64,000 nucleotides of DNA from Lasiosphaeria ovina. Its lineage: Eukaryota; Ascomycota; Sordariomycetes; Sordariales; Lasiosphaeriaceae. This document shows, one piece after another, positions 1 through 64,000 of this stretch (within the stretch, counting starts at the first letter, position 1; the number at the start of each line of letters is the position of its first letter). Location of the stretch: assembly GCA_033439765.1 (NCBI GenBank), contig JAULSN010000001.1, positions 8,742,001 through 8,806,000 of the forward strand, written 5' to 3'. The notes under the pieces were generated by a model. The model ran no database searches and was not told the origin of the DNA. It worked only from the letters and a program-made list of their open reading frames with translations. The translations under genes and the position numbers were made by a program.

Positions 1-1506
1 AGCCTCTACCCTCCGACCAAGCCTCTCCCAGCCATTCCGAAGCTGCCCATGCGGACCACGCGGCGCACATCTTCTCAGGCCTCCTTTGACGCTGCCGCCG
101 AGGCAACCTCCCCATCCTCTGTCCGGACCTCAAGGACAGGTTCGACTCTGGACCGTGGGTCTGGATCTATTGGCTCTTCACCGCTGACTACTGCGGCCCC
201 GGCCTTCCCACCGCCGGAAATTCCCAGCCAGATACGTCCCAGACCCGAGCCACAGCATGCCGCATCTCCCATTGACATGGCAGCTTGGAAGGTCCTTCCT
301 GCCCCCAAGAACGAAAAGGCCGTCAAGGACCCGTCCGTCTACTGGGTAGACGTCTCTAGCTCGTCGGCCACGCTTGCCGCCAAACACGGCAATAACATGA
401 TCAAGGTCTGGTCTGTTGGGAGCGGCGAAGTCCAGGCGGCCATCAAGATCTCATGCTACACGACAGCCCAGCCCCGGTCGCGTGAGTATTTTGTGCGCAG
501 CCACGCCATCCTCTCCGAGTCATCTACCATGATAGCAATCGCAACAGGCTTCGGCGACACGGTCGAGATCTGGGATTGGTCCAAGAAGAAGAAGCTGCAG
601 ACCATTAGCCACGCCGATCGCTGGGCCGCTGTCCGCTGGAACGTTTACGACGCTGGCTGGACGCCGCTAGTTGTGTACCGGGGCGAAGAGGATACTATTG
701 ACCTCTACGCTACATCAAACAGCCGTAAGCCGCTTAAGAAGCTGCGCACCATCGAGCTGAACAAGGCCGGCCTACCCGTCTTACCAAAGTACCCCGAGCT
801 AGCTTTTTCGTCGACCGGCCCCTTGCTTATTGCCGCATCCGGACCCAGACCCCCGCGCCTGGGCCACCCGCCGCCGGAGCGCGAGACGATCCTGGTCGCT
901 TGGCAGATCCATAACGACGCTGCCGAGGCCCCGAGCGTCCCGTACAAGGTAGTAACCCCCTGGCAGCACACGGAACTCGACACGGCGCTGCCCAACGACA
1001 TTGCCACGTACGGCAGCGTAGCCGTGTCCATCTGGATTCCCGCCAGTTATCGGGCCATCCCCGTGCCCGCCGCCCGTGGCGGCCAGGGCTACAACCTAGC
1101 GCCCGTGCCGGTGCCGTTCCGCTACGTCCTTATCTGGGACTTCTCGGCCTCGTCGACCCGCACCTTCCGCATCCCGAACTGCATCTCGTGCGTGTCGCCC
1201 GACTGCCGCTACGTCGCCTACTGCGACGCCCGCGGCACCAACACTGGCGCTCGCGGTCTCATTGTTCTCCTCGATGCCATGTCCGGCAAGCAGCTGTGGT
1301 GCTGGCCCGACCCGGACGCTACAGCCAACGACAGCGGACCCCAGCCGGGCTTCGAGCAGTTTGAGCACCTCAACCGTGTCATCGACCTGTCCTTTTCCGC
1401 CGACAGCGGCTTCCTGTTCGTCGGCGACTCTGAGGGCTGCATCGGCGTCTACGAGGTCCGCGAGCGCGAAGGCCAGTGGCCCGGCGTACAGCTCCATGCC
1501 CGCTGA
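1..1506 (+). CDS. WD40-like beta-propeller protein, 5' end outside the window
   Basis: The frame is open from base 1 and ends with TGA at 1504-1506. The first in-frame ATG is at 49, but the residues before it (SLYPPTKPLPAIPKLP) look like protein, so the gene probably starts upstream. After about 95 Ser/Thr/Pro-rich residues come degenerate WD40-like blades, including KVWSVGSGEV, VEIWDWSKKKK, YVLIWDFSASS and a last blade ending IGVYEVRERE. These suggest an irregular propeller used as a protein-binding scaffold. GC content and third-position bias are high, as expected for a conserved housekeeping gene. No catalytic motif is visible and the specific function is unknown. Confidence 0.75.
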   Translation, partial: SLYPPTKPLPAIPKLPMRTTRRTSSQASFDAAAEATSPSSVRTSRTGSTLDRGSGSIGSSPLTTAAPAFPPPEIPSQIRPRPEPQHAASPIDMAAWKVLPAPKNEKAVKDPSVYWVDVSSSSATLAAKHGNNMIKVWSVGSGEVQAAIKISCYTTAQPRSREYFVRSHAILSESSTMIAIATGFGDTVEIWDWSKKKKLQTISHADRWAAVRWNVYDAGWTPLVVYRGEEDTIDLYATSNSRKPLKKLRTIELNKAGLPVLPKYPELAFSSTGPLLIAASGPRPPRLGHPPPERETILVAWQIHNDAAEAPSVPYKVVTPWQHTELDTALPNDIATYGSVAVSIWIPASYRAIPVPAARGGQGYNLAPVPVPFRYVLIWDFSASSTRTFRIPNCISCVSPDCRYVAYCDARGTNTGARGLIVLLDAMSGKQLWCWPDPDATANDSGPQPGFEQFEHLNRVIDLSFSADSGFLFVGDSEGCIGVYEVREREGQWPGVQLHAR

Positions 1507-2687
1507 GCGAAGATTATATATTTATATATCGTGATCATGGCGATAACTGGTGAGTATAGCCCGCTATCGGTCGAGGACGGAGTGGGCAGGCGGCGATTTT
1601 CCATCGAAGAGATCCGTGCCATTGCTCAGTGTGGATCTACTCGTCGAACTGGGGCAAAGAGTATTCTTGGTTCTTTCCGCACGTCTTGGCTTTCTTTCTC
1701 AATCTTCCTCTCTCTCTCTATATTTGTTTACGGGGGATGTGAGAGGGAATAACTGGGTACTGCCCGACTCAGTGTCGACGTGAACTCGAGTTTTTGCTTT
1801 TTTTGCCTTCTGTCTGGTGAAAGGTGGCCTGCGTGTTTGTTTTATCTTCATCTTCCTGTCTGCCTTTCTTGTACGTTTATAGCCCTGTATGCTCTTCAGC
1901 TCTTGCAAAATACCCGAGCCTCCTTTCATCCAGTTTCATTTCATTCTGTCTTCTTTTTTTTCATCGAGGGGAGGAAGTCGGAAGGAGAGAGAGAAGGGGG
2001 TTTCAGGAGAAAAGCTTGGGTTGCGCGATGCGATTCGATGGTGGGGAAATGCTTGGATGAGAGAGTCTACAAAACACAAAACAAAAGAAACATGGATGGA
2101 AAACGTCTGGCGGTTTCTTTTTTCTTTTGTTGCTTTCTTTCCAACACAAGGTCTTAGATCGTCTCATATACAAACATTATGGCGTGCCAGGCATGGCGTG
2201 GGCGTGGAGTAGCTTCATAGGTGCCTCGCCTCACGCATGGCCTTGCCTCTCGATAGGAAACGCTTATTTGGTACGCTTAGTACTGAAGAGTGTGTTTCTA
2301 ATCCCAATGCCGTTACTTCTTCTAATATTCTCGTCTCGGCTTCGTCTAGTATATTCTTGTGACTTGTGACTCTTAGAAGGCCCAGTAAAAAATGACTAGT
2401 GATCGAGGCACCCGCGGCGCCGTGGTAGAATGAATATTCAATCCGTTAATTACCCATACAATTCTCTATAATCAAGGCTGTCGTTGCCACCAACTGCTTG
2501 TATTAATTGGAGCGCAGCTCTGGGAAGGTTATGATATGTCAATTAGAAAGATGTCGAAGCTAATTATCCGCGTGGCCCTGAAACTCGTAGCCAGCGCGCC
2601 TACCCCAAAACGAAATAGTTGTCATTAAATCGGCTTTCGAACTACCCAACCTATCCCTTTCCACCCCCATATCTGCCACCAAACTTT
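1507..2687. other. Intergenic, convergent 3' ends
   Basis: This stretch lies between the stop of the WD40-like gene and the 3' end of gene A on the other strand. It is T- and pyrimidine-rich (for example 1680-1730 and 1930-1975). The short reading frames in it have no protein-like composition. I see no gene. Confidence 0.6.
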
Positions 2688-4633
2688 TCATACTGTCACA
2701 GTCGCCAGCATCGGCTGGATGTCGCTAATGACGCGGTTCATCTGTATATGGTGTTGGTGGTCAGTGAATTGGTGGTTGCTTTAGTTGAGGAGGTCGCAGC
2801 TCCAGCTGCGCACTGGCAATGGTGGATATGGATGAAAGGGCAATTAGACCCAACCACCGCTATGTGCGTGTGTGTGCGTGAGAAAAAAAGAAAAAAGACT
2901 CACAAGCATGTCATACTCGCCCGGAAGCATCTCCGCGGGCTCGAAATCGAACGGGTCGGGGCTGGCCTCGCGGGGCATGATGTGGTCGGTGGCGGCCGTG
3001 CTGCTCGGGCCAGCCTCGGGGGTGCTGTCTTCTCTTTCTCCGCCTCCTCCTCCTCCTCTGATCTGTGGTTCGCTGTGCAGCAGATGGCTGGGCGCGGACA
3101 GCGACAGGCTGGGTGCATGTCTCCTGGCAGGGCCGAGATCGGATTTCTTGTGGCCACCGGCAGCTCGCGACGGGCTCGTGATGCCGGTCGCTCTCGACGG
3201 GCTCATGAGACCGTTGCTCTCGGGGGGCCTGCGCGCAGAGGCGCGGTTGCTCCTGGGCGTCGTCTTTTTGGAGGCAGGTGCTGGCTTCAACTTGTGCGAG
3301 GCTTGTGTGATGTTGTTGCTCTGCTCGACCCATAAATCGGTGACTTCGTCGCCCCAGACTAGTTCCATGGAGAAAAGTTAGCCCGCGCGGTCTGATGTGG
3401 TTGGTTTTGCTTGAGATGGCGTGCAAGCACGGAGAAGGGGTGGTGGGACGATAAGGGGAGGAGAAAGCGTGGCCGCCTCACCGCGATAGCCAAACTTCCT
3501 GACAATCTCGTCGGGCGAGTAGATCCCGGACACGTCGACATCGTGACACTTGTGCCGCCCGACCGGCTGCCGGAAGTGGCTGAAGGCTCGGTTGTACTTG
3601 AGCGGGTGGTCCGTGAACTTGCAATCGATGGAGCTCCGGTGCTGGTCGCCGTCGCACCGGATAATGAACCAGCCGTCCCCAAAGTTGGGGTACCGGAAGA
3701 TGAAGTCTTGGCCCTCTACCTCTCGGCACCAGATGGAGCCCTTCTCCGTCTGCGGCGGCCGTGGTTGCTCTCGTCAGTGAAGTCCCGTGCCAATGTAATG
3801 ATCAACAGACCCGTGGTAGACCGGGAGGTGTAGTTCTGATGAGAATGGATGGATAGGGGTTGGCTCACCGGCTGTCCGTCCTCGTCCATGGCAGTGTTTG
3901 AGCGAGGTGTCTTGTTGGTGGTGCTGGCTTCGTGGCTTTGCCTGGCCCTCTTTCGGGATCGGGGGGATAGGTCAGATGTATCGGGTCTGCTGGTAGGTCG
4001 ATGCAAGGTCTAATTTGAGCACCATGGAGTTAACTAAATGTCTCAAGAATAACTAGGTATGGCTATGTGTGAGGTGAGCAAAGTGACGTGACATACTGCG
4101 GAAGATTTTGTAAACGATGTCCGTTCATGACGGCGACCTTTATGAGCTGGAAGTTTCAGCTTTGTAGTTTTGCCATCACGGACTGCTTGTCTGGGTTCGG
4201 GCTTTATAAGAAATCCATCGACGGTTGAGGTGCTTGGTTGTCGAGTCGACGACTCGCTCTCGCTCGGGTCGCTCGCTATCTCGATGGGGGTGATGGCTGG
4301 AGGCACCGAGGTGCTTGGCGATTCTGGGGCGTACTTGCGTTGCAGATGCCTGAGGACGGACCTGGCGAGCCTTCCAACCAGGGTCTCTTTGTCGGAGAGG
4401 ATGTCGGCGGGCTGGAACTCTTCGACGTTGGCCGTTATCGTCTCGGCAATTGTGGCCAGCCGGTCCGAGTATTTTATTATTTCTTGTTCGATGGACCTGA
4501 TGATGGAGTTCTTAGAGTCGTTTATGTGATTATTTATGAGAGAATCTAGGTGTTTTTGTGTCGTCCGTCGGAACTCGTTTTGGTATGCTGTTCGACTGTT
4601 CTTTAGAAAATTCGTTAGGTCCGGGTCCTCCAT
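2688..4633 (-). CDS. Gene A: unknown nuclear-type protein with a Cys/His-rich domain, paralogue of gene B
   Basis: Proposed exons on the minus strand are 4633-4097, 4009-3869, 3749-3482, 3358-2904 and 2741-2688, giving 484 residues. Donors are GTATGT, GTGAGC, GTGAGG and GTGAGT. The start at 4633 (MEDPDLTNFL) is chosen because gene B begins the same way and both first exons are exactly 537 nt. Residues 1-179 are helical and charged. Residues about 227-315 form a domain with the pieces GSIWCREVEGQDFIFRYP, WFIIRCDGD, FTDHPLKYNRAFSHF, GRHKCHD and EIVRKFGYRV, whose Cys/His residues could bind zinc. The tail is Ser/Pro-rich with a basic patch (PRSRKRARQS) that could be a nuclear signal. The last exon is the least certain. 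I recognise no named family and assign no function. Confidence 0.7.
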
Positions 4634-4738
4634 GGTGAGCCAGTGACTGCTGAGAGTGCTTGCGTGTCGAATAAATGTTGGTAAGTATGGTGTGGAAAAA
4701 AGGTGAGGAGAACGAAAAGGAGAATGGGCAGGAAAAAG

Positions 4739-4750
4739 AAAATATATAGG
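4739..4750 (-). promoter_or_regulatory. Putative TATA box of gene A
   Basis: CCTATATATTTT on the minus strand lies about 110 nt upstream of the chosen ATG, followed by pyrimidine-rich leader. Gene B has a matching CCTATATATATT about 120 nt before its own start, which supports both start choices. Confidence 0.4.
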
Positions 4751-6390
4751 TCTAATTAGTGGAGGGGAAGCCGGGGACTCCACGGTCCTTATCCTCACCG
4801 CTACACCCGACTTTGCTCTTTCCTTTCCTCTTCTTTTCCTTTTCTTCCTATTCAGCAATTATGCAAGATGTTTGAGACTAGGACCTTGACAGCCAATCGA
4901 TTTTGTTCAAGGTCGCGATTTCTCTTCAGCGCTTCCCCAAACCCCTCACTCAACCGACCTAAATCAGGAAAATGTGCATGCGCATTTCGAGGCCTCCCCC
5001 TTGCGAGACTGCTTCTAGGCTGCCGTCGGCATCCTTATCACACCAGAAGAGACTTGCAAGGCAGCAACAGCCTTCACAAGTTGACCCCATGTCCTCAGCT
5101 GGCTAGGGCCTGAAAAATGCACACTGCTAATGACTGCATGAATGCCCGGAGGGTGCCTCTCTTTCTGATAGGCTAGGCCCCAGCGCCCCTCGTCACGCGC
5201 ACTGTCTGAGACCTTGAGATTTGTTAGGGATTTCTGCCTCCGCAGTGTGGCTGGACAGCCAAGTTTGAGTTTTGGGGACCGATTGTCGAGTCTGCGGAAA
5301 AATGCCCGCACTGTACACGCTGCACGAGGCTGAGAATTTCACGTCGCCCCCATTTGGCTTTTTACTCCAAATTTGCCCAAAACTCATGCGGTGTCCTGGT
5401 CGGCTAAATCGATAGTTGGTTTCTGTGGACAGGGGACGAATCCTTTATCTGCGTTTCCTTTACGTTCCGAGTTGTAATCATTAGGCACGAGTACCTAAAA
5501 GCTGTCGTAAAATTGGGGTCGTCGCTTCGTTCATCAGTGGTTGCGAAGCTCTATGCGAACTTGGGGTCTCTATCTTTCTCTCTACCACTCTTCTCGTGGT
5601 TCGAATCTGATTATCGCGGGTCATTCTATGTGCCATTTCGACGTTTAGGAGTGCGCGTCGATGGACTAAATCGGCGTACCTTTGTGCTCTAGCTATTCTA
5701 GGTACACTTGTTGCAAGTCAGTTAACTGCGCAGGCCTGGTAGTCAACACAGGAAACCGATTGGTCTGCAGGCTACGCACAATATTAATGTTGTAATTAGA
5801 TAGGAGGAGGAATCTCTTCTTGCAAGTTGGGCAATTTTGATCGCCCATTTTGTTGCTGTTTACGAGGTATGTATTGTTTAGTATCGTGATTAGGTCGGAG
5901 CTCGGGAGGTATGAATTCCGGGCAAGCATATTGAATTGACCAGTCGCACGAGGGACTTGCGAAGGATTGAATCGGGCTCGAAGCGCGGGCGACAACAATG
6001 GCACGCCGCCGACATACGCGAACATGGAAGACGGAGTTTCGTCTTTTAAAAATATCTGATATCGGACTGATGTTTGAACTAATTACCAGTGTCAACCACG
6101 AGAGCAGGACAATTGCCAGGTAACTGGCCTTCTTCACTCGAAATCGCTAATTGGAGAGGAGAATTGATGCAGTTGAAAGGTGCCACACCATACCAGAAAC
6201 AATGCAGAGGATCTCAAACTGCAACGTTCGTAGGGCGCGTCATCATCGATATACAACAGTTAGGCAGTCAAAACTAGCAAAAGAAAGTGCTGATAATATG
6301 ACTAGACAAAAGACGGATGTTTAATAGATGTCTAAGGAGCAAAGAAAACCGAGATGAGCCATGATTACACTGAATTGTTATTACTGTTAT
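4751..6390. other. Gene-poor region upstream of gene A
   Basis: No reading frame here has protein-like composition or a recognisable domain. Two overlapping minus-strand frames at 5693-6137 contain one CxxC (NCPTCKK) but no other support. Base composition shifts towards A+T from about 5400 onwards. Confidence 0.5.
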
Positions 6391-6393
6391 TGT

Positions 6394-6426
<33 letters not shown>

Positions 6427-6432
6427 TTGTTA
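6391..6432. repeat. GTTGCT/GTT microsatellite
   Basis: Several tandem hexamers of GTTGCT end in GTT triplets. It lies in non-coding DNA next to relics of a dispersed repeat. Confidence 0.8.
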
Positions 6433-6464
6433 GCCACCTACCCTAGTTTATATAAGTTAGATTT

Positions 6465-6987
6465 GTTAAAGTATAGCTAGTTACTGGGGTTGTAGGTACA
6501 GACTACCCTGTAGGGTCCTAAGGTGTAGGACACTATAGTGGTTGTGTTGGTGTGGTTGGTGTTGTAGGCACAATACCCAAATTGTTAACTGAGCCCCACA
6601 GCACCTTCTCGAACCTCCTACAAGCCTAGGAATACGTAAGACAAGCCCACTAGAAAACTGTCAAATACAGGGCCACTTACGTAGCTTGTGGACCTCTAGA
6701 ACCTTCTAGATGGCCTGCCTTAGGTTTACATTAAGGCCTGTCCTTTCCGTTAGATAGATTTCCTTGCAAGTAAGCAATGCACTCACCGCTCTTTGTACTA
6801 TGGTCACCTATAATACAACTCCTCTCAGTCTTCTTTAGCACCTTCTGTTGCCCCCCAAGGCCCCTGACTGCAGGCCAGAGCCCCCTGCAGCCGACGAGGT
6901 AGACTGCTGAGCAGAGTCCTCATAGTCTGAGTGGCAGGCCTGCAGCAGAGTCCTACAGACCTGCGGCAGTCAGCTTGCTTCCCTCAG
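6465..6987 (+). repeat. Decayed dispersed repeat, copy 1
   Basis: The block starting GTTAAAGTATAGCTAGTTAC at 6465 and a second block at 6961-6987 (ending GCTTCCCTCAG) both recur at 14208-14275. There they are about 20 bp apart instead of about 470 bp. The two copies differ mainly by C/T and G/A changes, so this is a RIP-decayed mobile-element remnant of unknown type. Confidence 0.6.
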
Positions 6988-8769
6988 ATGTTAGGGATTG
7001 GATTGTGTTTCCTTCCGGGTTGGGTTGCTCCCACAGTTGGGCATTTACCGACGCCGTGTTAATAGCGCAGTAGATGTTTGGTTGGATGATAAGTACCTGT
7101 CTAGACTTAGACTTAGACTCTAGATTTCCGTACCGTTTGGTAGAGGTAATGTTATATATTTGTTTCCATTACTGATTGTCTACACTATTATGACGTGAAT
7201 TAGAACGATCATTGCATGGCTCAACTGCTACTAAATACCTTGAAATCCATCGTACGGAGTATCGATCTGACGATAGTACTGAAATTGCCTAGAGCAAGAG
7301 AGATACGAGAGGGACGTCGAGTTCGGATGATGTGGGCCCTAGACGGGCGATGTGTAGCTTGAAATCCTTACTGATACACTATCTAGAATTATGAACTTGG
7401 TAATTGAGGGCTACCAAAGTCGTTGTAATAAAAAACTTATAGCCGGGTAACAGGGTCGAAGATATACAGTTGTCTTCTTGCTTTAATGCAACAGAGTCAT
7501 GTTTTACGCAAAAGTTGCTCTCAGCAATTTCGATTTGTGTGCGTGACCCTGAGCTGCCCCCGATCTAGGGTGAGCTACGGGTGAGCTAACCAGCGCAGCC
7601 ATATCGCCCAACTTTGGCACCTCGACTAAAATTGCCATTTGGAGATTTTGGTGTTTTCTTCCGTTTTAAGTTTGTGCTAACTATAATATATAGGGTGCGG
7701 CCATATCAGCGGTGGCGTCAGTCGCTAAATAGGATTCCGCCAGCATACAACACTGCCTGGACGTCTGATTAAAATTATTGAAGTGGAGTACGGAGAAGAA
7801 TGGAGCTTGATCCCAGCCGTCCTTTATGTCGAAGTCATTTTGCATGTTGCGTGCATAGACCATCTTCCAATTTCTGTCCCCCTTTACACATGTCCTAGCT
7901 TCTCATAGGCAGCCGGAAAAGCTCCATGACTGTAGCCAGTCGTCACTCTGCCGACGAGATGCGTCAGGACATGCACAAATACAAGACGCAGGAGGGCAGC
8001 ACCTACTGATGGAGGGTATATGCTTGCGACGATATAAGGAACTATTTGTGCCCGCCATGCGTGTGCTTGTGCGTGGCATCCCTTGGGCGAGAGGCACTAG
8101 CTGTTCTGCCACGACGCTTGCATTGTCCGAATCGAAACTCCTAAGAATCCGAGTGCGATGACGGCCAACCTATTACCTCTCTGTTGAAATTGACGGTCGG
8201 CCAGCGTTACGAGAGCCAGGAGCTAGCGCTCCCAGTCTCGGCAGCGACAACAGATCATAAAGTATTGTTTCCATAGCCGAACCCCCGGCAAGGTCGTCCA
8301 CCACCTCGCTGCACATACACCGTTCTTTGCCGGGGCTAGAATCTGGGTTCATGGTGACATGCGTGTTGTCCGGGTATGTCTGGCTGCGGCCACCAAACGC
8401 CAAGGGGTAGCGGGAACTTACTCAGCAATTGTACGAACACGAGTTATTCACTGTGGCGATCATCTCGGTAGTTCCTGCGCAGGGCTGTGTCATATCATCG
8501 ATACACTATTTAGCGTCCTCCGCCTTACGTATTTACTAGCGTGGATCGACAATGCGCAATCGTAAGCATCCCATTGTCACTCAAGGCGTAACTGATCATA
8601 TTTATCGAGCTCGACGCGATCGATCGCTTCTGAATGTGGCCGTTGCGGAGTTGCGTCCGAACACCCACTCCAGTCTGGCTCATTCAACTCGAGGAAACTC
8701 TCCAGTCACCAAACCGAGACGCAGTGGCGTCATCTAATACATTCATTCGCCTCCAGGACGTACAAAAAC
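6988..8769. other. Non-coding region without a supported gene
   Basis: The sequence is A+T-rich and stop-rich in all frames, with only short frames of random composition. It contains no clear terminal repeats and no transposon domain I can read. It is probably old repeat-derived DNA. Confidence 0.5.
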
Positions 8770-8802
8770 CCATCCAAAACCCGTCCAAAACCCGTCCAAA
8801 AC
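8770..8802. repeat. Three tandem copies of an 11-bp unit
   Basis: Units CCATCCAAAAC, CCGTCCAAAAC and CCGTCCAAAAC lie just downstream of the DUF7580 gene stop codon. Confidence 0.85.
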
Positions 8803-8811
8803 CCTTTTCCC

Positions 8812-10581
8812 TTAGTTATCGCCAAGCGCCACCTCCTTCTCCAGCAGCTGGATAACGTCGCTCTGCAGGCCATTCCGCGTCCCCTGGTCCTCAAGGCTCA
8901 CTCGACTGCCGCTACATACCCACGGCACGCTCAGACATGCGTTGATCGCTTTGGTATATGTGGGGTAGCAGTCGTCCATTGTCTTCAAGACGCGCCGCGC
9001 GACAAATAAATCCGTATTCAGCGTTCGCTTCCCCTCTACCAGGTCATCCGCGGTCTGAAAGGTCTTCAAGGGTCTCCACTTGTGGATTTCGATCAAGAGG
9101 ATGCCTAACCGGAGTATTCCGGGGTTCTTATGGAAGCAGTCAAGGTCGGGCGGCTCGAAGCCCGAGGGGAGGTCGTCAAAGGCGGTGCTGATGTACGGCC
9201 GCTCCAGGTCCGGGACGTCGGTCCCGATGTAGAAAAAGTGGATACGGTCGTTATTCCACTTGTCGCTGAGCCAGGGGCTTTCGTGGAGCTGCAAGAGGGA
9301 GTGGGTGAACAGCAATGCGAGCCTTCGGCGTTTGACGAGCGACGGGGCGGCACAGCCCTCGAGTAGCATGCCGAGCGAATCCGGCGGCTTTTCTGGGAGG
9401 TATTGGAGCCGTGGCTCGCGCCAGCTGAGGCGCCACATGCGCTGCGTCTGCTCCATGTCTTCCACGTCTTCCACCAGCAGTTGGAGACAGTGCTGGGGGG
9501 TGATAGCGTCCCGGATGGCGTCGCAAACTCTTTCCAGCTCGGCAGCGCCACCCTGCAAGCTGTTGCTGCAGAGCCTGACTTTGCTTAGCACTAAACCACC
9601 GCGTCTTCAAAAGAATACACCTACCTGGTCTTCTGGATCATGACGGTGCCCTCGCGCCACATCCCCGTCGCGTCGCGGTGCTGGTGCGACACCAAGAAGT
9701 CAAAGGAAATGACTACCTGGTCTACCGTTGCGTATTCTTTATAACGTCCCCCACAGCTGGCCAGGCAGAACCGCGCTTCGTGGCGGACATCGCAGCCGCA
9801 AAGCCAGGATCCGCCGAGAGCGTCGAAGAGCCTCCGCGAAAGCGTTCGTAGCTGCAGAGAGAATCCAGACTCCGGCACCACCACAGGAGCGGAAACGGCC
9901 TTTTGTCTCTCTGCTGCTTCGCAGGCCGGTCCAATGACGGTGCCGACCCTCTTATTCCACGTCCGGAGGTTCTTTAAGCACGTCTCGCGGTCTTTTTCCC
10001 TCCTCAAGAATTTAAAGCGCTCCCAGAATGTGCTTAAAGTGCTCCCAGCATCACGGTCCTCTTGAAACTTCTTGAGCTTCTTGAATATGTTTGGTAGATC
10101 CTGGAGCTAAATATTAGCGAAATGCCCTAGCGTTCACGCGTGGTTGAGAGCCTAATTAGCTTACCGTGTCTAGCATCGAGATGTGCACGCTATCATCCTT
10201 TACAAGACGAGCGAGCATGCTCAAGACCTTTGACATGACCTTTTGGAAGGCCAAATAATCGTTTCCAGAGAGGAAGAAGTCCTTCAGGGCCTGGCCGACA
10301 TCTGCTGCTTTGTCCCAGTTGTCCAGGGAGCGGCTGGCCTTGATTTCTTGCTTCCTCTCCTCTGAGAGACGCGGCAGGTTGGAAACAACCTGCTCCAACT
10401 GACTTCTCAATATATAGACATCCCACCAAAACGTGTCATAGAACTCTGCGAGCTTTTCGTCTCGCTTTTTGGGGTAAATAGCCTGGTGAAAGGCCGCCGC
10501 ATTTTGGGCGTACAGCTTGCTGGCCTTGGAGAAGAGGGGCAAGACCGCAAAGACGACGCCCACAACCTCAAAGCCGGACAT
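8812..10581 (-). CDS. DUF7580-type protein with pseudokinase-like C-terminal half
   Basis: Proposed exons are 10581-10165, 10106-9625 and 9583-8812 (about 556 residues). The N-terminus MSGFEVVGVVFAVLPLFSKA followed by a helical region is the usual start of fungal DUF7580 proteins. The C-terminal half carries LLQLHESPWLSDKW (about residues 398-411) and GILRLGILLIEIHKWRPL, the latter resembling the helical lobe of a kinase fold without catalytic residues. From family knowledge these proteins sit with HET and NLR genes in fungal recognition loci, but their biochemistry is not established. The first intron is standard. The second is only about 40 nt (acceptor CTAAG at 9584) and was chosen because it keeps the frame, so that junction is uncertain. 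It is transcribed divergently from the C2H2-ankyrin gene. Confidence 0.72.
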
Positions 10582-11124
10582 TGTGTGCTGATATCGCTAA
10601 GCGCGGTTGTTGACAAAAAAAAACACGAAAAGCTGCTGAGGCGGTGGGCTAGAATAATTACCTTACCCCGCTTTTGAAGCACGTGGGCACCAATAATCGC
10701 ATGATTCGCATGATCCGCATGATTCGCTGGGAGATGGCAGAATACAGTATATGTCTTTTTGTTGATGGTTGGACATCGTATTAATGCGAGGGAAATGTGG
10801 ACTGTCTCGTTGAAAACCAAATAGGATTCAGAATGCGGTTTAAACCGAGCAATTTTTTTAAACTTAAAGGTTTAGTTTAAAGGAGGGAGTTGCCACACAC
10901 GAGAAACCCCGTTAAGGATGCTGCTCGTGGGTGTGCTTTATCGGTATGTACATGTACCAAGGCAAATATCATTGGCCGTAAGATGCCGCACAGCGCTCAC
11001 CCCTCCTTTCGACAAGGAGCACAGCCGAAAGCAATCCAATCCACCACCTCATTCCTAGCAAGTCGGCCCCCGCTACGGTGTAAATAGCTCGATACCATTC
11101 GCTCCCACGTCTCCCGTCTGGAAT
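10582..11124. promoter_or_regulatory. Shared divergent intergenic region
   Basis: These 543 bp separate the starts of the DUF7580 gene (minus) and the C2H2-ankyrin gene (plus), so both promoters must lie here. A repeated GATTCGCATGATCCGCATGA-type motif sits around 10701-10729. I see no other element. Confidence 0.45.
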
Positions 11125-13770
11125 ATGCCACCGCCGTCGGTTTCAGCCGGTGTTCAGCAGTGCGCGCGGCTCCTCTCGAAAGCACGGTCAGACGATACAC
11201 TAAACCGCGCTCTGCGTCTGGAGCTCGAGAATGCCCTTGCCCGCCTCAAGATCTGGGCCGGCAATGTCGGGGCCTTCGCCCCGGGAAACGCGTCTGTTGA
11301 CTATCGCCTTCGCGAGGATTCCGACGTTGCCGATGTCATCATTTCCATGCTAAACAGCCTCCGGACGAGCCTCGAGCGGGTGATCAACCCACCACTTGTG
11401 GAGGAAGTAGAGGAGGAAGAGGAAGAAAAGGATGCCGATAGGGAAACCAAACAAGAGACAGAGTCGGTTAGCTCCGGGAAGACCGCGTCAACGCATTCAT
11501 CGTCCGCCCTCAGCCTGGACTCGGAGGCAACCGGCTCTGAAGATGGCACCAGGGCCAAGACCGACAAACGTCACGATAGCGGTTCGGAGGATGCACTCGA
11601 AAAGGCAAACACCATTATCACCCGGCTTTACCAGCTGGCGTCAGTTGTCAGAAAACCAGAATCCTCTTCCGAGAACGCAAAGGTCAGGGATTTTATGACC
11701 AAGCTGAAGTTCAAGGGGGAGACTTTCGATATGGAAGATGCCGAGGATCACGCCCGGAGCCATTTGCTGGCTCGGTTCCCAAACGCGCCGCCATTCCTGG
11801 TGCATCGTCTGGTCTCGGCTGTGGTTTTTCGACGGATGAAATTGCGGTACAGGCAGCGACACCAGGACAAACTTCGGCAGGGGATAGATGACTCGTTCGA
11901 CCCTGAGCTCCAGCTACCCGGTGCAGGCCACTCTGCGCCCGCCACACGGCCTGTTGCGTCCGCAGCGCCTGCCAGCGATCTGCCTGGCGGCCAGCAAGAG
12001 ACTCGCGGTGCTGCGACGCTGGGCGTGGGAAAAGCACAGCAGCCGCGCCCGAGCCGCACGATTTTCTCTGCGACAAATGCTTCGTCGGTGAACCGGCAAC
12101 AGTTCCCCAGCTACGCCAGGTCTACAGCGCTGTCTGGAATAACACTTTCAGCTGTCTCTAGGCGTCAGAAACTCGACGTTCCCACCCCACCCAAGAACAT
12201 TGACGAGGCGCTCAAGAGAGTGGAGTGTCCATTTTGCATGCGCATAATAAGCAGCGAAGAGAGGAAGGAGCCGCGCTGGACGTAGGTTTCTACTTTCGCT
12301 GCCCTTTCTTAATGAATTTGATCCGGCGCGCTAATGCCCCCCGAAAGTCGACACATATTGAGAGATATCGACCCTTATGTTTGTTTATTCGAGCATTGCG
12401 ATCAAGAGAACACACTGTTCAAGACCCAGGAGGAGTGGTTGGGTCACATGCAGTGGCAGCACACGGTCGTCTGGGCATGTCAAGTCCGTGGCCACGAGTT
12501 TGCCATATACGACTCGCCGGGCGAACTCGAACATCACATTCGATCGGAGCACCCGGCTTCATTCACAGAGATCCAGCTCCCTGTCCTCATCCAGGAAAGC
12601 GCGTCCCCGGCGCCAGACACTTTCGCTCTGTTGACGGCTTCACTCGCAGCAGAATGCCAAACCGATAGTCCTACCAACATCGGTCACGAGTGCCCGATCT
12701 GCCAGAAGAAGTTCCACCAACGAACTTCCGAAGAGGTTTCATCCGGGGACGGTGGCGAGGGAGACGTTCAGAACCACGTCCTATATCATTTGGAATCTGT
12801 CGCGTTGCTGTCATTGCCTATCGATGATAAGAGAACCAGCGACTCTGCCGGGTCCAATCGTCTGCAGTCTAGCGCGAACCGGGAGGCCCTGGTTGAGGAC
12901 GGCGACGATCTCCCAGCAGTTGTCTTCAGCGACTCGCACAGCAATCCATCAGAATCAGACGATTTTTCACAGAGTCAAGAAGACGCCAGTTCCGGGCATG
13001 AGCTGAGTCGCCTTGCGTACGACGGACGCTGGGGTGAGATTTTCCGAGCGGTAAAGCAGCCTGGCGTGCCCCAGCCAGATGAGGACAGGCTGCTTTTGGA
13101 GTGGCGCCAGGAGATCCAGGGCGCTTCATCCAAAAGCGAGCTCTCTTTGCCTGATGATGACTTGCTACAACAAACCAAAGCAGAGCAGCTCATCAAAGCC
13201 TGTATCACGGGCGATACCAATACCATGGTGAAGCTTCTTGAAGAGAATGCCGATATCGAGACGAAGGTTATAGCTGGCCAGACACCACTAAGCTGGGCTG
13301 CTGAGAACGGCCACGAGGCCGTTGTGAACCTTCTTCTTGAAAGGGGTGCCAATATCGAGACGAAGGATACAAAATTTGGCCGGACACCACTAATCTGCGC
13401 TACTGAGCGCGGCCACGAGGCCGTTGTGAAGCTTCTTCTTGAAAGGGGTGCCAATATCGAGACGAAGGATACAAAATTGGGCCAGACACCACTAAGCTGG
13501 GCTGCTGCGAACGGCCACGAAGCCGTTGTGAAGGTTCTTCTTGAAAAGAATGCCGATATCGAGAGGAAGGATATAGAACTTGGCCAGACACCACTAAGCT
13601 GGGCTGCTGAGAACGGCCACGAGGCCGTTGTGAAGCTTCTTCTTGAAAAGAATGCTGATATCGAGACGAAGGATACAAAATTTGGCCGGACACCACTAAC
13701 CTGGGCTACTAGGTACGGCCACGGCGCCGTTATGAAGCTTCTTCAAAACCATGTCAAAACTGAGATTTGA
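11125..13770 (+). CDS. AcuF-type C2H2 zinc-finger protein with C-terminal ankyrin repeats
   Basis: Exons 11125-12281 and 12348-13770 join in phase 2 (donor GTAGGT, branch GCTAAT, acceptor AAAG) to give 859 residues. Residues 1-370 are helical then acidic and Ser-rich. Residues about 370-560 match the fungal oxidoreductase-AcuF-like C2H2 region: ECPFC, DIDPYVCLFEHC, W..HM..QH, WAC, H...EH and a final ECPICQKKF followed by H...H. Residues about 665-855 are six ankyrin repeats of 33-34 residues, the middle ones nearly identical (pattern GQTPLSWAAENGHEAVV). From family knowledge such proteins resemble NLRs without the NACHT module and are thought to act as sensors or regulators in non-self recognition. 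There is no enzymatic motif. The near-identity of the repeats suggests recent expansion or gene conversion. Confidence 0.82.
13276..13740 (+). repeat. Tandem 102-bp ankyrin-coding repeats
   Basis: About 4.5 near-identical 102-bp units inside the C2H2-ankyrin gene each encode one 34-residue ankyrin repeat. Differences cluster in a few codons (N/K, ERGAN versus EKNAD, DTKF versus DIEL). Confidence 0.85.
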
Positions 13771-14939
13771 GATATATAGCTACTCGATAATGTAGATAAT
13801 AGACTGTTGCAACCTATAATGGTGAGGGCTATAGATTGCAAAGCAGTACGCCTAGGGCATTTATAATAGAGGTATGGAATTTTCAATAGGCTATTAGAGA
13901 ATTAATCTAAGTTATAATTATAATAGTTGTTCTAGCAAAGCGCCTTAATGAAGATTGTAGGCGGTGAACTTAATGTTACGGTGCTTGCGTGAGGAGCAAG
14001 GTTCTCATCCCGAGAGGGATTAGATGTTGCTATAGGTCCTAGCCCTCTCTCCTTAACTTTCTTACTTAGCGATCCCGAGCCACGGCGCTGAAACTATTAT
14101 AATCCATGCCGCCTTATCTCGTTTTCATTACGCTTCCGTAAAAGTATCATCTATAATGGTAAGTTGGTTGACAGTTTGAGAGAGATTAACAATTTGACCT
14201 GGTCTATGTTAAAGTATAGCTAGTTACCGGGGTTGTACACGTGTAGACCTGTGGTAGTCAGCCTGCTTCCCTCAGTGCCTTACGCAAGCCACTGTTGTAC
14301 TGGACTATAGGGCACAGTTCCATACAGTCTGCCCTGCACTTGGTCGACCTTCCTGCACTTACCGATTTACCCTGCACTTGACTCCCCGCCTTCGCTACCG
14401 CTTCCGCTCCGCCAGCTACAGTACCGAGCCCACAATAGCACCCTGTACAGGTACTCTCTCACAGGCCTGTTAGGCACATAGTTCAGTAATATTCACACAA
14501 TGTACAATATATAACTTGCTGCAAGGTGTGCTTTGACAGGTGTTGCCAAACTCTCTCCTAAACCTGCTCACTTATCCGAAAATTCGCGTTTCTCTGATGG
14601 AGTTGGCACCAAGCTACATCGGAGGACGGTCAAGAGTATGAAATGCGGCGTTCATGGGAGCTTGGGTGGGTTAATATGTTAGTGGCTATCGCAGTTTGCT
14701 AGAAGCGATTAGGGATAAACACCGAGGAACCACCAGCTTCTTTTTTTCAATTTTTCTTTAGGGATTGTATCGACTAGAGATAGCCACAGTGCAGCTCTTC
14801 TATTCTAAGGCTACCAATAAATCACGACAGGCCTTAAAACATCATCCCCCAAAGCCATTCCACTAACCCCCCGACGACGGTGGCGTGTTCAAGCTCGTCT
14901 CTATCATATAGTAGAAAAAAGTGAAAGGAAAGCATAAGC
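13771..14939. other. Repeat-rich spacer, no gene
   Basis: This A+T-rich DNA lies between the C2H2-ankyrin gene and the NLR gene. It includes the second copy of the dispersed repeat (14208-14275) and no reading frame with protein-like content. Confidence 0.55.
14208..14275 (+). repeat. Decayed dispersed repeat, copy 2
   Basis: It shares GTTAAAGTATAGCTAGTTAC and the GCTTCCCTCAG-ending block with 6465-6987, with C/T differences between the copies. The two blocks are much closer here, so one copy carries a deletion or an insertion. Confidence 0.6.
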
Positions 14940-17900
14940 TTAACGATGGATCTTAACTCCCGAGAAGCCAATGACCTGAACTCGTCCTGATGAACAGCCG
15001 ATGCACACCGTCCGTCCTCGTATAGCAAAACACCCTGGCCGAAACTCTGGCGGTAACCAGAGAACATTCTCACCGCTGAGGGTGATCCACGATCCGCTCG
15101 GGCTCAAGCTATAGTCTTGCCGTTGTGAATCTCGTTGGTGTTCGTCCAAAGCTAGACCCCCACCGATATCCACAGTAGCGATGGCGGAACCAGAGGCCTC
15201 TGAAGTAGCAGCCCGAGGACGAGGTGATTGATCTATTTTAATGCGTCCATCTTCAGTCAACAGGTAGCTTCCAGTAACGCCAAACGAAATCTTGGTCAAT
15301 AAAGTGCCGATGTTGATAGTCTGAAGGCAGTAACCCGTAGCCGAATCCCAGATTCTGACAGTGTGATCATGCGAAGATGAGGCAAGTCGTTGACCATCAC
15401 CTGAGAATGCCACCGATATAACCGAGCCACTGTGGCCTTCAAACGTCTGGAGGCAGTTGCCTGAAGCCAGATCCCAGATTCTAACGGTGTGATCATGCGA
15501 AGATGAGGCAAGTTGTTGACCATCGCCCGAGAATACTACCGATGTGACCCGGTTGCTATGGCCCTCGAGTACCTGAATTAGATTATCCGCGGCTGGATCC
15601 CAGATCCGGATTGTACAATCATCTGAGGATGAGGCGAGTTGTTGACCGTCACCTCTAAACGCCACCGATTTGACCGAGCTGCTGTGGCCCTTAAGCGTCT
15701 GGAGGCAAATACCCGTAGCCAGATCCCAGGTTTTAACTGTATGATCAGCTGAGGATGAGGCGAGTCGTTGCCCATTACCTGTAAACGTCACTGATTTGAC
15801 CGAGTTGCTGTGGCCCTCAAGCGTCTGAAGGCAGTAGCCTGTGGTTAAATCCCAAATCTTGATCATGTAGTCGTTTGAAGCCGAGGCGAGTCGTTGACCG
15901 TCGAATAAGAATTCTACCAAGTTGACCGAGTCGCTGTGGCCCTTGAGCGTCTGGAGGTAGTTACCTGTAGCTGGATCCCAGATCTTGATCGTGTGGTCGC
16001 TTGAAGCCGAGGCGAGTCGTTGACCGTCGAACAAGAATACCACCGAGTTAATCCAATTACTATGGCCTCTAAGTGTTTGGACGCAGTTGCCCGTAGCCGG
16101 ATCCCAGATCTTGATCGTATAGTCGCTTGAAGCTGAGGCAAGTCGTTGACCGTCGAACGAGAATGTTACCGAGTTGGTCCAATTGCTATGGCCTCTAAGC
16201 GTTTGGAGGCAGTTGCCCGTGGCCGGATCCCAGATCCTAACCGTGCGATCATGTGAAGCCGAGGCGAGTCGTTGGCTATCACTCGAAAATGCTACCGAGT
16301 TGACCCAGTCGCTGTGGCCCTCGAGCGTCTGGAGGCAGTTACCTGTAGCTGGATCCCAGATCCTGATCGTGTGGTCGCTTGAAGCTGAGGCGAGTCGTTG
16401 ACCGTCGAACGAGAATACTACCGAGTTGACCCAGTCGCTGTGTCCTTCAAGCGTCTGGAGGCATGCATCCCAGCCTGCTTCCACAGCCGGTTTTGTTGTA
16501 ATCCATTTCGGTTCTTCTGTCCCGAAAAGACTTCTCACTAAGTTGTGCGCCGGAGAAAATACGAGGGCTGCCGCGTAGGCTTGGAGGGGGGCATTTTCTA
16601 TCACCGACTTGGAATGTAGAATAAATCGCCGCGCATCCCGAACGAGCCCTGCCAGCTGCCCCCTTTCTACACACCCCTAGATCTCTGTCAGGCTAATTCT
16701 CCAGTACTTTAATCGTCCAACACTTACCAGCAGTTGCTCGAGCTTTCCCATAGCGATGACTCCTTCCGACATGCCTTGGACGAGACTGAGAGCCTCGAGC
16801 CAATAGAGGTACTTATTTTGGAGGAAAGTATGGACGACACCATTATCCTGCAGGGTGTTGTCGTTCTGCTGCGTGCTGGAGGCTGTGTCGCAAAGGTGGT
16901 CAACCCAATGGAGACACGAATATCGCACTGAGCCTAGCGGGTCAGGATCTGGCGACTGAGCCTCGTCGATAGGGCATCCGGGGCGCTGCAAGCCGTAAAT
17001 ATCGCGCCGCAGTGTTTGTGACATGATGTGTAGTGACCTCGAGAAGATGCCGTGATTTGCGTGTCCTACTCCAAATGGGAAGACTATGTCGGATGCTTCA
17101 CCGAGCAAAAAGTCCTTGGCCGATTGGTGCACGAAATAGACCGTCTCTTCTCGAAGAGTCAGGAATGAACCGCAATGGCCTATGATCTCCGGAAGCGATT
17201 CTGGATCTTCTGAAACGGCTTCTAATGACCCTAAAATTGCTGGTAGTTCTTGCAGAGTCAGAGGCCGATGAACAATCGCAGCGACGGCAAGAATTTGCAT
17301 ATAGAGGCTGGCATCATCGAGTTTTTGTATCTGTTGAATCATCCTTCCGTAGAGAGAATCAAGGCCAGGCGGAAACGTAGCGAGCGTTGCAAGAGTCTTC
17401 CATTTTGGGACCACTTCGAGGTGTTGACAGACCAAGGCCGCCCAGAGGAAAGTGCCATGCGCATTTGACGACAGGTGATTCAGAACAGCCATTTCCGTGT
17501 CGCGGCTATATCGTCTTAGTTGGGATAGATTTCTGACTTTTTCTCGGATATATATGTTGACAGCCGTAGATACAGTTTGGGCGTGTAGCTCAAGGCAGAT
17601 GAGATTCGGGTATCCTGCGCTAAGCTGCTCCTCGATTTGCGGCCGATTACGACTAGATACAATCCACTTGACGGGGTACGTACTTGAGGTATGGATGATC
17701 AAGTCGAGAAGTCGCGGTAAGTCGATCGTACATTCGTCAAGTGCATCGATCACGAAGTAGTTAGTATTCAAGACGGAATCTCGCAAAATGTTAGTGAAGA
17801 TCTCGGACAAGTTGATCCACGCGTTTATGTCCTCGAAAATGGCACGACCTGACTGGCGGTACTTCTCCAGCACGTGCTCCAAGAGAGGCGGCTTTTGGTT

Positions 17901-19745
17901 GAAGAGCAAGTAGATCAGGCCGCGTAATACCGAAGTTGCGCTATTGATGCGCATGTCCGTGGCCTGGCAGAAGAAGTAAGACAGGAGGTTGCCATTAGCA
18001 GTGGTAGTCTTTTCCAGTTCGTCAATGATACCGCAAAGCAGCATGGTCTTGCCCATGCCGGGATCAGCCTTGATCCAAAGCAGTCGGCTCTGCGGGTCAT
18101 TTTGGAATCGTTGGAATTCCGAGGTGTCGAGGATCCAGCTGTAGGCTTCAGCTAGTAGGCCGCCCTTGGTCAACTCGATGCGCGTCTTGTCGTGTCGCGG
18201 ATCCGTGATTCGTAGGTCGGCAAGACAGCGGTATTTACTCTCATCTCCATCTGAAGGATATGCCAGTTAGCGAACATCTCCTGGAAATAACACCAGCGGT
18301 TTACTTCGCTTGAGGCTGTTTCTCACCAAAATGGATATTGTATTGGCTGCCAATGTTGATGGTGTCGCCAACGGTGACACGGCCGATGTTGGCATGGTAG
18401 TTGCCCGGAGCCATGCCCGTGGGACCTGGGTACCCGCCACAGCTCAGTGACATGCTGACTTGGATATTTCTGATGTCGTTTGGAGATTTCAACACCCATC
18501 TAGCTAAAGCATTGGGGTCGAACGTGTTGGCAGCAAGGTCGGCGGTAAGGATAAGCTGTTTCGTTGGCTGTTTTACTGTGTAATTCTCGGCCGCGCTAGC
18601 AACGCCTTTGGCGGCGATCCCCTGATGTGGCTCTGATTGCCGCACAATCGCCTTGGGTAAAGGAACGAGCGGAATTGGTCTTGGTGCCTTTCCTTTTGAA
18701 AGAAAGATGTAGTGCGGGGTCTTTCGGCGAAACTGCTCAAAAAAGGGCCTCCCGCAATCGTCCACCTGCAGAGATCCATCATGTTTCTTGATCAACGAAG
18801 GGATGCGGATCTTCAGCCGGTTCGTGAGACTTGCATGTAAGATCATATCAGAAAACGGCCACCCGGAGTTTGCAAACAATGCCAACTCGTCAACAAGAGA
18901 CTGGGTAAATGAGTCGGGGCCAACTTCGGCAGCTATTGCTCCAGGTTCGAATCCTGTCGCAGTTATGGCCAAGATAATGCCTTTTCCGCTTGACATAACG
19001 GATGATGGAACCGCTTGGCATGAGTCGAATAGGAGGAGGACATCGGCGTCCAGGCCTCCAAGGATGGGAAAGATGCCAATGGATTCGACTTTTTTCGGAT
19101 TCCATCGTGTTCTGTGCTGCATGTTAGCCAGTACAAACGTTGTTCGATACATAAAACATACGAACACCATATAGGTCCGGGCTGACCATGTTCCTGGTAT
19201 GCATGTCCGCCGTAATACAAGATGAAGAGAGTGTCCTCGTCATTGCTTTGATTGACAAAGTTCCTCACTCGTTCGAGCAAGCTGAAATAGGCGTCCACTG
19301 ACGGAATCTCCCATTCCTCAACTGCATAGTTGTACAGGACTTGAAACACCTGCTTCAGAGCACGAAGCTCTCGGTCAACGCCTAGATCATCATTTTCCCA
19401 GCTGATCAATAGAACGTAAACCTTAAGGTGCGATGTGAATCGTGTGGGCCATCGCGTGGTAATCAACTCGTTGAGCTGAGCGGTCATGGTCGAAAGGCTG
19501 TGGGACTCGGCCTCCCGAGATGCTGAATCGCAAGGCTCATCCTCGAAGTCAAACCTCCGTATCTTGGAGGAGTTTCCTTCCGAAATAATAATAAATGGCG
19601 GATTCTCAGTCATATCTGTTACCCCTTCGTGGCTGAGGTGGGATATGTTCCCTGAAGGTGATTCTCCGCGGGGTCTCTTATTTCGCTCGCATGCGGTGTG
19701 GATTTTAGTGGTCCCAGCTTGCTTTCCGGAACCGTCATTATCCAT
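14940..19745 (-). CDS. NLR-type receptor: caspase-like, NACHT and WD40 repeats
   Basis: Exons 19745-19162, 19111-18327, 18250-16728 and 16655-14940 join in frame to 1,535 residues (donors GTATGT, GTGAGA, GTAAGT). After about 100 disordered residues comes a caspase-like domain (about 105-400) with His181 in FILYYGGHA and Cys226 in LLLFDSCQA, the expected catalytic dyad. Residues about 430-456 (GRVTVGDTINIGSQYNIHF) link to the NACHT, whose P-loop ADPGMGKT is at 518-525 and Walker B YFVIDALDEC at about 621-630. Nine 42-residue WD40 repeats follow (about 1029-1406), then a degenerate blade and a C-terminal extension. By family knowledge the WD40 array senses a ligand, NACHT oligomerises on nucleotide binding, and the caspase-like domain is the cell-death effector. 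The NACHT end has the standard DPRHDKTRIE lead-in, which argues for one gene rather than two. Confidence 0.85.
15320..16470 (-). repeat. Tandem 126-bp WD40-coding repeats
   Basis: Nine 126-bp units encode WD40 blades of the pattern CLQTLEGHS..VNSV.FS.DGQRLASASSDHT.RIWDPATGN. Differences concentrate after GHS, before DGQ and in the SSDHT segment. This is what is known for high-identity WD repeats of fungal NLRs under diversifying selection and repeat shuffling. Confidence 0.85.
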
Positions 19746-20281
19746 CGTAAAGCAGGCGGTGGTGGAAACAAGGAGTTGGACTCTTCACGGAAGAGGCGAT
19801 AGCGTTACTTTATCGATAGATTGTGATTGCGGCTAGTGACTTAAAGGGTTCACCGAGAGCAAAGCCCTCTGTAGGCTTGGCGGCGGGGATTTCGAAGCTG
19901 CAGATGGGGCTGACGATTCTCGCAATATTTCACTGGTGCCTAACAGCTCGTGTCTCGGCCGAAGGTCCAGGGACAAGGGCTTGGCTTCCGCTCGGGCAGC
20001 ATTAGCACACCACATTATCTTAGCAACGACGCAGTTGAAAATAAAGCAGACTTATTACCTAACAGGTACTTCCGTCCAGGTTAATTTCATAAGGTAAAGT
20101 GGGTCACTCTCTAGGACCGCTATCGCACCATCTGCTAAACCCTTGCACAAAAGCATTGCTTCCCTTACACACTCTTAACTAACAATTAGACTATTTAGCG
20201 GTAGTGCGATTCTCTACCTGCCAAGACCATATGTGAAGCTCTTTTAACTTGTTTACCGTTTGCTTGGACAAAGATTGCTGC
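19746..20281. other. Upstream region of the NLR gene
   Basis: No reading frame with protein-like content is seen. Part of this stretch must hold the NLR promoter. No clear TATA box or repeated site was recognised. Confidence 0.45.
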
Positions 20282-20577
20282 TGTCACGACCCGGCCGAAG
20301 TAAGGGGCCGCAATAGGCGGAAGCGAAGTCCACCGGCTGTAACTGAACAACGGGGCGGCACACGGATAAGCCTTGGGAAAATCGTCTTTATATAGCCAAC
20401 AAGACCTCTGAAATCCGTATCCCGGTCGGACCTTCAGGGCAACCGGAATGCCGTAGACTGAGCGGATCTCCGGTTGTGAGGGAGCTTGAGGGCATTCGGG
20501 CGTAAGCTAAGGAAGTAAACAGAAGCTAGGAAAGAGAATGGCTCATTTTGCACACTAGGGTCAATTTTAGGGCGACA
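20282..20577 (-). repeat. LTR-like element, about 296 bp, minus orientation
   Basis: On the minus strand it begins TGTCGCCC and ends GTCGTGACA, giving TG...CA ends, and contains CTATATAAAG, a plausible TATA box. A second, truncated copy lies in opposite orientation at 24000-24211. The 5-bp flanks do not match as a target duplication and no internal retrotransposon domain adjoins it, so it is probably a solo or truncated LTR. Confidence 0.6.
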
Positions 20578-21836
20578 AGAACGGACCAGAAACTGCCCCT
20601 ACGGCAAGAAAAAGGCCCGGGAACACCCCCGAAAGTGCCCGATCATGCACAACCAGCGAGCGACACAAGTCAAAGGTGTACAACAAGAAGTACCCGGAAT
20701 ATCTCGACCTCTACCACTAATAGCCTTCCAGGAAGCGGAAGAAACGTGCAGGGCCGCACTGTTGGCCAGTTATCTTAGCCCACACAGGCCTGTTGGGCAC
20801 CACCACATCTTGGCAAAAGCCTCTGAGCCTCTGGTTCAAACCAGGGATCATGCAAGCGCCGAAGCTATTCCGGGATTGGCCAAACCAGGAGCTTGGACCA
20901 CTACCCACCTTTTCCTTAGTCAGAAAGGAACCCTAGACTGGAATTTCCTCCTGTTCTCTCTTTCTTAACTATCAAGACCTTCAGGCCATAGTCAATTATT
21001 ACATGATTCTGAACCTGATATTGATGTTCCAAGCCCTATATTACAGCCCTTGTCACACACTTTATATGTAGAGGAAGAAACCCGGGAATTGAGCATCTGG
21101 GGAAGAAACGAAACAATTGGACCAGCCCGCCAAGGAACCAGCAGGCAAGGGTGTGACGACCCGCAGGAAGGACAGACAGTACTAATACACAGTACGCACG
21201 GCCCCGATTGTGCGTGTGGAGACTCAAGAAAGGCGCTAGCAGCATACCAGCCGCCAGGGCGGATTCAAGGCCAGGGCCAGGATTGGTGCAACCGTAGGAA
21301 GCATTCCGCATATTAAACATTGTGATTATGTGAGTTATGATTACTCCATTGGCAATTGTGATTCCTAGACCCAGCTGAGGGCATGGGGTATTGGTTGCTG
21401 CCCCCGACGTTGGCCGTGTCTCCATGCACGGCAGCTGCCCATTCTTTTCAGTCTACAGCTAATAGACTCCGCTTCGGTGAGAAGTAAAGGGGTTGGTAGC
21501 GTTGTGGGAGGGATGACGTCAAAAAATCGTTTGCCGTTGTGCAAAAGCGATTAAGACGGGTCTTTAAGATTTTTCGAATGTGGGGCGGTGGAAGCGAAAA
21601 GAAAGAAGACAGGGGTACTTCGCCCTCCCATCCCTCTCCCCCGTCTCCTCCTCTCTGAGCTCTCCATTGTCCCCTCCCATTCACACCCATTCTCCCCCCG
21701 CTTCTCCTCCCATGACTCCTCCGATATCTTCCGCAAGGCCATGCAACGTATGGCTCGGCCCACTTAGTCCAGCCTAGTGCAGCGGAGCTGAAGCATGAGT
21801 GGATCTATGGTATCCACTCATCCAGACCATCACCTT
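20578..21836. other. Gene-poor DNA upstream of gene B
   Basis: The reading frames are short and low in information. A pyrimidine-rich stretch occurs at about 21620-21720. I found no domain or repeat terminus. Confidence 0.45.
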
Positions 21837-21850
21837 CCTATATATATTCC
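21837..21850 (+). promoter_or_regulatory. Putative TATA box of gene B
   Basis: CCTATATATATTCC lies about 120 nt upstream of the ATG at 21964, at nearly the same distance as the matching element before gene A. Confidence 0.45.
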
Positions 21851-21963
21851 GCCGTCGCCTAGATTGCGAGTATTCCTTCTAGCAAGCAATACAGTCACCC
21901 TTTTTCCACCCAAACAACCCTTTTCCCAGCGAACAACTAGAGCTTGGCAGTCTCTGGCCAACC

Positions 21964-23436
21964 ATGACGGACCAAGGGCTGGCAAGTCTCCTAATCAAAA
22001 ATAGGGAAAGGTATCTAAACACGACAAAAGACCAGTGTGTTCAGTACCTACAGAAATACAAAAATGACGTCAAAGAGGACCTCATCCGATTGACGAGTGA
22101 CCGAGTGGATCAGTACTTGGATCAGCTAGTTTCCGTTGCTAAGACAATAATGGACACTGTCGAAGAGCTCCACCCCGCCGAGATATTACCTGACAAGCAG
22201 ACCCTGAAGGACACCCTGAAGCACACCCTGCTCGAGGAAGTCGCGGTAATTATGAATGAACATATAGACCGCAAGTACGACCTAGGCCCGTCAGGTGCAT
22301 CGGTTCCTTCAGAGACAGCTCCTATAAGTACAGCCATACCGGGCGTCTCGAGCGACAGTGGACTATCGAGTCAGCAACTAGCCAACCCAGCCTTGGACAG
22401 TGTGCTTATTAGCCCCGAGCCCGTGCAACACCTCCACGAGGCTGGGATGGATGTCCAGGTCCTGTCGCCCCATACACCTAGACATGGTAGTATTCCACAA
22501 GTAAGCCGCTATACTTGCCTCACACTTAATTATCCCCGAGTCCCGATACATTTGACTAACTTCTAAACCTTTACGACCTGTCTAGACCGAGCATCGAAAT
22601 GTCACTGAGCCCTGCACTCGTGGCTCGACCCCCCGACCTAGGAAGAGATCTAGGGTAGATGAAAACGAACAGCTGGCAAGTTCCTCTCTTAAACTCGCTT
22701 GGAGAAGCGGCCCCCTCACCAAGTCAAGCTTTCTTCTGATCACTTGGCATGGCTTGTTGTCGCTGACAAGGACGAACCCGGCCATCACAGACCGAGAAGG
22801 GCTCCATACCGTGCAGAGAGGTACAAGGCCTGGACTACATCTTCCGATCCCCCAGTGTTGGATCCGGCTGCTGGTTCATTATCCGATGTGACGGCAACCA
22901 AGATAGGAACTCGACTGTGTACAGGTTTACGGATCACCCCCTCAATTGCAATCGAGCCTTCAGACACTTCGACCCAGAGAGTGGGGAGAAACACGGGTGT
23001 CACGGTGCACTCAGAAAGTCCGATATTGACTCGAATGAAAAGATAGTCAAGAGGTTTGGTTATAGAGGTGAAGCGCCATGTTTCTTCTTGTCGTCCAATC
23101 CCACCCCCACCAAACAGACGTTGGCTAAATTGCTGGCGGTTCTCCAAACCAGTCGTGGGCAACGAGCTCTGCGACAAGTGGGTGGAAGAAAGCAACAGAA
23201 TGACCATTACCTTGGGCAAAGTCAAGCGAGTCACCTACGATGTAGCTCAAGGGGTTACCCGCCAGAGCAGCCATTTTCCTGGTTTCCGGTCTGAAACTAA
23301 CATGGTCGCGAGCCCGTCAAGTGCTGATGGGCGCAAGTCTGGTCCCGAACTCGGAACTGCCAGGAGACATTTCCCCGTGCAGCGTAACAGCCAACAAGAC
23401 AACACCATCACCGTGGCTGGCCTGAACCCTCCGTGA
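21964..23436 (+). CDS. Gene B: paralogue of gene A, unknown function
   Basis: Exons 21964-22500, 22586-22675, 22791-23067 and 23153-23436 give 395 residues. Intron 1 has branch TTGACTAAC and intron 2 branch CGCTGAC. Intron 2 starts with GC (CTG|GCAAGT), a GC-AG intron, at the position where gene A has GTGAGC. The first exon is 537 nt, as in gene A, and intron positions and phases match throughout. Residues 210-302 form the shared Cys/His domain (GSIPCREVQGLDYIF, WFIIRCDGNQ, FTDHPLNCNRAFRHF, KHGCH, KIVKRFGYRV), followed by WVEESN and a shorter tail ending NPP. Gene A has WVEQSN at the matching place. The proteins are clearly related but well diverged. No named family was recognised and the function is unknown. 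The gene lies between two inverted LTR copies. Confidence 0.75.
22676..22790 (+). other. Non-canonical GC-AG intron in gene B
   Basis: The donor is CTG|GCAAGT, the branch CGCTGAC is about 25 nt before the acceptor, and the acceptor is CACAG|ACCGAG. The same intron in gene A begins GTGAGC and ends GCAG|ACGGAG. Phase 0 is kept in both. Confidence 0.65.
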
Positions 23437-23999
23437 GTTCTGTCTCCCTTTTGCCTCCTTCTTTTCCGCCCTCTTCCCTCAATCCCCACCCAGGCACGTG
23501 GCAGCTGGGCTGCTGGGGCGGCCCCCCTTTCCGTCTCCTCAATAAACACGAACCCGCGCCCTCTCCGCACATCCCACGCATACATACATGCTTGGTTACA
23601 CCAGCGCTGCACACTCAAGAAGGGTGGATCGACCAACATTCTGCTAACTCCCCACCTCGGGCAACCAGCCATTGATCATCCATGTCGTAAGCGACATACT
23701 CCCGACGGCGACGATTGTGGCTGGGAGAACCACGCCCCGTGGTGGTTGAGAGTCGGTGCGCCAAACTGTTATACCGACCGACCCTTGAACAGTCTGGTCC
23801 AGGGGGGTTGGGGGGACCAGACCACAAAAATCGCTCAAGGCTGGAGACCAAGGCCGCTGGGGCCCCGGTAATGACGTTGACTTTTGCATTTACCTCGTAT
23901 ATTGGAGTATATTGTTTATTGCCCTTTTCTCTTCATTCTCTCGCTTTACTTCTTCTTCGTCTTCTTATTATTATTGTCATTTCTGTTGTTGTTGTTATT
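23437..23999. other. Pyrimidine-rich 3' region of gene B
   Basis: No gene is seen. The sequence becomes T- and TTC/TTG-rich towards 23930-23999, directly before the LTR fragment. Confidence 0.5.
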
Positions 24000-24211
24000 T
24001 GTCGCCCTAAAATTGACCCTAGTGTGCAAAATGAGCCATTCTCTTTCCTAGCTTCTGTTTACTTCCTTAGCTTACGCCCGAATGCCCTCAAGCTCCCTCA
24101 CAACCGGAGATCCGCTCAGTCTACGGCATTCCGGTTGCCCTGAAGGCCCGGCCGGGATACGGATTTCCGTGGGGATATTCAGAGGTCTTGTTGGCTATAT
24201 AAAGACGATTT
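24000..24211 (+). repeat. Truncated LTR fragment, plus orientation
   Basis: It starts TGTCGCCCTAAAATTGACCC and runs nearly identical to the reverse complement of 20577-20390. It has a 13-bp insertion near 24167 and breaks off just after the TATA-like CTATATAAAGACG. The two copies therefore form inverted repeats about 3.4 kb apart around gene B. Confidence 0.75.
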
Positions 24212-24616
24212 TTACCTGTATTTTAGACCGATCCCAGTGATTCTATAACGCGGTCTTATGGGGGGATTTAAAAGGAGAGCCCTGCATATATAATCTATTT
24301 CCTCCTTTTTCAGTTCCTTTACTTCATTTTCTCTTTTCCTCACTCACTCACCTACACACCCTCAGATCCACTTGCCCAGCTTGTACGTAAGCCGCGGCTC
24401 AGCTTCGGCTAATATCTACCTATTACATAGCACAGCTTTGCGAGAAAGTGCAGTTTTCACCGAAGAGCCCAAAAATAGTCCCCGTGTAAGCAGGGCCCCA
24501 GAACTGGCACCGAGGTTCTCTAAGTTGGCCTGATCGTTGAAAGACGATCGTGCCTCTTTGGATATGAGCTAGATTGTGGAATTTGAAAGAACCATCCAGA
24601 TAGTTAGATAGGTAGA
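24212..24616. other. Spacer downstream of the HET gene
   Basis: No reading frame or repeat terminus is seen. Confidence 0.45.
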
Positions 24617-27600
24617 CTATGTCGCCGGTAGCTGTATGACCATTGTGGAAGCCGAGGCCGCCGTAGATCCTATAGGGATCGTGCTCTCAAACTCTAGAAA
24701 CCAGTCCTTACCTCCCTTTTTGCCACTTCTCTTCTGCTTATCGTTGAAACTTAATCCTCGTAGCATCGAAAAACGGCGAGCAGCTTCACTTGAGTTATTA
24801 CCAGCTTCGTCGGATGTTGGCCCCTCGGGCTGTTGCATTGTTGGCGAGATACAGCTCTCTTGTTGACCGCCTGTCGATGCCCTCTCGTCCTCCACCTCGC
24901 TTGAAGGAATGAAGTCCCCAGCATTTACTGGCGGATCGGGCTCAGTCTGGAGACTCAGCCCTTTGTTCGATTTCCAGAACGTTCTAAAGGCAGCCGAACG
25001 TACTACAATATTTATTATTAGTATCTGTCATATTTTGGCGAGGCCTGTACCGTCTTACCATTATTCCTTTTAGGCAAACCGACGTCTGATGATGAGTTGG
25101 TACCTCGCCTGTGTCTTGATGGGCGTGGATCGGGTGGTGTGTCTAGTGGCGGAATACGACTGCTCACATCCTGTTCCACCTCTTGACTTGGGACTCTATT
25201 TATCCTATCTTTGTTGGTGCCCGAGGCAATGATGGTTGTTTGCCCTGCCGAATGGTTCTTGGCTTTTGTATGTAACTGTGGTCGAGTCTCCACTTTGGAG
25301 TCGTGATTGGTGCTGTCCATCGATAATCCCGGCTGCAAACTCTTCGACCGTGTTACCAACTCCATGAAATCATTCAACCCGGACCATGTCGCCCAGTCAA
25401 GCGCGGTCTGGTTTGACGAGTCCTCGGTCTCAATATCGGAATCGTATCGAAGAACTCGACAGATCAGCTCTGGATCCCCAGTAGCTGCAGCGTACATGAG
25501 CAGTGTCATTCCCGGCACCCAGCGTAAACGTAGCTGCTCAAAGACTTCGTTGTCCATGATGTACCGAATAACTCCGTCATGATCTCGTCGTCTTGCATCG
25601 TCCCATTTCCGTTTTGCCACCGGATCCGGTGTCGCAGGCCAGACTGATTGGACGGATTTCCTGCTTTCCATCTCCGTCACGTCGTTCGAAACAGCGTCGA
25701 GGTTCACTTTGAGCAATTCTGTGCGCTCCCGAAGCCCCAATTGCTCCCTCGTTTGCCCCTCAAGCTTGGACTGGAGGGTTTCTTCTTGGGCCTTCAGCAA
25801 CGCTATTTCTTCACGAATTTGCTGCAGTTCCCTCGTAGTGGTGTCGATTTCCCCGTTCAAACCATCGAAAGCGCGCGCACACTCTTCACTCTCGGACGAT
25901 ATGCTCAGTTGAGCCAAGACAAGTCGTACTAGACTACAGCAGTCTCGGCGGATTTCCATCTGGTCTTTTATATGAGGCCAGCGGGGAGTGAAACTGGGCG
26001 AGCTTGCATCCCGCGACGTGTCGTCACTCGAGAGGCTCACAACCCAGAGCCGATGCTGGTCTGTCGCTTCATTCTTGATAGACGCTCTTAACGTTGAGGG
26101 TGGTAAGAAGGCTTCCATGATTTCGGTGGTTGCCGCGCATGCGAGGCTTGGCCAGAAGCTTTCGACAAGAGGTAAGGGCGTTGGCGGTACGCTGTCACAG
26201 TAGAGGCAAACCCGGGGGTTTTTCCCCCCCACGGCTGACTCCCGGAAAAACTCCAGCGCGAGTATGAACTGGCTGGCGGCCACGGCTACCGAATCTCTTT
26301 CACCTTGGTTAAACGGGGAATAGGAGAACCTGACTAGGAAGAGAACCGAGTTCTGCTCAGTCCCGAAGTCCTGTTCTCGTGGAGTTTTGATCATTGCCTT
26401 ATCCCTTTCGAAACATCCCACCGGGAATATATCGCCGATCTTAACCTTCCCTGGGGACGGTGGTGGTTCTAGGTAGAGCCAATATGATTCGTCATTCGAT
26501 GCGGTAACATCGCTCGCCCGGTTATTGCAAATCCAGATGGTTTCGGGAGTCGGTGTCTCTGAAGGCATCGGCAAATAGATGGTATTCAAGCCCCTAGGAC
26601 GAAGGAAAACAGGGCGGGCGTGAGCGCTGGACCTTCTAGTTTGACATTGGACGAGAGGGATTGCCGCTACGCGTGATGGGTTGTTTTTGGGGCCGCACGA
26701 CAGATAACCGTAAACGACTTGGCTCGAAGAACCTGTCATTGTGGGACTGGGGCAAAGAGACATGCTGATGGGAATTTTCCCGCCAGGTGTGTCAAACGCC
26801 TGGACATGGGTTTCCGTATGACTGGTTGACCGTTGCACAATCCCTCCGCATAGCTTGAAGGCGGCAGGAGAGGTTGCGAGCACGCCCCCTGAAATCGCAG
26901 GGGAGACAGCATATTCTTGTTCGGCCTCCATCTGTTCAAGCGACCAGGCGAGGATTGAGTCGTCGGGTGTTTTCTTCATGATCTCCACTTGAAGGCGATA
27001 GAAGGCACTTTCGAGGCCCTCACCGTAGATTGGAGACAGGATAATGTTGAAAACGCCGAGTAGGCAGTATGCCATATCTTCAAGGACCGTGGTTTCCCGC
27101 CTTGAAGCCCAAGACATCCTCTGCGCAACACTGCAACTCTGCGGGTTTGTAATGCCTGTGAGGATAGCGTGCGGGATTCCGGTCGCGTCCCTGATCGCTT
27201 CCCACAGGGACGATTTTGTACCAAGCTGAGCCCAGGCCGAATCGAAAAAGATCATCTTTTTGGGATCCTGAGGGGCCAGCAGCTCTTGAAGTGTCCACCC
27301 CCGTGTAAACCAGCGGCTTTTGGAGATCTGGTTGGATTGTCCCGGTTCCACGTCGGCCAGGTATGCGTAACAGAGTTCGGATTTCTGGTACCATCGAAAC
27401 ATGGAGTTGATGGCTGAGCTGAGCTCTACCGCGTTGGTCTTATCGATACAACATGTGTCGATCCAGATGTAGTCGATGTTGTGTTTGCGGGCTTGTTCGC
27501 AGCAGCGGTCCAGCTTCTCCCTCTGCGCCGAACCGCACCTGTCAAGCGCCTGCATGTCCTGAAAAGACAGCTCCTCTTCTTCTTCCCCCCATGTGTGCGA

Positions 27601-27672
27601 CAGGATTGCGTACGGCTGTGTTGGGTTTTGGAAAGTTTTGAGGCGCTTGGTGTGGACGTTTATCAGTCGCAT
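24617..27672 (-). CDS. HET-domain protein with coiled coil and ankyrin-like region
   Basis: The start at 27672 (MRLINVHTKRLKTF) is the usual N-terminus of HET proteins. An open frame continues upstream for 75 codons but has no such homology and may be leader. The HET domain covers about residues 18-165: YAILSHTWG, DYIWIDTCCID and RGWTLQELLAP. A central region of about 400 residues follows, then a coiled coil (about 605-672), an ankyrin-like pair (about 695-775, with LLMYAAATGDPELI and ALDWATWSGLNDFMELV) and a Ser/Pro-rich tail. An intron with donor ATG|GTAAGA at 25058, branch TACTAAT and acceptor GTAG extends the protein in frame into exon 25002-24617, for 999 residues. A frame without that splice would stop at 25018. 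HET proteins trigger cell death on recognition of non-self, and this one is likely a recognition-locus member. Confidence 0.82.
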
Positions 27673-28375
27673 TTCGTCGGAGCCGTGAGGGGCCGGGGGA
27701 CGGACTGGCGAGCGCGCTGTGGCGAGACATCTAATTAGCAACAACAACAGGAGAACATAAGAGAGCGCATGTACTTGCCTACCTATACAAATGCCCGAAC
27801 TTGGGCAATGGTCCGGACCTGGGTCTTGCGCTCTGGGCATGGTTCTGGTTCCCGATTGACGCGTGCTGAAACGGAAGAGGGGCACAAGCAACGACAAGGC
27901 ACGTGAATGGCGCTCTTGCGTCGTATTCTATGCAATAATTCGGATACAGCGGTTTATGCCGCAGTTATGCACCTGACTGCAGTGGAAAATGGAAGTCAAG
28001 GAGCCTTGAGCTAAGCTCCTCCTGGCGAGGCATCGTTCAGCGGTGGCTGCTGGGGAGGCGGGCACAGCACTGCGACCTCAAAAACGACATTTTCCCATAT
28101 TGCTAGTGCCGTGGGGTTTTCACGGAAGACTTCTAGAAGACTCGGAGTTGGAGGTGGTGAAAACCGCAAGGGGTTGGTGGAACTGGGCAAAATACAAACG
28201 CCTCCCTGCCGTGGGCCCTTCTCTCTAGTCCTGCAGAAAGCCATCTTGTCAAGAGAGGTATGTAGGATACCGTTCAGGTTTTTCCACTTGGAGTTGGAGT
28301 CAGGGCTGTTTGTATCTCATCTCCATCGTGACAAAATAATTGATACACCAAATACCCTAACCCCACCCAAAATCG
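27673..28375. other. Leader and promoter region of the HET gene
   Basis: A likely 5'-leader intron on the minus strand has donor GTAGGCAAGT near 27781 and acceptor CTAATTAG near 27730. The remainder shows no gene. Confidence 0.4.
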
Positions 28376-28639
28376 ATGTCGACCGAGGAACTGCAATTGC
28401 GACGGCACAACGAAGCCTTATTCTTGCAGTATAAAATTTTGGAAGCAGTCTCTAAGCAGTTTGAAGAGTCTGTCACTCTTTTCTCGAAGTTTTGGGTTCC
28501 AGTTTGGCGGTTCTATTCGCGTCGCAAAGTCTTGGTGGATCAATTATTTTGTCATGATGGAGCTCATAAACTGGGGTCTCCGATTTTTAACCTTAAGATT
28601 CTGATTCTTGACGATCCTGATTATTACATACGCAAGTAA
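28376..28639 (+). CDS. Small hypothetical protein, 87 residues
   Basis: ATG at 28376 opens MSTEELQLRRHNEALFLQYK and ends ILDDPDYYIRK with a stop at 28637-28639. The composition is amphipathic and protein-like, without signal peptide or known domain. It ends 36 bp before the target duplication of the large DNA element, so it may be the remnant of a gene cut by that insertion or simply chance. No function is assigned. Confidence 0.3.
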   Translation: MSTEELQLRRHNEALFLQYKILEAVSKQFEESVTLFSKFWVPVWRFYSRRKVLVDQLFCHDGAHKLGSPIFNLKILILDDPDYYIRK

Positions 28640-28675
28640 CTTGGCTGGTTGCAAGCGCCAGTTAACAGCTCGCTG

Positions 28676-28683
28676 GTGCCTAC
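28676..28683. other. Left 8-bp target-site duplication (GTGCCTAC)
   Basis: It is identical to 40970-40977 and directly abuts the left terminal inverted repeat. Confidence 0.85.
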
Positions 28684-28704
28684 TTATCTCAGCAGGCTCA
28701 GACC
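28684..28704 (+). repeat. Left terminal inverted repeat
   Basis: A 21-bp sequence matches the reverse complement of 40949-40969 at 20 of 21 positions (G versus A at position 12). Confidence 0.88.
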
Positions 28705-28870
28705 TCTTTTTCAGGCGTAGAAAATAAAGGAAGGTGCCTGCGGCACCCCCCCCCATAAAAGAAGGCACCCTAGACCGCATTCGTATCCTGTGACCCGCAA
28801 ATTTTTGGTGTGGCACAGATAGACCCACTTGGACCCACATTGCACAGAACGCCTGAAAAAGAGGTCTGAG
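28697..28870. repeat. Left subterminal foldback
   Basis: The 21-bp arms 28697-28717 and 28850-28870 are perfect inverted repeats separated by 132 nt. The outer arm overlaps the terminal repeat by eight bases (CTCAGACC). Confidence 0.85.
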
Positions 28871-30701
28871 AGAAAAATGTTGCCGGGGGGGGGGCATAGC
28901 TCTCTGCGCCCTATACAAATAGAAAAAATGTCAAAAAGTTATCCTGCAACTGCACAACAACAACACATCTTCAAAATATGAAAATATATATCTGAGGATG
29001 CTGAGACGCGCGTAAGTCTTTTGGTATAATTTTTATATCGTTGGAGGAAGTAGAAGTGTTATTCGTAATGTCAAACGGAAAAACAACCATAGATCTCTGT
29101 CTTTTTGCCGTAACCTTCATCCCAACTATGCCATCACAACAGGGCCGAAAAATCTGAAAATTTGCATATAGAATGCCCTCGCGCAGGGCATCCTCCGCAT
29201 GTAATCTTTTCCTCCTACAACCTACCTCTTCCATTTGACCTCCCGGAAGACCGCCCGCACCGCCAAAATGGACGAAAATGCGCGTAAAAAGCGCATCAAC
29301 GACGTGATCTGTAAGATCACAGGCGCAAAGGAAGCCCGCCAGGGACAGGTTGAGGCAGTATATCGGCTTGTACACCAGCAAAAGGATACAGTCCTCGTCG
29401 CCGCAACAGGCTACGGCAAAAGCGCCGTGCTCTACGCCTTCTCGGCACTCACGATACTTACTACAGTACAAATCGTCCCTCTCACGAAGCTAGGCGAGAA
29501 CCAACGGGATGACATTGCCCGGGCAGTCCCTTCTTCGAAGCCTATCTGGATTGACAGTAACACCCACCTCAAGGTCAGCCCCTTTTTTACCCCTGACCCC
29601 TGAATAAATTGAGGCTAACTAATTTATCCAGAACCCGAACGTTTGGAATAAAGTCAAAGCTGGCCAATATAGTCATGTGCTTCTAAGCCCTGAACAAGCT
29701 GTCAACCCGAAGTTCAAAGCGGTCCTTCGTGATCCCGACTTTCACAGCAAGCTTGGACTCTTCGCCATAGACGAGCTTCACATGATCAGCGAATGGCGAG
29801 AGTTCCGGGAGGAATTCACCTATTTACACACGTTGAGGGCGTTGATACCGAAGAGGATTCCATTCTTTAGCTATACGGCAACGCTGGACAAGGATAACCA
29901 GGCATATATACTCAAGCATGCCGGCTTTGATCAGAGAAATCTCCGAATAATCCGCACATCGATCGACAGGCCCGAGATCACGGTCATCCTACTACCGTTA
30001 ATGAGGAAGGTCATTACGGATTTTAGGCGCCTATATTTCCTCGTAGAAGGATCCAAGCCTAACGAAGCCCGGCTGATAAAAAAAACGATTATATATATTA
30101 ATAGCAAGCCCAAGCTAATCCTGGCCCGGTATATCCTCCTCAAATACCTTTAAAAGGTCTGTGGCTTCACAAGCCAGTTTATAGCGAAAGTCATACGCCG
30201 GTACGATGCAGATGTGCGCCTAACCGACCAAGAGATCATCTTCAAGGACTTCGCGAATAGAGATACCGACTGCCGTATTATCCTAGCCTCTATATCCCTC
30301 GGTATGGGGATGGATATACCCGATGTATAGCGTATTGTTTAGTTCGGCATACCCCCGGGTCAAAGTCTTTCAGACATTTGGTAGCGTTTTAGAAGAGCAA
30401 TACGAAAGTGTGAAGGTTAGGGGGAGGCTTTTTTATTTACCCCCTACTATCTATTTGATCACCTAGGGAGTTATGATAAACTACTACCGAAGCCGAGAGG
30501 GCCGCCTATAAGAAGAGCCCGCCGCCAGCCTTATATACCAGCCATACCTAGTCGTCTTTAGAACCAACTATAGCTTGTTGAGCAGGATGACGATACCGTT
30601 AGCGAAGCCGGCAGCGATACATCTATTACTTCACAAGCTAGTGATGTCTCTCAAGCTGTTATTCCTGAGCTAGTCGATACGGAATTTAGGGGCTTATTTG
30701 A

Positions 30702-30965
30702 TGTAAGAGAGGGCAGGTACGCCTGATCAAGGTGGTCACAATGTAGGCAAGAAGAAGGGCGAGCAATGAGTGGCATTGGTGTAAGACTTCAACCTGGCCC
30801 TCGCAAAGGAAGGTGGGCGAGGGCCGCTGCTTATATACATGCTCAGGGGCTCCGTTCCTTGTGACGGCAGTAGCTGTGCCAACTGGCAGTGGTCTGGCCA
30901 GTTGGTGACAGGTGGTGGGCGCATACAAAGGTGTGCGCACGTGCTTGGGGTGCTCTTTCCTTACA
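30702..30965 (-). repeat. 3' LTR of the chromovirus
   Basis: 264 bp with TGTAAG...CTTACA ends and a TATA-like segment (TTATATA) inside. It is identical to the other LTR except T versus C in GCATACAAAG/GCACACAAAG. Confidence 0.92.
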
Positions 30966-31045
30966 ACTATCCCCCCCCCCGTAGATCGACGTCCTCGTCG
31001 ATCTTGAACCTTGTCTATTGTCCTTCCTCCAATAGGAGCAAAAGC

Positions 31046-31117
31046 GCCGCGGTAGTATAGTGGTTAACACCCTAGTATCTTTGCTAGAGGTCGGGGGTTC
31101 GAATCCTCCTCGGGGCA
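31046..31117 (+). tRNA. tRNA-like sequence inside the retrotransposon 3' region
   Basis: The A box TAGTATAGTGG (31053-31063) and B box GGTTCGAATCC (31096-31106) match the tRNA internal promoter. Acceptor arms GCCGCGG and TCGGGGC pair with one mismatch, and a T-arm GGGGG...CCTCC is present. The anticodon arm CTAG...CTAG leaves an 8-nt loop with TATCTTTG, which is abnormal, so identity is uncertain (possibly CTT). It lies antisense to the element, between chromodomain and LTR. It is either a captured tRNA gene or a tRNA-derived sequence. Confidence 0.5.
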
Positions 31118-31189
31118 TCTTGGTTCATGGGCACGGCCTGCGGGTCGTGCTCGTGGATCAATGACTTTTTAGTTATTCCACTTCCTGTA

Positions 31190-31385
31190 CCTTTGTTTTG
31201 CTTTTTTCTCGTATCGTTGTAGCACCTTCTGTACGTTAGCCAAGTATTCCCTAGGTTCCCAGGTATTGTATTCTACTGGCCAGCCTGCCCATTTGACTAG
31301 GAACCTTTTTCGTTCTCCTTCATCCTTATATTCCACGATGTCTTCTACTTCCCACTCCTCCTCTCCTTCTACTAGCTCTGGTAGT
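31190..31385 (-). pseudogene. Chromodomain of the retrotransposon
   Basis: The minus-strand frame reads EWEVEDIVEYKDEGERKRFL then VKWAGWPVEYNTWEPREYL, a typical chromodomain at the C-terminus of integrase. It binds methylated histone tails and directs integration to heterochromatin in chromoviruses. It is still open, but lies downstream of many stops. Confidence 0.75.
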
Positions 31386-31399
31386 GGTAGTACCTTCTA

Positions 31400-33900
31400 G
31401 CCTTCGGCTACCGACCACTTTTCTAATAGGGAGACTAGGAAGATATCATGGAGCCGGGCGTACTTGGCTAGTAGTTCGACCCGGTATACCTACGTGCCGA
31501 TCCTTTCCGTAATCTTGACTGGGATGAACCTTGGTGCTAGCTTCCTTCCTACCTTGAATCGGAAGTTCTGTATAGAGAGTCTAACTGTCTCTCCTACTTC
31601 GAATTCGATCTACTAGTATCGTACGTCGTAGTATTTCTTCTGGGAGTCCACTACCTTCTGCCAGTGGTAGTACAACCTCTCCCTCAGGTGTGCTAGCTTG
31701 CTTAGCCGCTCGTGAACCCCTTGTACCTTCAGCTGTGTAGAGGGTACGTAATGCGCCATCCGAGGATTATAGCCGTATAGGGCCTCGAACGGGCTCGCTC
31801 CGATGGTTGCGTATACGCTATTGTTATACGCAAACTCCGCTTCGTGGAGTAGTAGTGCCTACTAGGCCTCTTCGTCGGTAAAGCACCTTAAATAGTGCTA
31901 TAGGCTTTGGTATGTTCGTTCCGACTGGCTATCGGTCTACGGGTGGTAGGCTGTTGAGAGCCTCTGCTTAACTTGGCGAGCTTTGGAGAGCTCCACCTAG
32001 AAATTACTAGTTAATAGGGAATCTCGGTCGGAGACCATACCTATTAGTATACCAAATCGGCATTCCACATACTCGTAGAGTAGCTGGGCTAACTCGGCTG
32101 CCGTAACCGTAGTAGTAGTTGGGATAAAGAGCGCGGTTTTCGTAAACCGGTCCATAACTACTAGGATGGCATCTACGATACGGTCCTTATACTAGTAAGG
32201 GGGTAGCTTCGTAATGAAATCTAGGCTGATCTCTTCGAAAGGTTAGATAGGTAGCGGTAGGGAGCTGAGTTTCCCGTATAGCTTGTGCCTTGGTTGTCGG
32301 TTACCGAGGTATACCTGGTACTATTTTGTGTAAGCTTGTACTTCTACGTCTAGATTTTCCTAGTAGAATCTTCGCTTTAATAGGTCCACTATCTTATAGC
32401 TCCTAAAATACCCGGCTCTGGGGTTATCGTGGTACAAGCGTATTAGCTCTCTTCGTACTACTGGCGCTACTGGGATTACCAGCCTACCTTTATATCGGAG
32501 GGCCCCCTCATCATTAACGCTATCGTTTCCTAGCCTACCCTAGAACCCAGTACCTATACGCCTTATATTGTTATTCCCTGGTTTCCCTATGGGCCTAGTA
32601 CCCGCGTTATCAACGTTATTATTTCCTAGTCTGCCCTGGAATCCAGTACCCATACGCGTATTATTATTCCCTAGTTTCCCTATAGGCCTAGTACCCGCGT
32701 TTCTTTAATCCTCGAGCACCTCCTTAATACGGCTTCTATATTCGAGATCCCCTTTCTATAGGGCGATAATCGACCTATAGAATCTATACCTAGGATCCTG
32801 TTCCTTAGCTGCCTCACCGGCGTAAACCTCTACCGCAACCGCGTAAGGAATTAATAGGTCGGTACCCTAAGCGTTTAGCTTTAGTTACCCCTCGACCCTC
32901 TAATCTAACCGCCCCGGCGAGATCGTCTACTCTGGCGAGTCCGTAGTAGTTCTCCTAGTACGGCGTCCCAGCCCCTCCGTCGGGGTACTTCCGTCCCGCT
33001 AATAGCTCCTTTCCCGGGGCTCCGCTTTATCAAACGCCACGCGTCCGGTGGCCCCGAGGGCAAAGCGCGTTATAGCCGAAACCCTAGCCACACCTTCAAC
33101 TCGAGGATATTGAAGGGTCTATTCAACTTGTCTCACCGCTCTACGGTACTTCCGGGAGCACGACTTCCTCTATACCCCGGCCTTAATCTAGGCCACGATT
33201 GCCCTTACTACTACTAGCAACTCCCTAGCTAATTGTAGCTTCTTCGTTAAGGTGGGTAATATATCGTCGTAGGCAATCTCTCCTACTATATAGTCCGGTC
33301 TTCTTGAAAGGGGGTCGGCGGGGTTGGTAGCCCCAGGTCGATATTCGAGGTCGAAATCGAAAGGAGATAGGCGGTATACCCATCTAGCTAAGCGGCCCTT
33401 GAGGTCTCGGGCTGGGGCTACGATTACCCCTTTTAAGGCCTCGTAATCGGTGAGAACTACGAACCTCTGGTCGGTGCCGCCTAGGTAGTGGCCCCAGTGC
33501 TCGAGGGACTCGATAATAGCGATAAGTTCCTTCTGCCCGGTGGCCCACTGGAGCTCAGTATCGGTGAGCTTCCTTGACTAGTAGGCTATAGGGCGCTATT
33601 AAGAGTCGACTAGCTATGAGAGGATCCCGGAGATCGCCTTATTGCTAGTATCGGTCTCGACTCTAGTCTGGCGGGTTGGATCCCAGTAGGTAAGAAAACC
33701 TACTTGACTAAACGCTACTTTGAGGTGGTTGAAGGCGGTATCGGCCTCTAGTGGCCATCGGAAAGGGTTAGTGGCCTCTCCTTTTAGTAGTACGGTAATG
33801 GGGGCTATGATCCTAGAATACCCCTAGATAAACCGGCGGTAGAAGTTGGCGAATCCGAGGAAGACTTATATCTCTCGTATTGACTAGGGTGCGGGCCATT
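31400..33900 (-). pseudogene. RNase H and integrase region, heavily mutated
   Basis: Fragments on minus include WATGQKELIAIIESLEHWGHYL and LTDYEALKGV (RNase H). Integrase fragments include RELIRLYHDNPRAGYFRSYK, LDFITKLPPY, VSDRDSLL and RLSTAYHP.TDS. Zinc-binding His/Cys of the integrase N-terminus appear replaced by Tyr, as C-to-T would give. Numerous TAG codons stand at Gln positions. A roughly 110-bp tandem repeat (32530-32700) lies in the spacer between the two domains. Confidence 0.75.
32530..32700. repeat. Tandem repeat between RNase H and integrase
   Basis: Units containing TTATTCCCT(G)GTTTCCCTA..GGCCTAGTACCCGCGTT recur with small changes. They encode a Gly/Asn-rich spacer (pattern GTRPIGKxGNNN) on the minus strand. 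Confidence 0.6.
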
Positions 33901-33901
33901 C

Positions 33902-34471
33902 TTAGATTGCCTTAACCCGCTCGAGGTCTATTGAGATACCTTGGTGGTTAATGATAAAGCCTAGGAACTCGACTTGGTCCTGGTAGAAGGAGCATTTTGA
34001 CCGTTTAGCGAAGAGCTGGGCTTGTTCGAGACGGTCGAGCACCTCTAGGATATGGCGGGTATGCTCCTCACGGGTGGTGGAGTAGATGAGGATATTATCG
34101 AGGTAGACGATACAAAACATATCTACTAGGCCGGCTAAGGCCCTATTGATATAGGCTTGGAAGGTGGCCGGCGCGTTAGTCAAGCCGAACGGCATGACTG
34201 TATATTCGAATTGCCCGTACCGGGTCTTGAAGGCCGTTTTCCACTGATCGGCCCGGCGGATTCGGATCCGGTGGTACGTATCCTTGAGGTCAAGCTTAGT
34301 GAAGAACCGGGCGCCGGTAAGACGGTCTATAAGGTCACTAATCAGCGGCAGCGGGTACCGGTTCTTGATAGTGATCTTATTTAGGCCCCGGTAGTCAACG
34401 TACAACCGTAGGGTCCCATCCTTCTTAGGGATAAAGATAACCGGGGCTCCGGCAGGGCTGCTGCTTTCCAC
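33902..34471 (-). pseudogene. Reverse transcriptase core, active site altered
   Basis: The 189 open codons include APVIFIPKKDGTLR, YPLPLISDLIDRLTGARFFTKLDLKDTYH and MPFGLTNAPATFQAYIN, a Ty3/gypsy reverse transcriptase. The catalytic YxDD reads YLDN, with the second Asp changed to Asn, consistent with a G-to-A change. This alone should abolish polymerase activity. Confidence 0.85.
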
Positions 34472-34609
34472 GATACGGCCGTTAGCGAGGTTTTCCCGAA
34501 TATAGGCGGCGAGTTCGTCAAGCTGGGCCTGGCTTAGGGGGTAAATATGGCCCTACGGTGGCGTGGATCCTTCTTCAAGGTCGATATAATGCTCCGCTCC
34601 TTCTAGGGT

Positions 34610-35271
34610 GTTAGGTTCCCGAGCTGCTTATTCCGAGAAGACAGTTGTTCGGTGTGCAAGCTCCGGGGGTAAAGGTTCTGGGTTTGGCTCCTATATCGGG
34701 CCGTCGAGGGTATCGATATGGTCCTCCTCGGGCCCGATAACTACGTTGGAGACTATGGCCGTAAAGGCGGGTGCGCCGTTAAGGACGTCTCGGGCGAATT
34801 CCCCCGGCAGGATCTCCGAGTAACGGCCCCATTCGAAGGCGTTAAGGGCGGTATGAAGAACCACGCCCTCTAATCCTATACCCGGGTTCCCCCATAGTAT
34901 TAGTGGGGCCCCCTTTGGCCGCTTGACCCCGTAGAAGAATTGAGATACGGTACGGGGGTTCCCGTATATGTTAGTAAGTTGGAGAGTAAGGTGGAAAATG
35001 CCGTGGTTCTTGATCCGGCTACCGTTAGGGTTAATAAGCTGCGGTAGGTCGAGGCCTTCGGCCTCCGGGAGTATGGGGATGTAATATACCCGGTAGAACC
35101 GGTGATCTACGTAATTGACTTGGGCCCCCGTATCGGCATTAATGACTACCGTTAGTAGTGCGGCCTTCTGGCCACGGCGCCAGGAGCGAGTACTACCTTG
35201 GATGGTGAAGGTAGGGCCTGGTTTTACCCCGTCGTAGATGGCCTGGGTAGATCGATCGGGGTTATCGTCTA
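34610..35271 (-). pseudogene. Aspartic protease region
   Basis: The minus frame contains VINADTGAQVNYVD (active-site DTGA near 35127-35150), the hallmark of retroviral-type aspartic proteases that process Gag-Pol. It is followed by in-frame TAG stops upstream of the reverse transcriptase. Confidence 0.6.
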
Positions 35272-36468
35272 CTAGCTCCCGTTTCCCGAGTCGTCTTCGG
35301 AGTTAGAGGGTTCCGGGCACGGGTCCTCGAGGTCTCCGTAGTCCCCTACCTCGATTCTCTGGACCTTGGCGTCCGGGCCTGGTGCGGCCGTAGGGCGCCG
35401 AGGCGGGAGGGTGCACTGGCGTTGCATATGCCCTACTTTGCCATAGTTATAGTATGTAGGAGGCTCCCTGGCGCGGAGCGGTGCCTGGGCGTTCGGCCCA
35501 GTGGCGGGTGGGGCGTAGGTAACGGGTTGGTCTGGTGTGGGGGAGCCCCGAAGCTCCCTGCGTTGAATCCGGGCTTTGTCATGGCGGGGTCCGGAGTACG
35601 GTTCCTCCGTCGTACGGTGTAGTTTTCGGGCCTCGCTAAGGCTGGTGGGGGAGCCCAGCCTTTTCCGGTACGTTTCTTTGTCGTTGCCGTTCCTTAGGTA
35701 GGCCCGGGCGAGCCAGATCCGCTCATACCACTTAGCGCACTCCTTTGCCGAGGTGACGTTAGGGACGGCCTCGGTATATCGATTGTGGTAGAAGCGGTCA
35801 AGTTTGATCCAATAGTCCCGGGCCATAAAGGTGGTATTGATGTCCATATCCGGCAGGTGCCTCACTAGCGTAGACCATTCGCGGTAGAATTCCTAAGGGG
35901 ACCGGCCGCGTTGAGTACATACTAGCCATTCTTTGTGTGCTTGTACTTCGCCGGATTTGCTGCCGAGGTAGTCCGCATTAACGTATTCTTTGAACTCCTG
36001 CCAGGTAATCCGCTCGAAGTCCCCTTCGTGGAGCTGCTTCTAGTAGGCCCGCCACTGCTACTGCGCTTCTGGCTCCATCCAAGTGCTGGCCCACTGGACT
36101 TGGAGCCATTGAGGTCGGTCTAGGCGGGTTGCGTTTCCTTGTTCGGTGGCTAGGAGCTAGTCTTCCTTGTCCTGGAGGGAGGCGTCGAGCTTGAGCTTGC
36201 CGACTGCGTAGGAGGGAGGGCGATCATCCTTCAATCTAGGGGGCCCTCCCTGCGGTCCTAGGTTAGCCAGAGTAGTTCCAAGGTTGCCTAGGCCGGTAGA
36301 AAAGTTGGTCATCGCCTGCAATATCAAGGTTTGGAACTGCTGGGGATCCATGCTAGTAGAGGGCGTAGGAGAGTCCTGTACGGGGTCGTTCAAATCCTCG
36401 AGGGTCGCTTGTTGGGTTGAACTGGCCTGAGGAGTGGCTCTCCCCTTTCCACGAGTGTTGCCTGCCAT
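35272..36468 (-). pseudogene. Gag, broken
   Basis: The N-terminal part (36468-36157) begins MAGNTRGKGRATPQ. The C-terminal part (35865-35272) has YYNYGKVGHMQRQC, a CCHC zinc knuckle in which the first two Cys positions read Tyr. Between them stops interrupt the frame, all TAG at expected Gln. Gag forms the particle, so this copy could move only with help. Confidence 0.75.
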
Positions 36469-36512
36469 AGTGACCGGCTCGATCGTTACCGGTGGTAGGG
36501 AGGTTGAAGAAT

Positions 36513-36776
36513 TGTAAGAGAGGGCAGGTACGCCTGATCAAGGTGGTCACAATGTAGGCAAGAAGAAGGGCGAGCAATGAGTGGCATTGGTGTAAGACTT
36601 CAACCTGGCCCTCGCAAAGGAAGGTGGGCGAGGGCCGCTGCTTATATACATGCTCAGGGGCTCCGTTCCTTGTGACGGCAGTAGCTGTGCCAACTGGCAG
36701 TGGTCTGGCCAGTTGGTGACAGGTGGTGGGCGCACACAAAGGTGTGCGCACGTGCTTGGGGTGCTCTTTCCTTACA
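36513..36776 (-). repeat. 5' LTR of the chromovirus
   Basis: 264 bp, one difference from the other LTR. In element orientation the sequence after it runs ATTCTTCAACCTCCC before the gag ATG about 45 nt on, and no standard tRNA primer-binding site is obvious. Confidence 0.92.
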
Positions 36777-37796
36777 TTTGACTACCCTGAGCGGCTTAAA
36801 TGGACCAAACCTAACATTGTTACTCGGGAAAAAATGGATCCAATATTCCTCGGTTTTCTCAACGCTACCTACTTCCGTGAGTATATGCTCAAATACCTTC
36901 AAGAGCCTACGGATGACCCTGGGCTCGAATACAAGCGCCCAGTCGATTAATAACTATATTATAATAGTTATAATCATATACTTGGTCGAATTCCTCCCTT
37001 ACCCCCTCGCCAACAGGGGGAAAACAAACCTCAAGCCGGCTCCTTTTCCGGCATTACGTTAGATTAGTTGTCTACGTAGTGTAAAGAGCAGGTACAGGCT
37101 CTCGTACCGCCTGAAAAAAAGAGATTTGACGTGATCTCCGAGATGTGGATGGACGAGAGGCTCCAGGTTACAATTGCAAGGCTATTTAAGTCCCGGGGTA
37201 AAAAGGAGCTTCCTTTTACTGACTGGGAGGGCCTCGTTATAAAGGTCCCGGCACTCAACGACTGGGAATACCAAGACGAAGAAGGCGAGGATCTGGTGAT
37301 GTTTTTACTCGTATCTATTAACAAGATTCACGAGCTTTAGGGTGCTTAGAAGAAGAAGAAGGCCGACCTTCGTGCCTCAAGGACTTTAGAAGGCGGTATT
37401 TCTCCCGATACATTACGCAAGCGGGTTGGAGAGCTATCTATTGACTCTCCTACCGCCTCACGGTCTCGCACATAGGGCGCGTATATACCGTAGCGAAGCC
37501 GTATATGCAACGTAGAAATGCCGCACCTAAGCGGCTCTCGCCTACCTACCTAGCTTAATTACCTGCCTTGGGCGCATTTCTATAGCTTGTTAGATTACTC
37601 GTCAATTTATATATTATTCCCTACAAATTGAGGCTCTATATGGACCAAAATGAGGCTCTATATGGGGCATATGGTAGCCCCTGAGCGTAAAAAGGGGCTC
37701 CCTGAGGGTAAAGAAAGGGGTCCCCTGCGTATAAATGCTACTAATCGTCTCAAAGTAAGCCGTTGAGCGTTGTTTATTTATACTATAACTGTTTAT

Positions 37797-40633
37797 TTAT
37801 ACTATAACCGCTACTAAGCGCTCTGCTAACTAGTCGCCCGTAAGATTAATAGCCTATACCCAGAAGTCATCTTCGGCATCGAATAAACGCAGGCCCTCTT
37901 CGCCCTAGTTAATTTCTCCATCCTTAGTACTACCTAGTATAGTCCCGGGGACAAGACGCTACTCTGTAAGGTCCTTAGGCTTAATAATAGCCTTATTGAA
38001 GTTATTAAGCTTTTCTAGTAGTATTTGTTGCCCTCTCTTAAAGATATTAGGGGTATTAAATGCTTTAGGGCGGTCCTCCTTATTATTCCGCTTGGTGATG
38101 CTATCGTTATATAGCTTATATGCGTACGAAATGATGTCTGCTATAGGGTCGCCGGCCTTATGTATTCCCTTCTGTTTACTCTCGAAGAGAGTCTCAACCG
38201 ACTTACGAATGGTGGCTAGGAAATTGCCGTTCAGAGCTAGCCGCGAGAAGGTGGTATATATATCGTGAGTGGAGTTCTTATTATACTTGATATCTAGCGT
38301 ATATAAAGCGTTGATGTGTTCAAGTATAAGATTAATGGCCTTATAGCCACTCCCGGCTGTTATGTAACGAATTAGACCGCCCTTTAGAATCGCCCGTATC
38401 GTATGCTCCTCGCTAATACGAGGGTGTAGAAGCCAGGCAAAATATAACATCTCGGGGCCGTAATTCGACGACCTTCCTCCCTAGAACAACAATGGTAGAA
38501 TCGGTATAATATCCCTGAGGGTGCCCCAGTTACTATATCGAATGGCCTTATGAATAATGAAGAGGATCTTAGTATACTGGAGAAGCCGGTACTAGCTTCT
38601 GAACTCCTTATTAATAATATCGCCCTTTATAAGGTCGGAATAACGCCCTGTCTAGGCGTTATAGGTAAATAATTTCTCCCAAATAGTATTGATAGCGTCG
38701 TTAAGAATATCGGGGTCTAAGCCCTTTAGTAAATCGAGGACCGTTTCGACGTTGAGGTTATTATCGGTATTGATCTGGTTTTTCTTCTTCAACTCGTTAA
38801 GAATGAAGGCCAGAATTCGTATACTATAACCGTGTATTAATAGAGGTATGACCTGGTAATATTTTATGTTATTCTTCGTGATATTCTTGCCCTGGTGGAA
38901 AAACTGTATATTAGAAGAAATAATAGCGTTGGTAACGCTATTTTTATCGTTACTAGTATCCTAGAAAACCCTGAATAGTATCTTAATATAGTTGAGCTCG
39001 ATGTGAAAGAAAGCGGGTATAGGAATAAGCCACTTCTTTTGCTCCCACTTTTCGCTAGCCTCTAGTTGAGAGAGCTTGATGCGGCGAATAAAGGAGGTTG
39101 TTTTCATATCGCCGTAAATAAGAGTGAGGCGTTCATCGATGTTAGACTGTTAATTAAGTCCAAGCCTGCGTTTGAAGAGCTCTTCGTGTAATTTGTATAC
39201 GCCGTCGATAGTTCCTTCGTCCTTAAATATAGTACCGAGCTGTAGGTATGGAGAGGTATTGTATTTGACTCTCTTGACGACAGGCATGTCAGGGACGTTC
39301 TTTGTGAAGATCTTCATAAGAGCCTGCTTTACGAGCTACTTTGAGGCATTGTTGACGGTCTCTCGGCGCGGTAGGATGTAATCGATAATCATCCTCTTCG
39401 TGATCTTCGTTCGAGGCCGGAAATTGGCTTTCTGAATAGCTCCCCCGAGCTCTGGGTACGACATAATGCAGGCCGTTGTAAGATTGATCATCTCGTCTTT
39501 CTTCCCGCCAACTAGCTCTCTTGTTCGGCTTATGAAGTTGAAGTTATCGTAGACCACAATGCTGTTCGGATCCCGAGCCACCTTCTTGATGTTTTCTTTG
39601 GCCCTATCTGCCATCTCGTTGAGCATCCTATTCAGGGTCCAATATGAAGGGATGAGGCCGATATGTGCGAGGGTCTCTATTGCGCGCCTTGGTGTGCCGT
39701 TCGCGAGCATATATAGGCCAAGAACATCTCTCAAGAAAGAGCTGTTATTGCGTGCGTAGCCGCCTGTAAATAAGGAGGCGAATAGGAAGATTTGGGGGCT
39801 TTTCTCGTCGTCGAAGTCCATATTTGCCAGCTCTTTCTGGGTCATGCGCTATTACAATATTAGAACTATGATGGGAGAGAGACTCATAGGAATGGGATGA
39901 AGGGCCATGGGAATGGGACAGCGACCCATGGGAATGGGAGACATACCTGATTCTGTAGGACCTGTGATAAAAAGGTCACCAGATTCGGGGCTTCTTTTTT
40001 GAGCGTTGGCCAGGCTTGTTTGAGTGTGTTGTCGAGCCATGTAGTATCATAGACTTGTGCAATAGTAGTAGGCACTGCAGACTGGCCCTTGAAAGGCTCA
40101 AATACACTAAAAGCTGGCTCTTTGATGAGCATCTTCATCTCCTTACGTACAGTACTGCTGAAGGATACCGCCTCCTCGACGTGGTCGTCACTGATAATCG
40201 TAATGCCTTGTGTTTTGAGGGCATCGCGAATGGAAGGATTCATGAGAGCCTGAGCAAGTCGCCGGGTTCTTGCCCCAGCCGTTGGAGTGCCCTCCTCTGT
40301 CCACCTGTATAGAAAGGCATCGATATTGTATCTCTGAGGCTGATCTCCATCCCGTTATGCGCGTTGGTAGTTATTTTTGCGGCGTTGTAACCATATCTTC
40401 ATGGTTTCCTATAAAATATCGTCCGCTAGATGCACAGAATCGTCTAACTGGGCGTCTTCATCGTCATCGCCGTCATCATATTGAGGGGCTTCTACAGGGC
40501 CGGACTTCGTAGGAGAAGAGAGCTCAGGGGTGTTGCTCAGGCCAGTAAGTGAGCTTGTGTCATATAGTCGCAGTGACAACGGCTAACTCCCGCCGGGAAG
40601 GCCTGCATCCTCATCCTCTGGCGCGCCAGACAT
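37797..40633 (-). pseudogene. Large DUF6589-like protein of the DNA element, RIP-damaged
   Basis: Reading from ATG at 40633, the frame runs through an intron (donor GTATGT near 39946, acceptor AATAG near 39851) to a likely natural stop at 37797-37799, about 900 residues. At least ten in-frame stops occur, all but about two TAG, at places where Gln fits. Open pieces include LGLYMLANGTPRRAIETLAH, SIVVYDNFNFISRTRELVGG (the conserved YDN core of DUF6589-type proteins), ELNYIKILFR and HPRISEEHTIRAILKGG. The family name is my recollection of its pattern. No catalytic mechanism is proven, and I infer it to be the transposase because it is the only other large gene in the element. Confidence 0.65.
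39875..39942. repeat. Minisatellite inside the DUF6589-like intron
   Basis: Repeats of a CATRGGAATGGGAYR-type unit (plus strand) fill the intron between CAG|GTATGT and the acceptor. Confidence 0.7.
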
Positions 40634-40796
40634 GTTCTAATGATAAAATTAGTACCGGAATGCTCAGAATTTCTCGCGCTTTCGAATGGTACTAACGGCT
40701 TATTTTTGCGACGACTTTTGGTGTTGTTGTAGACCCGTAATTAGTTGAAGGTTGGTGGTTTGAAGATCTATGCCCGGGTCGATACACATTATGCAC

Positions 40797-40956
40797 TCAG
40801 ACCAGTACAGTGGCTCTTCTTCCCGGGTGTTGTGATTGGTTCAAATGTGTATTTGTGGGTCATATGTGGGTCAATGTCCCCTAAAATCTAAAAAATCGGG
40901 GCCGCAGGCCCCCCACTGGGGCGTAGCCCCTCTTTGAGCCACGGTACTGGTCTGAG
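40797..40956. repeat. Right subterminal foldback
   Basis: Arms 40797-40817 and 40936-40956 are 21-bp inverted repeats with one mismatch, separated by 118 nt. The outer arm overlaps the terminal repeat by CTCAGACC, as at the left end. The remaining arm sequence differs from the left foldback. Confidence 0.82.
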
Positions 40957-40969
40957 CTTGCTGAGATAA
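40949..40969 (-). repeat. Right terminal inverted repeat
   Basis: The reverse complement of this 21-bp block equals the left terminal repeat except for one base. Confidence 0.88.
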
Positions 40970-40977
40970 GTGCCTAC
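40970..40977. other. Right 8-bp target-site duplication (GTGCCTAC)
   Basis: It is identical to 28676-28683 and directly abuts the right terminal repeat. Confidence 0.85.
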
Positions 40978-41377
40978 CCACTACAGTACTTCTGGCTCAA
41001 GAGGGTGGAAGATCAATCGCCGCTTTCACAAGCGACAGCCTTGTCGCTGCATGTTTGGAGCGAAGTCCTGTGGGGCGCCAAGCCAATAACTACCAGAGTT
41101 CGGTCAACACTGCGTGCGTGCCAGCGGGGTCCACAAATCAACCCAATCCGGCGCGCTAGGCAACCAAGGCGCAGCCTAGCTGAGGGAGGGCTATAATGGC
41201 GTCGTCCCTCGTTTCGTTTGGGGTCACCCACGACCCAGCTTCCCAAGGCACCCCAATCCACTTTTCGATGGGCTAGCTCGAAGCTCCACCTACACTGGCT
41301 GTCCTCTGCATCTCTTTTTTGCGTACCAAACTTGAAGCCCATATATGGGGCCGCTTGCGCCTCCCGTTCGACCAACT
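40978..41377. promoter_or_regulatory. Promoter region of the MFS gene
   Basis: This stretch lies between the end of the DNA element and the transporter ATG. CCATATATGGG at 41339-41349 resembles a TATA element but overlaps the upstream in-frame ATG at 41345. No clear GATA cluster was established by eye. Confidence 0.35.
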
Positions 41378-43349
41378 ATGTCTGCTGCCGACATTGACAA
41401 GGGAAATAGCACGTTTGTTGCCGCCCCCGGCAAGGATTCGGATCTATCCCCAGCGGATGAGGCTCAACACCCCGCACCGGCCTTGTCCGACGAAAAGTCC
41501 CCTGGAGTTCGTCGCGTCGAGGCCCTGTACTCAATCCTGACCCTCCAGGATCGTATCTTCATCTTCATCGGCGTTTTTATCATTGCCAGCGCGTATGGGC
41601 TTGACGGTCTCCTCCGCAATGCATACCAAAATTACGCTACCGCCTCTTTCTCCCAGCACTCTCTGATCTCGACCGTTCTCGTCCTTCGCTCCGTTATTGC
41701 CGCCGCGGCTCAGCCCACTTCTGCTAGGCTCGCCGATATCTTCGGTCGTCTCCAGCTCGTCTGTCTTGCTGTCGTCTTCTACGTACTCGGCACCATCGTC
41801 GAGGCAGTATCCAACAATGTCGAGACGTTCGCCGCTGGGGTTCTTATTTACCAGGTCGGTTACACCATGATCATCTTGCTTGTCGAGGTCATTATCGCCG
41901 ATATCACGTCAACCCGCGAACGTTTGCTGTACAGCTTTATCCCCAACGCCCCCTTCCTGGTCTTAGTCTGGGTTAGCGGTAATGTCTCAGAGGGTATGTC
42001 TAATCACCGCCCTTCGATCCCCTTGTTGGTCATTCATGGCCGTTTCGGAGGTCTCAGGCGGGAAAACCCACGACTGAGACATTCCGTTACCGACTCTTTG
42101 CCTTCAGAGGTGAAGAATTAACTGACTTTTCTCACCAGCCGCACTCAACATTACCGATTGGCGCTGGGGTATTGGCATGTGGGGCATTATTTTCCCCGTC
42201 TGCGCCATACCTCTGATCGTCACCTTATTCTATGCTGGCCGCCGTAGAGACACGCACCCTATCAAAAGTTTGACATGGGCTCTCTCCCTTTCCTACCTAT
42301 TTTGGCGCCTCGACGTGATCGGTATCATCCTCATGATTGCTGGGTTTGCGCTTATATTGGTGCCCATGACGATCGCGGGCGGCACCAAGGCCACTTCCGA
42401 GGCTTGGGAAGCTCCTCACGTCATAGCACCCCTGATAATCGGTCTCATCTTCGCTATCCCAGCCTTTATCTGCTGGCAACTTTATACCCCACGGCCGCTC
42501 GTGCCGTTGAAGCTCATCAAAACCCGCGCTGTCTGGGCCGCATTTGGCATCGCGCTGATGCTCACCTGGGCATATAACATGCAAGCCGACTACTTGTATA
42601 CGGTCCTCGTTGTTGCTTTTGACTTTGACATCGTCATGGCAACACGGATAACTGCGCTTTACACCTTTTGCAGCGTCTTCACCGGCGCTATCCTTGGGTA
42701 TGTGGTCTACAGGCACGTTTACCGGCTAAAGATCTTCATCGTCATCGGTACTGTCTTCTACATGGTCGCATTTGGTCTCCTTATTAGGTACCGCGGCGAT
42801 GCCGACCGTGACAGCCGCGCTGGTGTTATTGGCGCTCAGGTTATCCTTGGCGTCGCCGGCGGTATGTTTGCTTATCCGACCATGGCCTCCCTCCAGGCCT
42901 ACTTACCGCATGAACAACTCGCCGTTATAACGGGCCTCTTCCTCGCGACCTACAACATTGGAGCCGCGTTTGGTGGCGCCGTGTCGGGCGCCATCTGGAC
43001 TCATGTCATGCCTAACGAGCTTCAGTCACGACTGGCTAAGTTTGGGGATAATGCCACCTTGGCAGCTTCGGCATACAATGATCCTTTGAGCTTCGCGAAG
43101 CTGTATCCCGTCAGCACACCCGAGCGCCAAGCCCTAATCGACTCGATCAAGCAGACCCAGTGGCTACTCACCATCGCTGGTATTTGCCTATGCTTGCCGC
43201 TGATCGCCTTCTCATTCGCTTTGCCCGATCCGAAACTGAACAACGACCAGACGCTAGCTGGCGATGGCGCGCAGCCTAGCCCCCCTGCTCGGATAGAAGG
43301 AGAAGTTTCACCTGCGCCTAGTGGACCAGCCGAGCTGCGTACCTTATGA
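41378..43349 (+). CDS. Major facilitator transporter, siderophore-iron type
   Basis: Exons 41378-41993 and 42139-43349 (145-nt intron, donor GTATGT, acceptor ACCAG) give 608 residues. An in-frame ATG at 41345 would add 11 residues. The cytosolic N-terminus is followed by about 12-14 hydrophobic segments starting at IFIFIGVFIIASAYGLDGLL. Features of fungal siderophore transporters are seen: SARLADIFGRLQLV, ITDWRWGIGMW, RLDVIGIILMIAGFALILVP followed by the W..P..IAP..IG segment, and YNIGAAFGGAVSGAIW late in the protein. The family imports ferric siderophores by proton symport at the plasma membrane or vesicles. The substrate cannot be told. It directly follows the DNA element and appears intact. 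Confidence 0.85.
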
Positions 43350-44266
43350 TGCCGCAGTACTACATGTAGGCTAGCTGGCTACCATGGAGGAGTATGTCTC
43401 TGTGCGTTGGAACATTCCATGGTTTAGGATATGGATCAATCTATGTACATCTGCCCGGTTTATTGATGGCCACGATATAAGTAGTAGCGTTGAGATATTA
43501 TGTTTAATTGGCTTGAGTATATATACACGAGGATAATGTTTAAAGCCTGGATTGAGCTGCCCTTTTCTTGATGACCCTCTAGTCCCCCGTCTTCAGATAT
43601 ACGCTATTTGCTCTAAAGTCGTCAACAATAAGCCAGTCTTCAAAGACAACCAGACGTACAAATCAAGGTGTCGCTTACTATTACTTTCGGTGCATGTAGT
43701 TATCTACTTTCACCTTCCGCGAGACTACATGTACCCGTTTGATTTTGTGATGGAACGCGGTATTGATGCAATATTACATGGACAGGTACTGCGTTTCGTC
43801 GGCTGCTCAAGCTCAAGGCGCTTGAATGAGGGCTCCGGCCATGCAGAACGAGCGTTATGGCTTGCCGGTCTTTCGAGTATGTCAACCGGAATTTGAGGAA
43901 AGGTGATGGTGCCAGTGAAAAGCTGAGAACCACCCCCAGCTCCGCAAGAAGTCTCTCCGCTCAGCACAGGTCCGACAGCTGTGGACACCTCGCACAGTTT
44001 GCATGGACAGGGTAAACAGAAGTCGTATTATAGTTGGCTGAATGGCAGAGGCCAGGTTTTGGGACTGCCAGTCCGTGCTTTGTCTGCCACCACCACCACC
44101 ACCACCACTACCTCCTTCAACACCTAGCCGCGCTTTCCTTCACTCAAACGACAGAGAAAAAAAAACCTGCCATTTAACACCGTCTCTAATCCTGTCAGAA
44201 ACATTGCACTCTTAGATGTGATGGATTTGATGGGGTTGCAACTACTTAATTGTATTGCTTGTGTTC

Positions 44267-44291
44267 GGCTCTCTGGCTTCGCCAGAGAGCC
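44267..44291. repeat. Perfect 11-bp hairpin, TTC loop
   Basis: GGCTCTCTGGC and GCCAGAGAGCC flank TTC. Confidence 0.8.
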
Positions 44292-44972
44292 CCTATTATA
44301 GTACTGCGCGGTGGCAACAGTGGTGGTAAATGGTAGCCATGGCCAGCTGAACTGACTACGTCAGCTCAGCTTCAATGGGTTTATTTTCAGCTCGCCTGGC
44401 CACACCTCCTTTCTGACAAAACCCTATAGTGGCTGAATTGCCGGGAAGGTGGTGAGTAATTGCTTCTGGTCGGTGCCTCCGTACACGATTCGCACTAACA
44501 TCCTCTACCTTATTACAAGCGGGCCGAGTGTCGAGTGAGACGACCCACTTGGGGACGACTGGTGCATTGCGACGGCACTGCCGACTGACCCTGGACAAAG
44601 CCGCTGTGTTCACGACAGTACAGGCGACGACAGCTAAGTGTTAAGGCTCTGACCTAAAAACCCTGTTGTGTGGTGGTGTTTAGATTTTAGTGTCACAAAC
44701 CCAGGACTCAGAGCCGTTCTAGTGCGGGAGCAGCAGAAAAAGAGAGCGCGGTGCCATTCGTTCTGCGATCTGCAGACGATAGTGAACTGACTCCCCATGG
44801 GTGGATACCGAAAGCATTGGACGCTTACCGTAGGGGGTTATAAGGGAGTTTAAGATACCCCTATATTTCGATTGGGAATGATGTATTCAACTTGAAAGAG
44901 AGTACTTAGCTAAGAAACCTCTTGTTGCTGTGTAGGCCTCGTAGGCCTATAAATATAGTGCCAACAGAGGGT

Positions 44973-44997
44973 GTTATAGTGGCGAAGCCACTGTAAC
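44973..44997. repeat. 11-bp hairpin, GAA loop
   Basis: GTTATAGTGGC and GCCACTGTAAC flank GAA, with one wobble pair. Confidence 0.75.
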
Positions 44998-45080
44998 AGC
45001 GCGCTGCGGAAGTGATGTGATATGGTAGAAGTGGCTGCGGCACTTAGATACAACAGAGTGCTGAGGGAAGCAACACAGGC

Positions 45081-45107
45081 ACTATAGTGGCCGAAGGCTA
45101 CTATAAT
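45081..45107. repeat. 12-bp hairpin, GAA loop
   Basis: ACTATAGTGGCC and GGCTACTATAAT flank GAA, with two wobble or mismatch positions. It is related to the hairpin at 44973. Confidence 0.7.
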
Positions 45108-46054
45108 CCAGAAGATCCTGAAGGAGAAGAACTGTAGTCTGATTGACTGCTTAGTGACTTGCTTGAGAAAGGAGCTATTTACAGCGGAAGAAGGCCTGCA
45201 TTTATAGGCGTTCGCAGGCTTCCAGAGCCTTCTGTGGAACAGGCCGTGTCAGAAACGATTGCACACTGGAAAACTGTAGGTTGCAACTGCTTGATTGAAT
45301 TACTTCTGTTGGTTCTGGCTTGCAGCTAGAACCCCTTCTTATAGACTTATTTGCAAGGCTCGGCCTTCGTCATTGTGGTGGCTCAAGCTTACTGGCGTTC
45401 TGGCAGTGCCATGCATCCAGTCAGCCACACTGCTTAGGAGCCCAGGGGCCCCTGAGTCCGGCGCGTTCCGGCCTCTTATCTTAGTTACTTCCGCCACTCG
45501 CGTGTTGGCAGACGCCCTCACTCGTCTCCGCTGTCTCTCGGGTGACATCCACTACTTCCATGTCAAGCTCCGGGCAACAGGCCATGTTCATTACTTATAT
45601 GGGAACGATAACCCAAAACGGGTGGTGCCTGCCACGCCCTCTATGGCTCAAGCTCGGAGGAGATTTTGATGATCATCCCGGAATCTTCTTTTCACGGGAC
45701 CAATGAGTTTCAGCGACGTGTGTTGTTAAATCATTCTATCTACAGTATTCTACAGTGACACTTGAGAAAGTCTGGACTCCATCTCCCTGTCATTTTCTCA
45801 GCGACGATCGCAATTGCGATTGCCAATTTTTCAAAATACCACGTAAATGACATGAATCCAAGGCTTGTTACTTTGCTATAAGAACAAGATTGGAATATCA
45901 AGCTATCCAGTCATCCAGTCATCCAGTCGTGATTTCGGTACCCATAATAACAGAAATGGAAAGAAAAGAAGAGAGAAAAAGGAACGGAAAGGAAAGGAAA
46001 GGAAAACAAAGGAAATGGGAGGGATTGAAGGGAAATGAAAGGGTTCGTGACAAC

Positions 46055-47151
46055 TCAATCACTCTCCTCCTTCACCTTCACCTTCACCGTCATTTTCGCT
46101 CTACCAACGCCCAAATGGACACCCAGCGCAGCAAAGTGGAGTGTGGCAGAGCTGCTCTCCTGCGTGCTGCTCCAAGCGCCCTCGAAGTGATACAGCTCTC
46201 CGTCCGACTCCGTGCACAGAATCGCGGTTCCCTCTACCTCGGACCAAGAGACGTGCTCGAGCCAGTCTTGCACAACCAGTTTGACTGTGAACTCAGCCTC
46301 GTTATCGATTTCGCCCGTGGTCGAGGACTCGAGGCTGACGGTAACTGTGGGTTCCTCTTCAGCGGCGTGACTTTCCAGATGGCGGTGGAGCGCCGCGGCA
46401 AGGGGGAAAATCGGGCATTCTATGGCAGGCTTGACGACCTCTTCTTTGTTTGAGTGTTCCAAAACTAATTGTTTCAACAGATAAAAACATGTCAGCAAGT
46501 GCCGGCCAAGGAGAAAAGAGAATGGAATGAGGACCAGAAACAGAATATGCTATGGAAATATTGAGAGAAAAAAAGAAAGAAAAAAGAAAATCCGACATAT
46601 CGTGAAAAATAAAGAGAAGGAACGAAGACTGAAAATTGGATCGTCAGGTGCAATTAATTACCTTGCGGGCCTTTAAACCGGGGACCCACGCTGACGCTCG
46701 ACACGATATTCTCCCAAACCCACGTCACGCCAACCGGGCTCTGCAGCGCCATCTGGCCGAGCTGGACGCTCGGCCTCGCCGTTACCTTGTCAATCTCGGA
46801 TGATATTTGCTGCAGGCCCAATTCGAAAGCCCTGACAGCTGCGCCGTGGCTGTCGTATTTTTGAAATTGTATCTTGATGGGAAAGAAGTCGTCACCGGCA
46901 GCCGTGATGTCGTGTGTAACGGTGCCCACTATTCCGCCGCCCGTATTTGCAGCGTCTCCGCTGACCGAGCCCGTGGTCCTGAACTGCAACTTGTCCACGT
47001 CTTCCACGAACCATGACAGCCGCGATGCTAGTGAACTGAATACGAGAGGCGCGATAGTGACCTTGTCCACGTGGGCGGCGCTGTACTTGCGGGCGGGCGC
47101 ATTGTTTTCATACTGGGCATTCTGAAACGCAACCTTGGCTGGGCCAGACAT
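46055..47151 (-). CDS. Gene C: unknown protein, paralogue of gene D
   Basis: Exons 47151-46662 and 46464-46055 join in phase 1 (donor CAAG|GTAATT, branch GCTGAC, acceptor ATTAG), giving 299 residues. The intron position and phase equal those of gene D. Exon 1 has a beta-rich domain with KYDSHGAAVRAFELGL, LGQMALQSPVGVTWVWENIV. Exon 2 has a second beta-rich domain ending LGVHLGVGRAKMTVKVKVKE. There is no signal peptide and no membrane segment. Gene D matches both parts (KYDSHPKAINGF, LGQMALMNDHKVVWVWEDLV, LGYHLGIGKARITVEILKE). I cannot place it in a named family. Its partner and function are unknown. Confidence 0.72.
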
Positions 47152-48472
47152 ATTTGCAATTGTGCTGAAGAGAGAAGGACAATGGTGTGTTCGTGTTGTG
47201 TTGACGAGGCAAGAGAAGAGTGAGACGCAGTTGCGGGGAATTGGGAGCTAGAAAGGGAAAAGATGTTGACCCCTTCTAGGTCTAGAGGCTGACTCATACA
47301 AACCCCACCAGCCGCCAAGGCGCTTACCTTGCGGACATTCCTGTGGTCTGTCAAAATGGCCTGACGCAGCATGACCTGGTACATAAGCAAGAGCAAGACA
47401 GGGCAGGTTTTTTGAGGGGAAATTGATTCCAACTTTCATCTCGCACCACCTCTCGACTGTCACTCACCCACCCCCTTTTTACACTCGAATCCCCGTTTGC
47501 GCGTAAGCGAGATACTGCCAAGCCACGTTTTCGACGCTCTCTCCAAACTGAACGAAACCGCAACTTAAACTTCTCAAATTATGACATGCCGGTATAGTCA
47601 CTCTCTATCTCTGGAGCCTTGCCTTGTTTCTTTCCATGTGGAAGTGGCATTTTTGGCCATAAAACAGCAAAATTCCAAGCTATGCTGAGGGGACCCCTGT
47701 CCGTAGTATCGCGCTAACAAGCAAACAGGAGATATGATTATGTACTGTACCCCCTGCCAGAGTCCAAAAGGGCCCCGCGCCAACGACTTGTCATGTGACG
47801 GGCTCGGAGAACCGCTCATTGCATACATAGTAGTCTCGTCCTTGAAATTTCCATTTCGCCAGCTTTCATCGCACTCCAATCGATGAACAATTGTTGGTGA
47901 AGCACGGATAATATTTCATAAACAATCAGGCCTGGAATGAATGTTAATTATAGCAGCAAAGAGAAAAGGAATCCCGAACAATGGGTGAAGCAGCAATTCT
48001 CCTATAAGCGAAAGCCGAAGAAGGTCAACTATTGTGTGCGGGTGTAATTATGAGGTGTTTCCATGATTTTAGTAGAAAGCACCTCTTCGAGCTCCCAGAC
48101 AAAGTGGCAGGTCAGCAGGCAGACGAGTGAGTTAATTAGCTATCCATTCCCAGCATGGGCAGCCCAGCTTCATTCCCGCTATCTCTCCCCCTCTCTCCCG
48201 CGCGCGCGCAAGTTTTGTGATTATTTGACATGGACTACGTCTACGTGAATCCCGAAACGACTTTTTTCTTTTTTTTTTCGCACATGTCCCCGACACACAA
48301 AAAAAAGAAAGACAAGAAAAGAAAAAATAAGCTCCCGCAATTTCAGAACCACCTAGGAATCCAGCACGTCAGTGGCCTAAAAAAGAAATGATGTAATGTG
48401 GTTCAAAACTCGGTGGGAGCCAGCCGTGAGAAGAAGAACCCCCACCCTTGGGTTTGATAATAGAGTGTACTA
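47152..48472. other. Spacer between genes C and D
   Basis: It contains the gene C upstream region. Pyrimidine/purine tracts occur at 48265-48330. No gene is seen. Confidence 0.45.
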
Positions 48473-49598
48473 TTATTCCTTGAGGATCTCCACTGTTATG
48501 CGGGCTTTGCCGATACCCAGATGGTAGCCCAGCACCGAAATGTCCAAGTTGGTCTTTCTAGAGATCTTGTCGTCTTCGTTCCAGGCGGATTCGAATCTAA
48601 TCAGTGGGGCTGTCTGCCCCAAGAGCACAAAAGCTTTGGTATTGTCAAAAAGGACTTCCATGTCGCTCTTTTTGAACCATTCTGGTGTGTCGATGGTGAC
48701 GTGAAATTCTTCGCCATTATGGACGTGAAAAGTCGACGGCTTGCCGGTAACAGCTTCCAGCCCTGTCGTCGTGAACGCGACTGCGACCTTAGGGGCAGCC
48801 GTCACTTTCTCTCTTTCCAGGTGCTCCCTGAGCTTCAAAGCTAGAGGCATGACAACACACTCAACCGTCTTGGGGGCTTTGTCATGCTCCGACGATGGGT
48901 GTGTAATACCAGAGCTTAGGGCGGCCTTGGCGGGGGGCCCTGTGCTAGATTGTGATCCTGGGGGGGGGATCTGGGAGGCGGTTTTGTTATCTGTAAAATT
49001 GGTAGGTAAGGTAAGTTAGTCACAGTAAAAGAAACAAATAGTTTATAGAAGGAGGAAGGGGAAGGGGAATGGAAAAGGCACAGGGAAGTCAAAATACGCG
49101 GGGGCGCGGTTGTACAGTACCTCTGGTGGCCGCGGTTGAGTTTTTGCTTGCGACTATTTCCACAACGAGATCCTCCCACACCCAAACGACCTTGTGATCA
49201 TTCATCAATGCCATCTGGCCAAGTATAATGCCGCCTTCCGGCCTCACCATATTTATTTGTGGCGATTCCTGTTGGTTTTGCGACAGGAATTGGTCAAATC
49301 CGTTAATAGCTTTCGGGTGGCTGTCATACTTCGTGATATTTATTCCGACGCCGCCACTTATGGTGAGGCCCGTGATTGTATGCTTGACGTAGGCTAGCGA
49401 ACCGTCCTTCGCACCCGCTGTGATGCTGCTCTCGCCGTTAACCGATACCTTACCCGCACCGCCACTGCCGAAGTGTGGTTTCATTGATGCTAGCACAAGA
49501 GGTTTGATGGAATCAGGATCTAGGTGACTGGCAGTGAAACAACCACGTTGATTGCCGGCATCGCCCGAGAACTTGGCCTTTTCTGAATATTTCGTCAT
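48473..49598 (-). CDS. Gene D: unknown protein, paralogue of gene C
   Basis: Exons 49598-49121 and 48990-48473 join in phase 1 (donor AGAG|GTACTG, branch GACTAAC, acceptor TTACAG), giving 331 residues. The N-terminal domain contains KYDSHPKAINGF, GGIILGQMAL and VVWVWEDLVVEIV. A Pro/Ser-rich linker of about 35 residues (absent from gene C) leads to a C-terminal beta-rich domain with GEEFHVTIDTPEWF and LGYHLGIGKARITV. Divergence from gene C is high outside these motifs, so the duplication is old. It is divergent from gene E across 1.28 kb. Function unknown. Confidence 0.72.
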
Positions 49599-50874
49599 GG
49601 TTGCGGGTGGGCAGGTGGAAGTGAGAGTGAAGGTGAGAGGAGGAATAAGAATGAGAATGAGAGTGAAAATGAGATATGAGAACGAGAATGAGAATAAGAG
49701 TGTGCGGCTGTGCTCTCGAGTGTGTAATTATCTTTTTCTGTTCTTGTTCACGAAGGGGCAAGGCGGGTATTATACGTGGCAGAACCCATGATATCGAGGA
49801 GGCTCGCGCCAACTCGAACAAGCTCGGGCCTGGCCTTTGGCCTGGCCTCTGGCCTGGCCCATTCTCACCCACGAGAGTATTAACAGTAAGGAGCCTGGGG
49901 AGTGAAGACATTGGGCCCCTGTCCACGGCACGGTTGAGGAATATCTGACTATTTTTACACCAGCTCAAGCTCAAGCTCAAGCGGCGCTGCGCCGCCGCCC
50001 GATGAAACGTCTCACCAAGTCATTTGTCGCTTTTGCAGACAAGCGCCAGGCGATTAAGGGCTGAGGGTGGAGTGTAGGACCCCCCGCCTCTCTCCCGGAT
50101 CCACGTTGGGGCACGGAATAATTAGGCTACTTCGTACTCTGTAGTACCTACTTCTTTGGGACTGGGATCTGGCTTGGCGTTTGGAGTTGGAACTTGGCTA
50201 TGGCGAGTGCGGCGCGCTAGCGCGGCTGTCTGACGCTGACAACTATCACGCGAGGCGGCGAGACGTTCTGTCGCTAATAATAAAAATCGGAACGCGGCGC
50301 ATCCAGCGACATTGTTTCTAACTCGTGTGGTGCCGGGCAGCGGGGCCCCCGCACCACCATTTACGACCTCCTTCCCCCCAGGAAGGAAACAGGAAAACAA
50401 GAAGGAGCAAAGGCAAGACAGCAGGTAAGTTGAAAAACGAAAAGAAAAAAAGCGGAATTGAAAGCAAAGACACTACGACACACCAATTCCAAAATCATAC
50501 CACCCACCCCCCCACTCCCAAACCCAAACAGCCAGCCAAGTGGGTGGCCATTGACTAATTAAGTCGTTCCCGCAACTTGTAACTTGAGGTGAATTAGGTA
50601 TATATAAACCGCTCGGAAGAGATCGTCCCTGGCAGTCCGGTTTCTCCATCAAGCCATCAAGCCCTCGACCCCATTCGCTTCTCATCTAATTAAGCCAGGG
50701 CTGGTTTCCCGCTCCACCTCTCCTGTTGCAGACATCCTCTATAATCCCTCCCGCACTCAATCCTTTTCAATTTCAATTTCGCTGGATCCTAGCCTTCGCC
50801 AGCCCTGCTTGCAGACTTTCGAATCTCGTACTACTCCGTCACCATAACTTGCGACTTACACGTCGACTGGACCA
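49599..50874. promoter_or_regulatory. Divergent intergenic region between genes D and E
   Basis: It contains a long purine-rich tract (about 49610-49705, GAGAATGAGA-like) near the gene D start and a pyrimidine-rich leader before gene E with TATATAAA near 50600. No gene is seen. Confidence 0.45.
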
Positions 50875-52781
50875 ATGGCAGCCGCAGGACCGTCCGCCTC
50901 GGCCCCTCTCGTTGTCATTCCGTCCCCACTTGTCATCCATCGTATCAAGAGAGCAGTGGGCCATGTAAATAACTGCCATATCAGAAAGGGTTTCCCCGGC
51001 GAGGTCACCGTCACGCAAAATATCATTTACGGGGCCACTCTGGCAACTCGACGACCACTACGTCAATGCGCCTTCCTCTATGACAAGGACTTGATTCCCC
51101 TGGTCGTGACGATCAAGTACGCTTTCAGGGCCACGACCACCGCAGCCCCTGCCCCGGCCACAGGCACAGCGGCAAAAGGCACCCCTGGCAGTGCCTCCGC
51201 CACAGAGGTAAAAGGCACCCCCACAGCGGCAAAAGGCACCTCAAACCCCCCTACCAGTGCCAGTGCCCCCACCACAGAGGTAAAAGGCACCCCCACAGCG
51301 GCAAAAGGCACCTCAAACCCCCCTACCAGTGCCAGTGCCCCCACCACAGAGGTAAAAGGCACCGCCACAGCGGCAAAAGGCACCCCGGCCGCAGCCCATG
51401 CCCCCGCCACAGAGGTAAAAGGCAGCACGGCAGCCGCTGCCCCCCCCACAGAGGTAAAAGCCGGGGGCACGGTAGCCGCTCCTGCCCCGGCGCCGTCGCA
51501 TCCTGGCGGGTCGGCAACAGAAGCAGCCCCCCACATGTATCGGCTCAAGTGCACTCAGCAGGTCCCGGCTGGACAGCGTGCGTTTGAGATTATCAGCAAG
51601 CCCTTCTCTGTCGACAACGCGACAGGAGCCCAGATGGAGAAAACAGTCAAGGACTTTGAAGACGTCAACGGGGCCACCAAGGTTCCCGCCTGCCCATTCA
51701 GAGCCAATGGCGATTTCAAATGGTCGCTGGTGAACGACGACCCGGCTCACACCCCGGTTAGCAACGCCGGTACCGAAACCATGCCCATGGACTTTTTCTT
51801 CATGATGGGCGATAACGACGTGCCGGGAACTACCGAACTTAGAAAGTTCCACTTCGAGCTCATCGAACGCGCCTATCCGCCGTATACCCTCGTTGCCGGC
51901 GCTGCGTGGAACACTGTCAAGCCCCGAGTTGTTCAAAATGTCGTCGAGAAGCTCTGGCAGCTTGGCAGTCCGCGGGGAGGGTCCCAGGCCATGTACTACG
52001 ATTCGCGTATCGGCGTTGGAGGCGATAGGCACCATCTGAACGGCGCCAATCTTGACCTCAGGAGCTTCTTTGGCCCCGGTGATAATAAAATGGTAAACTG
52101 CTTCGACCTGGCAGCTGTATTGATGATGCTTCTCAGGTCTCTCGGGAAAATGCCAGACGGCACAAGCGTAAGTAAACAGACCCCCTCTCAGAAAAGAAAA
52201 AAGAAAAGAAAAAAAAACAAAAAGAAAAACCCGCGCTGACAAGATATTACCACTTGCGTCAAACTAGGTAATAACAAACGCCAGATGCGTGTGGGATTAC
52301 CCGTGGGGTTACATAAACGAGGGCCCGTTATTTGGCCAGGCCGGCACACATGCCCACAGGTGTAACAACCCGTTCTGGGCTGACCTTGATTTTAATATTC
52401 ACTCCCAACCCCTTCTTCCCCCCAACGACGCCGCCAGAACGCCGTTCAGCTGCCACTGCTATGTTTTGTTCGACCTGGCGCCTGGTGAAGTGCATGTCGT
52501 CGATGCTTGCCATGCGCTCAGTGATCCTACCGATCACACCGAGTTCCCTCGACCTCTCCTCGCCGACGGTAGCCAGCAGGTTCTCGCCTTTAGGGCTGCC
52601 AACATTGACCACACAAGGCCATTTGAGGCTCATCTAACAATAGCGCAAACGCGTATGTTCTATTGCCCAACAACCTTTCTTCTTCTTTTTCCCTTCCTCG
52701 CCCCCCTTCTTTCTGATCAAAAAAGTGCTAACCATTCGAACCAACTATTTAGCAAGCATAGTGTCTGGTGTCATCAACTAG
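50875..52781 (+). CDS. Gene E: transglutaminase-like protein with Cys-His-Asp triad
   Basis: Exons 50875-52167, 52268-52652 and 52753-52781 (donors GTAAGT and GTATGT) give 568 residues. The N-terminal beta-rich segment (to about residue 85) and its apparent continuation (YRLKCTQQVPAGQRAFEIIS) are separated by about 135 residues of Ala/Thr/Pro/Lys repeats. The C-terminal half has Cys409 in MVNCFDLAAVLMMLLRSLG, His494 in FSCHCYVLFDL and Asp510 in VHVVDACH. That is the order and spacing of the transglutaminase/papain-like fold, which cleaves or cross-links amide bonds. The 29-nt last exon is the weakest part, and without it the frame could read on past 52652. There is no signal peptide. Substrate unknown. 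The neighbouring genes C and D may be functional partners. Confidence 0.7.
51202..51345 (+). repeat. Two tandem 72-bp repeats in gene E
   Basis: The identical units 51202-51273 and 51274-51345 each encode 24 residues (TEVKGTPTAAKG followed by TSNPPTSASAPT). Shorter derived units extend on both sides to about 51470. Confidence 0.85.
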
Positions 52782-54489
52782 CAATTCCACACGCTCGATT
52801 TAATTACGGTATTCATGGCCGGGCCATTTTTGCCAGTGTGTGGGCTGCTGATCCCGTCCGACGACAAAGTCCTCTTCAGGTCCCCCCCTCCGAGTCGTCT
52901 CACCCTGGCGGGAAATGTCTCGGGGAAAATCAAGGACGTGAACCGGGCGGTTGAGAGAAAACAGGGGGGGGGAAGAATGGAGACGCGGACACGATGAAGA
53001 AAGGAGAACAAGAAAGAAAAAGGCAAGCTGGAGGAATTTGCTGGGCAAATTCGGACCCCCGGGGAACGGAACCGACTGGATTCGGGCACCACCGCACCAT
53101 TTCATTGTACAGGTACATTTAAAAGACTATTCAAAGGGAGCAGGTCTCCGAGCTGTGCTCCCACACTTATAAACAACAATAGCATTATTCTTTATCTCTT
53201 CCCCCCCCCGCCCCACCCCCACCCCGTCTCCCTTGCACATCTGCCCGCACGGTGCTTGATTCCTTGTGCTTGCTGGCAGCTCTCTCTGGCCTGAATGGAA
53301 CGAAGCACTTTGATGAACCCTTAAAAAACATATATTAACAGCTACGACTCACACTGCAATCGTGGCATTGTAAAACAAAAACAGGATTGCTGGCCGGCCT
53401 GAAATCTCAGTCCAATGCCTGTGCCCATTGAACTGGGCAGGGGGGCCCGGTAGGGCCCCGCTGCAAATATGGCATGTGCGCTATGAAAGGCCCGTGCGTA
53501 TGTATAAGTGGGCTGCCTTTTTACACGTGTAATTACAGTTATGCTTTTTTGTCCTGTGCTCTAATTGGTTGCAGTTCTCCCTCCCTGTATGCCCTGTTGG
53601 TCAGAAGGTAGTGTACAAAGCTACAAAAGCGGGGCACAAGTGGTCTAAGCATCTGAGACGAAGAAGTAGATTTAATCGTGTTGCAGCCAAAATGTGACCT
53701 TTTCTGCCAATAATGGAAAAGGCAACTCCTGTCACAAAATCTACTCCTCCCGGCATGGAATTGACGGCGATGGTTGTTATTATAGTGTTCCCTGTCTCTG
53801 CAAGGACAGCCTCTTCCGAGAGAGTGATGCTGATCGTTACGAACAAAAGTGTCGCAAAACCCATTCAAAAGGTCCACATTTTCAATTTTAAAAAATAATG
53901 CATAGAGCCCAGCCGGTTCCCTTCTTTTTCCCGTCAGGTTCAATCGCGGATAGTTTTTGGCCCGGTTCGCATTCGGCAAAAGAATGTTAGGGGCAATAAT
54001 TCGCCCGATTTCAGCGAATGCAAGCAGCTAGCGTCATCGTCGAAAACCAGAGTCTCTTTCGAGATGCAGAACGATAACGATCCCCTCCTTAAATAAGCAG
54101 GTTCGCGTCCAGTGTACCACATTCCATAATCAGCTGTGCGTACTCCCGTTTTTACTTCCAATCCTCTTGTGCTAGTGTGTTCATCAAAACCGCGAGCAGG
54201 AACGGCCTGTCCTTTTTCTTCCGTCGTCTCCATCAATACCTACTGTGATTTCACTTGGGTCTTCAGGTCACTGAACCAAGCCTCACTCGCCACTCTCAAC
54301 CTCAGAGTCGTAGGACGCGCACAGAATACAGGAGAAAGGAGTAATTATCATGGCACCATCTAGTTTCACGGGCATTTTCAGCCCCCGCAAGGAACGACAC
54401 CACACGACGCAGAACAGCATCACAGCAAGTACCCCGAGACCCATTGCCTCTTGATTCCAAGCCTAACAAAACTTCATCCGAAAACGCAG
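52782..54489. other. Intergenic, no supported gene
   Basis: It includes a C-rich run at 53196-53230. Small frames on both strands at 53539-53979 have no family resemblance. A hidden 5' exon of the downstream DUF4188-like gene may lie in the last 200 bp. Confidence 0.45.
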
Positions 54490-55305
54490 GGCCTGTTCAA
54501 AAACTCCTTCTCCCTGTCCACGCTATTCGCCATGGGCGCCCTCGGCCAGACAGTGCTCATGCTGGCCCTGCCCGCGCGCTACGCGCTGCTCCCCACGGCC
54601 GCACTCCTCTTGCACGCGATGGCGTCCACGGCCCTCGCCCTGCGGAGCGGCGACACCGTGCTATCCGACATCGTCCCGGGCCGGACCTCGGCGGTCCTCC
54701 CGCGCGAGAGCTACGACCCCCACAGCAGCGACAGCGACAGCAACAGCAACAGCAACACCCCGTTCCCCTCGCGCCCCGGCACGACCGGCGTCGTGGTCAT
54801 GCACCTGGGCGTGCGGCTGAACCACCCGCTCGGGGTGCTGGCGCCGGGCGCGCGCGAGATGGGCGAGCACTTCGTCGCGTGCAACGCCAGGGTGCTCGCG
54901 CGCGCGCGCGAGTTCGGCTGCCTGGGGGCCAGCCCGTGGCGGGCCGACACCACGCTGCTGACCGTGTACTACTTCCGCACGGTCGAGGGCTTGCACGCGT
55001 TCGCGCGCGACCCCGTGCACCGCGCCGCGTGGGACTGGTACAACAGCAGCGTGGCCAAGCGCCTCGGCTACACGCGCATCGGCATCTTCCACGAGATCTT
55101 CTACGCGGCTCCCGGCGCCCACGAGTCTGTGTATGTCAACATGCCGCCCACCCTGCTCGGCGCCGCGAGCGCCGTTGTTCGCAACAACGCCACGGGCGAG
55201 GACGAGTGGGTTAGTCCCCTGGTCAAGGGCGCGAGCGGGTCGGCTCTGAGGAGCATGTATTCGCGCATGGGCCGAGAGAAAGAGGACGCTGAGCCTTCTT
55301 CTTGA
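54490..55305 (+). CDS. DUF4188-type protein (monooxygenase-like alpha-beta barrel), 5' end uncertain
   Basis: The frame is open from 54451. A 3' splice site (CTAAC branch near 54465, GCAG at 54486-54489) suggests that this is a second exon, but I could not find a first exon in matching phase. The first internal ATG is at 54532. Two hydrophobic segments (TVLMLALPARYALLPTAALL and nearby) precede a Ser/Asp/Asn repeat and a dimeric alpha-beta-barrel region: VVVMHLGVRLNHPLGVLAPG, LTVYYFRTVEGLHAFARDP, HRAAWDWYNSS and IGIFHEIFYAAPGAHESVYV. These are hallmarks of fungal DUF4188 proteins. They are annotated as monooxygenase-like, but the reaction is unproven. The strong GC bias fits the gene's ordinary codon use. 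Confidence 0.72.
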   Translation, partial: GLFKNSFSLSTLFAMGALGQTVLMLALPARYALLPTAALLLHAMASTALALRSGDTVLSDIVPGRTSAVLPRESYDPHSSDSDSNSNSNTPFPSRPGTTGVVVMHLGVRLNHPLGVLAPGAREMGEHFVACNARVLARAREFGCLGASPWRADTTLLTVYYFRTVEGLHAFARDPVHRAAWDWYNSSVAKRLGYTRIGIFHEIFYAAPGAHESVYVNMPPTLLGAASAVVRNNATGEDEWVSPLVKGASGSALRSMYSRMGREKEDAEPSS

Positions 55306-55720
55306 GTGCTTGACGGCTTTGCTTTCGTTGCTAGCGTGATTTGGGGATACTGGAGTATCTGTTTTGAGATTTTTTAGACGACTTGAATGAACTCTGGTAT
55401 AGACCTAAGTGTAATTCAGCTCAACTCAATAATCATTAATTATCAACCTAAGGCATAGGCAACTTGAGAAGCAAACTAACTGTATTATAGCGATCCTATG
55501 GCAAAGAACAGGGCTTCGCTAAAGCCCAGTTCTGGTTCTATAAGAAAAATGTCAATCGAGCAAATTAATTCCAGTTCTCGAGTTTGGGCTCATCGTCCTT
55601 CTCGATCTCTCTCCGCCTTCTTGTTTTCCGCAGTTTGAATCATAGCCCCATAAACAACCTGTCGAACACGGAGCACATCGCCAGCCCCTCTCCTAACTAG
55701 CGGGGATCAGTATCATGCAA
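55306..55720. other. Short spacer with a hairpin
   Basis: An AGAAC-A-GGGCTT...AAGCCC-A-GTTCT hairpin lies at 55505-55533. No gene is seen. Confidence 0.5.
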
Positions 55721-57314
55721 TTATACTCGCGGCCGCTTTGCCTTTCGCACAGGGGCAGCACGGCCGACACCGTGCAGCGTGCCACTGCAGCGCTTGGCTC
55801 CCCTAGCTCTAGAGGAAATGAGGGTAATTGCATCTCTGTCAGGGCTCGCTCCGACCAGCGGGAGGCCCAGAAGCTCTCTGCGGTGGAAGAATTCCCAAGA
55901 GAGATTGAATGTCTTGCTGTGCTGAGTAGCACCCTTGTGGCCAAGGAAATTTCTCAGGTGCTGGCGCGTTGGGCCCGCCGGGCCTAGCGCAATGCGAAAC
56001 TGGTCGAGCGTCCATTCGCCCCCAAGTACGAAGCGCTTGATCATGGCGCGCACCTGGTCAACGTCGTGCCGGATCGCCGGCTTGCACTGGAGCACGCCTT
56101 CGAGCGCGGCGCTCTCGGCCGGCAGCGGCGTCTTCGCGCCCGGTCTCACGACGGATCGCGAGAGAACATCTATCTCGTCTCGATCGCGGTCGCGACGAAA
56201 GTTCGTACCCTTTGCGTAGGGCTTCAGGTTCACTGTGTCGTCGACTGCGGCCAGGGCATCGTCCTGCTGCTCTTTGCGCTTCAGCTCTCCGAGCCTGATT
56301 CTGAGGTCATAGTACTGGTGAAGAGCTTCGTGAAGGGGGTTCTTTGGCTCTGGCTCGGCTGGCTGCGGTTCTTCATCGTCCGACAACAAATCTCCGCTGC
56401 GGATCGCGTCCATTCTCTGGGAGACTAGTTTGGAATATTGCTTGATTTCCGCGTTGGTCAGGTCTGAAAAGACGGCTCGCTGAACATCGGCCTTTTTCAC
56501 GTTGCTGCCCCTTTCCAGCTCAGTGTTGATGTAGTCCATGATACAGTCGCGAACGTAGCAATTTGGCACGTCCTCGATTGTGTGCAGGTGGTCCCGCCCC
56601 AGACGACCACCCTTCACTTCACCCTCTCCGGGGCACCACATGCCGCTTTTGCCGCCGGCCATGGAATCCCACCACGCTATGATGCCCTTGAGGTAGATAA
56701 GTTCGTCCATGTCAAATCCTGCTGAGAACGCGAGGTCGGCAAACAATTCAGCGTTCGACTTTCTCGACTCGGGTGGTTGCTGTACATGGTCAGCAGCTGT
56801 ATTCTGGAAGTGGGTGGAAAGAATCGCCAGACTTACGGCCCTGGATTCCGAGAAGATGGTTGCTGGTGTGGCTTTTGGGTTAGGAATTTCCATTTTTACA
56901 GCCTCCCAGCTCTTGAAGTCCTTCAGCTTTGAAGGCACGTTCGCAAAGACCTTGTCGCAGATGTCAGCCGGCCGCTGGCTCCATCCGCGATGAGTCGCAT
57001 GGATATAGGCTCCCACGCCGCTGACGACATCTTGTGCAGGCACGTCTTTCAAGGCATATGACGATCCACCTGGCCGGTAATATTTCTGCCCGAGCGCTAC
57101 AATGCGGGCGTCCTGGCCATGCTGGCTGAGATAGTAGGCTGTGATGAGGAGGTGCTTGAGTTCATCCAGTCGTTCATCTGTGATGGCCGTGTGCGCTTTC
57201 AGATCCGCCAGCAATTGGTCGCGCGACTGCCAGGTTGTATCGGTCAGACTTGCTAAGTAATTGCCAAAATCAATCGCGAGTGCTTACCAGGCCGTCGCGT
57301 CTGGTCGAGGGCAT
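55721..57314 (-). CDS. DUF7726-type protein
   Basis: Exons 57314-57288 and 57226-55721 join in phase 0 (donor CTG|GTAAGC, acceptor GGCAG), giving 510 residues starting MPSTRRDGLSRDQLLADLK. The middle is mixed and Asp/Glu-rich (LSDDEEPQPAEPEP). The C-terminal region about 405-460 (GGEWTLDQFRIALGPAGPTR then NFLGHKGATQHSKTFNLSWEFFHRREL) fits the fungal DUF7726 pattern, a small helical domain resembling a helix-turn-helix. The tail is basic (RKAKRPRV), a possible nuclear signal. A DNA-related role is inference only. The first exon is short and less certain than the rest. Confidence 0.68.
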
Positions 57315-58410
57315 TGCGAAGTTGTCTCATTCATCAATTGGGGCTCAGAATGGTGATGTGGCGAGTTGTTGACTTTCTGGAGAAATTCACATTCATCATA
57401 ACGCGTCGAGGAAAAAAACACGCAGACTTTCTTCGCGTCTGAGGTGGGTCGGAAAAAGAAAAGTGACGCCCTAGCTCGAAAAGATCAACGGTGGCTTGAG
57501 AACCCAGCAACATGCTCACCCATGACCCAGGGTTGGGGTTAACACTTGTCTCTTCATGGAAGGCACGAGGGACCAGGAACGCACACTTCGCAATAAACGA
57601 AAACCCCGGTCAAAATGAATATATGACCGACGCAAAATCCCAAACCTACATCTGCCAGCCCCTACTGTACAAAAGTTGTCTCCCGAAGACACCCATGCTG
57701 TGATACACCAATCTGCCTTGGGGTGTTTGCATTTTCCTGATTGTGATACACACGACACATTTTGAGTAACCAGGTATTAAATTCGATCAGAAGAAAGCCG
57801 CGCTGACTTAAAGTTCCTAAATGCAGCACCGTCGTACCTATCGGGCAGTGCATTGTGCAACAGCCAATACATGACCCAAAAACTGACAAGGAGGTTATCT
57901 ATTTCCCCCTTCGGAGCTGAGAGGTTGCCGCCTTAAGCTGAGCTAGGCTGAGTAAGAGGTCATTTTTGGGCTACCCCGGCTATACTTGCCGTGGTCTGAA
58001 AATGGCAGTGAAGTTGTGAAGGTGCTCTTCCTGGCCCAATTTCGGGAAACTGGTGCCCCTGGCCACCCCGAACTGCATGAATCAATGACGACCAATGATA
58101 GATAGCCCCAGCTCTATTCAATCCTGACGATTGTCGGCTTGACCTTCTCAAGCAGATGCTTCCACGTTAGTCCAGGTTCTGTATATGGCTCAGCGCTCTC
58201 CATCGCATTGTCATCGGTAGCAGTCACGAACGACCCAAAAACACTCGGCGACCGTAGCAGTATCTCCCGCAACGACCATGCAGTGTAGCTTATTGTCGAT
58301 ACTGCCGAGAGCGATGCAGGAATACACGCCCGTCTTCAGCCGGTGCTAGAAATCCTCGCTTTTGCATCCAAAAGGGGGACAGCCCTTCATCGCCGTAAAA
58401 TCGTTTCTGC
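57315..58410. other. Intergenic, no supported gene
   Basis: No family-like reading frame, repeat terminus or RNA gene was recognised. Confidence 0.45.
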
Positions 58411-59577
58411 TCAGGGAGTGGGGATTCCGGTTGCTTCCCAGCCAAGTTCGATGGGCTCGTCGCGGACGGACCACGTCTCCCAGCTGAACATACCGTCGAA
58501 GTTTAAGTAACCGGATGGTACGATACGGGCTTGGAACTTGATGGCTCTGATGGCTTCGCCTTCGTTTGCAATCGCTGTGTCCTGTCCCTGGTAGAATAGC
58601 GGAGAAAGGACGCCGCGAGTTGGAGGACGCCGGCTGGTGGTCGACTGGTCATAATGGAGCGTGAAATTCCAGAGGTATGATACCCGCCGCATACTGCTGC
58701 TGCTGCTGCTGCTGCTGCGAGAGTTGTCATCATGACTTGGACCTAGGAAGTCCACGACTGGGTACTGGACTGCTCCTGCCAGCCTGCCCAGGACCAAGAT
58801 GGAAACTACTTCCTCCGAGCGACAGCCATCCATCGATTGAGGTGGTGCCAGCTGAGAGAGAAGTTAAAGTACGGTCTACAGCAGTCAGCCCATCGAACGC
58901 TTCACAGCAAAACATGTCATTGCAGACAAACAATGCCTGCCGCTTGGTGAAGATGAGCCGGCGTCGAGATAGCAAAGCTTCCTGAAAAGTCCAGGCCCTC
59001 GTATTCCACCCTGACTCTGACATATGGTTCCAGTGTTGAGAGATGGCTTGGAAGAAAAGGACTTCGTCCACGTGAAGAACGTCATATTGCGGTCGCGGCG
59101 AGTTTACGCCGACAAGGCCCTTGTTAGGCTCACAAGCGGCCACGATGGTGACCTCGGCTCCCCGATAAATCAAGTCCGTGTTTCCAATCTGCTGGGCCTT
59201 GTCTTGTTCGTCGTTCTGGTTGATACAGAACATGTCGATCTACAGATAACGGTAGCCGAGCGATTGAGTTACCGCCATGCTGTCTCGCACAACAGATGGG
59301 CAGGATCTTGTTCGAAGGTTGGGCAGGCGGGCCGGTGGGATAGAGGGCCATCTGTAACTCAGTGCACATAATCCACTCACGTCTTTGGTTGCACGACTGT
59401 CTTTGCGTTGCAGTCAATGAAGCGCAAGCCGTGGGCGAAGGTCGTCAAATTTGAGTTGCAGAGGTCTCCATGTCGGCTTGTGCAATGCCGAATCCGAAAC
59501 CTCGCGCTGAATACGGTTTGATAGGCCTCGGCGTAGAAATTCGGTGCGTCTCCTCTCCGCCAGCCTGTAGCCTGCAT
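58411..59577 (-). pseudogene. Broken HET-domain gene
   Basis: On minus the pieces read LRFIDCNAKTVVQPK, then in another frame ALSYRW, VTQSLGYRYL, then IDMFCINQNDEQ, then NTRAWTFQEALLSRRRLIFT. These are the ordered HET-domain motifs. Between PK and the next piece one base appears to be missing (frameshift near 59388), and TAG stands where the Trp of LWIDMFCINQ is expected (near 59235). A further frame change lies near 58830 before a poly-Ser stretch coded by (CTG)8 at 58694-58717. It therefore cannot make a normal HET protein, unless unusual splicing removes the defects. Confidence 0.65.
58694..58717. repeat. (CTG)8 microsatellite
   Basis: Eight CTG triplets, coding poly-Ser on the minus strand within the HET remnant. 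Confidence 0.9.
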
Positions 59578-59702
59578 TCCAGATCACTGTGTCTCAGCTC
59601 GTTCTGTAGAACCGGCTCCCATGGCTCCCCATTCGTCGACGGCCGGAGTGAATATTCCATAACATATTTTCGGAAAGGCTCGCGGACTTTACCAGATCCC
59701 AA

Positions 59703-60804
59703 TTCAACTCAACCAAGAGCAAAAGATTTGTCATTGAACAATTCCAATCTCATTTATTCCAAAAGCTCGACCGACCATCTGTCCCAGCCCAGTCTCGCAT
59801 TCTCTCAATAACTACACAAAAACTACTCCTCAAAATATCAACCAACCCCCAAGAATTAGACACTAAGTCACCGCGCCTGACTAGTTAACCAGGGTAGGCG
59901 CACAAGCATCCAACGGGACCGCCCCCGACGGAAAGGCTTCAAGGACCCCCATTGAGCATTCAGCGACCCGAATGTCGGGAGGCCGGGATATGACAAGGGC
60001 CCCCAGGTTTGCGAACTGTCTTCGCAATTGTCGCCTCTGTGCGTATTCACGTGTCAGTTAAACATCCCTGCGGTTCTACCCCTTTTCTCTCACCACCGTT
60101 CATAGATTTGCCTGTTCGTGTGGGCTTGAGAACCATGGGGGGGGATTACTTACGAGTAAAGGAAGCAACTTTCGACGTCTGGTCCCGCGGAGCTAAAATT
60201 GCGATAACTGCGCAGTAAAAAGCCCAGGTTAGCACTCACTCGGACACTTTTTCAAGTCTCGATAAAACAAGAGTACGACGAGAAAGGGCGGAAAGCTTCA
60301 CTAAGCGGTCCCCTTCAGGCTCACGCAAGTGTTTTGCGTGGCGTTGAGATACTGGCACGAGCCTTGCCACCAGGTCTGCTGGCACATGTAGAGCTGTAAC
60401 GTGCGCCTCCTGCACATTGCAGAATGAAAGTCAGACCCAGTCGCTCTTTCACGGTGGGGGATTTCGTTTTCTTATTTCGGGGGTTTCGGCTTCTTTCTTG
60501 CTTCCATTTTTCCCAAAACCCACTAATTGCTTTGAACAACTAGAAACAAGAAGTGAAGGAAGAAAAAAAAAAGACGGCACCAGCTCAGTTGAAGACAGGG
60601 CTAAATGCCCAGCATCTCCAACTGCGCGAACAGAAAGAAAACAGACAGGACCCCCATAAGAGAGGAAGAGGAGAACGAAGACAAGAGAGACGACGACAAG
60701 GTGTAGAGAGGAGACGGGAGGGATGAGACGGTGGAAGTCGTAGAGGGCTTGGGAGAAGGATTAGGAGAAGGGCTAGTAAAAGAAATGGAAGAATGGTACT
60801 CGCA
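59703..60804. other. Intergenic, no supported gene
   Basis: A purine-rich tract at about 60540-60790 lies downstream of the DUF1996-WSC gene. No family-like frame was seen. Confidence 0.5.
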
Positions 60805-62658
60805 TTAGGTCGTGGCCGAGTTCTTGGAGTAGAGGTTCATGAACCAGGCCGCACCGCACTTTTCCGACGTCTTGCCGGGGCACGGCATGTTGCACGCGGC
60901 CTCGTTGGCCTTGGTCGACGTTGTGCGGACCGAGTTGCCACACCAGCACTGCGTCCCGTACTCGGTGCCTGCATATATGTAGCCGTTCCGGTTGCACAGC
61001 TCCTGGCACAGGCTACCCGTGAGGCTGAGCCCAGAAGCTACCTTTACCTGCGCCTGCAGCCCGCGGTCCGTGTGGTCCGTGTAGCAGCCTAGGCTGGCCC
61101 AGGGGGCGGTCGGCCCGTTGGACGTCGAGGCGGGAGTGGCTGCGAGTGTTTTGGGAGGAGAACATGGCGATGACAGAGGAGGAGAATTTGATTTGAAACC
61201 GTTGTAGATGGCAATCATCACCAGCTTGGTGCCGGCCGTGGCGCGCTGCCAGCTGAAGTTCACAAAGCCCGAGGCGGGACCAATGGCGGGCGTGGGAGGT
61301 GTGGATGAGCAGGTTGGCTTGGCCTGATTGGCAGTGGAATTATATGGAAGATTGCACCCAGGGAGAGTGGGAACTTTTGGGTGGCAGGGGGGATTGGTTG
61401 TTAGTATTCTTCACCAAGGCTGAGAACCGTGTTTGTTTTGTAGCACGATAGAAATGGAGGAAAAAAGAAAATCAGCAGACGACATACTTGGGGTGACGAC
61501 ACCAGTCTCCTCCTGCGGGATAGCAGCTTCAAGCCGGCAGGAATACATGGCATTGTCGTTCCGGTGAGGCACAAGAGTTGCGCATTGGGCGCCGTCGCCG
61601 AAAATGTTCTGGCGGTTCTGGCAGCTCGAATCGTTCAGGGCGGCCTGCAGGAGGTCGCCCTCCCAGAAACTGAGGTAGTCGGCATGCAAGCCTACAACAC
61701 ACGACACATTGATATTGACAGTCAGCCGAGCCATCCTCAACAGTTGGGCATACCTGGGTGTCAATGCAGGATGAGTGCGGGGCAGCTAGCTAATGGCGGT
61801 CTCACCGTATCCAGCCTGGTCACCGGTGCTGAGCATCAGCTGGTCCCACTTGAATCCCTTGGTCGCGTAGCCCATCTCGAGGTCGATCTGCATCATGGAC
61901 ACTGGATGCGAGTCGGGGCAGGTCAGGTTACCGCCGTACCGGTAGGCTACATGACTCTTGTTGTCGGTACTGTTGAGGTTCTTGCCATCCCAGCAGTCGG
62001 GGAAGCTGACGGAGGCGCGAAGGAAGTCGCCGCAATCGAAGTAGGGTAGATGATCTTGAAGGAACTCGCGGCCCGAGGCGAACCCGTCTTGACACCGGTA
62101 TTTAATTTTACCAGCAGGGTCTGCGGAGGTTGCACCTGGGTTGCCAACCAGCATTCGGAAGCCCCGGGGGAAAGCTGTGACATGGGTTCCTGGGGCATGC
62201 TAATAAGTAAATGATCATGGTGTCAGACTTTGTTCATGGTCTTGAGGGCTCCTGGGCGGGCAACTGCACTGACATTGTTAAGGTAGTAAACACGGGTTTC
62301 CTTCAGGGGGACCGAGGAGAAAGAGCCGTTAGAGAGCCGGGCCACGAGACTGGGCATCCAGTAGTTGGACTTGTTCTCCTGCACAATCATGGACGAGCAG
62401 TGCGCATTTGCCTGGATGTTGGGGGAAAACGACTGGCTGAAGGTTGAAGCGCCAACCACAGTGTGCAGGTGACCACTAACAACCCCTGTTCCATTGAGTC
62501 AGCGTTTCCGTCTCAATTTGGAAGTCGGTGCAGAATCGGCCATCACACGAACCTGGCTGGACGATGGGATCGAACCGCTCCTGAGCGATGTGCTGAGCCT
62601 GAAGGAGAAAGGAGGCGCCGCCTCCGGCGAGGGAAGTGAGAAGATGGAAATATTTCAT
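60805..62658 (-). CDS. Secreted DUF1996-WSC protein
   Basis: Five exons on minus (62658-62553, 62485-62274, 62199-61806, 61691-61488, 61373-60805) give 494 residues. Splice motifs include branch CTGAC or CTAAC in most introns. The N-terminus MKYFHLLTSLAGGGASFLLQ is a signal peptide. DUF1996 spans about 30-330: RFDPIVQPG, GHLHTVVGAS, NYWMPSL, YYLNN then THVTAFPRGFRML, FPDCWDGKNL, SHVAYRYGG.L.CPDSHPV and GYGLHADYL. A Thr/Pro-rich linker leads to a WSC domain (about 395-480) with the cysteine pattern GCYTD, CQELC, CWCG, CNMPCPG, CGA. WSC domains bind carbohydrate, and family members are extracellular or wall-associated. No GPI signal is obvious. Enzymatic function is unproven. Confidence 0.82.
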
Positions 62659-64000
62659 TGCGACGCCGCGAGGGAAGGGCCCAGACTCAACAAGGAGAAC
62701 GAGGAAAGTAAACGAGTGTGTTTCGGCAAAGACCGGACGAAGCTTGTGCAGTTCAGAACGAAGGTGAGTGAGCAATCAAGAAAAAAGAGGTAAAAAAGGA
62801 AAAGCGAGCTTGTCATGGCACAGCAAACGAACCATAGGCAGACATCTCAGCTTCATATAACTAAATAAGATAAAGCTCTCGGGTGCCCATGATAGCTTAA
62901 TTGAGCGATCTCGTAAGATCGGACCGTCCCACCGAGAGGTGGCGGGCTTATCTCATCTCAGCGAGGACGGTGCAGCTGCAAGGATTCGATCTGGAAGAAG
63001 CGTTGTTTGCTGCAGGCAGCTGAGTCACTGAGTAAGTTCATCGGTGTCCTGTTCCTGTGAGACGGCGGCACGCAGCTGCAGGAACGCAGTCCCTGCATAA
63101 GACTCCATCATTACATAGTACATGTCAAAACCCCCGGCCGGGTAGGCGGGGATGGAATTTTTTTTTGGGACGGCCTTCGCATCTCTGCGGCGCTGGGTGG
63201 GTGGGAGTAATATCTGATTAGTTGACCCCGTGTTCTGGCCTAGACTGGTGGTGCTTTAGGTTAGCATGGTGGTGTCGAGTGAGATGCTTCGCCGCCGACT
63301 AGAGAAGATGGGGTGTGGCGCGCACAGCTGCCTGGCTCAGGGCAGCCGCTTGATTTGGCGCGCCGTAAAGATTGTGTTTCACCTTCCATTTCCCCCAGCA
63401 GCCGCACCCGGGTTGGCAGAGGTGATTTGCGAATACTAATATCCCGACCTGGAGTACGATAAGTCACCTGGGAGAATTGCCTGACTGTTGAATCACGGCT
63501 GGATTGCTTGGCGTAAGATGCGTAGCGTCAGAACCGAGATTGTTAAGACGACTCGAAACAGCCGAGTCACTGTGAGTACCTAATGGAGAGGTAGGTAATC
63601 AAGCTTGCAACTGCCCGCCGCGTAAGGTTTAAGGTATGTACTTCGGGAGCTGCATGAAGCTGGGTCACGAAGTTAAAGCTGAGTCGGGCCAAGTGCGGCC
63701 TGCGCTGCGGGAGCTTTTTGCCATCCGGAGACGTTAGGGTTAGGGTCGATATACTTGCATGTGGAAGGCTCGCTGACTGCTTACTGCTTGACTGCTGGAC
63801 TGTATCCGTACTGTACGGAGTTCTCCGTACTGATACTTGTATCTGTGGTAAAAATGACAGAGAACTTCACACGCCGAGGACTACCACTGGACCAAAGTAC
63901 AGTGGAACAGCAGACTGGGTGGTAGATTAGTGACTGAGGTTATTGCCGGAAATTTCGAAGAGATTGGTTCGTGTTTCGTGTGAAGGGTCGTGCAAACACT
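62659..64000. other. Intergenic to the window end, no supported gene
   Basis: It includes the DUF1996-WSC promoter region and an isolated TTAGGGTTAGGG at 63734-63745. No gene is seen. Confidence 0.5.

Follow-up and report, generated by a model that had tools for sequence, protein, structure and literature searches.

A TIR transposon family of Lasiosphaeria ovina encoding a RecQ-like helicase and a very probable DUF6589 transposase

The window copy and its nested retrotransposon

Which kind of mobile element would carry a RecQ-type helicase gene together with a DUF6589-like gene between terminal inverted repeats (TIRs)? The question is raised by a locus of Lasiosphaeria ovina, analyzed here within a 64,000-nucleotide stretch of contig JAULSN010000001.1 (the window). 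A TIR element extends from 28684 to 40969, and its 21-bp TIRs, TTATCTCAGCAGGCTCAGACC on the left (28684 to 28704, plus strand) and its counterpart on the right (40949 to 40969, minus strand), agree at 20 of 21 bases. An exact 8-bp target site duplication (TSD), GTGCCTAC, flanks the element at 28676 to 28683 and 40970 to 40977. The initial annotation had claimed these TIRs and the exact duplication, as well as two convergent genes between them, for a RecQ-type helicase and a DUF6589-like protein of about 900 residues; all are borne out, the DUF6589 frame comprising 901 residues. Its description of the element as large did not hold, as half of the 12.3 kb is a nested long terminal repeat (LTR) retrotransposon.

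The nested retrotransposon (30702 to 36776, ∼6.1 kb) has TG...CA ends, encodes a reverse transcriptase (RVT_1) and an RNase H (RT RNase H) on the minus strand, and is flanked by the target duplication TTTGA (30697 to 30701 and 36777 to 36781). Its LTRs (30702 to 30965 and 36513 to 36776, 264 nt each) differ by 1 mismatch (263/264 identical), and because they are almost identical, the retrotransposon interrupted the helicase gene recently. The segment is missing from all six near-full-length copies that were aligned (C6a, C29, C28, C32a, C7, and C32b, named by contig), five of which are 6,191 to 6,218 bp long, C32b being 6,662 bp. Since the 6.1-kb retrotransposon sits within the helicase gene, the transposon proper in the window is ∼6.2 kb, not 12.3 kb, long. 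A piece of ∼245 bp related to the nested retrotransposon (89%) is present, in reverse orientation, in the copy at C12:1275682.

Pairwise comparison of the copies reveals their decay. The C29 and C6a copies differ by 587 mismatches, all transitions, of which 568 are C/G to T/A and 503 of those lie in CpA; the same bias, weaker, is seen in C28 (692 mismatches, 502 transitions) and C32a (747 mismatches, 560 transitions). A C/G-to-T/A transition bias at CpA is characteristic of repeat-induced point mutation (RIP). Judged by their sequences, the copies carry RIP-type mutations, to which we attribute the internal stops in both genes: 12 in the DUF6589 frame and 13 in the RecQ-like gene of the window copy, and 9 and 15, respectively, in C6a. 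The window copy is a decayed, inactive member of a multicopy TIR transposon family, split by a younger LTR retrotransposon.

Adjoining NACHT and WD40 frames and a HET-domain gene (14943 to 18263 and 25018 to 27924, minus strand), along with ankyrin-like frames judged by eye (12322 to 13770), look like a fungal NLR/heterokaryon-incompatibility gene cluster next to the element. On the other side, MFS transporter-like frames (41336 to 43349; 29 to 30 bits against a Pfam cutoff of 33.4) begin <400 bp from the right end of the element.

Copies, target duplications, and unfilled sites

The 21-mer TIR, with up to 2 mismatches allowed, matched the genome 46 times (22 + 24) compared to 0 matches for a reversed-pattern control, so that its occurrence exceeds chance; the terminal 601 bp of the left and right ends matched at least 26 and at least 31 stretches, respectively. 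For 12 copies, the retrieved DNA included both ends. An exact 8-bp TSD flanks 7 of these, and when lengths of 2 to 14 bp were compared at the 7 sites, 8 bp alone gave a match. The shared ends and 8-bp duplications are a property of the family. Three more copies have inexact TSDs: C29 (7/8) and C7 (6/8), where the differences are transitions only, and C27 (5/8), which is accounted for by a one-base shift. The remaining two, C12c (4/8) and C6a (2/8), are without a recognizable TSD and may be recombined copies; another partial copy adjoins C6a. Eight of the 10 recognizable TSDs start with G on the strand as retrieved, a possible target preference for which the cases are too few to judge. Immediately beyond the right end of the C29 copy, the TSD runs into another TTATCTTA-like sequence, with no second element recognized within the next 280 bases.

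Joining the flanks of the seven exact-TSD sites and searching the genome with them yielded unfilled sites of the sort that the initial annotation had proposed to look for. For three of the seven, a diverged paralogous locus (69 to 75% identical) spans the junction and contains the 8-mer once, showing the unfilled target. The paralogues of the C32b site (C23:3017298, 75%) and of the C28 site (C29:3602403, 72%) are ungapped across the single 8-mer, and their gap-free blocks agree at 62/72 and 55/81 bases, respectively; that of the C12s site (C1:7039260, 69%) is one base short.

On C30 and C12, two copies of 1,985 bp have an internal deletion in common, differ from each other at 1 base, and are flanked by different exact TSDs, which is most simply explained by mobilization of a deletion derivative in trans. 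A copy at C5:203000-212400 retains long open frames for both genes; no TIR was found there at up to 6 mismatches, and for that reason it gave no TSD. The match at C5:470562 was read as a solitary right-end fragment. Two adjacent copies occupy C6:298427-309053, and C6 (0.55 Mb) and C32 (2.5 Mb) are rich in TIR matches and gene fragments, so these are perhaps repeat-rich or accessory contigs.

The two genes, their pairing, and the terminal hairpins

The RecQ-like gene of the window lies on the plus strand. Its first exon (29268 to 29573; start placed by analogy with the C6 copy) contains a Walker A-type GYGKS motif and is separated by a 58-bp intron from exon 2, the first part of which (29632 to 30701) carries an IDELH box before stops and then the nested retrotransposon interrupt it; the 3' part resumes at 36782 and ends at 37475, for a total of 689 codons. 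The window fragment matched TIGR00614 at 5.1e-17, below the cutoff of that whole-protein model. A profile of its relatives compared against the PDB matched WRN (7.4e-27) and also RecQ, RECQ1, BLM, and RECQ5, and Pfam identified DEAD in 11 and Helicase_C in all 12 of 12 relatives; to the extent that sequence can tell, the helicase has an SF2 core of the RecQ type. RQC and HRDC were absent among the Pfam matches of these 12 proteins, and the Pfam RecQ zinc model matched 2 of the 12 weakly (best, 0.0043). Near the C terminus, the alignment consensus contains CFRxxALxYLQEP...CCNxC, which we take to resemble the RecQ zinc module. Among the best 120 of 549 matches in a protein database search that scored only candidates with the most words in common, 16 relatives scored at or below 2.5e-100, with named hosts that are all fungal; past those, matches fall to 7e-17 and are bacterial-type RecQ proteins. 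This drop suggests that the helicase is set apart from other RecQ proteins among the sequences searched.

The convergent DUF6589 gene (minus strand) consists of exon 1 (39947 to 40633), a 98-bp GTATGT...AG intron (39849 to 39946), and exon 2 (37830 to 39848), altogether 901 codons, and is a pseudogene here. PF20231 (DUF6589), to which Pfam assigns no function, is the sole Pfam family common to all 12 homologues examined and is matched by the window copy as well; other families appear on one homologue each, weakly. At the sequence level, a DUF6589 profile found nothing meaningful in the PDB (best E value, 0.23), and Foldseek alone returned no significant match for the predicted structure. The predicted fold of the homologues nevertheless resembles the Hermes, P-element, IS256, Transib, and RAG1 recombinases, in a comparison where the absence of a family from the lists (e.g., Academ or KDZ) carries no weight. 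Exon 2 would encode this RNase H-fold catalytic domain, in which a long helical insertion precedes the catalytic E and the D-D-E/D residues are conserved. These predictions, which accord with the role that the initial annotation had suggested, make the DUF6589 protein very probably the DDE transposase of the element. Relatives were seen in ascomycetes and one basidiomycete; none was present in 14 control genomes, among 48 pattern matches in viral contigs, or among 78 pattern matches in prokaryote genome contigs.

When matches of at least 100 bits were clustered into loci, the genome contained 22 DUF6589 and 19 RecQ loci. A RecQ locus lies within 1.5 kb of DUF6589 at 12 of the 22 DUF6589 loci and is convergent with it in all 12; 7 of the 19 RecQ loci are without a nearby DUF6589. 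The tally counts as unpaired a C3 copy with 23.9 kb between its TIRs and an exact common TSD, in which RecQ and DUF6589 are near opposite ends. Outside this genome, matches to both genes fall on contigs of equal size in three cases: Diatrype stigma (406,399), Achaetomium macrosporum (14,770), and one JGI contig (6,123 bp). Counting L. ovina, such co-occurrence is found for 4 of the 16 close RecQ matches, which is indirect evidence; for Chaetomium globosum and Xylaria intraflava, the matches were not on equal-sized contigs. Apparently, then, the convergent pair occurs in other fungi too. According to the available text of two reports (PMC4522978 and PMC4994206), fungal genomes commonly harbor repeats that are RecQ genes linked to telomeres, and the helicase gene could in principle be such a repeat that came to adjoin a DUF6589 gene by accident. 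The RecQ gene is inside the TIRs in all six near-full-length copies compared, however, and copies delimited by TIRs and TSDs are located internally on large contigs (e.g., at 3.19 of 7.34 Mb on C12), which contradicts an accidental association and renders it barely credible.

What might a cut-and-paste transposon do with a helicase? At each terminus of the window copy, the inner TIR motif is present again in inverted orientation, so that the ends could form stems of 22 bases on the left (arms 28697 to 28718 and 28849 to 28870, 22/22 complementary; loop, about 130 bases) and 21 on the right (40796 to 40816 and 40936 to 40956, 20/21 complementary; loop, about 119 bases). In all 14 left ends examined, 19 to 22 bases of the hairpin arms are matched. 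Stems score 13 to 22 in these 14 left ends and 12 to 21 in 12 of 14 right ends, the other two being weaker (7 and 11), against a median of 6, a 95th percentile of 9, and a maximum of 21 for 200 random pieces of the window. Both arms are altered with pairing kept in the C32b and C3 copies, and in the divergent C5 copy, the arms at the right terminus are of different sequence and pair at 18/18 bases. We propose that these hairpin-forming ends are the substrate of the helicase: the RecQ protein would unwind transposon ends that, in single strands, could fold into stems of ∼21 to 22 bp. Alternatively, it would help in gap repair at the donor site.

Placement among known DNA transposons

Taken as a whole, the element is with high probability a two-gene DDE cut-and-paste DNA transposon of ∼6.2 kb that encodes a DUF6589 transposase and a RecQ helicase; its behavior as such a transposon is well supported, and its transposase is assigned by prediction. 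The initial annotation had treated the want of a described superfamily with this pairing as a sign of novelty. That was too strong, because helicase-bearing DDE transposons, KolobokH (with RecQ) and AcademH (with a helicase), have already been described. The two readings of the element that we consider most seriously, as a member of AcademH or as a superfamily of its own, subdivide the two-gene DDE transposon explanation and do not contradict it.

The nearest kind, by description, is probably AcademH, which is also cited in the available text of PMC12210899 and PMC8290104, Academ being named, without sequence, in that of PMC10294476 and PMC11075540. As far as the portions available describe it, AcademH is an Academ lineage that encodes a helicase and is found in animals and fungi (PMC10045372), with low copy numbers in Basidiomycota, Ascomycota, and Mucoromycota (PMC10799480). 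Like our element, it has a helicase gene beside a DDD/E transposase and hosts that include Ascomycota (PMC10045372 and PMC10799480, same portions), and DEAD and Helicase_C, the two domains found in the RecQ-like relatives, are listed jointly for AcademH, KolobokH, or Helitron (PMC10799480). Furthermore, no alignment column between the second D and the E contains C/DxxH, the mark of hAT, P, MuDR, Kolobok, and Dada, in more than 1 of 10 DUF6589 proteins. The YDNFN region of these proteins may resemble animal Academ-like proteins, a lead only. Against this placement, AcademH TSDs are given as 9 or 10 bp in the available text of PMC10045372, whereas all seven exact cases here are 8 bp. We find it somewhat probable that the element belongs to AcademH, in which case DUF6589 would correspond to the transposase of Academ and the RecQ-like protein to the known AcademH helicase, with a TSD 1 to 2 bases shorter than reported.

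A tentative, rather doubtful reading is that the combination of a DUF6589 DDE transposase, a RecQ helicase, and 8-bp TSDs defines a separate superfamily of DNA transposons. The status of PF20231 as the only Pfam family common to all 12 homologues and the TSD length speak for it, as does the lack of conservation of both C/DxxH and the CxxC plus H(3-4)H signature; between the second D and the E, CxxC occurs in 0 of 10 DUF6589 proteins and no single place has H(3-4)H in more than 3 of the 10, which also eliminates the CMCT group (EnSpm, Mirage, Chapaev, and Transib). Among the papers searched, none mentions DUF6589 or IPR046496, and the four that contain the string pf20231 are unrelated by title, a further point in its favor; such elements may be described under another name. 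Helicase-bearing DDE transposons are, however, already known in fungi, and membership in AcademH is the likelier reading. A fuller version, with a RAG1/Hermes-like transposase that generates 8-bp TSDs and an obligate RecQ helicase that acts on hairpin ends by a strand-unwinding route, seems unlikely.

Other families share single traits with the element. KolobokH, a fungal Kolobok with a RecQ helicase, resembles it as a fungal DDE transposon with this enzyme, and the available text describes RecQ on the complementary strand in a rhodophyte Kolobok (PMC9587614) and a telomeric Cladobotryum KolobokH of ∼10.5 kb (PMC10989895). Kolobok elements are marked by a TTAA duplication, 5'-RR/YY-3' termini, and the C/DxxH signature, whereas the element has non-TTAA 8-bp TSDs, 5'-TT..AA-3' ends, and no conserved C/DxxH; these three features rule Kolobok and KolobokH out, and we regard such an identity as highly improbable. 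An 8-bp TSD also characterizes the P element and, according to the available text of PMC12730594, hAT (Hermes); both also share with the DUF6589 proteins, by prediction, an RNase H fold in which the catalytic E follows a long helical insertion. Both differ from the element in their C/DxxH signature, the absence of which from the DUF6589 alignment argues against hAT membership, and in their Pfam families, which none of the 12 DUF6589 homologues matches. To our knowledge, neither hAT nor the P element encodes a helicase. Pfam includes a KDZ model, and only PF20231 is common to the 12 DUF6589 proteins scanned. KDZ/Zisupton elements are fungal, with 8-bp TSDs and accessory enzyme genes, as is this family, but their accessory gene encodes a TET/JBP dioxygenase (PMC12730594, available text).

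These findings suggest a testable function, that of a DDE transposase, for DUF6589, a Pfam family of no stated function, and suggest that the DUF6589 genes annotated in fungi belong to transposons, not to the host. They also add a case with 8-bp TSDs to the few described DNA transposons with their own helicase, and make testable the question of why a cut-and-paste transposon needs a helicase, with the conserved hairpin-forming ends as the candidate substrate.
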